64,000 nt of DNA, taken from the NCBI GenBank assembly GCA_038503075.1, contig JBCAML010000001.1:1736001-1800000 (forward strand). Reading direction: 5' to 3'. Shown here in pieces: positions 1 through 64,000 of this stretch; positions within the stretch are counted from its first letter, which is position 1; every line of letters begins with the position of its first letter. A program made the translations under genes and the position numbers. The notes below the pieces were generated by a model. The model was not told the origin of the DNA and searched no databases. It was given only the letters and a program-made list of their open reading frames with translations. The DNA is from Gyromitra esculenta (Eukaryota; Ascomycota; Pezizomycetes; Pezizales; Discinaceae).

Positions 1-455
1 ATAAAACCAGGGAGCTTTGCTCTGGATCCGTCAAATTTCTCTGGGTCCGGCATTCGTTCGGAGCGATGGGTGGTGGCTGATGGTGGTGGAGGAGTGGCAG
101 TAAGGTTTGGTGGAGCTGGGGGAAGGGAGAGGGCTGCGCGGGCTTCGTTTCGTTCACGGCGTAGTCGGTCAATGAGGGTTGAGGCGTCACTGACCCGTTG
201 GTCTTGTTGTTGAGCGTGATGGTTGGCATTGTTTGTTTGGATCTGAGCGGTGTTGAGCTTTATTTCTAGCTCCTGGGTTCCTTCTTGTAGGACATCGATC
301 TGATCTTCGAGGGCCTGGTTGAGTTCCCGGAGTCGATTATACAACTCGACGGGGTCATCCCTATAGGCCTGAGCAAATGCTTCTTTTGTAGGGAAGCGAG
401 GTGTGACGACGGCGGCTCCTTCAGAGGAGGAGGTGACGGGGGCGGGGGAGCTCAT
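1..455 (-). CDS. Gypsy element G: gag, 5' part (runs off left edge)
   Basis: This is the N-terminal part of a Ty3/gypsy capsid (Gag) protein, read from an ATG at 455 and open to the window edge, about 151 codons. It aligns throughout with the complete Gag at 13302-14621. Both have the Ser/Ala/Pro-rich start, the segment FPTKEAFAQAYRDDPVELYN, a predicted coiled coil (residues about 40-110), a proline-rich linker and the start of the capsid core (SERMPDPEKFDG). It lies 42 nt downstream of its own 5' LTR (498-910). The zinc knuckle and everything 3' of it are outside the window. No stop or frameshift is seen in the visible part. Confidence 0.85.
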   Translation of the reverse strand, partial: MSSPAPVTSSSEGAAVVTPRFPTKEAFAQAYRDDPVELYNRLRELNQALEDQIDVLQEGTQELEIKLNTAQIQTNNANHHAQQQDQRVSDASTLIDRLRRERNEARAALSLPPAPPNLTATPPPPSATTHRSERMPDPEKFDGSRAKLPGF

Positions 456-497
456 TGTTGCTTTGGCGTAGGAGGTGTAGATGAGGAAGCAACGTAA

Positions 498-910
498 TCT
501 CACGGTTCGATCCTCGTTTAAGCCCTTCTGTATCCCAGAAGGTGAGCAGAGCTACTCAAACAAGAATCGTTGCGATAAGAGTAACGAGGTTTTCTACAGG
601 TCCTACGGGGTCTAACTCAAGGCGAGTTAAGTGTGAGAATGTTCTACAGCGACAGCGACCGCGAGGATTCTGAGGTAGAATCGAGATAGTATTAAAACAA
701 TACAGTAGAAGTAAAGTAAGAACGTTGCTTAAAGAAAGAGAAGAAAACCATAACAACCGTCTAAGATCCGTCCCTTATATACCCCGCAATTTCTCTCATG
801 ACTCATAACCGAAACATAGCCGAACAACAAAGACATTATAAAGGAACCATCATCCGTTGCAACCGTTACTTCTCCGAACCCTAACCCATCATTCCACTTC
901 ATCCGTGAAA
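498..910 (-). repeat. Gypsy element G: 5' LTR
   Basis: This 413 bp LTR reads TCTCACGG...CCGTGAAA on the plus strand. It is adjacent to its gag leader on the left and ends abruptly at 910, where plus-strand pol of element A resumes (911, ccactaccc). It therefore marks insertion of G into A's pol gene. Inside, the minus strand carries AAGCAACGT (722-730), complementary to the primer site ACGTTGCTT just past the LTR (487-495). Hairpins are visible at 524-542, 613-629 and 666-682. The partner LTR and target duplication are off the left edge. Confidence 0.85.
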
Positions 911-3900
911 CCACTACCCTCTAGTCTTGGGCATACCATGGATGAAACATCATGATGTGCAACTCCACTTCGCCAACAAACGCATTGAGTTTAATTCTAA
1001 ACTCTGCACCACTCACTGTGCCCTTCACTCCCCCATCATTACCTCCCCATCGATCCCTGCTCCTTCCAGACTAAACATGTCGTTTATTGGTGCTGCTAGC
1101 TTTAGAACCCTTACTAGGAAACGCAACCACCAAGCTTATGCCATGTCGCTCTATGAAATAAACAAACTCAGAGACAAAAAAACAGCCAAGGAAGAATGGA
1201 AATCAAGGATCCCAACCGAGTACCACGAATTCCTGGACATGTTCGATAAAGCGAAAGCACAAGGACTGCCCCCACGCCGCCCCTATGATCATAAAATACA
1301 ACTGATGGAAGGGAAGGATGCACCATTCGGACCACTCTACGGGATGTCAAGGGAGGAACTTATCGCTCTCAAAAAGTATATCGAGGATAACCTAGAGAAA
1401 GGCTTTATCCGTGCCAGCTCATCTCCCGCCGGCTCCCCTGTACTCTTCGTAAAGAAAGCAGATGGCTCCCTCCGACTATGTGTGGACTATAGAGGTCTAA
1501 ATGCCATTACCGTCAAAGATCGCTATACCTCTCCTCTCATACGAGAAACCCTCGATAGACTGGCCAAAGCTCAATCGTATACAAAACTCGATCTCAGCGA
1601 GGGCTATCATCAAATCCGCATCGCCGAAGGGGAGGAATGGAAAACGGCCTTCCGAACTCGCTATGGACTCTATGAATATCAAGTAATGCCATTTGACCTA
1701 ACTAATGCACCCGGCACCTTTCAACGCTTTGTCAACGACTGCCTGAGAGAATATCTAGATATTTTCTGCACCGCCTATCTCGATGACATCCTCATTTATA
1801 GCAATACCTTCGCAGAACACCAGGCCCATGTTCGCAAGGTTCTCCAGACTCTCAGGGATAATGATATTTTGCTGAAACCTGAGAAGTGCGAATTCGAGGT
1901 ACAAACTACCAAATACCTCGGTCTCATCCTTACCCCTGACGGCATCAAGATGGACGAGGAAAAACTCAAGGCCGTCCGGGAATGGGGAACACCGAAAAGC
2001 GTAAAAGATGTCCAAGCTTTCTTAGGCTTTGCCAACTTTTACTGTCGCTTTATTCTAGGGTTTTCTAGACTCGCTGCACCGCTCACCGCCCTCACCAGGA
2101 AAGACATTACTTTTGAATGGTCCGTTGAAGCTGAAATAGCCTTCGAAAACCTCAAATATGCCTTTACTACTGCCCCAATCCTAATTCACTTCGATCCCGA
2201 CAAGAAGATCATTGTAGAAACAGATGCCTCAGACTTTGTGTCAGGAGGAGTCCTATCCCAATACGATGATAACGGTATCTTGCACCCAGTGGCCTTCTTC
2301 TCAAAGAAGCACTCCCCTGCGGAATGCAACTACGAGATCTATGATAAGGAACTACTGGCTATCATCCGTGTTTTCGAAGAATGGCGCCCCGAGTTGGAAG
2401 GATCAAAGCACCCAATCGATGTGATCAGCGACCATAAAAACCTTGAGTACTTCATGAGTACCAAGCAACTCAATCGCCGTCAAGCTAGATGGGCTGAATA
2501 CCTATCGCGCTTTGATTTTGTGATCAAATATAGACCAGGAAGCCAAGGGGGAAAACCGGATGCGTTGACAAGGAGATCAGGAGATCTCCCCAAGGAAGGG
2601 GATGAACGATTAGCACATCAAAGCCAGGTGGTGCTAAAGAAGGAGAATCTTGACCCTAAGCTAAGTTTGTTGTCGGCTTCTTTATCAAACGAAGCCGCTG
2701 AACTGGACGCCCCCCTAAAAAAGCTATTTGCAGAAGGATATATTGCTGACAAGTTTCCTGAAAAAATCCTCCTAGCGTTAAGGAATAAGGACCAACAATC
2801 CAAGGAGATTACCTTAAGCGAGTGCAAGGAGGAAAATGGAAAACTCTATTATCGAGACTGTATCTACGTCCCAGAATCTGCCCCCCTCCGCCTTGAATTG
2901 ATCAAAAGACACCATGATACCCCCGCCGCAGGCCATCCAGGACGCGATAAAACCTTCGAACTCCTTGCTAGGAGGTTCTATTGGCCCAAGATGAGGGAGT
3001 CGATCGGGCAATATGTCCGTAACTGTCATATCTGCCAGAAGGCGAAACCAGTTACCCAACGCACTCAAGGAGTTCTCCGTCCCCTACCCATTCCTAACCG
3101 CCCATGGCAAGAAATCTCTATGGATTTCGTTACCGGCCTTCCTGAATCGAATGGCTATGATGCTGTTATGGTAATAGTCGACCGACTGTCCAAAATGCGC
3201 CACCTTATCCCTTGTAACACTACCGTCAATTCCAGAGACGTAGCCGACCTATATCTACAACATGTCTGGAAATTACATGGACTACCCACGCATATTACAT
3301 CAGACCGAGGTACCCAATTTACAGCACATTTTTGGAAAGAGTTATGTCAACGCCTTGGGATTCAAGCCAGAATGTCTACTGCCTTCCATCCTGAAACAGA
3401 TGGACAGACGGAAAGACTAAATGCGGTTATGGAACAGTACCTGCGATTTTATGTGTCTTATCAACAAACAGACTGGAGTAGCTGGTTACCTATGGCCGAG
3501 TTCTCAGAGAATAACCAGGAATCTGCTAGCACTAAAGTTTCCCCTTTTTTCGCTAACTATGGGTACCATCCTCGCTTCGATACTACTCTCCTCCCAACCC
3601 AAGCGACCCCTCAAAGCCTAGATGCCGCCTCGTTTAGTCAAACAATGCAGGAACTCTATAACCACCTACGGACGCAGATAAGAACAGCCCAGGATATCCA
3701 GGAAACAGTTACGAATAGACACCGTATACCTGCTCCAGCTTACCGAGTTGATGACCACGTCTTCGTTTCAATGAAGAATATCAGAACTACCCGTAATGCT
3801 AGGAAGCTGGATTGGAAATGGATGGGACCTTACCCGATCAAGAAGATAGTTTCCCCTTTTGCCTATGAAGTTGACCTTCCGTCCTCGGTTAAGTACCACC

Positions 3901-4214
3901 CCGTCTTCCATGTTTCTTTATTGAAACCTGTGGCCCATGACGCTCTCCCAGGACAAATCATTCCTCCACCGGCGCCTGTTATTGTCAATGACCAAGAAGA
4001 ATACCATATCGAGAAAATCTTGGACCAACGGACATATCATAAGAAACAACAGTACCTTGTCGAATGGACCGGCTATGCCCACCCAACCTGGGAACCTGCT
4101 GAAGACCTTGCAGATACCTCGGCACTGGAAAAGTTTTTAACTACCCCGACCTTAGCTACGCCTAGTGTTCGCAGGAGCTCACGCTTGAAGGAGGGAGCTA
4201 CTTTCATGGATTGA
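911..4214 (+). CDS. Gypsy element A: pol (RT, RNase H, integrase, chromodomain), 5' part missing
   Basis: This is a long open polyprotein frame (about 1100 codons) of a chromovirus-type Ty3/gypsy element. Domains in order: the end of the protease-RT linker, reverse transcriptase ([10 protein letters not shown] catalytic box), RNase H ([16 protein letters not shown]), integrase zinc finger (HHDT...CHICQK), integrase core ([31 protein letters not shown]), and a C-terminal chromodomain ([19 protein letters not shown]). The gag and protease half is missing because element G inserted at 910/911. The last codons (F-M-D-stop) lie inside the 3' LTR. Compared with E and F, this copy has PFDLTNAP in place of PFGLTNAP and SEGYHQ in place of RDGYHQ in the RT, so it may be inactive even though the frame is open. 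Confidence 0.9.
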
Positions 4215-4629
4215 CGTAGGGAAGGAGTTGGGGTTCGGGTGGTTGCATAATTTCTTTGTTGTCCGGTTATGTTTTAGGTTGGTGTAATAATGTCTTTGTG
4301 TTTCGGTTGTTGCCGGGTTGTTGTTGGTGCTACCGAAAAGCGGGGTATTTAAGGAAGGATTTTGGTGGCCTTTGTTTCCCTTCTTCTTCTTTCCTTAAGC
4401 AACGTTCTCCGTTTACTTCTTCTGTATTGTTTTAATACTATCTCGATTCTACTTCAGAATCCTCGTGGTCGCTGTCGCTGCAAACACTTTCACACTTAAC
4501 TCGCCTTGAGTTAGACCCCCGTAGGACTTGTAGAAAACTTCGTCACTCTTATCGCAACAGTTCTCGTTTAAGTAGCTCTGCTCATCTTCTGGGATACAGA
4601 AGGGCTTAGACTGGGACTGAACCGTGAGA
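4202..4629 (+). repeat. Gypsy element A: 3' LTR
   Basis: This 428 bp LTR starts TTTCATGG after a purine-rich tract (gaaggagggag) and ends CCGTGAGA. It contains a TATA-like tatttaag at 4346-4353 and AAGCAACGT at 4397-4405, the probable transcript 5' end used for self-priming. The right flank (4630 onward) is integrase sequence of element F on the opposite strand, so A inserted into F. The visible right target-site copy would be ATATA (4630-4634). The left copy is off the window. Confidence 0.85.
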
Positions 4630-4898
4630 ATATATTGCAAATAGAGATCGGCTACATCTCGAGAATTAACCGTCGTATTGCATGGGATTAGATGACGCAT
4701 CTTGGATAATCGGTCGACAACAACCATAATAGCATCATAGCCGTTAGATTCTGGGAGGCCTGTGACGAAGTCCATCGATATCTCTTGCCAGGGACGATTA
4801 GGGATTGGTAAGGGGCGAAGGACGCCTTGAGTTCGTTGGGTATTTGGTTTGGCTTTTTGGCAGGTATGGCAGTTTCGTACGTACCGGCTGACTGATTC
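4630..4898 (-). pseudogene. Gypsy element F: integrase fragment of pol between insertions A and E
   Basis: This short piece of integrase (zinc-finger end CHTCQKAKPNTQRT, then [10 protein letters not shown] and [13 protein letters not shown]) continues F's pol, whose upstream part ends at 10823. The join is explained by insertion of element E, because GATTC flanks E on both sides (4894-4898 and 10823-10827). At the other end the frame is cut by element A's LTR (4629/4630). The rest of F's integrase, its chromodomain and its 3' LTR must lie beyond the left edge. Confidence 0.85.
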
Positions 4899-5347
4899 TC
4901 TCACGGTCGAGTCCCTCGTTAAGCCCTTCAGTATCCCTGAAGGTGAGCAGTGCTACTTAATGAGGTATCGACGCGTTCAAAGAGTGCAGCGTTTCTACAG
5001 GTTCTACGACGGGTCTATCTCAAGGCGAGATAAGTGCGGCGAGATGAACAGCGACAGCGAGGATTCTGAGATAGAATCGAGATAGTATTTCTTTTAACAA
5101 GTACCGAAGAAGTTAACGAGAACGTTGCTTAAGGAAAGAAAGAAACAGAAACAAGAGCGACCGAAATCCTTCCTTAAATACCCCGCTTTTCGGTAACACC
5201 GACAACAACCCGACAACAACCGAAATACAAAGACATTATCCCAACAACACAACGACGACAAACGACAAAGGAATTATACAACCATCCTGATCAATGATAC
5301 AAATTGCCAGCCAAACCATGAGACATCCCTTACGTCAATCCGTGAAA
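4899..5347 (-). repeat. Element E: 3' LTR
   Basis: This 449 bp LTR begins TCTCACGG next to target copy GATTC (4894-4898) and ends CCGTGAAA at 5347, reading on the plus strand. It overlaps the last codons of pol. Hairpins are visible at 4925-4943 (CCTTCAG/CTGAAGG) and 5016-5032 (TATCTC/GAGATA). It matches the LTR at 10372-10822 almost throughout. Confidence 0.9.
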
Positions 5348-8300
5348 GTAGCTCCCCCCTTCAAGCGTGAGCTCCTGCGAACACTAGGAGTAGCCAAGGT
5401 CGGGATAGTTAAAAACTCTTTTAGTGCCGAAGTATCTACGAGATCTTCAGCGGGTTCCCAGGTAGGGTGAGCATAGCCGGTCCATTCGACAAGGTACTGT
5501 TGTTGTCCACGATGTGTTCGTTGCTCGAGGATTTTCTCGATAAAATATTCCTCTTGCTGGTTAACGATGATTGGAGGTGGAGGGGGTAGAACTTGTCCTG
5601 GAAGAGGATCGTCGGCAGCGGGCTTAAGGAGTGACACGTGAAAAACAGGATGGTATTTGACTGAAGAAGGAAGATCAATCTCGTATGCAAAAGGGGAGAC
5701 TATCTTCTTTACTGGGTATGGTCCCATCCATTTCCAGTCGAGTTTTCGTGCATTGCGAACCGTCCTAATATTCTTCATTGATACGAATACTTGGTCATGG
5801 ACTTGATAGGCAGGAGCGGGAGTTCGATGTTTATTAATAGAGGTCTCCTGGATATCCTGGGCGGTCCGAATTTGTATCCTGAGGTAGTCGTATAGGTTTT
5901 GCATTGTGGTTGCGAAGTTAGAAGAGTCTAGGCTTTGGGCGATGGCGGTTGCGGGGACAATAGAGGTGTCGAAGCGGGGATGGTAACCATAGTTTGCAAA
6001 AAAGGGCGAAACTTTAGTAGTAGCCGATTCCTGGTTATTGGCTGAGAATTCTGCCATGGCTAGCCATTTGCTCCAGTCTCCTTGTTGATAGGATACGTAT
6101 GAGCGCAGGTATTGCTCCATGACTGCGTTTAGTCGTTCCGTCTGTCCATCGGTTTCCGGGTGGAATGCAGTAGACATTCGAGCCTGGATTCCTAAGCGCT
6201 TGCAGAGCTCCTTCCAGAAGTGGGCCGTAAACTGTGTGCCTCGGTCGGAGGTAATGTGCGTAGGTAGCCCGTGGAGTTTCCATACATGTCGAAGGTATAA
6301 ATCGGCAACATCTCTAGAATTGACCGTGGTATTACAAGGGATTAGATGGCGCATTTTTGATAGGCGGTCTACGATGACTAAGATAGCATCATAGCCTTCG
6401 GATTCTGGGAGGCCTGTAACAAAATCCATCGAGATCTCTTGCCAGGGGCGGTTCGGAATAGGCAACGGGCGGAGGACTCCTTGGGTACGTTGGGTAACTG
6501 GTTTGGCTTTTTGGCATATATGGCAGTTACGCACATAGCGGCCGATAGATTCCCTCATCTTTGGCCAGTAAAAACTTCTACTTATTAGTTCGAAGGTTTT
6601 ATCTCGTCCAGGGTGTCCTGCAGCGGGGGCGTCATGATGTCTCTGAATAAGCTCTAGGCGAAGAGGGTCAAAGTCGGGCACATAGAGTTTCTCCCGATAG
6701 CATAGTCGGTTATTTTCCTCCGTGCATTCACTTAAAGTGATCTCCTTTGATTGTTGATCCTTGTTTTTCAACGCTAAAAGTATCTTTGCTGGGAACTTGT
6801 CAGCGATATACCCTTCTAGGAAGAGTTTTTTCAGGGGGGCGTCCAGTTCAGCGGCTTCATTTGATAAAGAAGCCGACAACAAACTTATCTTAGGATCAAT
6901 GTTCTCCTTCTTTAGCACCACCTGGCTCTGGTGTGCTAACCGTTCATCCCCTTCCTTGGGGAGATCTCCTGATCTCCTTGTTAGAGCATCCGGCTTTCCT
7001 CCTTGACTTCCCGGTCTGTAGGTGATCACAAAATCAAAACGTGATAGGTATTCGGCCCATCTGGCTTGACGGCGGTTGAGTTGTTTAGTGCTCATAAAAT
7101 ACTCCAGGTTTTTATGATCACTGATAACATCGATCGGGTGTTTTGAGCCTTCCAGTTCCGGACGCCATTCTTCAAAGACTCGGATGATGGCAAGTAGTTC
7201 CTTGTCGTAAATTTCATAGTTACACTCCGCAGGTGAGTGTTTCTTTGAAAAGAAGGCTACGGGATGTAAGATTCCTGCATCGTCGTACTGAGACAGGACT
7301 CCTCCTGATACGAAGTCTGAAGCGTCGGTTTCCACAATGATTTTTTTGTCAGGATCAAAGTGGATGAGGATGGGAGCGGTAGTGAAGGCATATTTTAAAT
7401 TTTCGAAGGCGATGTCGGCTTCGACAGTCCATTCGAAGTTTATCCCCTTTCTTGTGAGTGCAGTAAGAGGCGACGCGAGTTTAGAAAATCCCAGGATAAA
7501 CCGACGGTAAAAGTTAGCAAATCCCAGGAATGCCTGGACGTCCTTAACGCTCTTTGGAGTCCCCCATTCTCTAACGGCCTTTAACTTTTCTTCGTCCATC
7601 TTAATGCCGTCAGGGGTGAGAATTAGGCCTAGATATTTGGTAGTTTGTACTTCGAACTCACATTTCTCCGGTTTCAGAAGGATGTTATTGTTCTTGAGTG
7701 TCTGTAGAACCTTCTGAACATGAGCTTGATGTTCGGTGAAGGTGTCACTGTAGATGAGAATGTCATCTAGGTATGCAGTACAAAAGATATCTAGGTATTC
7801 GGTGAGGCAGTCGTTTACAAAGCGTTGGAAGGTCCCTGGTGCATTGGTGAGTCCAAAGGGCATGACCTGGTATTCGTAGAGACCGTAACGGGTTCGGAAA
7901 GCGGTTTTCCACTCCTCTCCTTCGGCGATTCGGATCTGGTGATAGCCGTCGCGTAGGTCGAGCTTGGTGTACCATCGGGCCTTCGCTAATCTATCAAGGG
8001 TTTCTCGTATAAGAGGAGAGGTGTATCGATCTTTGACCGTAATGGCGTTTAGGCCTCTATAGTCAACACACAATCGGAGGGATCCATCCGCCTTTTTTAC
8101 GAAGAGTACAGGGGAGCCGGCAGGAGAGGAGCTGGCGCGAATAAAACCTTTCTCTAGGTTGTCCTCGATATATTTCTTGAGGACGATAAGTTCCTCTCTT
8201 GACATTCCATAGAGCGGTCCAAATGGTGCGTCCCCTCCATCAATTGTATTTTATGATCGTAGGGGCGGCGTGGCGGTAGTCCTTGTGCTTTTGCCTTATC

Positions 8301-9021
8301 CAACATGTCCAAAAAAACGTGATACTTAGCGGGGATCCTAGACTTCCATTCTTCTTTCGTAGTTTTGTTGTCTATGAGCTTGTTTATCTCGTAAAGGGAC
8401 ATGGCGTACGCTTGGTGGGTGCGTTTCCTAGTAAGGGTCCTAAAGCTGGCAGCGCCAATAAAGGACATATTCATTTTGGAGGGAGCGGGAATCGATGGGG
8501 AGATGACGATGGGGGAGTGAGGGGCACAGTGCGTGGTGCAGAGCTTAGAGTTAAACTCAATGCGTTTATTAGCGAAATGGAGGTGTACATCATGATGCTT
8601 CATCCACGGTATGCCTAGCACTAGGGGGTAGTGGCCCAGTTGGGTCACAAAGCAGGGTGCTTGTTCTCGGTGATTTTGGATGGATAGGTTGAGGTTAACG
8701 ATGTGGGTAATGTCTCCGGAGGCGACGGGTCGACCATCGATAACTTCAAGTTGTCCGGGTATTTCTAAGGGGTAAGGGGGAGAGAATGGTGACTCGCGAA
8801 TTTCTGATCAATGAATGCAAATCCTGAGGCCCCGGTGTCCAGTAAAGCGTGTGTGTTTATAATTTTATTACTATGGGAAATCTTGCATGCTACTACAAAG
8901 TGTTCCCCATCTAATTGATCCTCCACGCTTATACCAGAAACCGAAAACCCCGAAATAGAAAATGCAGACAAAGGTAAGAAATTTGAAACCAAGGTAGGGT
9001 CACTGATCGACCTTGGTTGGA
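5335..9021 (-). pseudogene. Element E: pol (protease, RT, RNase H, integrase, chromodomain) with frameshifts
   Basis: The pol frame is split into three pieces. The protease piece (8992-8765) has the aspartic protease box LLDTGASGFAFID. A middle piece (8648-8154) covers the protease-RT linker. The long piece (8205-5335, about 956 codons) carries RT ([10 protein letters not shown]), RNase H ([11 protein letters not shown]), integrase zinc finger, integrase core ([21 protein letters not shown]) and chromodomain ([15 protein letters not shown]). The breaks fall near 8770-8780 and 8205-8235 relative to F's intact frame, the second within KIQLMEG. The RT keeps PFGLTNAP. As it stands a full Gag-Pol cannot be made from this copy. 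Confidence 0.9.
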
Positions 9022-9031
9022 CTAGTTTAAA
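8987..9031 (-). promoter_or_regulatory. Element E: -1 ribosomal frameshift signal at the gag-pol junction
   Basis: On the minus strand the slippery heptamer T_TTA_AAC (9031-9025) is in the gag frame and is followed at once by the gag stop TAG (9024-9022). Slipping back one base opens the pol frame (CTA GTC CAA...). Six nt downstream is a 9 bp perfect stem, AACCAAGGT with ACCTTGGTT (9018-9010 and 8995-8987), enclosing a loop containing GATCAGTGACC. The same layout with a different stem sequence occurs in element F (13268-13311). Confidence 0.8.
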
Positions 9032-10309
9032 GCCTCGCTTGAGGCGTTTGCAGACTCTAGGGCAAAAAATTGAGGCGGGAGAGGTGGCGGCGGTAAGGAG
9101 GAAGCCGGGGGCGAACGGTTAGCAGGTGGGGCGGTGAGGGCTCCTCTCATCGTGGGTTTTTTGGGAGCAGAAGGGCAATTGGCGTAGGAGTGATCCGGGG
9201 CGGCACAGAACATGCATTTTCCAGTGGCACGGCGCCACTGTTTCTCTTCCTCCGAGAGCTTTCTTCGTCCGTTGACCATTGTGTATCGTTGGTCCTGAGG
9301 AGGGCGAGAAAGATTGCTGGTACGTCCGAAAGATAGGTCCATGGGGGCTAACCCTCCTGGGGTAAAGGAGGAGGCAGGGGTGAAGGCGGCGGGGGCACTG
9401 AATTGACCCATATTATCTCTGGCGTTTCCTCGTTTTTCTGCCTTACGGGCTCGGATACGATTATCCAGTCGGGTAAGGGTAAGAATCATCTCCGGGAGGT
9501 TAGCAGGGGCGATTGGGGCAAACACCATGGCTTCTTTTAACTCCTCTGACATGCCGTGTTCCAATGCGTCCATCTTCGAGTTCTCGTCAAAGTTTAACTG
9601 GCCCATGATTCTTTGGAAATCGGTAAGTAGGCGAGAAATCACGCTTTTCCTTGAGCTGGTGGAGTTCTCGTCGAGCAGTTCCAGTTGGGTCTGGGTCTCC
9701 AAAAGCAGTTTCCAAGGCGGCGATAAGTTCTTCTGCGTTGTTCCAAGTGGTGAGCCCTGAGGGGAGAACCGTGTGACGGACCTGTTCTAGGGCGGCTCCT
9801 TCCAGTCGATTGATAGTGTAAAGTATCATGGTGGTCTCATTGGCGAAACGGTCCCGGTTGACGGTCAACTTGGAGCGTAATTGGAGAATAAAGCCGGGGA
9901 GTTTTGCTCGGGATCCATCGAACTTTTCTGGGTCTGGCATGCGTTCCGATCGATGGGTATTTGACGGCGGGGGAGGGGTAGCTGTAAGGTTGGGTGGAGC
10001 GGGGGGCGCTTGGGTGGCGGATCGAGCCTCATTCCGTTCTTGTCGAAGTCGAGCAATTAGGCTGGCGGCTTCGGTGACCCGTTGGTCTTGTTCGGTCGCA
10101 TGACGGAGGGCATTATCGGTTTGGATCCGGGCAGTATTGAGTTTTACCTCGTTTTCCCGTTCGCTTTCCTGGAGGACGTCAATCTGGTCTTCCAGGGCTT
10201 GGTTTAATTCCCTGAGTTCATTGTATAATTCTGCAGGGTCGTCTCGGTAGGCCTGAGCGAACGCTTCTCTAGTGGGAAAGCGTTTTGCGGCGACGGCGGT
10301 TCCTTCCAT
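9022..10309 (-). pseudogene. Element E: gag, one frameshift
   Basis: This Gag starts at an ATG at 10309 (MEGTAVAAKRFPT) and reads through the coiled coil and capsid core to about 9640. There the frame shifts relative to F's Gag (RDFSAYLADFQRIMGQ is disrupted). The remainder continues in the next frame to the stop at 9022, including the zinc knuckle CMFCAAPDHSYANC (CX2CX4HX4C) and a Pro-rich C-terminus. The two frames overlap between 9587 and 9702. The end of gag overlaps the frameshift signal. Confidence 0.88.
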
Positions 10310-10371
10310 GGTGGAGGAGTGTCAGGTGTGCTTGGTAGTGGTAGAAGGTGTAGATGTCGGAAGCAACGTAA

Positions 10372-10822
10372 TCTCACGGTCGAGTCCCTCGTTAAGCCCT
10401 TCAGTATCCCTGAAGGTGAGCAGTGCTACTTAATGAGGTATCGACGCGTTCAAAGAGTGCAGCGTTTCTACAGGTTCTACGGCGGGTCTATCTCAAGGCG
10501 AGATAAATGCGGCGAGATGAACAGCGACAGCGAGGATTCTGAGATAGAATCGAGATAGTATTTCTTTTAACAAGTACCGAAGAAGTTAACGAGAACGTTG
10601 CTTAAGGAAAGAAAGAAACAGAAACAAGAGCGACCGAAATCCTTCCTTAAATACCCCGCTTTTCGGTAACACCGACAACAACCCGACAACAACCGAAATA
10701 CAAAGACATTATCCCAACAACCCTAAACATAACCAAACGACAAAGGAATTATACAACCATCCTGATCAATGATACAAATTACCAGTCAAACCATGAGACA
10801 TCCCTTACGTCAATCCGTGAAA
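10372..10822 (-). repeat. Element E: 5' LTR
   Basis: This 451 bp LTR is bounded by GATTC (10823-10827) on its outer side. On its inner side is a 62 nt leader (10310-10371) that holds the primer site ACGTTGCTT (minus strand, 10369-10361), two nt past the LTR end. The complementary AAGCAACGT lies inside this LTR (minus strand, 10603-10595), downstream of a TATA-like element. That supports self-primed reverse transcription of the Tf1 kind. Confidence 0.9.
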
Positions 10823-13311
10823 GATTCTCGCATCTTAGGCCAATAAAAGTTCCGGGCTAAGAGTTCAAAGGTTTTGTCGCGCCCGGGATGACCTGCCGCT
10901 GGGGTGTCATGGTGTCTTCGGATAAGTTCAAGTCGGAGAGAGTCAAGGTTGGGAACATAGAGACAATCGCGGTAGTGTAATAGGTTATTCTTATTACTGC
11001 ATTCGCTTAAGGTAATTTCCTTGGATTGCTGTTCTCTATTCTTTAATGCTGCGAGTATCTTTTCTGGGAACTTGTCAGTGATATATCCTTCTTGAAAGAG
11101 TTTAAAAAGGGGGGCGTCCAATTCGGCGGCTTCATTTGACAAAGAAGCCGACAACAAACTTATCTTGGGATCAATATTCTCCTTTTTTAATACCACTTGG
11201 CTTTGATGCGCCAATCTTTCATCCCCTTCCTTGGGGAGATCTCCTGATCTCCTTGTCAATGCGTCGGGCTTTCCTCCTTGAGTGCCTGGTCGATACGTAA
11301 TTACGAAATCGAAGCGAGAGAGGTATTCAGCCCATCGTGCTTGGCGGCGATTTAGCTGTTTGGTACTCATAAAATACTCAAGGTTTTTATGATCGCTGAT
11401 CACGTCGATGGGGTGCTTAGATCCTTCTAATTCGGGGCGCCATTCTTCGAAGACTCGGATGATTGCCAGCAGCTCCTTATCATAAATCTCGTAATTGCAT
11501 TCAGCGGGGGAATGTTTTTTTGAGAAAAAAGCTACTGGATGTAAGACGCCGTTATCGTCATATTGAGATAGGACTCCTCCTGATACAAAATCGGAGGCAT
11601 CCGTTTCTACGATGATCTTTTTATCGGGGTCAAAATGAATGAGGATAGGGGCAGTGGTAAAGGCATATTTGAGGTTCTCAAAAGCAATATCTGCCACAAC
11701 CGTCCATTCGAAGGTAATTCCCTTTTTTGTAAGTGCTGTAAGGGGGGAGGCGAGCTTGGAGAATCCTAGGATAAACCGACGGTAAAAGTTGGCGAAACCT
11801 AAGAAGGCTTGGACATCTTTAACGCTTCTTGGTGTTCCCCACTCTCGGACGGCTTTAAGCTTTTCCTCGTCCATCTTGATGCCATCGGGGGTGAGGATGA
11901 GACCCAAATACTTCGTGGTTTGTACCTCAAATTCGCATTTTTCTGGTTTCAACAGGATGTCATTGATCTTGAGTGTTTGGAGAACCTTTCGTACGTGGAT
12001 CTGATGTTCGGCGAAGGTATCGCTATAGATAAGGATATCATCCAGGTAAGCAGTACAGAAGATGTCAAGATATTCGGTAAGACAGTCGTTCACGAAGCGT
12101 TGGAACGTGCCGGGGGCGTTGGTCAGGCCGAATGGCATGACCTGATACTCGTATAGACCGTATCGGGTGCGGAAGGCTGTCTTCCATTCATCTCCCTCGG
12201 CAATGCGTACTTGGTGGTAACCGTCACGAAGGTCTAGCTTAGTATACCATTGTGCTTTTGCTAATCGATCGAGCGTTTCTCGGATGAGAGGAGAGGTATA
12301 TCGGTCCTTGACTGTGATAGCATTTAGGCCCCGATAGTCAACACATAATCGTAAAGAGCCATCAGCTTTTTTGACAAAGAGGACGGGGGATCCCGCAGGG
12401 GAAGAACTAGCACGGATAAACCCTTTCTCTAAATTGTCCTCAATATATTTTTTTAGGACAATGAGCTCTTCTCGGGACATTCTGTACAGCGGTCCAAACG
12501 GGGCGTCTTTTCCTTCTTGGAGCTGTATCCGATGGTCGTAAGATCGGCGAGGTGGTAGGCCTTGGGCTTTGGTTTTGTCAAACATGTCAAGAAAATCGTG
12601 ATATTCCATAGGGATACGTGATTTCCATTCCTCCTTGCTGGTTTTGTCGTCTATGATTTTATTGATCTCATAGAGGGACATGGCATATGCCTGGGAGGTT
12701 CGTTTTCTGGTGAGCGTTCTAAAGCTAGCGGCACCAATAAACGACATGTTTAGCCTAGAGGGAGCAGGTATCGAGGGCGTGGATACAACAGGGGAGTGAG
12801 GGGCGCAATGGGTGGTGCAGAGTTTAGAGTTAAACTCAATGCGTTTATCGGCGAAATGGAGTTGCACATCGTGATGATTCATCCATGGGATTCCGAGAAC
12901 TAGGGGGTAGTGTCCTAGTTGGGTGACAAAGCAAGGGAGGCGTTCCTGGTGTTGTTGAATAGACAGGTCGAGGTTAGCAATATGAGTAATATCTCCTGAG
13001 GCCACGGGACGGCCGTCGATAACCTCAAGTTGTCTTGCTATTTTTAGGGGAGAAAGAGGTAAAAAATGGTGACTCGCAAATTCTTTGTCAATGAAAGCGT
13101 ATCCGGAGGCGCCAGTGTCCAATAGTGCTTGGGTTTTGATAATTTTATTATTGTGGGAAATGCTACAAGAAATAACAAAATGTTCCCCATCCAACCCATC
13201 CTCCACGGACATATCCGACACTGAAAACCCCGAAATGGAAAACGCAGACAAAGGTAAAGAAAACGGAACCGAAGTTGGGTCACTGATCAACTTCGGTGAA
13301 ATTAGTTTAAA
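10823..13311 (-). pseudogene. Element F: pol, protease-RT-RNase H-integrase N-terminus, cut by E
   Basis: The pol frame is entered by -1 slippage at 13311-13305 and is open to 10823. The order is aspartic protease (LLDTGASGYAFID, about residues 60-75), linker, RT ([18 protein letters not shown]), RNase H ([11 protein letters not shown]), and integrase zinc finger ([12 protein letters not shown]...FYWPKMRES). There element E interrupts it. The apparent ending MRES-F-T-D-stop is created by three codons from E's LTR and is not a natural C-terminus. The integrase resumes at 4898. Confidence 0.9.
13268..13311 (-). promoter_or_regulatory. Element F: -1 ribosomal frameshift signal at the gag-pol junction
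   Basis: The minus strand reads GCT_TTA_AAC_TAA at the gag end, so the heptamer T_TTA_AAC (13311-13305) directly precedes the stop (13304-13302). The -1 frame (CTA ATT TCA CCG...) is pol. After a 7 nt spacer there is a perfect 10 bp stem, ACCGAAGTTG with CAACTTCGGT (13297-13288 and 13277-13268), around a 10 nt loop. Element E keeps the heptamer and loop but has a different paired stem, which is compensatory evidence for structure. Confidence 0.85.
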
Positions 13312-14621
13312 GCCTCCTCAGAGGCGCTGGATGATTCAAGAGCAAAAAACTGAGGAGGAAGAGGTGGTGGCGGCAGAGAAGAGGCGGGAGGCGTACGGTT
13401 GGCGGGGGGAGCGGTGAGAGCTCCTCTCATGGTGGGTTTTTTGGGGGCCGTCGGGCAGTTGGCATAGGAGTGGTCGGGAGCGGCACAGAACATACATTTT
13501 CCAGTGGAACGACGCCACTGTTTTTCTTCTTCAGAGAGCTTTCTTCGTCCATTGACCATTGTATATCGTTGGTCTTGAGGGGGACGAGAAAGGTTGTTGG
13601 TTCGTCCGAAGGATAGGTCCATGGGGGCTAGTCCTCCTGGAGTGAAGGAGGAGGCGGGAGTAAATGCGGCGGGAGCACTAAATTGGCCCATATTGTCTCG
13701 GGCGTTTCCCCGTTTCTCTGCCTTGCGAGCTCGGATACAGTTATCCAACCGAGTGAGGGTAAGGATCATTTCAGGGAGGTTACCGGGGGCGATTGGTGCG
13801 AATACCATGGCTTCCTTCAGCTCTTCCGACATTCCATGTTCTAGGGCGTCCATTTTCGAATTTTCATCGAAATTGAGTTGTCCCATGATACGTTGGAAGT
13901 CGGCTAAGTAAGCCGAGAAGTCTCGTTTGCCTTGACGGAGCTGATGTAATTCCCGTCGAGCGGTACCTGTGGGATCGGGGTCTCCGAAGGCTGTTTCCAG
14001 TGCGGCGATGAGGGCGGCGGTATTGGTCCAGGTGGTAAGGCCAGAGGGGAGTACACTGTGGCGAACTTGTTCTAGAGCTGCTCCTTCTAGGCGGTTGATG
14101 GCGTAAAGGATCATGGTATTTTCGTCTGCGAATCGGTCTCTGTTGACGGCCAGTTTAGAACGAAGTTGAAGAATGAAACCGGGGAGCTTGGCTCGGGACC
14201 CATCAAATTTCTCTGGGTCAGGCATGCGTTCAGAGCGTGAGGTATGGGCTCGTGGTGGGGTGGCGGCGAGGTTTGGTGGGGCTGGGGGGGCCTGATTGGC
14301 GACTCTGGCTTCGTTGCGTTCCTGGCGTAATCTGGCGATGAGGTCGGCGGCTTCAGTGACTCGTTGGTCCTGTTGCATGGCGTGTCGTGTTGCATTGTCC
14401 GCTTGGATTTTCGCCGTATTGAGCTTTATTTCCAGCTCTTGCATGCTCTCCTGAAGAGCGTCGACTTGATCTTCTAAAGCCTGATTGAGATCTCGGAGTT
14501 GATTATATAACTCTACAGGGTCGTCTCGGTATGCCTGAGCAAAGGCGTCTTTTGTGGGAAAGCGGGGGGTAGTGATAGCGGCTCCTTCAGAGGAGGAGGC
14601 AGCGGGGGCGGAAGTACTCAT
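13302..14621 (-). CDS. Element F: Gag (intact)
   Basis: This intact 439-residue Gag begins at the ATG at 14621. It has a Ser/Ala/Pro-rich N-terminus, a coiled coil at about residues 45-110 (LNQALEDQVDALQESMQELE), a Pro-rich linker, and a retrotransposon Gag capsid core from about residue 135 (MPDPEKFDGSRAKLPGF) to 280. A zinc knuckle CMFCAAPDHSYANC (CX2CX4HX4C) lies near residue 385, followed by a Pro-rich tail. Gag packages the element RNA in cytoplasmic particles. The stop codon sits directly behind the slippery heptamer used to make Gag-Pol. Confidence 0.92.
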   Translation of the reverse strand: MSTSAPAASSSEGAAITTPRFPTKDAFAQAYRDDPVELYNQLRDLNQALEDQVDALQESMQELEIKLNTAKIQADNATRHAMQQDQRVTEAADLIARLRQERNEARVANQAPPAPPNLAATPPRAHTSRSERMPDPEKFDGSRAKLPGFILQLRSKLAVNRDRFADENTMILYAINRLEGAALEQVRHSVLPSGLTTWTNTAALIAALETAFGDPDPTGTARRELHQLRQGKRDFSAYLADFQRIMGQLNFDENSKMDALEHGMSEELKEAMVFAPIAPGNLPEMILTLTRLDNCIRARKAEKRGNARDNMGQFSAPAAFTPASSFTPGGLAPMDLSFGRTNNLSRPPQDQRYTMVNGRRKLSEEEKQWRRSTGKCMFCAAPDHSYANCPTAPKKPTMRGALTAPPANRTPPASSLPPPPLPPQFFALESSSASEEALN

Positions 14622-14816
14622 GATCTAGGCTGATCACTCGGGAGGGAGTTGGTGCGTAAGTAATGTTGATCAAGCCACTCAGGAGTGACTTCGGTGAGAG
14701 TTTGGGGTCTTCGTGGGGTCAAGCAGGGAAAGATTTGGAGGATGGATTGGCGTATCCAACCGAGAATTTCCATGTAGGGGCGTCGTGTAGGAGGTGTAGA
14801 TGAGGAAGCAACGTAA
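14622..14816 (-). other. Element F: 5' leader with self-primer site
   Basis: This 195 nt untranslated leader lies between the 5' LTR and gag. It is longer than E's leader (62 nt) or G's (42 nt). The primer site ACGTTGCTT (minus strand, 14814-14806) lies two nt from the LTR and is complementary to AAGCAATGT (one mismatch) within the LTR at 15048-15040. The extra 130 or so nt (14640-14770) has no counterpart in E or G, and I do not recognise it. Confidence 0.7.
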
Positions 14817-15228
14817 TCTCACGGTTTGATCCCTTGTTAAGCCCTTCAGTATCCCTGAAGGTGAGCAGTGCTACTTAAACGAGGAGTCAAGCGACAAGAG
14901 TCACGATGTTTCTACAGGTCCTACGTGGGTCTAACTCAAGGCGAGTTAAGTGTGGGGGTTTCACAGCGACAGCGACCGCGAGGATTCTGGAGTAGAATCG
15001 AGGTAGTATTCGAAACAATACAGTAGAAGTAAGGTAAGAACATTGCTTAAGAAAAAGAGAAGAAAACCATGGCGACCGTCTAAAATCCATCCCTTATATA
15101 CCCCGCAATCCCTATCGTGACTCATAACTGAAACACAGCCGAACAACAAAGACATTATAAAGAAACTATCCTATGTTACAACCGTTACTTCCCGAACCCT
15201 AACCCATTACTTCACTTCATCCGTGAAA
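14817..15228 (-). repeat. Element F: 5' LTR
   Basis: This 412 bp LTR reads TCTCACGG...CCGTGAAA on the plus strand. It is closer to G's LTR (498-910) than to E's, for example in the aactc/gagtt hairpin and the tatata promoter region. Its outer flank is LINE L1 sequence (15229 onward). The LINE frame continues a few codons into the LTR before a stop at 15207, making an artificial tail. Confidence 0.88.
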
Positions 15229-16991
15229 AATAGGTGAGGTGTCGTGGTGGTAGGATACCCATAGTATGGGGGAGGGGGAGTGTATTCGTTCCAATCACTT
15301 TTAAGTTGGGATAGGATGGCTTGGTTGCATGATTCTAAGATCATTGGTTGATTTGGATTTGGTTTGTCGATGGCAGGGCCTGACGCGCCAGGGTAGTAGT
15401 TGCATGGGAGAAATTTCCATGCTTCGTGTGCAAGAGCGTCTATTACCAGATGGCGGACGTGTGATTTGGAGTTGGAGTTCCAGGGTCGAGGTCTACGAGG
15501 GCCCAGGCCCTTTAGGTGGCTTCGGAGAAGCGGTAGAGGAGAACCATTTGCTTGAAAGTTTGGTGGAAGGCAAGCAGATGCAGGGTTAAATAGCATGGGT
15601 AGAGTTGCAATGCGAACCGCATGGCGTCTTCTGAGGTATTTAGCATATGGGAGTGTAGGGGGAAGGGCCGCTTCTCGGGTGAGGGCGCCGATGTTTGTGG
15701 ATGAAAAGCAGTTGGTGATCCACCTGAGGACGTTGTTCCAAAAGGGGTCCAGTTTTTTTAAAATAGTTGAGGACGGAACAAGAATGTTCATTCCATATGT
15801 GAGTATAGGTCGGATGAGGCCCATAGCAAGCTTACGGGCATTGGAACTGGTGAGGCTAGAGCCCGACGTTGATAGAGATTTGATTGCGAAAAAGGCTTTC
15901 TGAGCTGATGCTAGTCTTTTGAGAAAGTGCGTATTTGTGTTAAAATTGTGGGAGAGCCAAAATCCCAGCCATCGGATGCATAGTTGTGGAGAAAAAGAAT
16001 TTCCAGCGAGTTGGATGGAAGCGCCTGGAGTGGGAGGGAGATGGTTGTGGATTGTAGTCCAGTGTATAAGTTCAGTTTTAGGAATTGAAAAGGAGACTTG
16101 GATAGCATCACCTATGATATTGATGTCATGGGCTGCTTTTTCCAATAGTCTGGCATTTTTCCTGCTGGAGTGCGAGAAGACCGTTATAGCAAAGTCGTCC
16201 ACATACGAAAATGTGAATTTATATGTATTGCTAAGGTGAAGGGGTGCGACGTAGATGCAAAATAAAAGTGGTGATATAGGAGATCCTTGGGGAACTCCTA
16301 CAGAAACAGGGAGGAATTTACAGGGCGATCCTTTAAAGAGGAGAGCGCATTCGCGCGAGTGAAGGAATGATATGATCCAAGAGGTCATGTAAAGTGGGAT
16401 GTTGTGGTTGAGAAGTCTCCTTTCCAGGATGTGGGGGTTGACATTATCGAACCCACCTTTAATATCTAAAAAAAGGGTGGAGTGTAAGACCGGTACTTCT
16501 TACCGCACAGGAAATCTCCAAGAAGCTTTAGATAACAATCTAGACGCTATAACCTGCCCGGTTGCTATCCGCAACACAATACACAGGCGCAAGTCCTAAC
16601 TGCTTCTTATGAACCGCTAAAAGATAACCGTAGGGTTCAAAGTAGGGATCGAGCAAAGTTCCGTGAAGAACTTCCAATAGTAAGGTTTTAATAACTAACG
16701 CTGAAGGGTCCTTGGCCCTATGTGTAGTTTGAATATCGCTTGCTTTGCTTGTTGGGTATCGTGTTCGTTCGAATATACTCTTCGTCTAACCAATCTGGAA
16801 GGACGAGGTCTGTTGTGGACGCGTCGTGACTTTGAGGTTCGTGTCGCATGAAGCAACAGCAAAGTCTCTTGAAGAAATAAAGGATTCTTTGCATGAAGAA
16901 AGTATTACTTTGAAGATGAAACGAACGCAGGACCTTGAGAGTATGAATGAAAGTCGTATACCGCTAAGCTATACAATATAATATTGATAAG

Positions 16992-17395
16992 TTTCATGGA
17001 TTGATTCAGGGATGAGTCGTGGTCGGGATGGTTGTACAATGTTGTTGTTGTTTGGTTAGGTTTTCGGGTTATGATAATAATGTCTTTGTATTTCGGTTGT
17101 TGTCGGGTTGTGGTTGGTACTATTGAAAAGCGGGGTATTTAAGGAAGGATTTTGGTTGTTTTCGTACTTCTTCTTCTTCTCTCCTTAAGCAACGTTCTCA
17201 GTTTACTTCTTCTGTATTGTTTCGAATACTACCTCGATTCTAACGAGAATCATGCCATTTGTCACTTATCTCACGCGAGATAGGCCTCGTAGAAGCTTGT
17301 AGAAACGTCGCGTACGCGAACGTGTTGTTTCACTCGTTTAAGTAGCTGCTCACCTTCGGGATCTTGAAGGGCTTAACGAGGACTCAACCGTGAGA
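16992..17395 (+). repeat. Gypsy solo LTR with 5 bp target duplication
   Basis: This 404 bp solo LTR of the same gypsy family runs TTTCATGG...CCGTGAGA, with ATAAG at 16987-16991 and again at 17396-17400. It holds the TATA-like region (gtatttaag) and AAGCAACGTT. It is the cleanest demonstration of the LTR boundaries of this family. It is formed by recombination between two LTRs of an element that had inserted in LTR X. Confidence 0.92.
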
Positions 17396-17715
17396 ATAAG
17401 GCTCGTTCTTCGTCGTAATGATCGGGAAGAGAGCCTTCCAACGGTGAAACTGGACTACTTATAGTAGTCAAGCGTCGAATACAAAGGCTATGTAATAACA
17501 TGAACTAACATGAAAAAATCCCATAGACCCTGAACGCTTTCCTTCGCTCCTACCCCTCTCATTATCGTATGGCGTGATTATCGGAATTAACCGGCGACGC
17601 AACGTATAAGCGAATCGGGGAAGTGTCGATCGAAAGAGTCGGCCATTGATGACACAAGGAAACTAAACATCCAATCCGAATCTTATTAATAATCAACCAA
17701 GATTAATAATAACCG

Positions 17716-17795
17716 ACATGGTCGGGGATTGAACGCTAGTCCATATGTGTGCATCGTAAGCGAACTCAAGTCGTAACCAACTAAGCTACCAATAG
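17716..17795 (-). other. tRNA-like segment (A box and weak B box) inside LTR X
   Basis: Near the right end of LTR X the minus strand reads GGTAGCTTAGTTGGTTA, a good tRNA A box. About 45 nt later comes GCGTTCAATCCCCGAC, a degenerate B box. It does not fold into a proper tRNA by eye (weak anticodon and T stems), so it is best read as a tRNA-derived or pol III-promoter-like stretch rather than a functional tRNA gene. Confidence 0.4.
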
Positions 17796-18567
17796 GTATA
17801 ACATGGAGACTTTTTTATCAGCAGCTTGAAGGAGTTGTACATCGTGTAAGAGGGCGGAGACTGCGTCTCCAGTTGATATGAGTGATAGGGAGCCGCATTG
17901 ATTGGGGTGGACGAGGCCGTTTGAACGCGAGAGGTAAGCGAGTCGTGTTGCGATGATACGCTCTTATATTTTTGAGAGGGTTTAGTGTCTTATGACTCTG
18001 AAAGAGGTTGCTGACGAGTAGGATTCCTTATTGGGTTTAGGAAGTACAATGCCGAAGGCCTTTTTAAGTTGGAGAGGGTGATATCCATACTGCGCTAGGG
18101 GATTGATGAGAGAGTGAATGATGCTTGGATTAATATTATTAATCTTTTTCCAGATGCTATATGGAATAGTGTCTAGTCCGGGAGCAGATGAATTGGAAGA
18201 TTTGCTTAACGCAGAAGAGATTTCATCGAAATCTATTTCTTTGAAGTCTGTGTGAATATGGTAGAGGGGCGGAGATTTAGTGATACGTGGAGGAAAAAAA
18301 TGCTGAATGAGTGAGGAGGCAAGTTGTGTCGGGGTTTTGATATTGGGAAAATTTGGAAAAACGTCATTAGGAGATGATGTTTTCATTCTTTTGGCGGCCC
18401 ATATATCAGAGGGTGAAGCGTTTGCTAAAAAGGAAGTCCAATGGTTCTTTTTGCATTTGGCGATTTCATGGAAGTAGGCGTATTTTGCTTTGCGTACTTC
18501 TGCAGAAGGGGGAGCTTTCGATCCTTTGAACCGATTTCTATGGGATTGATTGACTGAATGGAAGATT

Positions 18568-21530
18568 GCGTGTATATTCCTAACTGTTGCCGAGTATATA
18601 TAGTTATATGAGTGTGGTGCTATATTTATTTAGTACTTCATTCGGCATATTCAACCCTTAGGTTATTGTGCTCTTCGCACTAAATTTTACCCCCCCCACT
18701 CCCACTTCCCACTTCTCCTTATATACTCCTGATCCCCCTTCTCTTGCTTTTCACCGGTGCCGTACCTTCGGAAAGGCGGTACGGTGTTATATATTGCTGA
18801 GTGTGAGGACTCACTGGTAGAATCAAGTCAAGTCATTGAAACGAGAAGTAGATCGCGATCAATATATGTCACGTCTTAATACCTACATCATTGAAAATTA
18901 AGGATGGGGGGACATCTAGATGGACCGAATAACTTATTGTATAAACTACGGGGTACCGGTGAATTTGTCTAGGAATTTTGGTGCAGCGACCAATGGCACA
19001 AATGAACTTACAGGGATTTGATATCTCCGGTACGGAATTTAAAAAAAAAGTAAGGAAAGTAGAGATCGAGGCTTGATTGATTGATTTGCTTGGATGCCCA
19101 GTCTCTACAGGCCTGAGTATAGAGAAACGCACACATACTAGTACATGAAAGGATTCTCAACTCCGGGATTCCCGTTCTCGTTCCCTAAAGCTACTATGGC
19201 TCGCCTCCGGTACCCGGTTGGAAAGCTTTTTTTTTAAATAGTAGAAGTATAAAAATGTAAAATGCCGAGTGATAAATTATGACCATATCTACCATAGAAC
19301 TATTTTTTTGTTTATCTATTTATTGGGAGTATACAGCCCACATGTTATGATATTGTCCCTAGAGGGGAATTTGAGTTTGTGACTCCAGGATCAACTGGGG
19401 TGCGATGCGCTTTTCTCCATTATATTATTGGACCATATTGGGCTTGGAATCATGCAAAAGCAATGTCTCTAACGGTATAACCGGCGGCATGAAACTAATC
19501 CGTTTAATCCCTGTCGTGGACTGAATTCATCCTACTAGATGGTTAATACTTTCTACCTGCGTCGGTTTGTCTAAACCTGTGACTGGTTTGTCATTGATTT
19601 GTTCGAAGCACTTGCTCTGCTTCTTACGTTTAGTTTTGACGGATGTCGTAGTTCTTGATCGCGACTCGTCCAGCCTACTTGGGTAGTTGCAGTCAACTGC
19701 AATCAAACATAACTATAGTATTAGCTTTAATTTGTAAGTGGTAGGAATGTCAAATTTACGAAAGACAATTGCAGTTTCATACCATCGTCAATCGCGTATA
19801 AGAAGCTCCTTTTCTGTTGAGGGAGCGAGAAGAATATACCTACTGTCTTAAGAATAAATGAGGAGTAGTTTAATATCATAGGTTGGGTAGAATCAATCGT
19901 CTTGCAGAGCTCGATCATTCTGTAGATATTTTATAGAGCCTCAACAGCAAATGTTAAGCTCCCTTTGCTGCCCTAGAATTGGCTTAAATTTAAGGCTTGC
20001 TTATCTATCAGCACTATACTCCATCGCAAAAAGTTATGGCTGCTACCCATCCAAGGTGATCGAGAATCACTATTAAGGGATAAAGGTCATAGAAGAGGAC
20101 CGCTGAGAAAGAGAGCTTTGATCTTCTTGGATGCGTTTCTCATGTTAAGCTTTCTCATATTTCCTTCGCTTTCCTTACCTTATGCTCTACTTCCCTTAAG
20201 CTTTGTAATGAAACCAATCAATTAGTGTAAAAGCTTTCCCGGCCTCACTACCCCGTGATATGTTTTTTCCCTTTAATGGATGGAGGCTGCTTATGAGTAG
20301 GTCGAGGAGAAAGGGGAGGAAAGGGAGGAGAAATCGACTCTGGAGGGATCTGACCAGAATTTCTACTTCTTTCTAATGCCTTTTACTCTACATCCTTCAA
20401 TTCTACTAACCTTTATGCTAATATACTCGAGGCAGAAGAAACGCAAATTGCTAGAAGGGTCTAGTTAACTAAAGAACCAAGTAAAATCTCGCAGTTTGGC
20501 TGCATTCCCGGACAATTTCTGCTTCCGAGCGCTACGCCGACAATCTTGTACCTTCAATATGGATTTCCTTGCTTTTGATGTGAAATCTTGAGGGTTCTTG
20601 GAATCTACAACCTATCGCAGCGTACGGGGATAATCAGATTTTGGCAATGTGCCTTTCAACCAATTAAATTTTACGGGTTAGAGTACCTAGTAAGATTCAC
20701 TCAGAGAGCGCAACCTTCCTACGTAATATCTGAGTCCGCTCGCTAGGTATTTGTTTATCGAGGCGGAGCGATCTCAAGGCCTTACTTGCCAAAAAAAAAG
20801 GTTTGTGACGGACTTATACGTGTAAAGTTGGGTAGCAACCAAATCCATATTTCGGAGGCTACAGCCTATAGAATTTAACATCGACAAGTATAAGTTAACA
20901 ACTAATGTGTAGATAGAGCCACAAAAGAAACAGCAGTGGCAAGTTGATTGTGGGCTGGGGAATTGTGTTGTTAATGGGGGTACGGTCACTGCCGAGGTTT
21001 ACTCACGTCACAAACTTTATTTTTTAGCAAGTGCATTACACGTACCCCACGGATTGAGATCGCTTGCATGAAGAGTGATTCTTGAGTTTTTTGGGATATC
21101 TGGGGTTCGCTATCAGATATCATTGATCAGATCAGATGGCAGGTTAGAAACTTGTTTACCGGATTACTTTGTTTAGGGTAAATATATGGTTGTTGAGGGG
21201 GGGTCGATCCGCGGGTCTCGGGAATATCCGCTCCCGAAACCAGATTTAGAGAGATGTTGCACGGATTCTGCTACCATATTATCTCGCGGATAACGAACAC
21301 GACTAACCTGGTCAGGATCACAATACTTAATAAAAATATGCATATCTAGAGTAGAGATCTGGTTGCTGATTAGTTGTTGGTTCAGGAAGCAATTCCAGAT
21401 AGTTTGGCGGTTTCTGTGTCGAAGGCCAGTTTAAAACCGCCCAACCCGCACTGTTCGATAATACGGTACATAGTGCGTACAACGCACTTTGTTTTGTTCG
21501 GATCTACTAACCCGGATCCCTTTTTACTTA
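18568..21530. other. Gene-free stretch
   Basis: No supportable gene is seen. 18580-18860 has promoter-like composition (C-run, ttatatactcc, a hairpin around gccgtaccttcgg...ggcggtac) and could be a decayed LTR, but no partner or target duplication was found. The rest is unremarkable mixed sequence with short spurious frames. Confidence 0.5.
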
Positions 21531-21734
21531 CTCATGTCGCCGAGTCGCTATTGCTTTCCCCTTTATAGAAGTAGATCTGCCCACCAAAAACTACCCAGCG
21601 AGACCGCTATGAGAGGCTAATTCTTGGAAAGAGTGGCCAAGAAGTTGGTTGCCACGCTGGAAAGTTTCCTACTTGCGTAAGAATCCAGATCTATTTCCTA
21701 GATCGGGAAAGCAATAGCAACTCGGCAACATGAG
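21531..21734. mobile_element. MITE, 204 bp, TA-flanked
   Basis: Imperfect terminal inverted repeats start CTCATGTCGCCGAGTCGC on the left and end GCAACTCGGCAACATGAG on the right. Homology extends inward about 50 bp to agatct on both arms. TA dinucleotides flank it (21529-21530 and 21735-21736), as for Tc1/mariner/pogo-derived elements. No coding capacity. Confidence 0.75.
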
Positions 21735-21742
21735 TACAGCTA

Positions 21743-21876
21743 CTCGGATACCACATGAAGAACCTGAAAATGCATGTTCTAGGTCGAGGTTTCTGATTGG
21801 CTGGATCTAGCCATATTGACTTACTGATTGGTCAACCTAATACGCTTGTTTTCAGGTTCTTCGTGATGTATCCGAG
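21743..21876. mobile_element. MITE, 134 bp
   Basis: There are 28 bp terminal inverted repeats with about three mismatches: CTCGGATACCACATGAAG... on the left and ...CTTCGTGATGTATCCGAG on the right. TA precedes the left end but not the right, so the duplication is decayed or the right boundary is slightly off. It lies 8 bp from the previous MITE. Confidence 0.65.
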
Positions 21877-21916
21877 GCTTTGACCTGCTCTGGGGAGTGT
21901 TCAGGTATACAATATA

Positions 21917-22080
21917 CCGTATTTACTCGAAAAATTGAGTAGCTTGCTTTCTTGGATCTAACTTAAATTAGCTTAGAAACGACCCGAAATCGGCTTAGAT
22001 ACGCCGCTCAATCTCTGACAAATTCCTTCGCGGGTTAGTGGCGAAGTGTATACGCTACCCAATTTTTCGAGTAAATACGG
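21917..22080. mobile_element. MITE, 164 bp, TA-flanked
   Basis: There are 27 bp terminal inverted repeats with one mismatch: CCGTATTTACTCGAAAAATT on the left and its complement on the right. TA flanks are at 21915-21916 and 22081-22082. The inner part is non-coding. High arm identity suggests a relatively recent insertion. Confidence 0.85.
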
Positions 22081-22082
22081 TA

Positions 22083-23394
22083 TATATAGCACTACTGTTG
22101 GGGTGCTTATTGCTATGTAGCACTGATTTAAACGCTCGGAGGTTGGTTATACGCTGGCTATGGAACACATGTACACGATATGCTCGGGGCAGGTTTGAAG
22201 AACCCGAAAAACGCAAGCAGGAGTTGGCTAATCAACCCAATAATGCGGCTAGGAAGAGCAAATCAAAGAAATCTACTAGTCAAAATTTTTTTTTCGGATT
22301 CTTCATACCTGCTCCGAGTATATTTGCTGTCTGGGATTTTTTTTAACATGGTAGTGGGCATTCAGACTCACCGTGTACAATACTTAGAATCGGACATAGC
22401 AAGGCGTGACTGCATTTTATGTAGGATATTTTGACCTCGGGACTTGCCATTCACCAATGCCGTTATATGCGTGCGCAGGATTTGAAAATCAGCAACTGGC
22501 CTGCATGCGCGCGACGCGCGCAATATACAGTATTGAGTGTGTATATTACAACTAGAACCTCCACTGGAACTCGAGGGCGGGTCATTAGGGTCACCGACTT
22601 GGGAGAAGCGGACCCACGGCTAGCTAGCGCTAGGAGATGTATTTATTTAGGGGGATAAATTCTTGGTGCTGTTTTCATGATAGATTCTATGGTCTCAAGG
22701 TTCACCATAAGTTTGTCGTAGCTTTGTGTGGGTTGTCTTAAACCATATGCATCTTATCCAAATCAGTGTGGAATTTTAAGCGATCCAGAATTTGGAGACC
22801 CTATACTAAGACCCGCTTATGTGCTAGAGTCATGTTATATCGTATCCTCATGCACGATAGCTGTTCTGGTGTTTCCTTGCTAGATGTGAGACCTGTGGGG
22901 GGTATGTACCTAAAGGGAAGAAAAAACAGTAGGGGGCCACATGACATGATTTGCGACAACGCAGACGAGTGGCAGATCTCAAGTCTCGGGAATGATATCT
23001 CCTCGATAACAAATTCGGACAGCCTGAAACCAAAAGAGAAAGTGGCGTGTTGATGCGTCAATAGAACTAGGACTGCAAAGCCTAAACAAAGCAGGGAGTC
23101 CTGAGGTTATTATGTTGGCCCTCTTGCTATGTTTCCAAGGTACAGCACTTAGGCTTGGGGTAAGCGATGATGGAGAAAGGCGGGGTTATCTATGTCCTGC
23201 TCCAAACATCTCCGGATCCTCAGGATATATGTACATGAGTTGATGAAATACTTTGAAACTTGTTAGTATAGAGTATTTGGGTAGAAATCTACAATTACAG
23301 GTTGGAAAGGCTTTCTATATTTGCCATTTCCTGCTTGAAACCACCAAAGGTATCTAGCCAAAGAAAATTAGTTTTAGCGTGTGAGCTAAAACTA
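22083..23394. other. Gene-free stretch
   Basis: Several short frames occur but none has convincing features. The longest plus-strand frame (22038-22346) starts inside the MITE arm. This region is the 3' flank of the methyltransferase gene that ends at 23395. Confidence 0.5.
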
Positions 23395-25315
23395 TCAACA
23401 TGAGCCTTCCTCACATCTACACTCGCATGCGCATGTACATTCACACGAACATGCACACTCACAGGCACATACACATGCACATCCAGCACATGTACATGCA
23501 CATTTATGGGGTTCCTGCACTTGTATCTCCCCCGAGAGCGGTTTCCTACCATAGACAAAGTATCTGTTTTAAACGTGGTAAGTAATTTTAGGTCATTGAT
23601 TTGATCACTGAAGACGTAGAATAGATAAAAGTAGCACTTACGCGTTGCAATAGAGTTCTGCTGGATTTTCAGAGAGATCTTTCTCGGCTGCTTCGCACAT
23701 CAATCGGATTCTCTGATCGGTCCATCCCTCTCTATTAGATAGGAGATGGTTGGCGAACGCGTGGAGACCATCCTTAAGTCCATGATAGGCCCATAAGCCG
23801 GCCCGTTTTGATATTTCGCTGTCCTTGAACCACGTGCCGATCGGCCAGGGCACGATTGTTTCCTTAATCTCAACAAATCTATATATTTTTATATCCTACT
23901 TAGCAAGGAGTTCGGCCAAGGATGGAGGGATAAAAGTTAGACCTACCCAACCCTCTTCATATCGCATTCAGCTCTTTTTGCATACTGGAGTGTGTGACCG
24001 GCTTTCCTGGCATGATATGTGACAAGATCCCACCAGAGTTTTAAAGCTCCAGTGGTCTTCTTGTCGTACTTGCAAGCACCCGAGCACACGCCTTTAGGTT
24101 CTTCATAGTTCTCGCAATCTGACGAGCAACCTTTATTTTTCTCTGGGTCTAGTTGGTACCTGCAAACACCCGCGCATTTCTCAAGTGTGGAGAGATCCGT
24201 TTCAACACCGCACTTGCAAACTTTAGAGGTACCGCCGAGTCTGCAATGATTCGTGCATAAAAAGGCATCGTAGTCTTGAAATTCAAGGTAACCTCCTGGC
24301 TTGAGATGTCTGTGCGAGAATAGGTAATAGTTAGTACGTTTTGCAGTTAGATATGTAAGCTTGCACATCTACGAAGAATCGTTCATGGCGAGAAAAAAGA
24401 TAGCTAGCATTGATACTATAATCCTAGGGGAGGCAGTAGGAAAAAGAAGAACTTACAAGAGGCATGTTTTGAGAAGCTTCGGCCAGTCCCTGATAGCTCC
24501 AGAAAGACAGCGGATATGGATGAAATCAAAATGATTCTGTTTGTATGTCCAAAGGCTCTCGATATCATCAACATCAAACACACAGTTGTCCGGAATCCTA
24601 GTACATCCAATCAGCCTCCACTGTCTTAGCTAATAAAAATTAGAATTATATACCATGGTGGTTGTATCTTGCTTAAATCATTTCCTATTACTTCTATAGT
24701 TGGATGATCTCTGTTGGATTAATTCAAATCAATAAATTGTCTCAATTGGCCCCGCACTACCCCTTGAGCTCCAATTCAAGTTCAAACTATTTTTCAGGTG
24801 AGGAGTACATACTCTGCTAACCCAATTGCCCAATTCCCATTGCCTGTCCCAAGATCTAAAACGCGAATAGGGTCATTCGGATCTCTCGGCACATCTAGCT
24901 CTAGGGGCACGCTAAAGAGCTTTCCACCATTTAGGAGACGGAAGGCACGATGGTAATAATCTAGTCGATTAATTTCCATCGTGTCGTTGGGCATCATGTA
25001 TTGGTTTGCGCGGTACGCTTGATAGCGACGACCATTGAGGTACTCGTGATGAAAAGCGCTAGAGTCGATAGTGGAGACACTCGAGCTCACTATTGAGGCA
25101 TTATCATCAATAAATGCATCCTTATCCTCCTCCAACTGTAGTGGAGAGCAAGGGAGGGTTAGTTAGCATAGCTAGTGATGGTAAAATATAGACATCTAAG
25201 TTCAAGGGAAGGAAGGGATAGGGAGAGAGTCATTGGGTATGTAAGGCGGGGAAGGTGCGGGGGAAACACTTGCATAGCTAAAGTCGTCCTCATTGTACAG
25301 ATCCTGATTAGCCAT
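23395..25315 (-). CDS. LaeA-like SAM methyltransferase with two cysteine-rich additions (spliced)
   Basis: This is a predicted S-adenosylmethionine-dependent methyltransferase of the fungal LaeA-like group, about 445 residues. Exons on the minus strand: 25315-about 25268 (uncertain; its donor is weak), 25135-24813, 24710-24654, 24597-24457, 24309-23947, 23878-23642, 23563-23395. All later introns are phase 2 with GT...AG ends. Motif I is VLDLGTGNGNWAI, followed by VIGNDLSKIQPPW, DFIHIRCLSGAI, LKPGGYLEFQDYD and the C-terminal YFVYGRKP typical of the family. Two additions are unusual. The first is a block of about 57 residues after EFQDYD with ten Cys, including four CX3C units (CTNHC, CAGVC, CSSDC, CSGAC). 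The second is a tail (23502-23398) with 16 Cys in its last 35 residues, mostly C-x-C. The paralogue at 28273-30357 lacks both. Target and function are unknown. Metal binding is an inference. Confidence 0.82.
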
Positions 25316-26879
25316 TTAGTTAATGAATAGGCGTTACCGTAGCGAAGTGCTGATAATTAAGGAAAGAGAAGTGTAATTTATGGCTTCAGTCACTCTTGGA
25401 GAGACGTCGAAGACGAGACTCGAGGAACTAGTTGGGTTTAAGAACTGCTCGAGCGAAGTGAGTTAAATGTGACCTGATTGCAATTGGCCAGTTGATTCGA
25501 CCAATGGCATTCGATGACATCCCTGCAGGGCATTGAGAAACCTCCATCCCACTGGGGACGACCCCCCCAACAATCCATTATCTAGTGATACCTACTCAGA
25601 ATTGGAGGCCTTGAGCTTTAATAAGCCTGTGAAAAGCTCGCAGTCGGGATCTCACGGCGTTCGATCCCTCTTAGCTCCTATGGCCACCACTTCGCGGTGG
25701 CGCCCTACACAGTGTTTTCGAAGTCCTGATATTGGGTTAGGGTTCTCTAGATCTCATCCTTAGTGAGTAAGTAAGTAAATTTCATATACGCATTAGATCT
25801 CATCCTTGTTCTTGGAGGGTGGCAATCAATATTTACTAGTCAGATCGACTGACCAATCAGCATCGAGATTAATTCTTTTCTTACTCCATAACCCTTCACT
25901 TCGTTCAGGGCAATATTGTTGCCCAAGACCCTTGGTGTTCTAGATGCACGAAATACCTGTCGTTCTTTGTTCGGTGCATACGACGCCCTACGTGCTTGGT
26001 AAGTGTTCTCCAGACGTCGTTTTATCAGTGCTGTGTGTAAAGCAACGCCCCAATATGTCTCTGTTGGCCAAGCCAACTTATCGACCCCCCACGAGTCCTT
26101 GGCCAGATCCAGAACTTCTGGGCGAAAGTCTTACTATGTATTTAGTTCGCTTAATTTAGGCATAATCTACATCATGGGGGAACAATGAACAGGGGTTAGC
26201 ATTAGAGTATATATACCAAGCCTAATAATATTCATTGCACCTGCTGTACGTTCCCCCCCCACTTCTAGATCTTCGTCTTAGGTACGGTATATTATCAATC
26301 TGTCCCATAGTCAAGTTAAAAATTAAAAATTAAAAAAATCCTCTATGCAGCGATAGTTCAGCACAAGGTTTGTTTAGTCAATAGAGAATGGCTAATAAAA
26401 AAAATTAGAAATCTAGTTACATGTTGTAGCCCCGCTACAGGCCCACTACGGGACGTGAAGTCTGTAGACGACAGAGCAATTTACATACGCCCAAGTTAAG
26501 AGAGATAGGGTAGCTCTTTCAGCATCGTGGCTAGGGTCTATTATTATCCCTTGCTCTGGTAAAAAAAAAAATTCTGGCCCCTCCCTGTACTGTGTGCTAT
26601 GGCTCAACACATGCTAGCAGAAGCCTCTTCAATAAGAATCGCAAGATAGGCTCCCTTAGCAGGAGAGGTCAGCTTTACTAGATTAAGGGAAGTCTTTTAA
26701 GTATTTGGATATTTGAAGGCTACTCTAAACTTCAGACCCCGCGGTATTCGTGGTTGGAATCTGACAGCGATGAAGCGGAACGCATGGCATCGGAAGGCTG
26801 GATGGCATCATGCTCTTATAAGATGGTTCCAATGGAGCCAGAATAGAGAAGATAACGTTCGTCACCGTGCAGCCGACTA
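25316..26879. other. Gene-free stretch between the two methyltransferase genes (left part)
   Basis: This is the upstream region of the gene starting at 25315. Short frames at 25533-25763 and 25840-26076 have no recognisable domain. No promoter element could be assigned with confidence. Confidence 0.45.
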
Positions 26880-27711
26880 TCACTGGGATCCCGATCACCT
26901 GAGACGTTTTCTGCCCTATGGGTCGATGTACAATAGCAAATGTATGAAGTTCACATAGGGGAGAACAAGGAAGTTTTCATAGGCTACTAGTGCCTGTTTA
27001 GGGCCTCTGAGCCTCATTTGTAGAAAAACCACCCCTGGAGTTCAGGGGATGATATAATAACCCAATGAATGATCAGAATCCGGGCTTAGATAGTCAAAGG
27101 GTTTAACTATTAACTTGGTATGGCGCAGATAGCTCTCCTGGCGGTTGTGTTGGGGGATTTGTAGAGGTGGATTTTGTTTTTGTGTTTTGTTTTTAGCTAA
27201 CCGCCATAACCTAAGGGTTGGATGCGTGTATGACTAATCCATCTATCTATCTATCTAACTCTCTTGGCTGTGGTACATCCTCTCAAATGCAGAAAGTAAC
27301 CCTTTTCAGGTCTTTTTTAGGAAAAATGAGCTATAAAAAATAATTCACATCTGCACAGAATAGCCTGACTTAGTAAAAAATATTATCTATAGGCTATAAA
27401 AAATATTATATGTAGCTGTGGGGTTACTGGGGTGTATATGGTACACGATATAGCACTTGTGTACAAAAAAATGTCTGTTTTTTGGTCAATATGCTGTATC
27501 AAAGAAAAAGTTGCTGTTGGGGGCTAATGGTACAAACTATATATTCGTCACAAATATTAAAAAAGGCTTCCCTACTTATAATAGCGGCTTCCGATCAGTT
27601 ATAAATAACCCAGAGGAGCCCTTTGGCCATTATTCATACATATTCTATTTATCGGCTGTTTGTAGAGGGCTTGGGAGTAATAAAACGTCTTAGTGATCGG
27701 GATCCCAGTGA
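26880..27711. mobile_element. Possible non-autonomous DNA transposon, 832 bp
   Basis: A 31 bp inverted repeat, TCACTGGGATCCCGATCAC...ACGTTTT, begins at 26880 and is mirrored at 27681-27711 with only a small internal difference. TA flanks both sides (26878-26879 and 27712-27713). The interior has a 78-codon frame (27457-27693) without recognisable transposase motifs. The right TA lies in an AT microsatellite, so the duplication itself is weak evidence; the inverted repeat is the stronger part. Confidence 0.6.
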
Positions 27712-28272
27712 TATATATATATATTAATAGATAACTTTGAATAGTACTCTATATAACTATAGAGTCTTAGAGAGTGTACTACTTAGGCGTTCATTAAATA
27801 CTGGGAAATTTTGTAACAAGCTGCACCGCGCGTGTCCCACCCCTTAAAGTAACCAAATTAGCTACAACGACGAAGAGATAATGGTATATAGCTAGACACA
27901 ACTATATATATTTAGCTACTATTGGCATATGATTTGATCGATTCTGTTTATTTGAAGTTGTAGTTGGCGGGGCGTGGCTTGTGTCATATTTCTCAGTATT
28001 TAACGAACGCCTAAGTATGCGGACAGAAAATATTCTGTCACGCGGATCCCGTATGTATTTAGAGTGTTCGGACATAGTTTTAGTCAATATTGTTTTATCC
28101 ACTTCTATACATGTCATACTTTCGATAGTTCCCGTAAGGCTACATATCGTCTCTAGGAAGACTGTAATCTATGACTATTCCTACGTTCGCCCGCGGCCGG
28201 GGATAGCTGCTATGTGGACCGGACGAATCACATACAGTAGGGTATCCGACCCTAACTCGAGGAATATTCAAA

Positions 28273-30357
28273 CTACTCCGTTGGAGGCGGGGGTTCTTCC
28301 TGAGTCCCTTCGGCGGCGGACGGCACTTTAACGCTTGGTTTTCTGCCGAAAACGAAATACCTACATCAATCATATTAGTCGGTAATCTTAAATCGGTGAT
28401 TCGTGCTAATGAATTTGGAAGTAAACGGAAAGAAAGTAGGATTTACCCTTTAGTGCATAACTGGAGACTCTCATCCTCGCTTTCTTTCTTGATATCGCTA
28501 GACCACTTTTGTACCTCTTCTGGTGTAAGGTCGGTTTTAAGAACGTTGATAAACGTGTTAAAACTATCTTGAAGCCCCGCTCCAGTCGAGGTCCCGATGT
28601 CTCTTTGACGTGGATCAGTCGGCCATGTTCCGATTGGCCAATCCTGAACACACGCTTCAACTTCAAATCTAGTTTCGCTCCCAATTAGTGAGCAAACCCG
28701 CGAAGTTGGGAGGTTTAAGCTCACCCTGCTTCTTTCATCAGGCGCTCTATATCGGCCGCGATTAAGAACGAGCGACCATTTGCCGTGCCACTATCGACAA
28801 CAAGGTCCCAAAACTTCTTCAAAGGAGATGTTTCTGCAGTTAGGTCTTTACCAGAAGCTGAGAATAATCTACAATCGTAGTCATGGAATTCAAAGTACCC
28901 CCCAGGTACGATGTTGCTATGCAGGCACAAATTATAGTCAGTTAACGAAATAATACGTAAGTCTTGATTGGGGCCTCGATATATTGTTTGCGTATTCCTC
29001 ACGCTGGTGGAGCTTCCCAAATGTAACCTATGCAACACATATGGTGCTTACACCTCGGATCGCTTTGGTAGCGGTTCAAGATCCTTAGAGTGTGATACAT
29101 AAAGGCTTCGAAGGGCGCAGGTAGCCCTGAGGATCGTAGCCATTAGATGGAATGTTGTTTGTGATCACTTCTACCATGAAATATCGGGTAGACAATTGAA
29201 AGCATTAAAACCACCAGCATAAGGGATAAAAGTGTAATCCTAAAAAAGGAATTTCACGACGAGATAGACACACCATGGACCGGAAGAACCTGGGGAAATA
29301 GAAGTAACCTACTCAAAACATCTCTTGAGAAGCGTTTCCCAATCCTTGATGGCGCCGCACAGACTACGGGCGTGGATGAAATCAAAATCAGTATTTTCTG
29401 GTGGCCACACGTCCTCGATATCGTCGACATCAAAAGAGCAGTTGGCCGGGATCCTATTACACTCTATCAACTCCACCACCAGTGAATGTAAAAAGTATGA
29501 AGAATTGCATACCACGGCGGTTGTATCCTGCTCAAATCGTTCCCAATTACCTTCGCGTTTGGAAACTCTCTATTCGTTCAACACCCAACATTAGCCTACA
29601 CTAACCACCCTAAACCATAGCACCATTCTAAGCTCGGGGAAATTTCCAAGCTTAGAATAGTTTCAGAGCGATGAGAAAAACATACTCAGCTATGTCGACA
29701 GCCCAATTCCCGTTGCCTGTCCCGAGGTCCAAAATCTTCGCTATGCCCGTTTCCAGTGGTGCCAGATGAAGCCTCAAATCAAGCAGAATGTAGAATATGT
29801 GGTGGTAAAGATCCAACCGTTTCAATTCATCAGCGTCGTTGGGCATTAGATAAGTACCTTCACGGTAAGCCTGGAAGCGGCGGCCATCCCTGTGGGCAAA
29901 TGAGAAATTATTGGAGTTGACTGTGGCGATAGAACCCCTTTTGATTGACGATAGATAATTAGTCAATCTCTTCCATTTCTATCTTTATGTTTTGGGAAAC
30001 AAAAGGTAATAAAAGGTTCCAGGCAAGAGAATAGTAATTAAATACATACGTATACGTTTCGATGATAGAATTGAAATCAGAGGATGTATCGATATCCTGT
30101 AGTCGTATCACGGTAGGGGACGAACCACAGCCGCACTAGTCAGCGCTGCTAACCCAAACATCACAATAGCAAAGTTTTATAAAATTTTAAGCTCGAGAAA
30201 CAGGGAGGGGTAGGAGGGGTAGAGGGGTGGGGTCACCAGCATCAAGTAATGGAGTTAGGAAAGGAGAATAAGCGAGAGAACTGTTGGGCATATGCGTGTA
30301 GCGCTAGAAGAACTGCTGGAGGGAAAAACCTACGCTGCTTGCATACGAATCATCCAT
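28273..30357 (-). CDS. LaeA-like SAM methyltransferase, paralogue (spliced)
   Basis: This is a predicted SAM-dependent methyltransferase of 363 residues. Exons on the minus strand: 30357-30334, 30135-30050, 29967-29686, 29569-29513, 29453-29313, 28916-28725, 28668-28447, 28360-28273, total 1092 nt with all phases consistent. Motifs: ILDLGTGNGNWAV (motif I), KVIGNDLSRIQPPW, DVDDIEDVWP, DFIHARSLCGAIKDW, VPGGYFEFHDYD, DWPIGTWPTDP and the terminal YFVFGRKP. Five intron positions and phases match the gene at 23395-25315, and two internal exons (57 and 141 nt) are identical in length, so the two are tandem duplicates. This copy has no Cys-rich insert or tail and ends in a Glu/Pro-rich stretch. The two N-terminal exons are the least certain. 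LaeA relatives act in nuclear regulation of secondary metabolism, but nothing here proves that role. Confidence 0.8.
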
Positions 30358-33300
30358 TTTGTCGATAATCCGTGGTGTGGTTATTTTGAAGTACGTAGTC
30401 TACAGTGGTTGTTCCTGGGAGGGGAAACGAACGGGGTCTAAGAAATGCAAAGGATTAGGGTGGAGATGGAATACATCTTGACCCGATAGGTAGCATGCAC
30501 AGTCAGTCGCTTACATATGTAGCCTTGTCTCTGTCAGCTGGTATGACACGGTATCATTGCTGACATCCACGGACTAGGAGCATCCAAGAAAGATTCCCCG
30601 AGTCCTATCTCGGCTCTTTTTTGCGAATGAAAAGGCGTCCATTGATTCCGTGTTGCTGCTTCTAGGCACTATCTTGCTTTCCAACTGCTAGGAACAGCAT
30701 GGCGTTAATACAGCGTCAACATCCCAACCCGTAACGATCAACATTGCTATCTAGGTGCTACAAGGCTCTATAGAGAGTGTTGACTAATAAAACCCTTCCG
30801 CAATCAAACGTTTTTTTGCTGTCCAAACTACGAAATAACGCAAGGAAGGTGTATTATATGGTAAAAGACTTAAGATAAACCTCTGGGAGATTAGGAGATC
30901 TAGAAAAAACTACTTCTGTTGCCCTATTGCCATGGTTATTCCTTGGTTTGTGAATTTAGGACTGGTGTGGTTGAGTAGCTTAGTCATGAAGGCAGAGTCA
31001 CTATGCCGCTGGTGCTTATAACTCTCTATCTGCATTCATCATTATCGGCAATTTCTATACTTTAATATCTATATAGAATACTTTATACCTTTTCCCGCCT
31101 AGGAAAAGAAGTATACAAACTAAAAATACATCTAGCCACTTATTTGTAGAAGTTTGTATCTGCCATATGTACCAGAGATAGGGGTATGAAGGTGATACAC
31201 TACATGTATTGTGCATATAGTAACGCCATATGCATACCAGAAAGGTCGAAAACTCCACCTTTAATGCAGTTACTAGGGATATACGGTTCTAAGGGGGAAC
31301 ATTCAAAACACTTCCACTCTCGTTTACTCCCTTTGGTCAGCAATTTGTTAGTTTTAATTGTCCTTCTGTTGCGATTCCGTGCTGGTTGGAGAGAAGGTTT
31401 GTGATCGTGACGGGGGTAAAGTTGGGTATATGTAGTACTAGTAACCAAGTCGATACTTCAAACCCCACAACCCACAACCCAACCGGAACTTAACACAGCT
31501 AACTCCAAATTAGAGATCTATATATATGTACAATAGTAATAGAATAAACAACAGTGATGGGTTAATTGCGGGCCAAGGAGTTGATGTTATCAATGAGGAA
31601 TGATTGCTACCAAGATTTACGCAGGCTACAAACTTTATTTATTAACACTAGAAGTATAACCTTTGCCGATTACCCGGACGTGAGATACTTGTTTCGCTAG
31701 CTCTGCATTTACTTCCTACTCTACGCAGACGCATCGACTTAGAGGGATCTCGGGTAAGCTCGTCAGTCCTGCAGCGACTTATAATTATAAGAGGGGCAAT
31801 AGGTCTCAGGGGAGACAATTGATAGCTCTGGAAACCCAAGCTGGTAACCCAATCGAAAGGACGCAATTGCCTATCGTATCGACGGTTGTGTAAAAATACT
31901 CTTTTAAGATCCAGATCCTTGTCGGTTTAGCAGAAGCATCGGATTCATCCCCCAAGAACCAGCTGGACCCTCGCGCCTACAAACTAGTCGCAGAAAGGAC
32001 GTTAGTTAATAGATTTAGCTATTTTCAACTCTTATTCAAATATGAGAATGACATGGTAAAGTTTGCATAAACTATAATGAAGCCCCCTTTCAAATTTATA
32101 CCCTAGTTTCCGCTAATAATACTAGTATTCCGATGAATATAAGGAACGACGTGGCCTATACCGTTATCGGTCTATCCTTACTCGAGATTGGCGTTTGCGA
32201 TTGTGTCGGGTATACCTCTAGAAAGCTTTTAGGCACACTGTCAATCAGTGGCCATACGAGGCTACGAAAATACGGGGAAAAGAATTCTTGACTAAACGGT
32301 TCTAGCAGTTGGCCTCTTAACGTGAGAAAATGCCAATGATAAGAAACTTTTGATGATATCCTCTTCGAAGCAGCTCTCTGGCACTTTTCAAATCAGGGAT
32401 TTAGTATATAGAGAGTTAACTTGTACAGTCCTTTCTCATTATCATTCCCATTTATGCCGTACTAGCTAACTATTGAGGCGGGCGTTTTTCTAGGGCGTAG
32501 TGCTCATAACACTATAGGGTATTCAATAATTCAGGGATTATGACCGGAGGGTATGGGATGGATTTGCGCAGAACTAGCTAGTGGGGTTTTGCGTTGGCTG
32601 GCTGTAATACCAGTATTTTTGATGTCCCAGACGCTTCAAGCAACGAGAGTTTGACGTAGTTATAGCAACATGCGACAGAAGGGATATTTAAAAAGAACTC
32701 AATAACAAAATTTACTACATATGCCCGTGTCACTAAATAAGGGCGGCTTCGGACGCGGGGACGGGCCAAATTCTTGGGTCCCGTTCCATTAATGTTCCAG
32801 CTAAAAACCCAAGCGGTTCGAGTATCAATAACAGGAATTGCAGCAAAACGATACACATCCTTCCATAGCTCAAGACCGTCCCAAACCGTGGCCCGTGGGC
32901 TATTTGTTATTAATGAATTAAATCCAGATTTGAGATAAGAACCTCAAGGACTGGATTGATCAGTATATCTATCGTCAATACATCAATACCCTTTTAGCCC
33001 ACATCTTTATCCTTTTATTGAACGATAAATGACTAGATGGTAATAAATATAGGATCAGGACAGCGGGTAAATAGGACAGCTGGAATGAGGGAGAAAACTG
33101 AGTAAGATTGATGAACTAAACTACTCCCACAACTCTTACTTAAGGAAAACCCACCGAAGCACTATTGCTGTCGTACTACATGCATCTCTTCGAGTATGCA
33201 ATTCTATCCGCCTCGGGATAACATTCTGCCCGAGTCGGGGCAACTATTTACGCCGCGCCGGGGTATTCTATCTCCGATCATATGATACGCACGTGAGTCT

Positions 33301-36300
33301 TGCTTTGACAGATGGAACCACACACGCGAAAATCGGATTTTAACTACATTGAGCCTATCTGGGATGCTATAAAAGATGAAGTTAAAAACACGGTAGGTAT
33401 TAATCCACAAAAGAGCTGGTTTGCGAAGTCTTTATACTTGCATGGCATATAATATATACCCCCCTTATCTATCATAGCTGGGGGAGTGAAAGCTTTTATC
33501 CCAAAAAATTTGGGATTCCATGGCCGGAGTTGAACCTGTGCTGTTTAATACCGACAAATGAGTCTTCACTGCTTTGTTTATGTATCCACCACGTACACTA
33601 ACGGTCTCTACGGAATCTACGAGATATTATCCTACAGACGGATACATAGAGCAAGGGTTCGAGAAAGGCCCCAAGAAAAGTATCAAAAAGGTGTTAGGAA
33701 ATGCGTATGTGGGAAAACGCACCAGATATGGGAAGTTTCCATTTCGGGATATATTATCACTTTACCAGCCATCGTCTCCCAGAAGCACACCAAACAGTAT
33801 ACCTCCCAAAAAATATCATGCGAGAAATGCATGAAGTAACTTATTATCCTAGTGACGGGGCAAAGTTGTATATGCTTAGATTATATATCTCGTGACCTTA
33901 CGACTAATTGCACCCTAGCAGCTACCCAAACTTGACTACATCCATAAGTTAAATTTACAATTTCCTTAATCGAAAAAAGGTTCAATATATATAGACATTG
34001 TCAGACAAAAAAAAAAGGGACTTATATAGTGCGTGTACGCTTAAACTTTGCCCACCACTTTAGGTCGAAATACCGACACCCACAGCTAACCAGATTCCTT
34101 AAGAAAACTTGTGAAACCTAGAATGATAACAGTGAAGCTCTGCAAGTTTTTGTAGGACATGATGATAAGTGGTTGTGGTGGAATAAAACCTCATTTTTGG
34201 CTGTAAAAAGTTCAGTTTGGAGCATTCTAAGAGATACTGCACACATGACCAAATATACATAGAGGAACTTTAAATCAAGTATCAGTTTTTAAAGCTTAGT
34301 TTAAGCATCAACACTAATAAAGTGACCATATCTGACAGCATTCGTCTTTTAGGGCATTGGTGATTGAAATATTTAGGTTGAGGGTTTTTTCTATAAAATT
34401 TAGTGAGGCACTAGTGAAGTTTTGTAAGACAAAGGCGTTCCACATACCAATTCGATTGGTCCAAGTTTAAGTGTGCACGCACCATAGATCTGCGATCCTA
34501 GGGGGAAAGAAGCTGCCAGAGCATAGCTAGTTGATACGTACGACGCACGGATATAACACACATATGCATCTTTATAAGGATCATTCCCGTTACTAATATA
34601 TATATAGCTAGGCATCTCAAAAAGAGAGTTCTGAATCTTAGTTTCTTTGTTTTAAGTACTCGGTTAACTTTGCGTTTGTGTTCGTTGAGTACATGGAGCT
34701 AAGCCTTTCTTCCTCTTTCTTTCTTTCTTTCTTTCGAAAAGCGGGTGAACCGGAGCTCTGTGCTGATTGCAAATATATTAATGATTTATTTGAGCATCCA
34801 GAAACTACTACTAAAGCAGCTGTTGTGGGTTTTAAGATAACAAGCCTAGCTATAGAAGTATCTTTGTAAGTGTCATTCGGTGGGGACATGCCATCGTTCT
34901 AGAACAACCCAAAGAATCTCCAAACCAAACCTAGATAAATCCAAATATAGCTGCCCAGCAGAAGTGCCTAGCAAAAGAACTCGTCTAGGCAAAACCACTT
35001 TCTAGCACTGTGCATAAACAATTCCTGAAAGGGCTCCACGCGCTTGTTTCAAGGCCGAGTCACTTGACCCACGGGGGGTACGAACAATCGAGAACCACGG
35101 TCCCATTCGTGATCGATCGTACAAAACATTATTCGAGTATGCGTGAACACTTACGGGAAAATGAGAAATGAAAGAGGGTTGAAACCTCAATTTATGATTA
35201 ACAACCTGCTGATCTATTCCCGGTTAAAAGAGTGCTGCTTGGTAGCTTCCTCTCAAAGGCTTGCTAGAATTTAATAGTGGGATGTCCATGACCATTAATC
35301 AACTCCAAATGCCAGTACAAGTGAGGTCCCGTGTTACCACGGACTAGGGCTACTTTAAGCCTAGAGAAGCAGATGTATCATTTGGGTAACCGGGTAAATG
35401 GTTGTATTTTTCGGGTTCCAACTCAGAGATTTACAGTTAGCAAATGCATGCAACCGTGTCTGTTAAGTCTCCAGAATAGACGACATAACATAACCAACCA
35501 AAGCCTTCTAGATACCTGTATCAATGGTTGGTAGAGAGAACCGTAGAAGTCCAGGGTCTGGGCGCTTTGATAACAGCACCAACAAAAACGAATTCAGTAA
35601 ACCAACAATAACCGTTTGGAGCCGATTATCGTACATCCCTGAAGTTTTCGAGGGACACGAAGGAAGCTATTCAGACAACTAAACATAGTAGAAGTTTATA
35701 AATTTTAGTTTTTGGAAATTATTCTTGCTTATAGTCGTAGATGTACTGAATATATTAGTACATTTACATATACCATTCCCAAGGTGTATGTCTTGTTGCG
35801 CGGACTATGCGCTTATGCTACAAAATGTACTTACCAACGCAAGTCCCACCAAGTAGGGATTTCGAGACGGGACCAATTAGGCAATATTGATATATTTCCA
35901 TTTTATACATAACTACATGTATACATGTAAAGTAAAGTACCGATGCGTAAAAGCCGTGTTAGCACATACACGTATATGTACATGTAGCTATGGCTAAAAT
36001 ATTTCCGAATGTTGCTTCTGCTGCTGTAACCTCGAGCTGTGTTACTTAACTCCCCTCCCCACATCGATGTGAAACGTGTTCTGTCGTACAGATTTCTACA
36101 GGTTTCACCGTACGCGTGTCCTCCCTGCAACATCGCTCCGCACGTTAATGTATTATCGAGTGCTTCATGATGCATATGGAGACACAGAGTGCTTACTTGC
36201 GGCTCTTTTCATTCCCCGAGTGGGAGGAGCAACAGGCAACCATGTGCCGTTAACAAGCGAACACCCAGCAGTCACCCCATTTGATGCACAGCCCACAAGG

Positions 36301-36622
36301 TCGATCCTACCACTGTTCATGCTTTCAGCCTTGCCTTCAGCCTTGTTTTGCAGCTCTTCACCAATGACGTGACGCATTGGCTCCTCTGCGTTACAGTGAC
36401 TCTACTTCCCCCAGTTCTTCATTTTGCTGGGGCTCTGACCGGAGGGTTGGTATATCAATACACATCTCTCCCTCTCTCCTGCCTTCTCTTCTCTCCTGTT
36501 CCCCTCCATCCATTTTTTGTCCGCCGAAGATTTACGACAGCCGCAGATATATTTTTTACCCCAGGCGATTATATACAGCGAGCTGCCCCCGCGAAGTCAC
36601 TTGCGGATACGTGTAGATAGCA
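30358..36622. other. Gene-free stretch (6.3 kb)
   Basis: I see no supportable gene. All frames are short, without domains or sensible splice partners. 36430-36530 is pyrimidine-rich and is probably the promoter/5' region of the Rho gene that begins at 36623. Confidence 0.5.
34715..34735 (+). repeat. (CTTT)5 microsatellite
   Basis: Five perfect CTTT units plus a C within a pyrimidine-rich tract. No coding or regulatory meaning can be assigned. Confidence 0.85.
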
Positions 36623-37448
36623 ATGGTTAGGGTATGTACATGCTTCACATACACCTCTCGTTAGCGCTAGATATTGTCTATGTCCTATGGAGCTCAGGCC
36701 TCACTACCCACTCAGCACCAAGTTCTCATAACAAATACTGGAAATCATGCACTTCAAACATATCCCCAGCTTCTACCTACACCCTCCTCATTAGCGCTTC
36801 ACAGTTATACTAACCATATACTCTCATTTAAAGAAGCCCTTGCGTGATGCCAACGGCGCATATCGCCGAAAGCTAGTGATAGTCGGTGATGGTGCCTGCG
36901 GAAAAACATGTCTTCTCATGCGCTTCACCAAAGACAAATTCGACCCTGAAGGCTACATCCCAACAGTCTTCGACAACTATGTCGCCGACGTAAGCCTATC
37001 CGACGGGCGTCGTGTCGAACTGGCCCTCTGGGATACGGCAGGACAGGAGGACTATGACCGTTTGCGACCATTGAGCTACCCCGATACAAACGTGGTGCTC
37101 ATTTGCATATCCGTCGATTCGCCAGACTCGTTGCAGAACGTGTATGAAAAATGGATCCAGGAGGTGAAACACTTCTGCAGTGTGCAGCCAATTGTGTTGG
37201 TTGGATGCAAGAAGGATCTAAGGGACGATGAAGTAACGAAGAGGAAGCTGTGGGAGAGCGCTGGGAGATATCCGTTGACGGAGGAGGATGGAAAGAACGC
37301 GGCGACGGAGTTGAATATGGATGCGTACTTGGAGTGTTCGGCAAAGACTGGAGAGGGTGTTAAAACTGTGTTTGAAGAGGCGACGAAAATCTCGTTAAAA
37401 CCATTGTATCACAAACGCCCCAGGCCCGGGGGATGTGTGGTTTTGTGA
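36623..37448 (+). CDS. Rho-family small GTPase, Rho1-like but divergent
   Basis: This is a membrane-anchored molecular switch of the Rho family, 207 residues. Exon 1 is only nine bases (ATG GTT AGG, 36623-36631), followed by a GTATGT donor. A TACTAAC branch point (36808-36814) and acceptor at 36833 lead into exon 2 (36834-37448). Nucleotide-binding motifs are complete: P-loop GDGACGKT (residues 21-28), switch I PTVFDNY with Thr47, [18 protein letters not shown] (from 70), GCKKDLR, and ECSAKTGEG. It ends in [11 protein letters not shown], a short basic region and a CAAX box predicted to be geranylgeranylated. Compared with fungal Rho1 it has one extra residue before switch I ([12 protein letters not shown]) and another in the following strand ([10 protein letters not shown]), so effector choice may differ. 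It is probably an additional Rho paralogue rather than the housekeeping Rho1. Confidence 0.9.
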
Positions 37449-38668
37449 AGTATGAGGGATGGGGATGGAGTTTGTTATTCAGAGGCGCTGATGTTATGGG
37501 TTTTCACTATCCGTTGTCGTATTTTGTTTTCCGTGTTTTTATATCGTATCCTCAGTCAATGAAAGAAAGAAAAAAGTGGGTAATTGTATTGCTTTCGTCA
37601 CACAATCTGAATGTTCTTAGGTAGCTATGGTTTGAAATTTTACCTCGAGATTTTTTTTTAAAAAAACCCTACAATTACTTGTACGTAAGTGGTCAAAAGC
37701 ACAACCCTTAAACCTGATGGCTTGGTTTGATACTGAGTGAGCTTAGACCCCGATAAAGACAGATCACACGGTGAGGCTTCCCCCCTCTGACTCTTCGGTG
37801 GCTCCCCCGCCGGAATTTCCCGTTTTTTGATTAGTGCCTTTCCTAGGCTCTGGTAGGTAACCACCAATACGCAGGTGTGCCTAACTTAGCCCTTGCTTCC
37901 ACAACAACCTATGATGAGATGGGGACCCCCAGTGCTAGACACAATATCAAAAGTGAGCTGCTTTCCGCTATTGCTCCCGTTTCCGCACATGTGATGGCTT
38001 TAACGGCAACTCACAGCCCACAAGTGACAAGTGGGATAAAATTCCCCGATACATCACGAAAAGATATTCCAACGCAAAGCTCTCACGAATACTGTGTGTC
38101 ACCGATAATAAATCTCAAGCACATTTTAGAGCGTCCTACTACCTATGTGAGTACACAGATTGAAGTGTGGCTGTCAAGTAAGGTTAGGTTTTTCTTGTTT
38201 CCTTTGTTCTAAGTCTTTTCTTCATCACAGCACACCAATACATCGCAGAGCAAGCGAAAAGACGGTACGAATCAATCACGATGATTGTTTCTACCATGTG
38301 TACCTAAAGTTGTAACTACTGATTGAGGCCTGGTTTTAGTCTTTAGTAAGCTTGTAAGTAATTTCACTTCATCGCTAATCACTCGCAGTATGACTTCCTC
38401 GCTGAATTTTTATCAGTACAAGTGAATATCCAAGAATCGAATGGTTGGGATATTTGGTTTAGGCAACCTTAGATCACTTGAGCTTGGTAAGTGGGTCAGA
38501 CACTACGATTGTGTAATCACCAAGAGCCTGTCTTTGTTCGTACCTGCTTTGTTCAGAACAAAGGCCGCGTCAATTAAAAGAGAGCAATAAACGGGTACAG
38601 TGCAACTCACCTCTAATATCACGCACTGTGATACCCTAAACTCCCTTTGCTTTCCCAAAAATCTACTC
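37449..38668. other. Intergenic between Rho GTPase and coiled-coil gene
   Basis: This holds the Rho 3' flank and the promoter side of the next gene. No gene or RNA structure is supported. A plus-strand frame at 37877-38212 has no recognisable feature. Confidence 0.5.
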
Positions 38669-41600
38669 ATGAGTTCCTCCGACGAAGATTCCAGGAAAAG
38701 CTCTAACGGAAGCTTTGATAGAAGCTCCGACGAGAGTTCGGATTTCAAGAGAGACCGCATAAACTGGGACCCCGATAAAGCCGTATTCACATTCCCTAGA
38801 ATGCCTTCTAACAAAAACGGGAAGAAAAAACGGGGAAACTCTCTGCCACCCTTACGCAGAAGCTCTCTGTTCTCAGGAGACTCGGACTCCATGGAGGAGC
38901 AACCGCCCACCCTCTCCCGAAAAAGAAAACGAGATACTAATATCAAATCGTTTCCACCTGTAGAATACCCCAGATTACCCTCCTCCCCAACTTACCGTAG
39001 CAGAAAATCGCAGCCCGCTTCGCCAAAGCCAGCGGAAGAGGACTCATTTCACGATCTGGTCGAAGAAAACAACGAACTGAGAGCCCGAATACAAGCGTCT
39101 GAGTATATTGAGAACCAATTCATCGAGGCTGCTTCGTCGATCGGCGAAGTCGCTTTTTCAAGCCCTTTCGAGGAATGCAATATCGAGCCTCTGCAGCGGA
39201 CATTAAGCAACATCAATCATCCCGCGGCAGAAGGATGCCTCGCTCTCCTCGAGAAACTCGCCGAGACGCGTGACCATTTCGCGCAGGCTCGGATCCGCGA
39301 AGCAGAACAACTTATCAGGATCGAAGAACTCGATGATGTTTCATATCAACTGGAGATCCTACAGAAGAAGATTGAGCTGCTTGAAGGAGAAAATAAGGAG
39401 CTCAAAAAAGACCTCGCGGACTCGAACTGGAAGTCTTTGAACAAGCCCACAAAGTTCAAAGAGAAAGCGCAAATCAAAACGTTGATAGGGGTGAACAGGA
39501 GGTTCAAGGAGATTCAAAGGAAAGACCGGGCGACTATCTCAAAATTGCGGTCGGATGTCGAGGGTTTGAAGGATGATAATCACCGCATAGAAAAGCAGAA
39601 AATTCAACTCAAGGAATCAGCGCAGAGCTACTTAACCGTTCTAGAACGATTTTATGAAAAACTTCGAAACAAAAAATCTACCGATGGATTAGGCTCCGAT
39701 CCTACCGGCGCCACCGAACGGCTTGAGAAGTATAACGCGGAGAATAAGAAAGCAGCTGTTGGTTTAGAAAAAGTGATGGATATGCTCAACAACAAAGACT
39801 TCGTTAGCACCTTTGGTTCATTATCTGCCGAAAATCCATATGACTTCCCCACCTTTAGCTCTTTCTCAACCAGTATTATGGTGTTTGCTGCGGGCGGTTT
39901 TAGGCCGGATGCACGTCTTGGGGACATTGAAGAAGAAGAATTGGAACCACCCTCAGTGGCAATAGACCTCAAAGATATCCCAGCAAACGATCCTTGCAGA
40001 ATCCCGAAAGAAGCACTCATCCGAATCCAAAAAGAATGGGGCGCGTACACGGAGGCTATGAACAAGAAATATGAGGCGGACAAGGAACAATACGAGAAAA
40101 AGGCCTCCTCTGAAGGAGCAATATTGAAGGCGGCAGGTCTTATAATGTCGGCAGATATGACGGTGATGCAAAAAGAAATCACAAGGCTGGAAGGAGAAAT
40201 CAAAGATATGCGCTCATGTGATGATGTCCGAGCAGAACTCCAGAGAATCGAGCAAAAAAATAGAGATTTAGAAAAGAAACTCAGTGAGCGCGCAGCTAAT
40301 CCACCAACTGGAGGGCAGGCCCCAACGGAAAATATCAAGAAGCTGCAAGACAAAATCACTGAACTGGAAGCACAGATCAAGGTTTTGCATTCATGTGACG
40401 ATATCAGGGAACAGCTCAAACGAGCTAAGAAAGAAAAGAGCGATCTGGAAAATAAGCTCGAGCTTGCCCAAAACACACCAGTTGATGGGGATTATCAGTC
40501 ACGGGTGGACAGGGCGTTGGAAAAACAGAGAATAAGATATGTGAGAAGAATTAATATCTTGCATAGAAGAAAGCAACAAGAAATGTTTTCGATCGATAAA
40601 CGGATTGGAAAGCTCAGAAACACCACGCTAGCAGATCTGTTAATACAAGACGGGCCACCGATTAAAGAATATAGCGATGCTTGGTTCGCGACGCAGTGGG
40701 AAATACTCTACGATAGGGTTGCTATACTCTGCAACATTAACTACTGCGGACGGGATGACCACATAGACTTCTTATACAGAGACACCGCAAACCGGGACGG
40801 CCTTCTTTCGTATTATCTACGAGATGTCGTTCTTTCGGAACGCTCTATGCATAACCGCATCAACGAGGTTACTACAACGTCTGGACAGTCCTACAGAGCG
40901 AGGGTAGCTACCGCAATAGTCTTTAGAATACTCGTCGAGGAAATATTTAATCCGATACGGTTCTTGGTGAATTTACAATTTCAGGAGCCTACCCAAACTT
41001 GGAGAAAAAAGCTACAACTCAGGAGAGCGTTTGAGACTTTTGGGAGGCCCAGGGCCGAATACAGACCGAGTTTCCAAGACCGATCAAGTTGGTATACAGC
41101 AAACGTAGAAAATAGAGAGGGATTCGAACGCCACGCGAGAAAACGAGCGACTGGCTTCAACTATATCAGAGAGATGGAGGACAAGAACTATGGCGAGGAT
41201 AACGACACAGGTAGGCCGATTCATGGATGAGTTTTATTCACTTTCTGTGCTAACCATTCCTACTAGACGCTCTCATTTTCAACACTGTGCGAGCCAAAAT
41301 GATATTGGCCATGTTTCAGAGCGTTGACGATGAAATACTGCATGTAAAATTTCAAGAACTTCGTAGCGATATCTCCATGCTTATTCGAGACACGCTCGCA
41401 CCCATACGCCTGCCTCGAGGGCAAGCTGGCTTCGGCCAACTTGAAGCTTGGGACGGACAATCTCTCAAATTCGCGGTTGAGGAAATACTCAAACTCGCCT
41501 TCAACATAGCTGTAACCATGAGAACTCAGCGCAGAATCATCTACGTCGACCTTGAAGGGCTAGAACTGATGGCTATGTTGCCTTTTAAAACGGATACTAT

Positions 41601-41829
41601 GACGGATGCTGAGCAACCAGAAAATCTAACTCGCGCCCAACGAGACCAACATGACAAGGATATACAAGCAAAAACAGATGCCTTCGAAACAGCTAGGATG
41701 AATCCAATAGGAAAGGTAGAGGTCGTTGTCCAACCAGCTTTATGGAGGAAGGGAGATGAACGCGGAGGTTACTCTGCTGCCAACGTTCACGTAATTAGTA
41801 AATCAAAGGTCATCACTCGTGTAACTTGA
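38669..41829 (+). CDS. Large coiled-coil protein of unknown function (one intron)
   Basis: This is a predicted 1034-residue protein. Exon 1 is 38669-41210 and exon 2 is 41267-41829. The 56 nt intron has a GTAGGC donor, a CTAAC branch point and a TACTAG acceptor, and the phase-1 join is in frame (NDT-D-ALIFNT). The first ATG in the frame is at 38669. The N-terminus is Ser/Asp/Glu-rich with basic clusters (KNGKKKRG, RKRKRD) that could be nuclear signals. Coiled coils occupy roughly residues 130-360 and 480-640 (repeated acidic/basic heptads such as KIELLEGENKELKKDL). The C-terminal 380 residues look globular (FATQWEILYDRVAILCNINYC; an arginine-rich stretch before the intron). I do not recognise the family. 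A structural or heterochromatin-type role is conceivable but unsupported. Confidence 0.85.
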
Positions 41830-42428
41830 TCCTCGTGAGTTAAAGCTCCCCGCTAATTTTTCTACCTTGGTATGGGAACTAACTCACTGATGAATATATA
41901 GTAACGGATCTAAATGTTCCAAAATAGAGTATTAAAATCGGCATGGTTGCAACCGCTCGAGGGATAGCTTATAGGGGTTTGAAAAGAATGCTTTGTTTTT
42001 TGTTTTATTTTATTTTAACCTTTATTAGTTACGAGACCAAGGAAAAAGGTCTCACTTTGTGACATCAATTTCCGATTCCAGTATACCAGCCTAGCTCCTA
42101 GTTTCCTTCAATCCCATGCACATTTATACGTACCTAATCCACTTTACATATACGAGATTATTTTTTTGGAGGGAATCGATAACCGCGCGTGATGTCGATG
42201 TAGTGAGATTATTTTATACGAATTACATTTGATGGTTCATTCTTTTTCTAGGTAAATATACTGATTCCAAGGCGTATATGAACTGTAATTTTAAAAACCC
42301 ATGGCCATTACACCGCCATCTAACATTACAAACGAGCTGGTCGCCTAAGTTTTCTATATCAATTCACTGAGACTAGCGGCTATCTACACGACTATGCTGT
42401 GGCGCTTCAGTGCTTCCTCATCTTGCTA
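41830..42428. other. Intergenic
   Basis: AT-rich 3' flank of the coiled-coil gene. No gene or repeat is recognised. Confidence 0.5.
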
Positions 42429-43106
42429 CTATCCCCATCGAGCCCGGGGAATAGCTAGTTCTTTCGGCACAAGCATATCGAATAATTCTATATAAAGTTT
42501 ATCTGTTGCAAGGCTAGAGCGATCAGTCACGATATAGGGTTTGTGAATCCCAGTCTTTCGAGATCCAGGGGTTTGCTTTCTGGCGTTTTTAGCATTCTCA
42601 AATACCATTTGAATTTGGTCACTAGCCTCTTCAGCATCTCGACGCATCAAGAGCGCATCGAGTGTAGCCCCATCCATTCTCCTCCCTGTTTTGTTATTCA
42701 TCTCAGCATTGGAAAACATCTCGAGTGCCGATCTCAAACGAATCAAATCCTCGAAACAATGCTCAAGGTAGCAAAAATTTGAAGAATCAGGGCCTGTAAA
42801 ATCCAAGTTCAGTGAACCCTCGAGGATTTGCTTTGTCCTCTGAGACAGACGCCTGCAAGGGGCAAGCAGTCCAGTTTTTTTCGCCCCGCGTATTTCAAAA
42901 AAGTCCACAGAGCTTTGGGCCTTGTGACGAAGACTGTAGAAAAACTTAATGGTCTGTGATCTAGCTTCCGATTCCACTAGTAAAAGCCCTTTCCTTGGGA
43001 CACATAGTGGAGATATGTAGTAATCCTGGATACTCATGGTTTTGCAGTCAGAAATAGCAGAGGTTGTTGCTAATATGAAGTTTTGGTAGCTGCTATAGAT
43101 ATTCAT
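42429..43106 (-). CDS. Hypothetical protein, 225 residues
   Basis: This is a single open frame from an ATG at 43106 to TAG, unusually long for this otherwise stop-rich area. The product is hydrophilic with a helical middle (SNFCYLEHCFEDLIRLRSALEMFSN is followed by NNKTGRRMDG). It has no signal peptide or membrane segment and no family I recognise. It is convergent with the coiled-coil gene. It could be a real orphan gene or the surviving exon of a longer one, since the hydrophobic start of the frame is weak. Expression evidence would be needed to accept it. Confidence 0.4.
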   Translation of the reverse strand: MNIYSSYQNFILATTSAISDCKTMSIQDYYISPLCVPRKGLLLVESEARSQTIKFFYSLRHKAQSSVDFFEIRGAKKTGLLAPCRRLSQRTKQILEGSLNLDFTGPDSSNFCYLEHCFEDLIRLRSALEMFSNAEMNNKTGRRMDGATLDALLMRRDAEEASDQIQMVFENAKNARKQTPGSRKTGIHKPYIVTDRSSLATDKLYIELFDMLVPKELAIPRARWG

Positions 43107-43506
43107 AGGCAAGATTCCAGGAATATAGCTCAGTATCCAAATTTATAAAGGCTATACTGGGTTTTCCTTACTTCCCCCTTATAAAAGAGTTGGCAGCCAT
43201 ACCGGATACCGGTATTCTATGACTTATATAACACTGTGAGGAACAAAAACGAAGGCTAAGTCTACCATTGAATGGCCTATCTCCGAACTTTCAAACTCGA
43301 GCTAGGGCATCGCATTTGTAAGTAACTAATTTCCTGACTAATAAAATAGCCAACTGGCGGTTTTCTCGGTAGTATCTTAAGTACATGTATTTTTAACGCC
43401 TTCCGTGTCACGAACCACGGCAACCCCCAGATCAAGCTAAACCTAATACTAGTGCTCGGCAGCTAGCCTTCCTTAATTATAATGCCTAAATGGGACTTGG
43501 TGTCTA

Positions 43507-43619
43507 CTCGTAATTGACTGACGTTTTTGCACCGGGATGGCTCTGTATACCATACAAAATTGCAAAAAGTGTATGGGGCACGGGCCCAGCCTGGTGCACA
43601 AACGTCAGCCACTTACGAG
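43507..43619. mobile_element. MITE, 113 bp, TA-flanked
   Basis: The two arms are nearly complementary along about 45 bp each: CTCGTAATTGACTGACGTTT on the left, with the right arm ending AAACGTCAGCCACTTACGAG. TA flanks are at 43505-43506 and 43620-43621. The element is almost a single long hairpin. A diverged relative is at 57741-57859. Confidence 0.8.
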
Positions 43620-43621
43620 TA

Positions 43622-44334
43622 GAAATCCGCTGAAGTTGCCTCCGCGGCCGAGTTGCCTGCAAATATGTACCCGAAAATCAAATTTATTCCGCAATAATCT
43701 TTTCTGTGAGGGAGTCTGTAACAGCCTACAATTAAACTCAATCTCTCAGAATCTACTATAGCTTGTAAGCACCTATAGCTAAGCTAAGACTAACGTCTTC
43801 TGCAATTCAAACGGCAGCGAACACGAGGATCACAGACAACATACATACATACATATCTCCAGGTATCAAATTTAAAGGATACGATTTTAAGCCCAAACCC
43901 CTCGGCCCTCCCAAGGCAAACCGCCCAGCAGTCACTAAGGAACAAAATGACTCTTTTAATTAGATAATTTTTTGAACATTGCGTTCTTCAGCCCATGTAT
44001 CGAATAGTGAGAAGTGCTATCTAATTTGGATATAGCTGTTGGGCATCTAGGCGTCACGGCGCACATTTGATTGGTGCTTGTTTAAGGATGCGTCTCAACA
44101 ATACACATGATCGTCAGCTTCCTAAACTTTACCTGATCGATCTAATGCCGTACTTTATGTAGGGTCAATAGACTTTCAAAAAAAAAAACCTTCATTAGAA
44201 GTAGCTGTGTACTCCTCAAGTTCAAATGGCCTTCCTGTTATTGAAGATGCGACGCTACGAAATTCCTCTACGGTTAGGTTTTTTTTTCGTTTGCCCTTTC
44301 CAAACCGAAAAGGCTTACAGGAAATTTGTGTATG
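43622..44334. other. Intergenic
   Basis: No gene is supported. It contains short A-runs and a (ACAT)n-like tract near 43840. Confidence 0.45.
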
Positions 44335-44336
44335 TA

Positions 44337-44495
44337 CAGCGTACGGCAAAAAAAAAGATCGAGAAACTAGGGCCTCTGACAGGGTTCTGTGGCCAACAAA
44401 ACTGCTAGAATCTTCCTCGAAAAACTCTAGAGAGCCAGTTACAGCCCCCGAATCCCAAGTCTCACGTTTCTCGATCTTTTTTTTGCCGTACGCTG
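44337..44495. mobile_element. MITE, 159 bp, TA-flanked
   Basis: There are terminal inverted repeats of about 31 bp, CAGCGTACGGCAAAAAAA... and its complement, nearly perfect apart from the length of the A/T run. TA flanks are at 44335-44336 and 44496-44497. The CAG start fits pogo-type elements. The inside is non-coding. Confidence 0.85.
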
Positions 44496-44508
44496 TAGAG
44501 TACAGGTA

Positions 44509-44595
44509 CAGGCGTGTAAGGAAAGTCTCGACACCTCAGTTACTTCCTTGCTCGTGAGGTATGCATGTAGGGTGTCAAGACTTTCCTTGCACCTG
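44509..44595. mobile_element. Short hairpin MITE, 87 bp, TA-flanked
   Basis: The arms CAGGCGTGTAAGGAAAGTC and GACTTTCCTTGCACCTG pair with one small indel, and an inner pair (cctca/tgagg) extends the hairpin. TA flanks are at 44507-44508 and 44596-44597. It lies 13 bp from the previous MITE. Confidence 0.7.
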
Positions 44596-44597
44596 TA

Positions 44598-45848
44598 AAT
44601 ACATAACAAGGATGACACAATACATGGTTTCAGCCGCAACTCCCTGTTGATTCCCACCAAGTCGAGTCAAAAACAACATGTACTGGTAGGAAAGTACTCT
44701 AGAGTACCTGGCTGTGCCTGAACACCTAGATACCTTGGTAACATGTATGTAATGAACCCACACCACACCACACCACACTCCCATACGCATATACATTAAT
44801 GGCCGGCGGTCGATAATACCTCTCCGAGAAAAGCTTGCCCTAGGGACCCTGAAACAGCACAACGGCCGGGCTGGCTGTCCAGTCCGGCATTCATATATGG
44901 TAATCACACAAAATGTGTTATGACGAAACAGAATTTGCGATTGTCGAGAACAGACCACTACGGCCACGTTCCCCCCCCCCACAAATTCCCCTTCCACAAA
45001 TTTAACGAAGAAAAAAAAAAACGACATTCGAGCACACAGGCCAGGTTTAAAAGCACAGGGCCGGTTCCTACCTTGAAACGATCAGATTTAAGATTTTCGG
45101 GGAGAGGCGATCGCGAAGCATGTATCGCATATTGCCAACGGCAGAATACACACACACATGCATGTACACACCATAGCTAGGGACACGTTTGGTGGAGTCA
45201 CCACCCCATCAACAGAGAACAGAAGTCAAGTGCGCGTTTTTTTTTGTGAATCAATTTCTTTCTTTCTCTTTTTCTTTAGGGCATCTTTTCGTGAAGAGTC
45301 AGTCCTCTTTAGACACCAGCGGTATACTTCAAATAATAAGGAGAGGATATTTACCATATGCAACCACACAACCGAATGACAAAGAAAAACTCCGTAAGAA
45401 AAAAACACACACACAAAAAAAAAAGCACAATAACCCCCAAAATACAGCTCAACTACGAATATATGCCAGCGAGATTGCGTTTTTGTTTCGAAGCTGAGAA
45501 TGAGCTGATGCCGCGGAAATTCGTAGAATAGTAAAAGATAAAAATCGGTCTGGAAAAGACGGCACGTCATACAATTCGTTAAAACAGAATGATGGAAAAA
45601 AATGGAAAGGTATAAAATAAAAACGGCAGCAAGAAGCAAATAGAAAGGTAGAATCACAGATACAAATATGTATATAAGAAAAGGCTTTTTGATGCCTTCC
45701 TTTCTCAGAGGATCAGCAGACGATGAGTATGAAGTATTAGGCTCTTGGTCTCGAATGCCCAAGGCCATGACCGAAAACAGAGTTTTCTTGACAAAAGACT
45801 GAAACAAAGGGATGTCAAGTAACATGTAGGGAGGGGGGAAAAAAGCAC
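44598..45848. other. Gene-free stretch; 3' flank of the gene at 45849-46784
   Basis: A minus-strand frame (45226-45852) overlaps the end of the next gene. It is rich in Phe/Leu from T-rich sequence and is probably 3' UTR rather than protein coding. Simple repeats occur (accac near 44761, acac near 45149 and 45406). Confidence 0.5.
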
Positions 45849-46784
45849 TCAAAAACCACCAGCACGTCGAATAGGGCGCATCACACGGCGCCTTTCATCC
45901 AACTTTTGCTGTAGCGTCTGTTCAGCATCTTCCATATCCACATCGGCTCCAAGACCCTCATCATCATCCTCGTCCTCCATCTCCTTCTCCTTCTCGGGCT
46001 CCAATGCTTTTGCGATCTCCAAGTTGATCCGGTCGACCGCCTCTCCCATTCTCCCCGTAATAAAGTTTACATGTCCCGAACACGCCTCACCCTTTAGCCA
46101 TAGGAAGGCAGCGTTCTCGCACCCCCTAGCCGCCTTGTCGAGACAAGAATCTATGAATTCGAGTATCTCCGCTGCCTTCTTTTCCCGTTCGGCTTTTCGT
46201 CGCTCCTCATCAGCTTTTCTCCGTTCTTCTGCCAGTCGCGCTTGTTGTTGCTCTGGCGTTTCTTTCGGTTTGGATTCAGCCTCTTCTTCTTCCTCCTCTT
46301 CATCGCTGTAGCCATAGTTGGCCGCAGGTAAAGACATGATCTTCTTCCTCCGTATCCCCATCATTTCCTTCCGTAGGAGCCCCCGTTTCGCGTTGAGTGT
46401 TGTCCAGCATTCGAACAGAGCTGTCTGGGCTTCCCCATCGTAGTAGATCGACGGCCCGTTGATGGCAGAAAACTTGAGTTTCGGCGCCGTTGGCTTCGCG
46501 CTCATCTTCGACATCTGTTTAGGCGGCGGAGGGCACTCGGTCTTTTCCTTATTTTTAAGATCAGCGTCTAGTGGTCGTGCTGTATGCGATGCTACTGGTC
46601 GTATCGGATGTGGACCGACGATCGTCGTCACCGGTTCTGCTCCCTCATCGTCCGAGACCGACGGCCCGCGTTTCCGCGAGGGGGTAGGCTCGAGTGTTTC
46701 GGGATATCGTGCTGAAAATACTCGGAGACGTGCTGCCCAGTCGGGGAGGACAGTAAGAAGTTCTTTGAGGACGGGATTTTCCAT
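45849..46784 (-). CDS. Acidic, charged coiled-coil protein of unknown function
   Basis: This is a 311-residue single-exon frame from ATG at 46784. The N-terminal region (residues 1-60) is LKELLTVLPDWAARLRVFSARYP followed by a disordered Pro/Ser/Lys segment. A middle folded part holds YDGEAQTALFECWTTLNAKRGLLRKEM. Next come an acidic run (DEEEEEEEAE, about 160-170), a long charged helix (about 175-205, ARLAEERRKADEERRKAERE), a helical Cys-containing part (SCLDKAARGCENAAFLWLKG) and an acidic tail ending RPIRRAGGF. It resembles conserved but unnamed fungal nuclear proteins. I cannot name the family. Codon use and length make it a convincing gene. Confidence 0.78.
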   Translation of the reverse strand: MENPVLKELLTVLPDWAARLRVFSARYPETLEPTPSRKRGPSVSDDEGAEPVTTIVGPHPIRPVASHTARPLDADLKNKEKTECPPPPKQMSKMSAKPTAPKLKFSAINGPSIYYDGEAQTALFECWTTLNAKRGLLRKEMMGIRRKKIMSLPAANYGYSDEEEEEEEAESKPKETPEQQQARLAEERRKADEERRKAEREKKAAEILEFIDSCLDKAARGCENAAFLWLKGEACSGHVNFITGRMGEAVDRINLEIAKALEPEKEKEMEDEDDDEGLGADVDMEDAEQTLQQKLDERRRVMRPIRRAGGF

Positions 46785-49700
46785 CTATTAGATTATGGGG
46801 GGGACGGCCTGGTGCAGAAGCTTCTGATTCGAGACTTTGGTTGGTCTTAGGGGCTGCTTTGTGTCTGCTATAGAACAATCACGAGAAGCGAGGTGTCAGA
46901 ACCAGCATGGCTAAGAGTAGCTGTGTAGAAGTCTCCAGGGCGGATGATCGGCCAGGAAGAGGAAGGAGAGCGAGCAACACACAAGTATGGTAGAGGAGCG
47001 AAGGGGGCGAGAAGTAGCTCCGGGGAGTAAGAGCAGATGTGGGAGTCGGATAGGAGAGAGACATGGGCAGATGGGGGGGGACTTGCCTACTTGAACTGGC
47101 GCAACAGGGCTGGAGTTCCAAGTGCAATTGCGACCGACCAAGTCAGACAGGGCAACAGCGGAACCCGAAATGCCAAAGGAACAACACAACAAAGGCAGCA
47201 ACGACAACAACCCTTCCACCCTCAGGTATCTTTAAAAGATATTCTCAGTCAAGGAACCTCGGCCACCACCTTCCGAAAGGTATTGTTTTTTTGTGCTTTT
47301 ATTTTATTTCCTCTTTCGTCGGGAGGGGAGGGGGAAAAAACTCAAGAGATGCAGGAAATAGTATTAAAGCCGAAGAGCAAATAGAAATTCCTTCGCGGAA
47401 GTCGAATTTTGAACAGCGCTCCCAAATAAATCCAGTTATTCAATGCTCCAGCCTCCACACCCCTATCCCCGTCGTTGTAGGAATTCGTATTGATCGTTCG
47501 TGCCGGTTCGTGGATCTCGTAACGGCGCGGGTATTGTCTAGTGCAAGTGGAGGAGGCGTTTTTGGGGGGGGAGAAAAGGATGAGGGTGGACAGAGCCAGG
47601 AGAAAAGGACGATGAGCTCAGGAACGAAGCACGAATAGGAACTCGGTGGAGGGGGACACGCTTTCGAAAGCCCCAGGGTGGGTTGGAGTGGAGAGAGAGG
47701 GGGTGGCCTATTACACGGGAAGACCAGGGATCGATTGTCCGCCTGCCCTTCATCCGTATGCAGCAGTCCCCTACCCGCGTCTAATGTATCCCTACCATGC
47801 CAACGTCGCTGGTTCTGCTTTGCCGGCAAGCTCTGGACTTTGCACTGTTGCTAGCCGCATACCCGATCCTCGCCTGCTTTTCGGCGCCACATATGCGCGC
47901 TTAATCAACACGAAGGAACCGGCTGCTGTTGCTCCCCGCATGGGGAAGAAGAACGCAGTGGTTCGGTTGAAGCAACAAAAAACATCCAGAGGAGCGGCAG
48001 CTAATTAAACGGCCTCCATGATGGATGGACCGTCTGGCCTCCACCTGTTGCAGTGCTTCTTTTATCTCCTCTTCCTCCTCCTGCCATCACTTCCCCTCCC
48101 CCCCTCCCAGAGTTCTTCGGGCTCTTTGATACTTTTTCTCCGCCTAAGCTATACCTGATTCCCACTTTGCCTGTAAGAAGAGGAAGACGAATCTTTTATT
48201 CGCCGACGACTGCGTGCATGCAGTTCTGCTTTGGTCAGGCCAGGATGGAGGGCAAATCGGACGTGCAGTTTTGCTCCGCGCAACCGGTCATCTTTGATTT
48301 GGGACTGTTCACAGTGCTTGAGGCAAGATTGATATGCTTGGGCTGCGTGGCAACCGCTCCAATTTTTAGAGAGAGAAAGAGAGCTCAGCGACAGAAGCAA
48401 ACCACGATTCTGACGAACAGCAAACCAGAGTGCGGAGAAGGAAAGAAAAAAAAAAGAATTTCGAATTCCAAGAATTAGATTCAAGAAAAAAACTGGTAAA
48501 CGCTTGATCCCCAGAGGGGAATAGACGGAATGCGCTTCCAGGGTACCTGTTTGCAATACCTGGCTCAAGGTTACTGTGTCTCCAGCCAAATGCCCGCGAA
48601 TACTAATAGAGTGCCGGGCACGACTTAGTACATTTTGAGGCGTGTATCGTACTCCAGCCCCATCATCAGAAATGATATGTGAAATACACAGTGTGGAGGC
48701 AGAGGGTTTTCTAAACTCGAGATTTTCCCCAGCAGCGGCAAGATAAACTAGCTTATATTTGCTTTTGCTTGCCTGCCCTTCTTTGATTTGGCTGTCGGCT
48801 TCGTGATCACGTTCGTCATCGTTCCTCGAGACTTAGCGAGGCCACACGGCCACCATGCAGGCTTATATTAATTTCGCCCCAAGTACTCGAACGTTAATTA
48901 AATACTGAGAAAGTTGCAACCAAAGCCAATCTCAACCACCAAGGTCGGTAGAACACAATCGGAAGAAACCAATCAGCTTATAGAGAACGTCCCAAGAGGG
49001 TTGAAGAAATATGCCAAACAAAAAGGAGGGTGGCTAGGTATTCATCATACATGTATTATTTCGTTGCTGTAATTGATTTTTAGTAGGCGCGGCCTTGATT
49101 GCAACATTCTCAGTATTTAATTAACTCCTGGGTATAACAGAAAGGGTTATCAGGGCCACGTAAGTAACCTGCACAGAGAACAGCCAGGAACGATCGATTC
49201 CAGAAGGGTATCGCGAAAGCGAAAGGAGCTGAGCATGAGATCCTGAGGAGTCTTAAGTGTTGGTGAACTGCGCGCAACTACGCCTCTAAATTATTAATTT
49301 CGCTAATTTTTCACCAAATTCTCTTGACTATTTGAATACACGTGTGGGCTATTGATGATATCCGGTACTGTTATTCGCCGCCAGATGTTTTTCGAATTCC
49401 CTCCATGAGAGAATTACTGTAGTTGGTTTAGTGGCTACACCCGGTGAATTAATGCACACATAGAGTACCTACTTTCGAGAGAAGAGAGATACGACCAACC
49501 CCCCTCGTCTAGCGAGGCCATCCATTCTTGGGGAGGAGTGATTATCAAATCGGAGCACTGAGCTGGCACTCACACCACAAGGAAAACCCAAGCGAAAGCC
49601 GATCAGATAGGGATGAGCCAGCGATTTTATTTTCCCTCGGAGTTGAGCGGGAAGGTTTGGGAGAACGAATGGTTGCCCTAATCGCGCGATGGGTGGGCGC

Positions 49701-51185
49701 ACACTGCTACTTTGTTTACTCGCTTCCCAGGGGGGGGAAGCGAATAAGATTTTGTTTCATGGAGAGTAGGCAGGACACCGCCTTACGAGCCGTGTTAATA
49801 ATACCCGCGGCACGGGCCGGCCGTGAAGGGAAAACAAAGCCCAATGCAGGATGTGTGAATTGCATATATTGCCGTAGTAACAACAAGGTCTTTGTCGTGA
49901 TAGCGGAGAGAATACGAAGAAAGGAAAAGAAAAGAAAAAACGGATATCCACAAGGGGCAGTTCGGTAACCAGATTCTAGGAATCGTGCATTTATAGTAGA
50001 GCCCTAGGCCCAGCTGTAGGCAATGCTTCAGCAGTATTAGGGAAACACGAAAAATTGTGCTATACATACGCCACACACACACATCGTATACGTATAGACC
50101 GGCACACGAAGTTTCAATGCTTAGATCCCGCACATTTTCCTCGCGTCAATTCGGGACATTTCAGACGCGTGGGTTTCATAATCCGCCGTTTCATTCCCTC
50201 TGAGTCGCGGCTAGACCACAGACTGGCGGCAGCGGGGATTCCATCAGTTTCTGGTGGCGGGCCCCGAAATATCATGATCGTGGCGGAACTGGTATCGTCC
50301 CATGGAAGGATTCTCTCACCGCCAGAGTATGTACATACATGTCGCGGACACCGAACAGCTCAAAACTCGGAACAAGCCCCCCCTCTCGTTCGTTCACGTC
50401 GTCGATCACTCACGGTGTCTGTCTTTCCACCCTAGCCCCCAACCTAAGCTCCTTCAGATAGATCACAGGCCAGGGTTCGAGGGGGGGGGAAGGGAGAGGG
50501 TTTTTGGTGAAACCTGCCAGACAACTGCATTTCGTAACCTGCAACAGCAGAATCGAGACACTTGAGATAGTGCTTGGGTTGCGTGCGCCTAGTCCTTCTA
50601 TCTATAGGGCTCGTCGGCCGGTTGTGGGATCATGACGCTTTTACCGTCTGAAATGGACTTTCTGATGTTACTTATTCCTTTCCAATTTCTAGAGACCATG
50701 AAGTTGGATCTGATCAGCAAACAAGTACACGAATTTACCACTTGTAGTTTCCTGCATATCCCAGGCTAAATGGCATAGGAGGAGTATTCGCTGTATGGTA
50801 TGGTATCATGCGAGGTGTCTCCCCAGCCGGTCGAGGCTTCATCCGCTGTATCGCGCATAGGTAGCATACATACTATCTATTGCACATATGTAGAAGCACT
50901 CTTCCCCCACACACAAGTAGCGCCAAGCAAGGTGTGTAATAGGTTGGTGGTGCGTGGAACAATGGTGGTAGCCTAGGGAAAGAGAAAAAAAAAAACTGGA
51001 AGCCCATGCTCTCTTTGTCGCACAAAAAGTACACGGCTAGCTAGCCGATGTTGTGATTCGTCTGTGTGCAGAAGCTCACTTTCGGGGTAATCGAGGAAGT
51101 CCAGGCGCTACCCTGCGCTGCTGCGCTGCTTGTCGGTAGAATTCTGCTAGTGAGGTACTCTAAAGTACTACGTATATAACGGGCG
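46785..51185. other. 4.4 kb without a supportable gene
   Basis: This is the upstream region of the gene at 46784. Weak candidates only: a plus-strand frame at 47037-47384 with a Gln/Arg-rich stretch and a possible donor (gaaag/gtattg near 47281), and frames at 47646-48008 and 48053-48478. These lack domains and I could not join them into a convincing gene. CT-rich tracts at 48050-48115 look like promoter or leader sequence. Confidence 0.4.
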
Positions 51186-51187
51186 TA

Positions 51188-51386
51188 GGGGAAAGGCTGT
51201 CACTAGGTGGCGGTGCTGCCATTCCGATGCTCTTCGTTCGCCAGGTAACATTTAATTCACTCTCCCTGACGCCTCTCTACTTTTTGTAAGCTTGCTGTAG
51301 AAATTCAAGGGCTTCCGTGGTCCTGAGCTGAGTTAGCAGTCAAGTTTCGCACTGCCAGAACCGCCACCTAGTGACAGACTTTCCCC
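51188..51386. mobile_element. MITE, 199 bp, TA-flanked
   Basis: There are 26 bp terminal inverted repeats (GGGGAAAGGCTGTCACTAGG... and complement) with one mismatch, extending to about 36 bp with more differences. TA flanks are at 51186-51187 and 51387-51388. It is non-coding and lies 46 bp upstream of the LINE target duplication. Confidence 0.85.
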
Positions 51387-51432
51387 TACATCTGTATTAC
51401 AGACGTGGTGCAAGTATATATTAGTACAAAAT

Positions 51433-51449
51433 AGCATGGAAAACATCAG
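51433..51449 (+). repeat. LINE L2 target-site duplication, left copy
   Basis: AGCATGGAAAACATCAG occurs here and again directly after the poly(A) tail at 56744-56760. The first A is ambiguous with the tail, so the duplication is 16-17 bp and perfect. Confidence 0.95.
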
Positions 51450-51574
51450 CACATGCTCCGTCTCCTCTACACAATTTTTTCTGAAAAACACCTTCCTATT
51501 CGGGAAAGCCAACCTTCTCGCAAAACTCAAAATATCACCTTATCTCTCTAAAACCCAGCCTCACCGTAGCATTA

Positions 51575-53098
51575 GTGATGACTGATTCCTCAACCTTCTC
51601 GCCCTTTATCGGTGGCAGAAATCTTTCTACCACCTCCTTTCTTCCACCAGTCTCCTCTGCCCCTTCCAGAGTTAGCTCTCCTGTTAGGCCTTCAACACCC
51701 ACCCTCATCCCAACCGGCGTTCTGACCGGAATTCAAGAACTTCTAAACAAGCTCATTTCACAATCACCACTCGGACAAACGGGTATTGCCCCCATCTTTG
51801 AAGATGTAGCACTAGCCGACCCTTCGCGCACCGAAGCCATCCTCATTTCTTTGGCCATCAACACAACTCACCTCCTTTCATCTATGGACGCAAGACTTTC
51901 CAAAATGGAAGAGATTCTCTCTTCGCCTCCATCAATAGGGGCCCCAACCCAATCGCAGAACCCCATGCAACTGAACCAAATCCAAGCAGCTATCTCGAAT
52001 CTGACGGACAAAGTCTCCTCCCAAGCCAAACGTTCCTCGGAACAATCCGGCCCCGCTCTACCCCCTCCCGCCAAGAAAGGAAAGAAAACTTTTGCCGAGG
52101 CGGCTAAATCTGCACCCGCAAAGACCAACACAGCAACTGCCAGCGCACCAAAGCTAGATGCAAGCAACCCAAAAAAAGACACCAAGGAAAAAGCCGCCCG
52201 GCCCCTTCCAACGGCTGAAAGACGCTTCTTCGCTTCACGCTCTAATGCCTACCCATTTACTGAATCGGCTGTTCTTGTCGCATCACTCCCTGTCGCGGTT
52301 GGACGTGCTCTACGAGCCGCCCAATTCCCCACTTCACACTCAGTTGCCCTATCTGTTACTGTTAACGATCGGGGAACCATTACATTTACCGCAAACCCGT
52401 TTACTCCCGCTTCAGCGTTTGTTCCCTACTTCGCCGCTATTCTCAAAACACTCAACGAAACATGTCCCATTGGCGACAATCCATTCAACCCTGTCCGAAC
52501 TGCGCCAACTGATGTTAACGTAGTCATCCATAACATCCCCACCTTCGCACTACCAGAGGAAGCAAAAGAACTGAGTTCTACGCTATCCGAAGCTATCCTA
52601 TACGCCGCTGACGTACAAATCACCGGCGCACGCTACCTCAAAACCGACCCTGCCATCCGAGCAACAAAAAAAACTACTTCAATAGTAATTTCATGCTCTG
52701 TCGATGACGCAAAAAAAATCGGCTCATCCATTAAACTCTTTTCACGACCACGCAAAACCAATCTTATGTGGTCAGCCTCACCTTCAACCCAATGCAAGAA
52801 ATGCTGGGGCTTCGGCCATGCCACCGCCGGATGCAAATCACCAGACACTATCTGCCCCATCTGTTCAAACCACCACCCTCGTCACGAACATCGTTGCTCC
52901 ATCCCAACCTGCCCCGGCGGTGGAGCAGAGAAAGCCATCATCAACTGCTGCGCAGTATCTCCATCAATCTGCATCAACTGCAACGGCAACCACACCGCTA
53001 CAGACCACCAATGCCCCACGCGCAAAGCGATCCAGGAGAAATCTAGTATTTCATCAGCTGTACCACCTCCAGCTGATACCTCCATGTCGAGCGAATAA
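51575..53098 (+). CDS. LINE L2 ORF1: RNA-binding Gag-like protein with CCHC zinc knuckles
   Basis: This 507-residue protein has a Ser/Thr/Pro-rich N-terminus, a helical segment with a basic Lys-rich patch (PPAKKGKKTFAEAAKSAPA, about residues 160-185) and a central RRM-like or folded domain (about 215-390). Its C-terminus carries three zinc knuckles: CKKCWGFGHATAGC, CPICSNHHPRHEHRC and CINCNGNHTATDHQC. It is expected to bind the element RNA and form the ribonucleoprotein. The stop TAA is followed after two bases by the ATG of ORF2. It starts at the first ATG pair after the 5' leader. Confidence 0.93.
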   Translation: MMTDSSTFSPFIGGRNLSTTSFLPPVSSAPSRVSSPVRPSTPTLIPTGVLTGIQELLNKLISQSPLGQTGIAPIFEDVALADPSRTEAILISLAINTTHLLSSMDARLSKMEEILSSPPSIGAPTQSQNPMQLNQIQAAISNLTDKVSSQAKRSSEQSGPALPPPAKKGKKTFAEAAKSAPAKTNTATASAPKLDASNPKKDTKEKAARPLPTAERRFFASRSNAYPFTESAVLVASLPVAVGRALRAAQFPTSHSVALSVTVNDRGTITFTANPFTPASAFVPYFAAILKTLNETCPIGDNPFNPVRTAPTDVNVVIHNIPTFALPEEAKELSSTLSEAILYAADVQITGARYLKTDPAIRATKKTTSIVISCSVDDAKKIGSSIKLFSRPRKTNLMWSASPSTQCKKCWGFGHATAGCKSPDTICPICSNHHPRHEHRCSIPTCPGGGAEKAIINCCAVSPSICINCNGNHTATDHQCPTRKAIQEKSSISSAVPPPADTSMSSE

Positions 53099-53100
53099 AT

Positions 53101-56100
53101 ATGTCTCCCAGAAGAAATAAACCCCTTACCCCACCCCCACCTCCTTTCACTATCGTGCAACATAACTGTGCTGGTAGCTCAAAGATATTTCACACCCTTT
53201 TTTCCCAATGCAAACCAACACCCTCAATCGTTGCCATCCAAGATCCCTATCTATGGAACAACAAACCTCTACAAGCACCCGGTTTTTATCTTTTAATCCC
53301 ATCAATACCCCCAACACAAAAAATTCGAGTTTGTTTTTATATATCGATCCATTTTATCAACAGCCACCAAACGGAATTTTTAATCGAAGACCATTTCAGA
53401 GACGATATAATCTCTCTACGTCTTACTTTTAAAAACCCTATTTTTAACTCCTCCTTTTATTCAATTAAAATCACCAACATCTACAATCGTACAAGAAGCA
53501 ATTCCAGCAACCACTATATTCAACCTTCACAAATTTTTTCCTCGTCATCCATTCCTACCATTATCGTTGGCGACTTTAACATTCACCATCCTTCCACAGA
53601 CCCCCTCCGTATTATCTCCTCACAAGAGTTTAACGAAGGGGAAAAATACCATCTAACTGCTCAAAGCTTTTCATATACATGCCTAAATACTCCTGGGATT
53701 TATACCCGCTTTCCCTATGACTCTCACACTAGACCAAGTGTTCTCGATTTAACATTTTGCAATCATCTTGCATCACCTCTTATCAAAAAATGGGACGCCT
53801 CCTCCAACTCCACTGGATCAGACCACATACCCATTATCACACACCTCCATACTCCTCATCATGCAACTGCTATGCCATCACCCGACTGGTCAAAAACCAA
53901 TTGGAAAAACCTCACGCCGCTAATCCAAAAAATTAAAATCCCTCCCCCTCCTCCGTTACCAGACCTTGATCAATGGTTCACAAAGTCACTCAACTTAGTG
54001 ACCACGCCGCTCATCTTTGAAACCCCAACCAAAAGACCTTCTAAATGGTCAAAAAAATGGTGGAGCCCTCTGCTATCCGACTTAAGAAGAATCTTCCATT
54101 CAATCAACCGATCCCATCGCAACCATTTTAAAGGGTCGAAAGCCCCCCCCTCCGCAGAAGTACGCAAAGCAAAATATGCCTACTTTCATGAAATCGCCAA
54201 ATGCAAAAAGAACCATTGGAGCTCCTTTTTAGCGAACGCCTCTCCCTCCGAGGTATGGGCTGCCAAAAGAATGAAAACCTCATCCTCCAATGATGTTTTT
54301 CCTAATCTTCCCAATATCAACACTCCTACACAACTTGCCTCTTCACTTATTCAACACTTTTTTCCCCCGCGTATTATTAATCCTCCGTCCCCCTATCACC
54401 TCCACGCAGATTTTAAAGAAATTGACTTCGATGAAATCTCTTCAGCGTTACGCGCCTCATCCAACACATCTGCTCCCGGCCCAGACACTATTCCTTACAG
54501 CATCTGGGAAAAAATCAATAACATTAACCCAAATATTATCCACTCACTCCTTAATCCCCTAGCAGAGTACGGATACCATCCGCTCCAACTCAAAAAAGCT
54601 TTTGGGATTGTACTTCCAAAACCAAACAAAGAATCATATTCTTCAGCAACCTCTTTCAGAGTCATTGTACTGCTGGAAACCCTTTCAAAAATACTAGAAC
54701 GTATTATTGCAACACGACTCGCCTACCTCTCTCGCTCAAACGGCCTCATTCACCCCAATCAATGCGGCTCGCTATCACTTATATCAACTGGAGATGCAGT
54801 CTCCGCACTCCTTCATGATATCCAGCTCCTCCAAGCAGCTGACAAGAAAGTCTCCACCCTTTTCCTAGATATCAAAGGTGGGTTTGACAACGTCAACCCC
54901 CATATCCTGGAAAAAAGACTTCTTGATCACAACATTCCACTTTACATGACCTCTTGGATCATATCTTTTCTCCATTCCCGCGAATGCGCCCTCTTATTTA
55001 AAGGGTCACCACGAAAATTTCTTCCTGTATCTGTAGGAGTCCCCCAAGGCTCACCTATATCTCCCCTTTTATTCTGTATTTACGTCGCGCCCCTTCATCT
55101 CAGTAACGCTTTTAAATTCACATTTTCATATGTGGACGATTTTGCCATCACAGTCTTTTCGCACTCCAGTAGGAAAAACGCTAGACTCTTAGAACAAGCA
55201 GCCCGCAACATTAACATCGTGGGAGATGCCATTCAAGTTTCCTTCTCGATTCCCAAAACAGAACTCATACACTGGACAACAATCCACAACCGACTCCCCC
55301 CTACTCCAGGCGCTTCTATCAAACTTGATAGAAACACCTTTCTTCCACAACTATGTATTCGTTGGTTAGGTTTTTGGCTCTCCCACAACTTCAACACGAA
55401 TACACACTTTCTCAAAAGGTTGTCATCTGCTCAAAAAGCATTCTTTGCAATCAAATCCTTATCAACATCTGGTTCAGGGCTTACAGGCTCCAATGCCCGT
55501 AAACTTGCCATGGGACTTATACGACCAATACTCACATATGGAATGAACATACTCATTCCATCGACAACTATCTTCAAAAAACTCGACCCATTCTGGAACA
55601 CTGTTCTCAGATGGATCACGAATTGCTTTTCATCCACAAACATTGGTGCTCTCACTCGTGAAGCAGCACTCCCTCCCACACTGCCATACGCCAAATACCT
55701 CAGAAGACGCCATACAGTACGCATAGCCATTCTACCCGTGTTATTTAACCCCGCATCTGCACGTCTCCCACCAAACTTCCAAGCAAATGGCACTCCTCTT
55801 CCACTTCTCAGGAGCCATCTCAAAGGCCTCGGCCCTCGCAGACCTCGACCCTGGAACTCCAATGCCAAATCACGCGTCAGACCTTTAATTATCGACGCTC
55901 TCGCACACGAAGCATGGAAATTCCTTCCATGCAACTACTATCCCGGCGCGTCAGGCCCTGCCATCGACAAACCAAATCCTAATCAATCAATGATCCTTGA
56001 ATCATGCAACAACGCTATTTTATCCCAACTAAAATCAGACTGGGACGAATACACTCCTCGCCCCCCTTACTACGAATACTCTACTACCACTATCCCTCAC

Positions 56101-56526
56101 CCATTTATGAAATTTTCGAAATTCATAGCTGGGAGGCTCCACCAAATGCGAGCACATAAAAGCTACCTCAAAGCACACACATCCTGGTCCCACCCTGGAC
56201 CTACTACATGTCCCCTCTGTGGCGACAGCTCCCAAGATTTTTCGCACGCAATACTATACTGTTTCGCTCACGAGGTTGAACGTAATTTATTTATTCCCTT
56301 TATAAATTCATTAAACTCTGAGTCGCCCGTATGGCTAAATCCGATTATGTTAATTGCCCTTGCTGAATTTATTTCAAAGACAAGGACAAACTTTCCTACT
56401 AAATCTCAAATTGATATTTCATATTTATCTTCATCCGGTTCGTCTGATGTTCTTTCATCTATTTCTTCTCATTCCATAACATCTATTACTTCTCTTTTAA
56501 ACTTTTTCGAGTCAATGGAAGAGTAA
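53101..56526 (+). CDS. LINE L2 ORF2: endonuclease / reverse transcriptase
   Basis: This 1141-residue protein performs target-primed reverse transcription. It begins with an APE-type endonuclease (residues 1-240: IVQHNCAGS, IVAIQDPYL, IIVGDFNIHHP, SDHIPIITH). A linker and reverse transcriptase follow (about 440-760: APGPDTIPYSIW, TLFLDIKGGFDNV, VGVPQGSPISPLLFC, SYVDDFAITV catalytic box). After the thumb region (CIRWLGFWLS) comes a C-terminal zinc finger CPLCGDSSQDFSHAILYC. I see no RNase H domain, although many Tad-clade elements have one. No stop or frameshift interrupts it. It sits two bases after the ORF1 stop in another frame, which suggests reinitiation. Confidence 0.95.
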   Translation: MSPRRNKPLTPPPPPFTIVQHNCAGSSKIFHTLFSQCKPTPSIVAIQDPYLWNNKPLQAPGFYLLIPSIPPTQKIRVCFYISIHFINSHQTEFLIEDHFRDDIISLRLTFKNPIFNSSFYSIKITNIYNRTRSNSSNHYIQPSQIFSSSSIPTIIVGDFNIHHPSTDPLRIISSQEFNEGEKYHLTAQSFSYTCLNTPGIYTRFPYDSHTRPSVLDLTFCNHLASPLIKKWDASSNSTGSDHIPIITHLHTPHHATAMPSPDWSKTNWKNLTPLIQKIKIPPPPPLPDLDQWFTKSLNLVTTPLIFETPTKRPSKWSKKWWSPLLSDLRRIFHSINRSHRNHFKGSKAPPSAEVRKAKYAYFHEIAKCKKNHWSSFLANASPSEVWAAKRMKTSSSNDVFPNLPNINTPTQLASSLIQHFFPPRIINPPSPYHLHADFKEIDFDEISSALRASSNTSAPGPDTIPYSIWEKINNINPNIIHSLLNPLAEYGYHPLQLKKAFGIVLPKPNKESYSSATSFRVIVLLETLSKILERIIATRLAYLSRSNGLIHPNQCGSLSLISTGDAVSALLHDIQLLQAADKKVSTLFLDIKGGFDNVNPHILEKRLLDHNIPLYMTSWIISFLHSRECALLFKGSPRKFLPVSVGVPQGSPISPLLFCIYVAPLHLSNAFKFTFSYVDDFAITVFSHSSRKNARLLEQAARNINIVGDAIQVSFSIPKTELIHWTTIHNRLPPTPGASIKLDRNTFLPQLCIRWLGFWLSHNFNTNTHFLKRLSSAQKAFFAIKSLSTSGSGLTGSNARKLAMGLIRPILTYGMNILIPSTTIFKKLDPFWNTVLRWITNCFSSTNIGALTREAALPPTLPYAKYLRRRHTVRIAILPVLFNPASARLPPNFQANGTPLPLLRSHLKGLGPRRPRPWNSNAKSRVRPLIIDALAHEAWKFLPCNYYPGASGPAIDKPNPNQSMILESCNNAILSQLKSDWDEYTPRPPYYEYSTTTIPHPFMKFSKFIAGRLHQMRAHKSYLKAHTSWSHPGPTTCPLCGDSSQDFSHAILYCFAHEVERNLFIPFINSLNSESPVWLNPIMLIALAEFISKTRTNFPTKSQIDISYLSSSGSSDVLSSISSHSITSITSLLNFFESMEE

Positions 56527-56743
56527 AAACTACTTGCACGCTGGATATATATTAGGCTTATGTTAGCCATGGAGGGAATCTCTGGATTGAAATTTTCAGT
56601 TATATTTGTTTTATTTTTTATTTTTGTCAGGAGGGTTGGGTCGATAAGGGTTTTGTTCACGCTATAACTTCGGTTGCATGTGATATTCTTGTACCATTTA
56701 TAAAACAATGAAACAATGATTTAACAAAAAAAAAAAAAAAAAA

Positions 56744-56760
56744 AGCATGGAAAACATCAG
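56744..56760 (+). repeat. LINE L2 target-site duplication, right copy
   Basis: Perfect copy of the sequence at 51433-51449, directly behind the A-tail. Confidence 0.95.
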
Positions 56761-57740
56761 AAATGGGCTGACGGGCTACTTCGGAGTTATATAGTTTCCT
56801 AATTCGATCTTGATTTCAAAGTATACAAGTACGGATTATCTCAGGCCCCATAAATTCTGTCAGCAAGAAATCTGAGCTTTTGAATTGATGGCATCTTCAT
56901 GTCCTGCTGCACTATATGTTTATGCCTTTCCTCATCAAAAATTGAATTTTTTAAAGCCCATTAGAGGATATATGTGTAGCCCAGGGCCTCTATTATATTT
57001 CCATGCAACCTGAGGGGCAATGTACCATAAGCTAGTAGCTACATAGACAGCGAGAAATAAACTAGATACAGATAGATAAACCACCCACAGAGGCGATTAT
57101 AAGCGGCAATTATAACTCGATTTTGCATCTAGCGGGTTAATATTTCTCAATAGGGAATGTACCTGACAGACAGTTTTGCCTCTAGGGTAGTCGCTTTTCA
57201 GGTGGTGTTTTTGTTTCGTTGGTCTCGTGTCGCTGGTCGCTAGCAATTGCCGGTGGGTGGTTGACAGAATACAGCTTGGCATTTTTGTTGGTAAGTGATG
57301 TTTGGTGTTTGGTGTGGCTTGGAGGCTGCGCAGTCCCGAGTGCGCAGAAACCTAACTATTGCATGTTTGAAATCACTGTATCGCTTTACACCAGTAAAGG
57401 CCCGGCTAGATCTGTAATTCTTTGATGGGGTATAGCCAGCCACTCCTGGGCTGTAGCGAAACTGGTGTTTTTATTCTAAGCCCACAGCCCAGTTTCGTCA
57501 TAGCCCTAGATGTAACTGGAGCTAACGGTAGTTAGCCGCTAAGGCCTAAGTAGGAAGTTACGTACGGCAGTCGGAGAAATTGTAGAAACAGCGCTTAGCG
57601 GATGTCTGGAAGGCTAGTAAGTACATGTACCTACACTCAAAACCCGCGTTTCTACAATAGCTCTGCATACCGGAGGCTGATTGTGCCCGTAGACTAGCTG
57701 TAATGCATGGGGTGTTTGCGCACTCATAATAACAAATCCT
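56761..57740. other. Gene-free stretch
   Basis: No gene is supported. A short imperfect hairpin lies at about 57447-57510 (cagtttcg arms) and may be another decayed MITE. Confidence 0.45.
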
Positions 57741-57859
57741 CTTTGTAATTGATTGATGTTTGCGCACTAGCTTAGTCCACGTGCTCTGCTAGTATAAAAC
57801 CACAGAAACTGTATGGGGTGAGAGTCCAGCCCAGTGCACAAACGCCGGTCATTTGCGAG
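57741..57859. mobile_element. Degraded relative of the MITE at 43507-43619
   Basis: The left part (GTAATTGATTGATGTTTGCG) and right part (CAGTGCACAAACGCCGGTCA then TTTGCGAG) align with the two arms of the 43507 MITE, and the middle shares gtatggggt...ccagcc. TA follows the right end. The left terminus is decayed. Confidence 0.6.
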
Positions 57860-57861
57860 TA

Positions 57862-60800
57862 TACTAAATCTGTGCTTGATTCCGAAACATACTCTACCAG
57901 TAACCTAGGAGAAGCTCTGGTGAGTCTGACTGTACGATGTTATATTGTGGTTGCTTGCGCCTACATGTATCTCTAGTTGAGGCTGTTGACAAGTTTTTTT
58001 TTTTAGCTGTAACAGTGCTTGGGTTCTCATTTGTTCTTGCTACCACACTAGTCTACGGGTCTTCTCTAGAGCAGAGCGAAACATGAGTTCCCAGAGCGCT
58101 CCTCGGTATGATTCGGTGTACATTGTACACGTACGACCTGCCATCTACGAACGCGAGTATCAAATCTCCGAAATTCTTAGTTAGCTTGCGGGTATCTTGT
58201 TCATTCTCAGCCTTATTAAAAATCATGGAGTCACGTCACCGTAGGGGCACTATACTTATAATACACATACTAAATGGAATGAGGTTAGAAAAGAGTAAAA
58301 CATATCTAGTCGATGAGTATATTGATACCTGCCATCAATTGATCAATCTATTTATAATAACTTCGTTTTTTGTCGCTCTTTCAACTCGTGATTCTGGACA
58401 ATTTTGATAGGCGTGGACAAAGTCGAATACCTTCAGTTTCTCTGCAATAACCTCTACACATACAGACAGTGATTTATCCACCGCGGGGGATTCTATAGAG
58501 GTATAGATCGAAAGGAAGTGTAGTTGGTGCTTTTGGTATCTATTACCACACGGGTTGCGATTTCGTGGCGATTTCGATTACCAGAGGTGTATCTACTGAT
58601 CTCGTTCATGTGTTGTATTATAATTGACGGTATTGAAAAGCACTACAGCTTTCTTCATTTGGTGTATAGTCTGGAATACAATCGCGGCGACGAATCTCTT
58701 GAGAGAAGCGTTTGATGGTTATAGTTATAACCCTACTATTATAATTAGCGAAGTTAACCTGATTCTATGGTCGATTTGGGGTTGAGCTTGCTATTGGATA
58801 GCCGATTCTTTGGAAGTAAATGTTTTCTAAGGCAAAAACTGTGCACAGATGATCCATGGTCCACTTTTTTCATGGTATCTAGAAGCTTAGATCTAGTACA
58901 TAGGGGTGTGCGCTTTTTTCGGATAAAAGGATAATAAATATGGTGTTGAATGACGCTACTGGCATGTATATGTTGCAGAGGAGAGAGCTAGTGGCATATT
59001 ACACATACATGTATTATTCTCTGTTTTTGGTTTACATAATCATATAAGTATCATTATAATGGCGATGTCATGAGTTTACCGCGCCGGCTTAGCCTCAATT
59101 AAGTAACAGGGTATTGTACTGTTCAGTGAGGAGCGGGTTTAAAAAACTTATTGTATAGCTAATATATTGTAACTATATATGATATCTTGAAAACTTTTAG
59201 TAGCTTGTTCGAAAAAACGTAACTGTATGTAGCTATCTCTGGAAAATATATCCTGACACCTCGAACACTTCAAGGGCACCCGCCGAAGGTTGTAGGACAG
59301 CGTAAAGAGCTCAGGAGATGACATATTCCTCAACTAAATGTGGTCGGGTATTTTTTGTTGGTGCTGTATACATGTATCTATGCTCATATACATGGCTGTG
59401 GGAGAGATACAGATATACGTATACGTATACTGGCCGTCGGACATATTGGTTTGGCGAGAAACCGCTTCCTCTGTAGCTGACCCGTTGCTTGAAGCAAAAG
59501 GTAATTGCATCCAGTTACAATATAAGATGCTTCGTAGGCCTCTTTACTATCTTACTAAGTTTTATCGCTTAGACCTAGCGGCTGTACAATTGTTCCGCAA
59601 CTGTATACGTACATACGCACATGCAGCTGGTAAGTTCTAGGTACCAAGTCTTTCTTGACACGACGAACTCTAGATCGATAAGATGTCTTGATCGAGTGTA
59701 GTACCATAAATATACACGTATATATACATGGAATCAAAATTTAAACGCCTTACCGGATAACTAAGCCGTCGATGAAGCCAATAAAATCCCTCACCGGATA
59801 GTTTCGAATCTTCTTAAGGTATTGGAATATAGAGTTACACATAATCAATCCTGTTCCTTAAATGCATATGGCTTAGCTTGATTTGTGCCGACTAACTTAT
59901 GATCGTGATCCTAGGATTGAATTACCTCGTGCTACAATCTGGCTCGCTCGTTCCGCTCGAGTTCAGTAAGTTCTGGAAATTTTTCATTCTCTTTTTTTCA
60001 GCGGCTCTAGATCTTTGTTTATATTGAATAATGGCGGCGAGCATTGGCTTGAAGATTGAAGCTGGCTGACCTAGTAGGCCCTATGAACCTAGTATTAATA
60101 TCGAGAATATGCTCCGATTAGTGGAAATTCGCCGAAAACACTCTTGCGCTTTTTTTATACTTTACTGTATTGCAATAAAACCTAAGGAAAGTGTGTGGCC
60201 TTAACTTCCCGGAATTCCACGTTTTTATACCCTTGGTTTATTTGAGGCTGATTTAAGGCTGATTTGTCGGTAGTTGCGCCTGAATTTTGCTGGGCGAAGT
60301 CTAACTAGGTATGTAGGTGTGTCACGTCACACATGCACCAACGTATTGGTCTGAGGTATCTGCTAAATTGGAAAATGAGGAATCTTGTCCTGCTAGCTCG
60401 GGATCAAATGGGCTAAAGTCTATATTGATTTAATGGGTAGGGTGCCATGATAGTGTAGCTTTAGCTATAGTTGGAGATTACGTGTTGCATTTGATTTATA
60501 AATCATTTAGTTCAAAGGACTTATAAACTTACAGATTCCAATTTCTTCAGCAGGATTGACTGTGAATTTATTTATTTACTGACACGGTCTATAGATCAGT
60601 GCTCTCCGCCCAGCGTTCATATGATCATAATCACTTTGCAACTAACTCCTGTTTTCACTACCACAAATTGCCGATCCCACTTTTATTGAGATGAAAAACA
60701 AGTGGAACTAAAACATGCGATTAATATCGAGTAGCTTATTGGCGATTATTTATTATCTTCCTGGGCTTGAAACTTACCAGGGTCGCTCAAGCGCTTAAGC

Positions 60801-61923
60801 AAGGCTTATAATTATCAGTAAGCCGTTTTGGTGGGCTTCCATATCCCTAATCGAAATCCATGCTTGAAGGAAATATATATTTGTATTAATATTTGATTGA
60901 TATCTTTAGGTTGGGCTGAGTCCGCATAAGTATATCCTACAAAATTGCACCGAGCCAATAATTTTGTATCGGGAGCAGCTGCGTAGAGGCAGCCCGTTTT
61001 AAAAACCTCGATCACAATCAAATCCGAGGAATTGGCATTTGAATGTTTTTAGGGTGGTACAGAGGTAGGTCTATGTGTTCGAGGCAGGAATAACGAACCT
61101 GAACATGCCTCTCCTCTTACTGGTGGTGGTTTCTGATTTGCTTTCATCGGTCATGATCAGATCAGCAGGTTAATTGGTCAACTCACACTTGCATGCTCAG
61201 ATTCTTTATGCTTGCCCGCCCCCAAACATGTAGGGGCTGATGCAGACACTGATAACATAAATTACTTTCTACAACCGTACCAAGAAATCACAGAATGAGG
61301 GAGAGGATACATGTACGGACCAACGGATAAACAAATAGTACTGCAGCTGATTTCTCACCATAGTCAACCTTGGCTATAGAGTTCCTGATAAATGGTCATT
61401 TTTGATGATTCAAATACCTTATTTTACATTACCACCGTGTGCTATAGCATACTTCCAAGTCCTTTCGGCCTTAAATACTCTTGATGCCGAGAAAAGGTCT
61501 GAGGCCTTTTATCCAGATGAAGGATGAACTGATCGAGGCAGGTTCTGGGGTGTTTAGAATCCTAACGAAGATGCATCAGTCATGTTACTTTGGTTAGATA
61601 GCTGTTTGCCTTTTGGGTGTAAGGATTGACTCTGAGTGAGTATAAATACTGGTCTTCAGCAGCCTTGAAATCGAGTTTATTTCACAGCAGCAAGCGTTAT
61701 AAATCCACAATAATCCTGTTAATCCTCACCCACATCCCGTCCAATACCCTAGGAGCCCGAGTTCTTGTACTTCTCGATTCCCTACGCCGAAATAGAAAAT
61801 ACATAGCCTGTTAGGTTAGCTACCTTTTATATTCTTCTGACTTTTCTTGCATAGCCTTTAGGAATAAAATTATACATGTTCGAAGGCTAATCGTCTTCTG
61901 ATATTTAGTACTATACAAAAACT
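57862..61923. other. 4 kb gene-free stretch
   Basis: Short, AT-rich frames only. No domain, RNA gene or clear repeat is seen. The last 100 bp before 61924 is presumably the promoter of the small secreted-protein gene. Confidence 0.45.
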
Positions 61924-62148
61924 ATGTACTTCAGGATAGCGTCACTCGTTGTATTCTTCCTCCCAGTAGCCTGGTCTACAGCCATCCCTCAAATCACCGT
62001 CAACCCCTCATGCTACACGAGTTGTGTTAGCGGTTTAGCCTGCACTCAAATATACCCTGCGAGTTGCTTTTGTCACAACAAGATCGTTACTGATTGTGCA
62101 ACAAAGTGTGGTGTCGATATTCCAGCGAGAGCACTACAAAATTGTTAG
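61924..62148 (+). CDS. Small secreted cysteine-rich (CFEM-like) protein
   Basis: This 74-residue protein has an N-terminal signal peptide (hydrophobic core IASLVVFFLPVAW, likely cleavage near residue 20) and eight cysteines in the mature part. Their order (PSC-x3-C-x6-C-x7-C-x-C-x6-C-x3-C-x11-C) resembles a compact CFEM domain with its central CxC. CFEM proteins act at the fungal surface or outside the cell in haem/iron uptake, adhesion or host interaction. This one is short and has no GPI signal, so it would be freely secreted. It is a single exon with ATG at 61924. The length is somewhat small for the family, so the assignment is tentative. Confidence 0.68.
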   Translation: MYFRIASLVVFFLPVAWSTAIPQITVNPSCYTSCVSGLACTQIYPASCFCHNKIVTDCATKCGVDIPARALQNC

Positions 62149-63193
62149 ACTTGGAGTGACGTTTGTTCTGGTGACTGGGTTGCTCATGATCACTATATTG
62201 AAGTATCAGCTTTATATGTCTTATTAGTTGGATATGTACATGCATATTTTTCAAGTTGCTTTATATACGAATATTTTATATTATAGGGTCCGGGCGAGAG
62301 CTTTTTCTCAGTTACAGAGTAATGGGGCTACATGTAGTTAAATTTAGTATATGTTCTGTTCTGCTTAGCTTGTACGATTGTCCGCCCGCTTTGGATAAGG
62401 GTAGGGTAAAACTTTTTTCAACTGAAGATATACATATCGACGAAACGTTAGAGTGCATCTGGTTTGTCATTACCATTAGTGGAAGAATATACAGTACTGG
62501 AGGGGGTGAAATTGGCACGGTATTCATAGATCACTCATAAGGACGTGGAAATAAATCAGTAGTGCTATATAGCTATAGCTAAGGAGCTCCCGAAGCTAAT
62601 ACGGTTGTTATCCTGATTTACGGTGCTGAACTTTCTAACAACACGGTATGTGTGCCAAAATCACACCACCTTCCGGTATTGTACTCTATACATTTCTATT
62701 AACCAGCCCTATGAGTCAAATCTCGCCATATTATCTAACATCTGACTAATGGCCTTCTTGTCCGAGCCTGTATACTGTAGCCAGATTACAGTTATTTGCC
62801 TTTTTCGCTACTTGATGTAACTACATGTAAGTAACGTATTTGATCGCGCGCTAAATACTGTAATATCAATAACTACGTATACGTATAATATAGGTACATT
62901 TCAGCGCTCAGGGTTATATGCCACGTTGGCTAGTGCACACGTGCTTTACGTGCCCATTTACATGATGAGTGTCAATTAGTGATCACGATTATCTCCTAGT
63001 GGTGAAAGGTTTTGAGGGGGGATGAATTCGAAGGTATTAATGGCTAGTGAAAATTTTAGGCTGTAAACACGTATATATACTTGCAATTGAAAAATATGCA
63101 GAGTTCCCTTATAACTCCAACCACCTAACTCCATATATATATCCCTTAATATATATCCTAGAAATTGAGGCCAGTCCCGCGGCCGTATGGAAA
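62149..63193. other. Intergenic
   Basis: No gene is supported. There are AT-rich tracts with tatata runs near 63071 and 63137. Confidence 0.45.
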
Positions 63194-64000
63194 TTAATAT
63201 AGTACTAAAATATATAACAAAAAGACTGTTGTTACAGTTTCTAGTCTAACATGCCAAAATACTCTATCTGATCCTGATAGCTGTGAACCTGGCGATACTG
63301 TTGTATTTGTTCCTTGGGCCACCACCGTGCCATTTTCATCCTTAACGAGATTTGCGAATACCATTGCATCAATGAATGGGTACTTTTCAATCTTAATATC
63401 GCCGCATATCTCCTTGAGATCGGCTAGGTTATCTGCGCTAGGGGCGTTTAAAACTACCGTTTGTGTGAGGCAATTGTCGGCACAGAACGTCTCGGTGGCC
63501 TGGCTGGTAGCTGATTCGGCAGACGCAGCATTCCAGGCAATTCTAAAATCTTTCTCAGATATTTCGCATAGCTTATTTGTTTTTCTAAGATAACCCGACA
63601 AATAACTGTTAGCCTAAGAATTTTTCACCATATATTAACTTATTCCAGGAATGACGTATTGTCGAAGGTTATGGTAAACTTACAGATCTCGTAGGCATTG
63701 TTTCCAATAGAGCAGTACGCTTGCTTCGCCATCTATAATAGCATCAAGCCATGACGTATTTAAATCCAATGCAGTGAGGTTGACACCTTCGCAAGCCTCC
63801 CGAACATTACTCTGGAAAGCCAACAGTGATGTGGCGCATTCTGAATTGCAAGACTCCTCGAGGGTATCGTTTTTCTCGACTAGGTTCGGCGACATCAATA
63901 TGGTCACATTACAGTTGATTGCTGTTGTATAGGCGGCAACGCAGGGCTTCGGAAGCTGTTCAGCAGTCTCTGGGCTTAGTGCTCCATTGAAAAGCCAGGA
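63194..64000 (-). CDS. Probable secreted cysteine-containing protein, 3' end (spliced; runs off right edge)
   Basis: An open frame enters from the right edge and continues to a GTAAGT donor near 63682. A 77 nt intron ends at 63606, and a second exon runs 63605-63194. The phase-2 join gives CLRDL-YLSGYLRK. The visible protein has spaced cysteine pairs (CNSEC, CADNC) and several N-glycosylation sequons (NVT, NLT, NTS, NGT), as in an extracellular protein. It ends in a hydrophobic segment (TTVFLLYILVLY) that could be a membrane or anchor signal. The pattern recalls the non-LysM parts of large fungal LysM or cell-wall proteins, but no LysM motif is visible. The start is outside the window. Confidence 0.65.

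Follow-up and report, generated by a model that had tools for sequence, protein, structure and literature searches.

The minus-strand gene at 25315-23395 of the window, by which we mean the whole 64,000-nucleotide stretch of Gyromitra esculenta DNA analysed here, is on well-supported sequence grounds a LaeA-like (Methyltransf_23) methyltransferase gene carrying two cysteine-rich additions unlike the relatives to which it was compared. The explanation that we tentatively prefer is that a LaeA-like class I SAM methyltransferase gained a lineage-specific, probably metal-binding cysteine insertion and a repeat-derived cysteine tail. The likelihoods given to this explanation and to the alternatives discussed below are not mutually exclusive.

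Gene structure and family assignment

The gene is modelled as seven exons with a predicted product of 443 residues.

25274..25315, minus strand: exon 1, inferred and the least certain exon; start codon at 25315, fitting frame and acidic N-terminus, GC-AG intron at its end
24813..25135, minus strand: exon 2, bearing SAM motif I (VLDLGTGNGNWA)
24654..24710, minus strand: exon 3, reading IGNDLSKIQP, a family motif
24457..24597, minus strand: exon 4
23947..24309, minus strand: exon 5, from GGYLEFQDYD to TTGALKLWWD, holding the cysteine-rich insertion
23642..23878, minus strand: exon 6
23395..23563, minus strand: exon 7, with YFVYGRKP, the linker LSGEIQVQEPHK, the cysteine tail and the stop codon TGA

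The first intron (window 25273-25136, donor GCAAGT) is an apparent GC-AG intron, and the remaining five are GT-AG. The predicted protein clearly exceeds the curated cut-off of the PF13489 (Methyltransf_23) profile, scoring 71.3 bits versus 27, and retains all 23 columns that are invariant in 50 homologues, together with 31 of the 38 that are shared by 45 or more of them; the K and P of its GRKP motif are at least 90% conserved in the same set. The profile match and the conserved catalytic core thus support, at the level of family membership, the LaeA-like identity that had been proposed in the preliminary description. The two best protein database matches come from Choiromyces and Terfezia, both Pezizales, and a close orthologue was not found, the best identity being 44% among 19 aligned homologues. 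A larger set of 278 homologues was scored, and the counts given below refer to the 120 listed. The protein contains 32 cysteines, six in the core, ten in the internal stretch and 16 in the tail, and the core number lies within the totals of the homologues (median three, maximum eight).

Genomic surroundings

The target gene is accompanied by a paralogue on the same strand.

28273..29951, minus strand: neighbouring paralogue, from the first matched exon to the stop; short loop CRLFSASGKDLTAETSPLKKFWD, end SVKVPSAAEGTQEEPPPPTE followed directly by the stop, no cysteine insertion or tail

As judged by eye, the paralogue has an intron of about 396 nt at 29312-28917, compared to 147 nt in the target, which may hide an exon or an insertion. 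Elements with reverse transcriptase are located at 0.9-16.5 kb and 53-56.5 kb of the window. Positions 1-17000 hold several retroelements of the Ty3/gypsy type (reverse transcriptase, RNase H, integrase, chromodomain) with direct and inverted repeats, possibly nested, and a LINE-like element at 53077-56523 has a single frame for both endonuclease and reverse transcriptase; GC skew is strong over 52-56 kb. The frame directly before this element (51485-53095) and an open frame of 879 codons at 38591-41227 gave no Pfam match, and a Ras-family frame lies at 36795-37445. No metal-handling or metalloid family was identified in the 20 frames scanned out of 40 window frames of at least 110 codons, a scan that may overlook genes with many introns. 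Neither Rfam at gathering scores nor ARAGORN with bacterial settings gave a hit in the window. A search for a metallothionein gene by PF12809 alone was negative up to an E of 1, in a weak test that detected the controls in one of 14 genomes and none above the cut-off.

The internal cysteine-rich insertion

Exon 5 contains an addition that was absent from the preliminary description.

24057..24260, minus strand: internal cysteine-rich stretch, 68 codons with ten cysteines, all TGC, at spacings of 3, 8, 1, 11, 3, 11, 3, 9 and 3, forming four CX3C pairs and one CxC pair

The insertion comprises about 58 residues and resides in the loop following GGYLEFQDYD. From the GG of this motif to a conserved GF, the loop of the target spans 116 residues with 11 cysteines, compared to 56-61 residues in 118 of the 120 listed homologues (two rows are shorter, with 21 and 36) and a maximum of four cysteines; a comparable addition at the loop or the tail occurs in none of the 120. 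With a third-position GC of 0.51, the codons of the insertion are ordinary when compared to those of exon 2 (0.47). It also includes a 21-nt repeat (CAGVCRY/CSGACKY) in which 18 of 21 positions are identical and both cysteine codons unchanged, a level reached in three of 5000 codon shuffles, while the four CX3C pairs as such are only mildly unusual for the cysteine content (1847 of 100000 shuffles).

The possibility that the insertion is a retained intron was rejected, as none of the best 12 among 149 scored in-frame GT/GC-AG pairs removes it cleanly. AlphaFold confidence over the insertion is low (block means 40-50), as is to be expected for a segment lacking homologues. Pfam gave no family at E up to 10, HMMER filters dropping most weak matches, and a search of PDB sequences was likewise empty at this limit. 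From a set of about 5.8 billion proteins, three candidates sharing words with the insertion were obtained, none of which gave a score within an E of 10; this search took only candidates of 0.55-1.75 times the 443 residues of the query, so that small stand-alone proteins fell outside its scope. The insertion pattern had 22 matches in prokaryote genomes, none of which is a relative. Searching the genome (47,100,447 bases in 23 contigs) with the tail or the insertion returned self-matches only; the tail search also missed the cysteine-rich frame of the control array described below and is hence insensitive.

The C-terminal C-x-C tail

The second addition follows the terminal family motif. It was compared to a control array at the paralogous locus L014.

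23398..23502, minus strand: C-x-C tail, 35 codons with 16 cysteines, an imperfect TGTGCA array
L014 2956-2859: control array of imperfect TGC-type triplets, located in a paralogue's 5' leader, upstream of the ATG and presumably untranslated

As had been noted before, the tail continues in frame after YFVYGRKP for 35 residues with 16 cysteine codons (14 TGT and two TGC), mostly arranged as C-x-C, and the splice into the last exon is canonical (GTAAGT...AAACAG, intron 23641-23564, phase 2). The further claim that this splice matches the paralogue is correct for place and phase of the last intron, at KG|YFVFGRKP, but by eye not for the letters of the site, which are GTAAAT...TGTAG. Since the conserved terminal motif sits in the same exon, the reading frame of the tail is fixed. 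The tail forms 13 C-x-C pairs; the highest number elsewhere in the 142,324 bases compared is nine, in the L014 microsatellite, followed by three. The tail array is not chance composition. An equal cysteine density, 16 per 36 residues, is reached by the L014 microsatellite, and the L014 frame was rejected as a further cysteine-array gene, being a microsatellite upstream of the ATG.

At the DNA level the tail is microsatellite-like, with a period of 6, 13.5 copies and 68% match according to TRF, and its third-position GC is 0.23. Insertion and tail are thus of different make, based on this value versus 0.51 and on ten of ten TGC codons versus 14 TGT and two TGC. The tail is probably derived from a repeat, its full length and function being putative.

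Tails after the terminal motif in the 120 listed homologues have a median length of three residues and none contains more than one cysteine; the longest sequences following GRKP measure 20, 26, 31, 63 and 212 residues. Among the paralogues, the five loci with a readable motif-bearing last exon end in LNAW (L005), EEEDD (L009), SVKVPSAAEGTQEEPPPPTE (the paralogue in the window), EVAE (L015) and LKE (L025), all without cysteine; a match in the wrong frame of L005 was discarded, and at the remaining paralogue loci the motif was not seen. The last exon matched no Pfam family at E 0.1. A protein search yielded no candidate relatives of the tail and was insensitive, as it also missed P0002, which shares FVYGR, VYGRK and YGRKP. 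RNA structure in the last exon had a z of -1.45, with 18 of 200 shuffles equally good.

Alternative readings of tail and gene

Over the 15 units of the tail array, the changes relative to TGTGCA amount to 0, 0, 2, 4, 6 and 6 at the six positions. In the preliminary description, the retention of cysteine codons between varying spacers had been taken as a sign of selection. The pattern itself holds, but the argument is weakened by the single control array at L014, where the changes per position are just as uneven (0, 13, 12) and which is likewise cysteine-rich in one frame; as this array is presumably untranslated, such unevenness also arises without protein constraint. It is therefore a serious possibility that the tail is a functionless microsatellite, read by chance in the cysteine frame at a tolerant, variable C-terminus. 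The period-6 array and the variable homologue tails (median three residues, up to 212) agree with this reading, which is compatible with our best explanation, as the latter rests on the insertion. It is opposed by the complete retention of the cysteine codons, since all 18 changes in the array are either in spacers (16) or synonymous (two), by simulations of even drift, where 17 changes leave all 15 unit cysteines in place in 0.06% of the runs and 12 changes do so in 0.4%, and by 105 nt without a frameshift. The array might also be shortened by splicing at a candidate site that lies within it.

23354..23462, minus strand: candidate extra intron, GTGAGT...TTGGCTAG, 109 nt, a prediction only

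With such an unannotated last intron, the array would lose its second half and the protein would end in CACTCAGCACVCA-YTFGGFKQEMANIESLSNL with six tail cysteines, or alternative splicing might give both forms; we regard this as plausible at somewhat less than an even chance, and it is compatible with the other readings. The candidate carries a GTGAGT donor at 23462, a CTAAT branch-like site and a pyrimidine-rich CTAG acceptor at 23354, its pyrimidine share being 0.83 compared to at most 0.75 in the six introns of the target, and on these marks it slightly surpasses the best of the six. Of the GTRAGT donors in the window, one of 27 on this strand, by its marks the candidate itself, and one of 31 on the other have an acceptor passing the marks within 45-200 nt. 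The acceptor of the candidate can also be reached from three weaker donors in the array. However, the marks are a home-made score and a rough guide, as none of the six modelled introns passes the strict acceptor marks in full. In addition, the nine units from the donor onward also retain every cysteine codon, and the resulting 19-residue end has no convincing match among homologue tails, with one weak match elsewhere (E 0.087). At a minimum, the first six cysteines of the tail are probably translated.

With regard to the gene as a whole, it might be argued that it is decaying, a dead copy in which the two additions are debris that is tolerated. The GC-AG type of the modelled first intron, the adjoining paralogue and the reverse-transcriptase elements elsewhere in the window would fit this view, but the full set of invariant core positions is retained and the reading frame runs on across all seven exons, which makes decay improbable; the gene looks intact, and a real Llm methyltransferase is favoured. 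Alternatively, the cysteines could aid action on thiol-bound substrates, the enzyme methylating either a metalloid or thiol that its cysteines hold, or these cysteines themselves. AS3MT and ArsM have a class I fold, and the AS3MT cysteine position presumably lies after the fourth strand. A cysteine is present there in the target as well, but also in 12 of 104 readable homologues, and is not special; many N- and O-methyltransferases of comparable Z are found among the structural neighbours, and the window frames scanned lacked a metalloid family. Cysteine-directed methylation is accordingly a long shot and the least probable of the readings considered here. Hardly more can be said for a more elaborate version, in which a soft metal or metalloid such as Cu(I) or Zn would be bound by the insertion, beside the active-site face, and by the C-x-C tail. 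Both would thereby switch methyl transfer or divert it, perhaps to cysteine thiols, and the length of the tail would depend on alternative splicing of 23462-23354; we consider such a metal- or redox-gated LaeA-like methyltransferase unlikely.

Proposed origin and role of the cysteine-rich additions

According to the explanation that we prefer, both additions would have been acquired after the split from the relatives seen, with the conserved core being retained. The presence of two unlike cysteine-rich additions in a protein with an ordinary core cysteine count favours a shared reason. The first addition would be the insertion of about 58 residues, its ten cysteines arranged as CX3C and CxC pairs. 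It is placed in the loop that follows beta-strand 5, a loop facing the cofactor and substrate side in class I methyltransferases. The insertion most likely folds only with metal on its thiolates, Zn(II) or another thiophilic ion, and might then serve the enzyme as a metal-held lid or docking module. We infer that ten mostly paired cysteines in such an enzyme most likely serve to hold a thiophilic metal. The second addition would be the C-x-C tail, arising from expansion of a TGTGCA repeat beside the stop codon; it may be translated over its whole length, and metal binding and an effect on activity are conceivable. The insertion gives the stronger hint of a cysteine-based function.

LaeA-like enzymes steer fungal secondary metabolism, and to our knowledge the signals sensed by most of them are unclear. 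A LaeA-like enzyme with built-in thiol modules would, if true, connect methylation to metal or redox state in a way that can be tested directly. The gene may also display two origins of cysteine-rich modules side by side, insertion or duplication versus repeat expansion.

Comparison with known systems

According to the available part of PMC13006574, A. nidulans has nine reported Llm proteins, while 11 candidates are given for P. oxalicum. The target shares with the LaeA-like (Llm, PF13489) proteins of filamentous fungi the catalytic core and the terminal YGRKP, and position and phase of the last intron are common to target and paralogue; the family differs in that no comparable cysteine insertion or tail is found in any of the 120 homologues. 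Part of the insertion, CX3C-X11-CX3C, resembles in its spacing the small Tims, which are twin CX3C proteins, and A20-type zinc fingers; it differs from these in that Pfam yielded no family for it within an E of 10, under filters that drop most weak matches.

AS3MT and ArsM are SAM methyltransferases that rely on cysteine thiolates, with five essential cysteines, and AS3MT automethylates its cysteines, as LaeA is reported to automethylate a methionine (PMC9013690, available part). There, the essential cysteines are single conserved residues; the target instead has a cysteine-rich insertion and a tail. ArsM and AS3MT are absent among the matches listed (50 of 1858 matches, eight rows at E 1e-8, 50 entries), which leaves room for a link.

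Metallothioneins are characterised by at least about 20-30% cysteine in C-x-C arrangement and by the absence of aromatic residues. The tail alone, with 46% cysteine (16 of 35) and no F, W, Y or H, has this composition; the predicted protein of 443 residues with an enzyme domain is not a small stand-alone protein, and the families listed for it as a whole at E 10 are exclusively those of methyltransferases. The available part of PMC12508003 mentions neither Tuber, Pezizales nor CXC. Fungal copper metallothioneins occur as stand-alone proteins built from units like CXCX3CSCPPGXCXCAXCP; for that of Tremella, with 48 of its 57 cysteines in CXC motifs, growth through modular amplification has been proposed (both PMC4755600, available part). 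C-x-C pairs are thus common to the fungal copper metallothioneins of the Neurospora, Cryptococcus and Tremella types and to the tail of the target, which differs from them in being a nearly uninterrupted C-x run fused to an enzyme.
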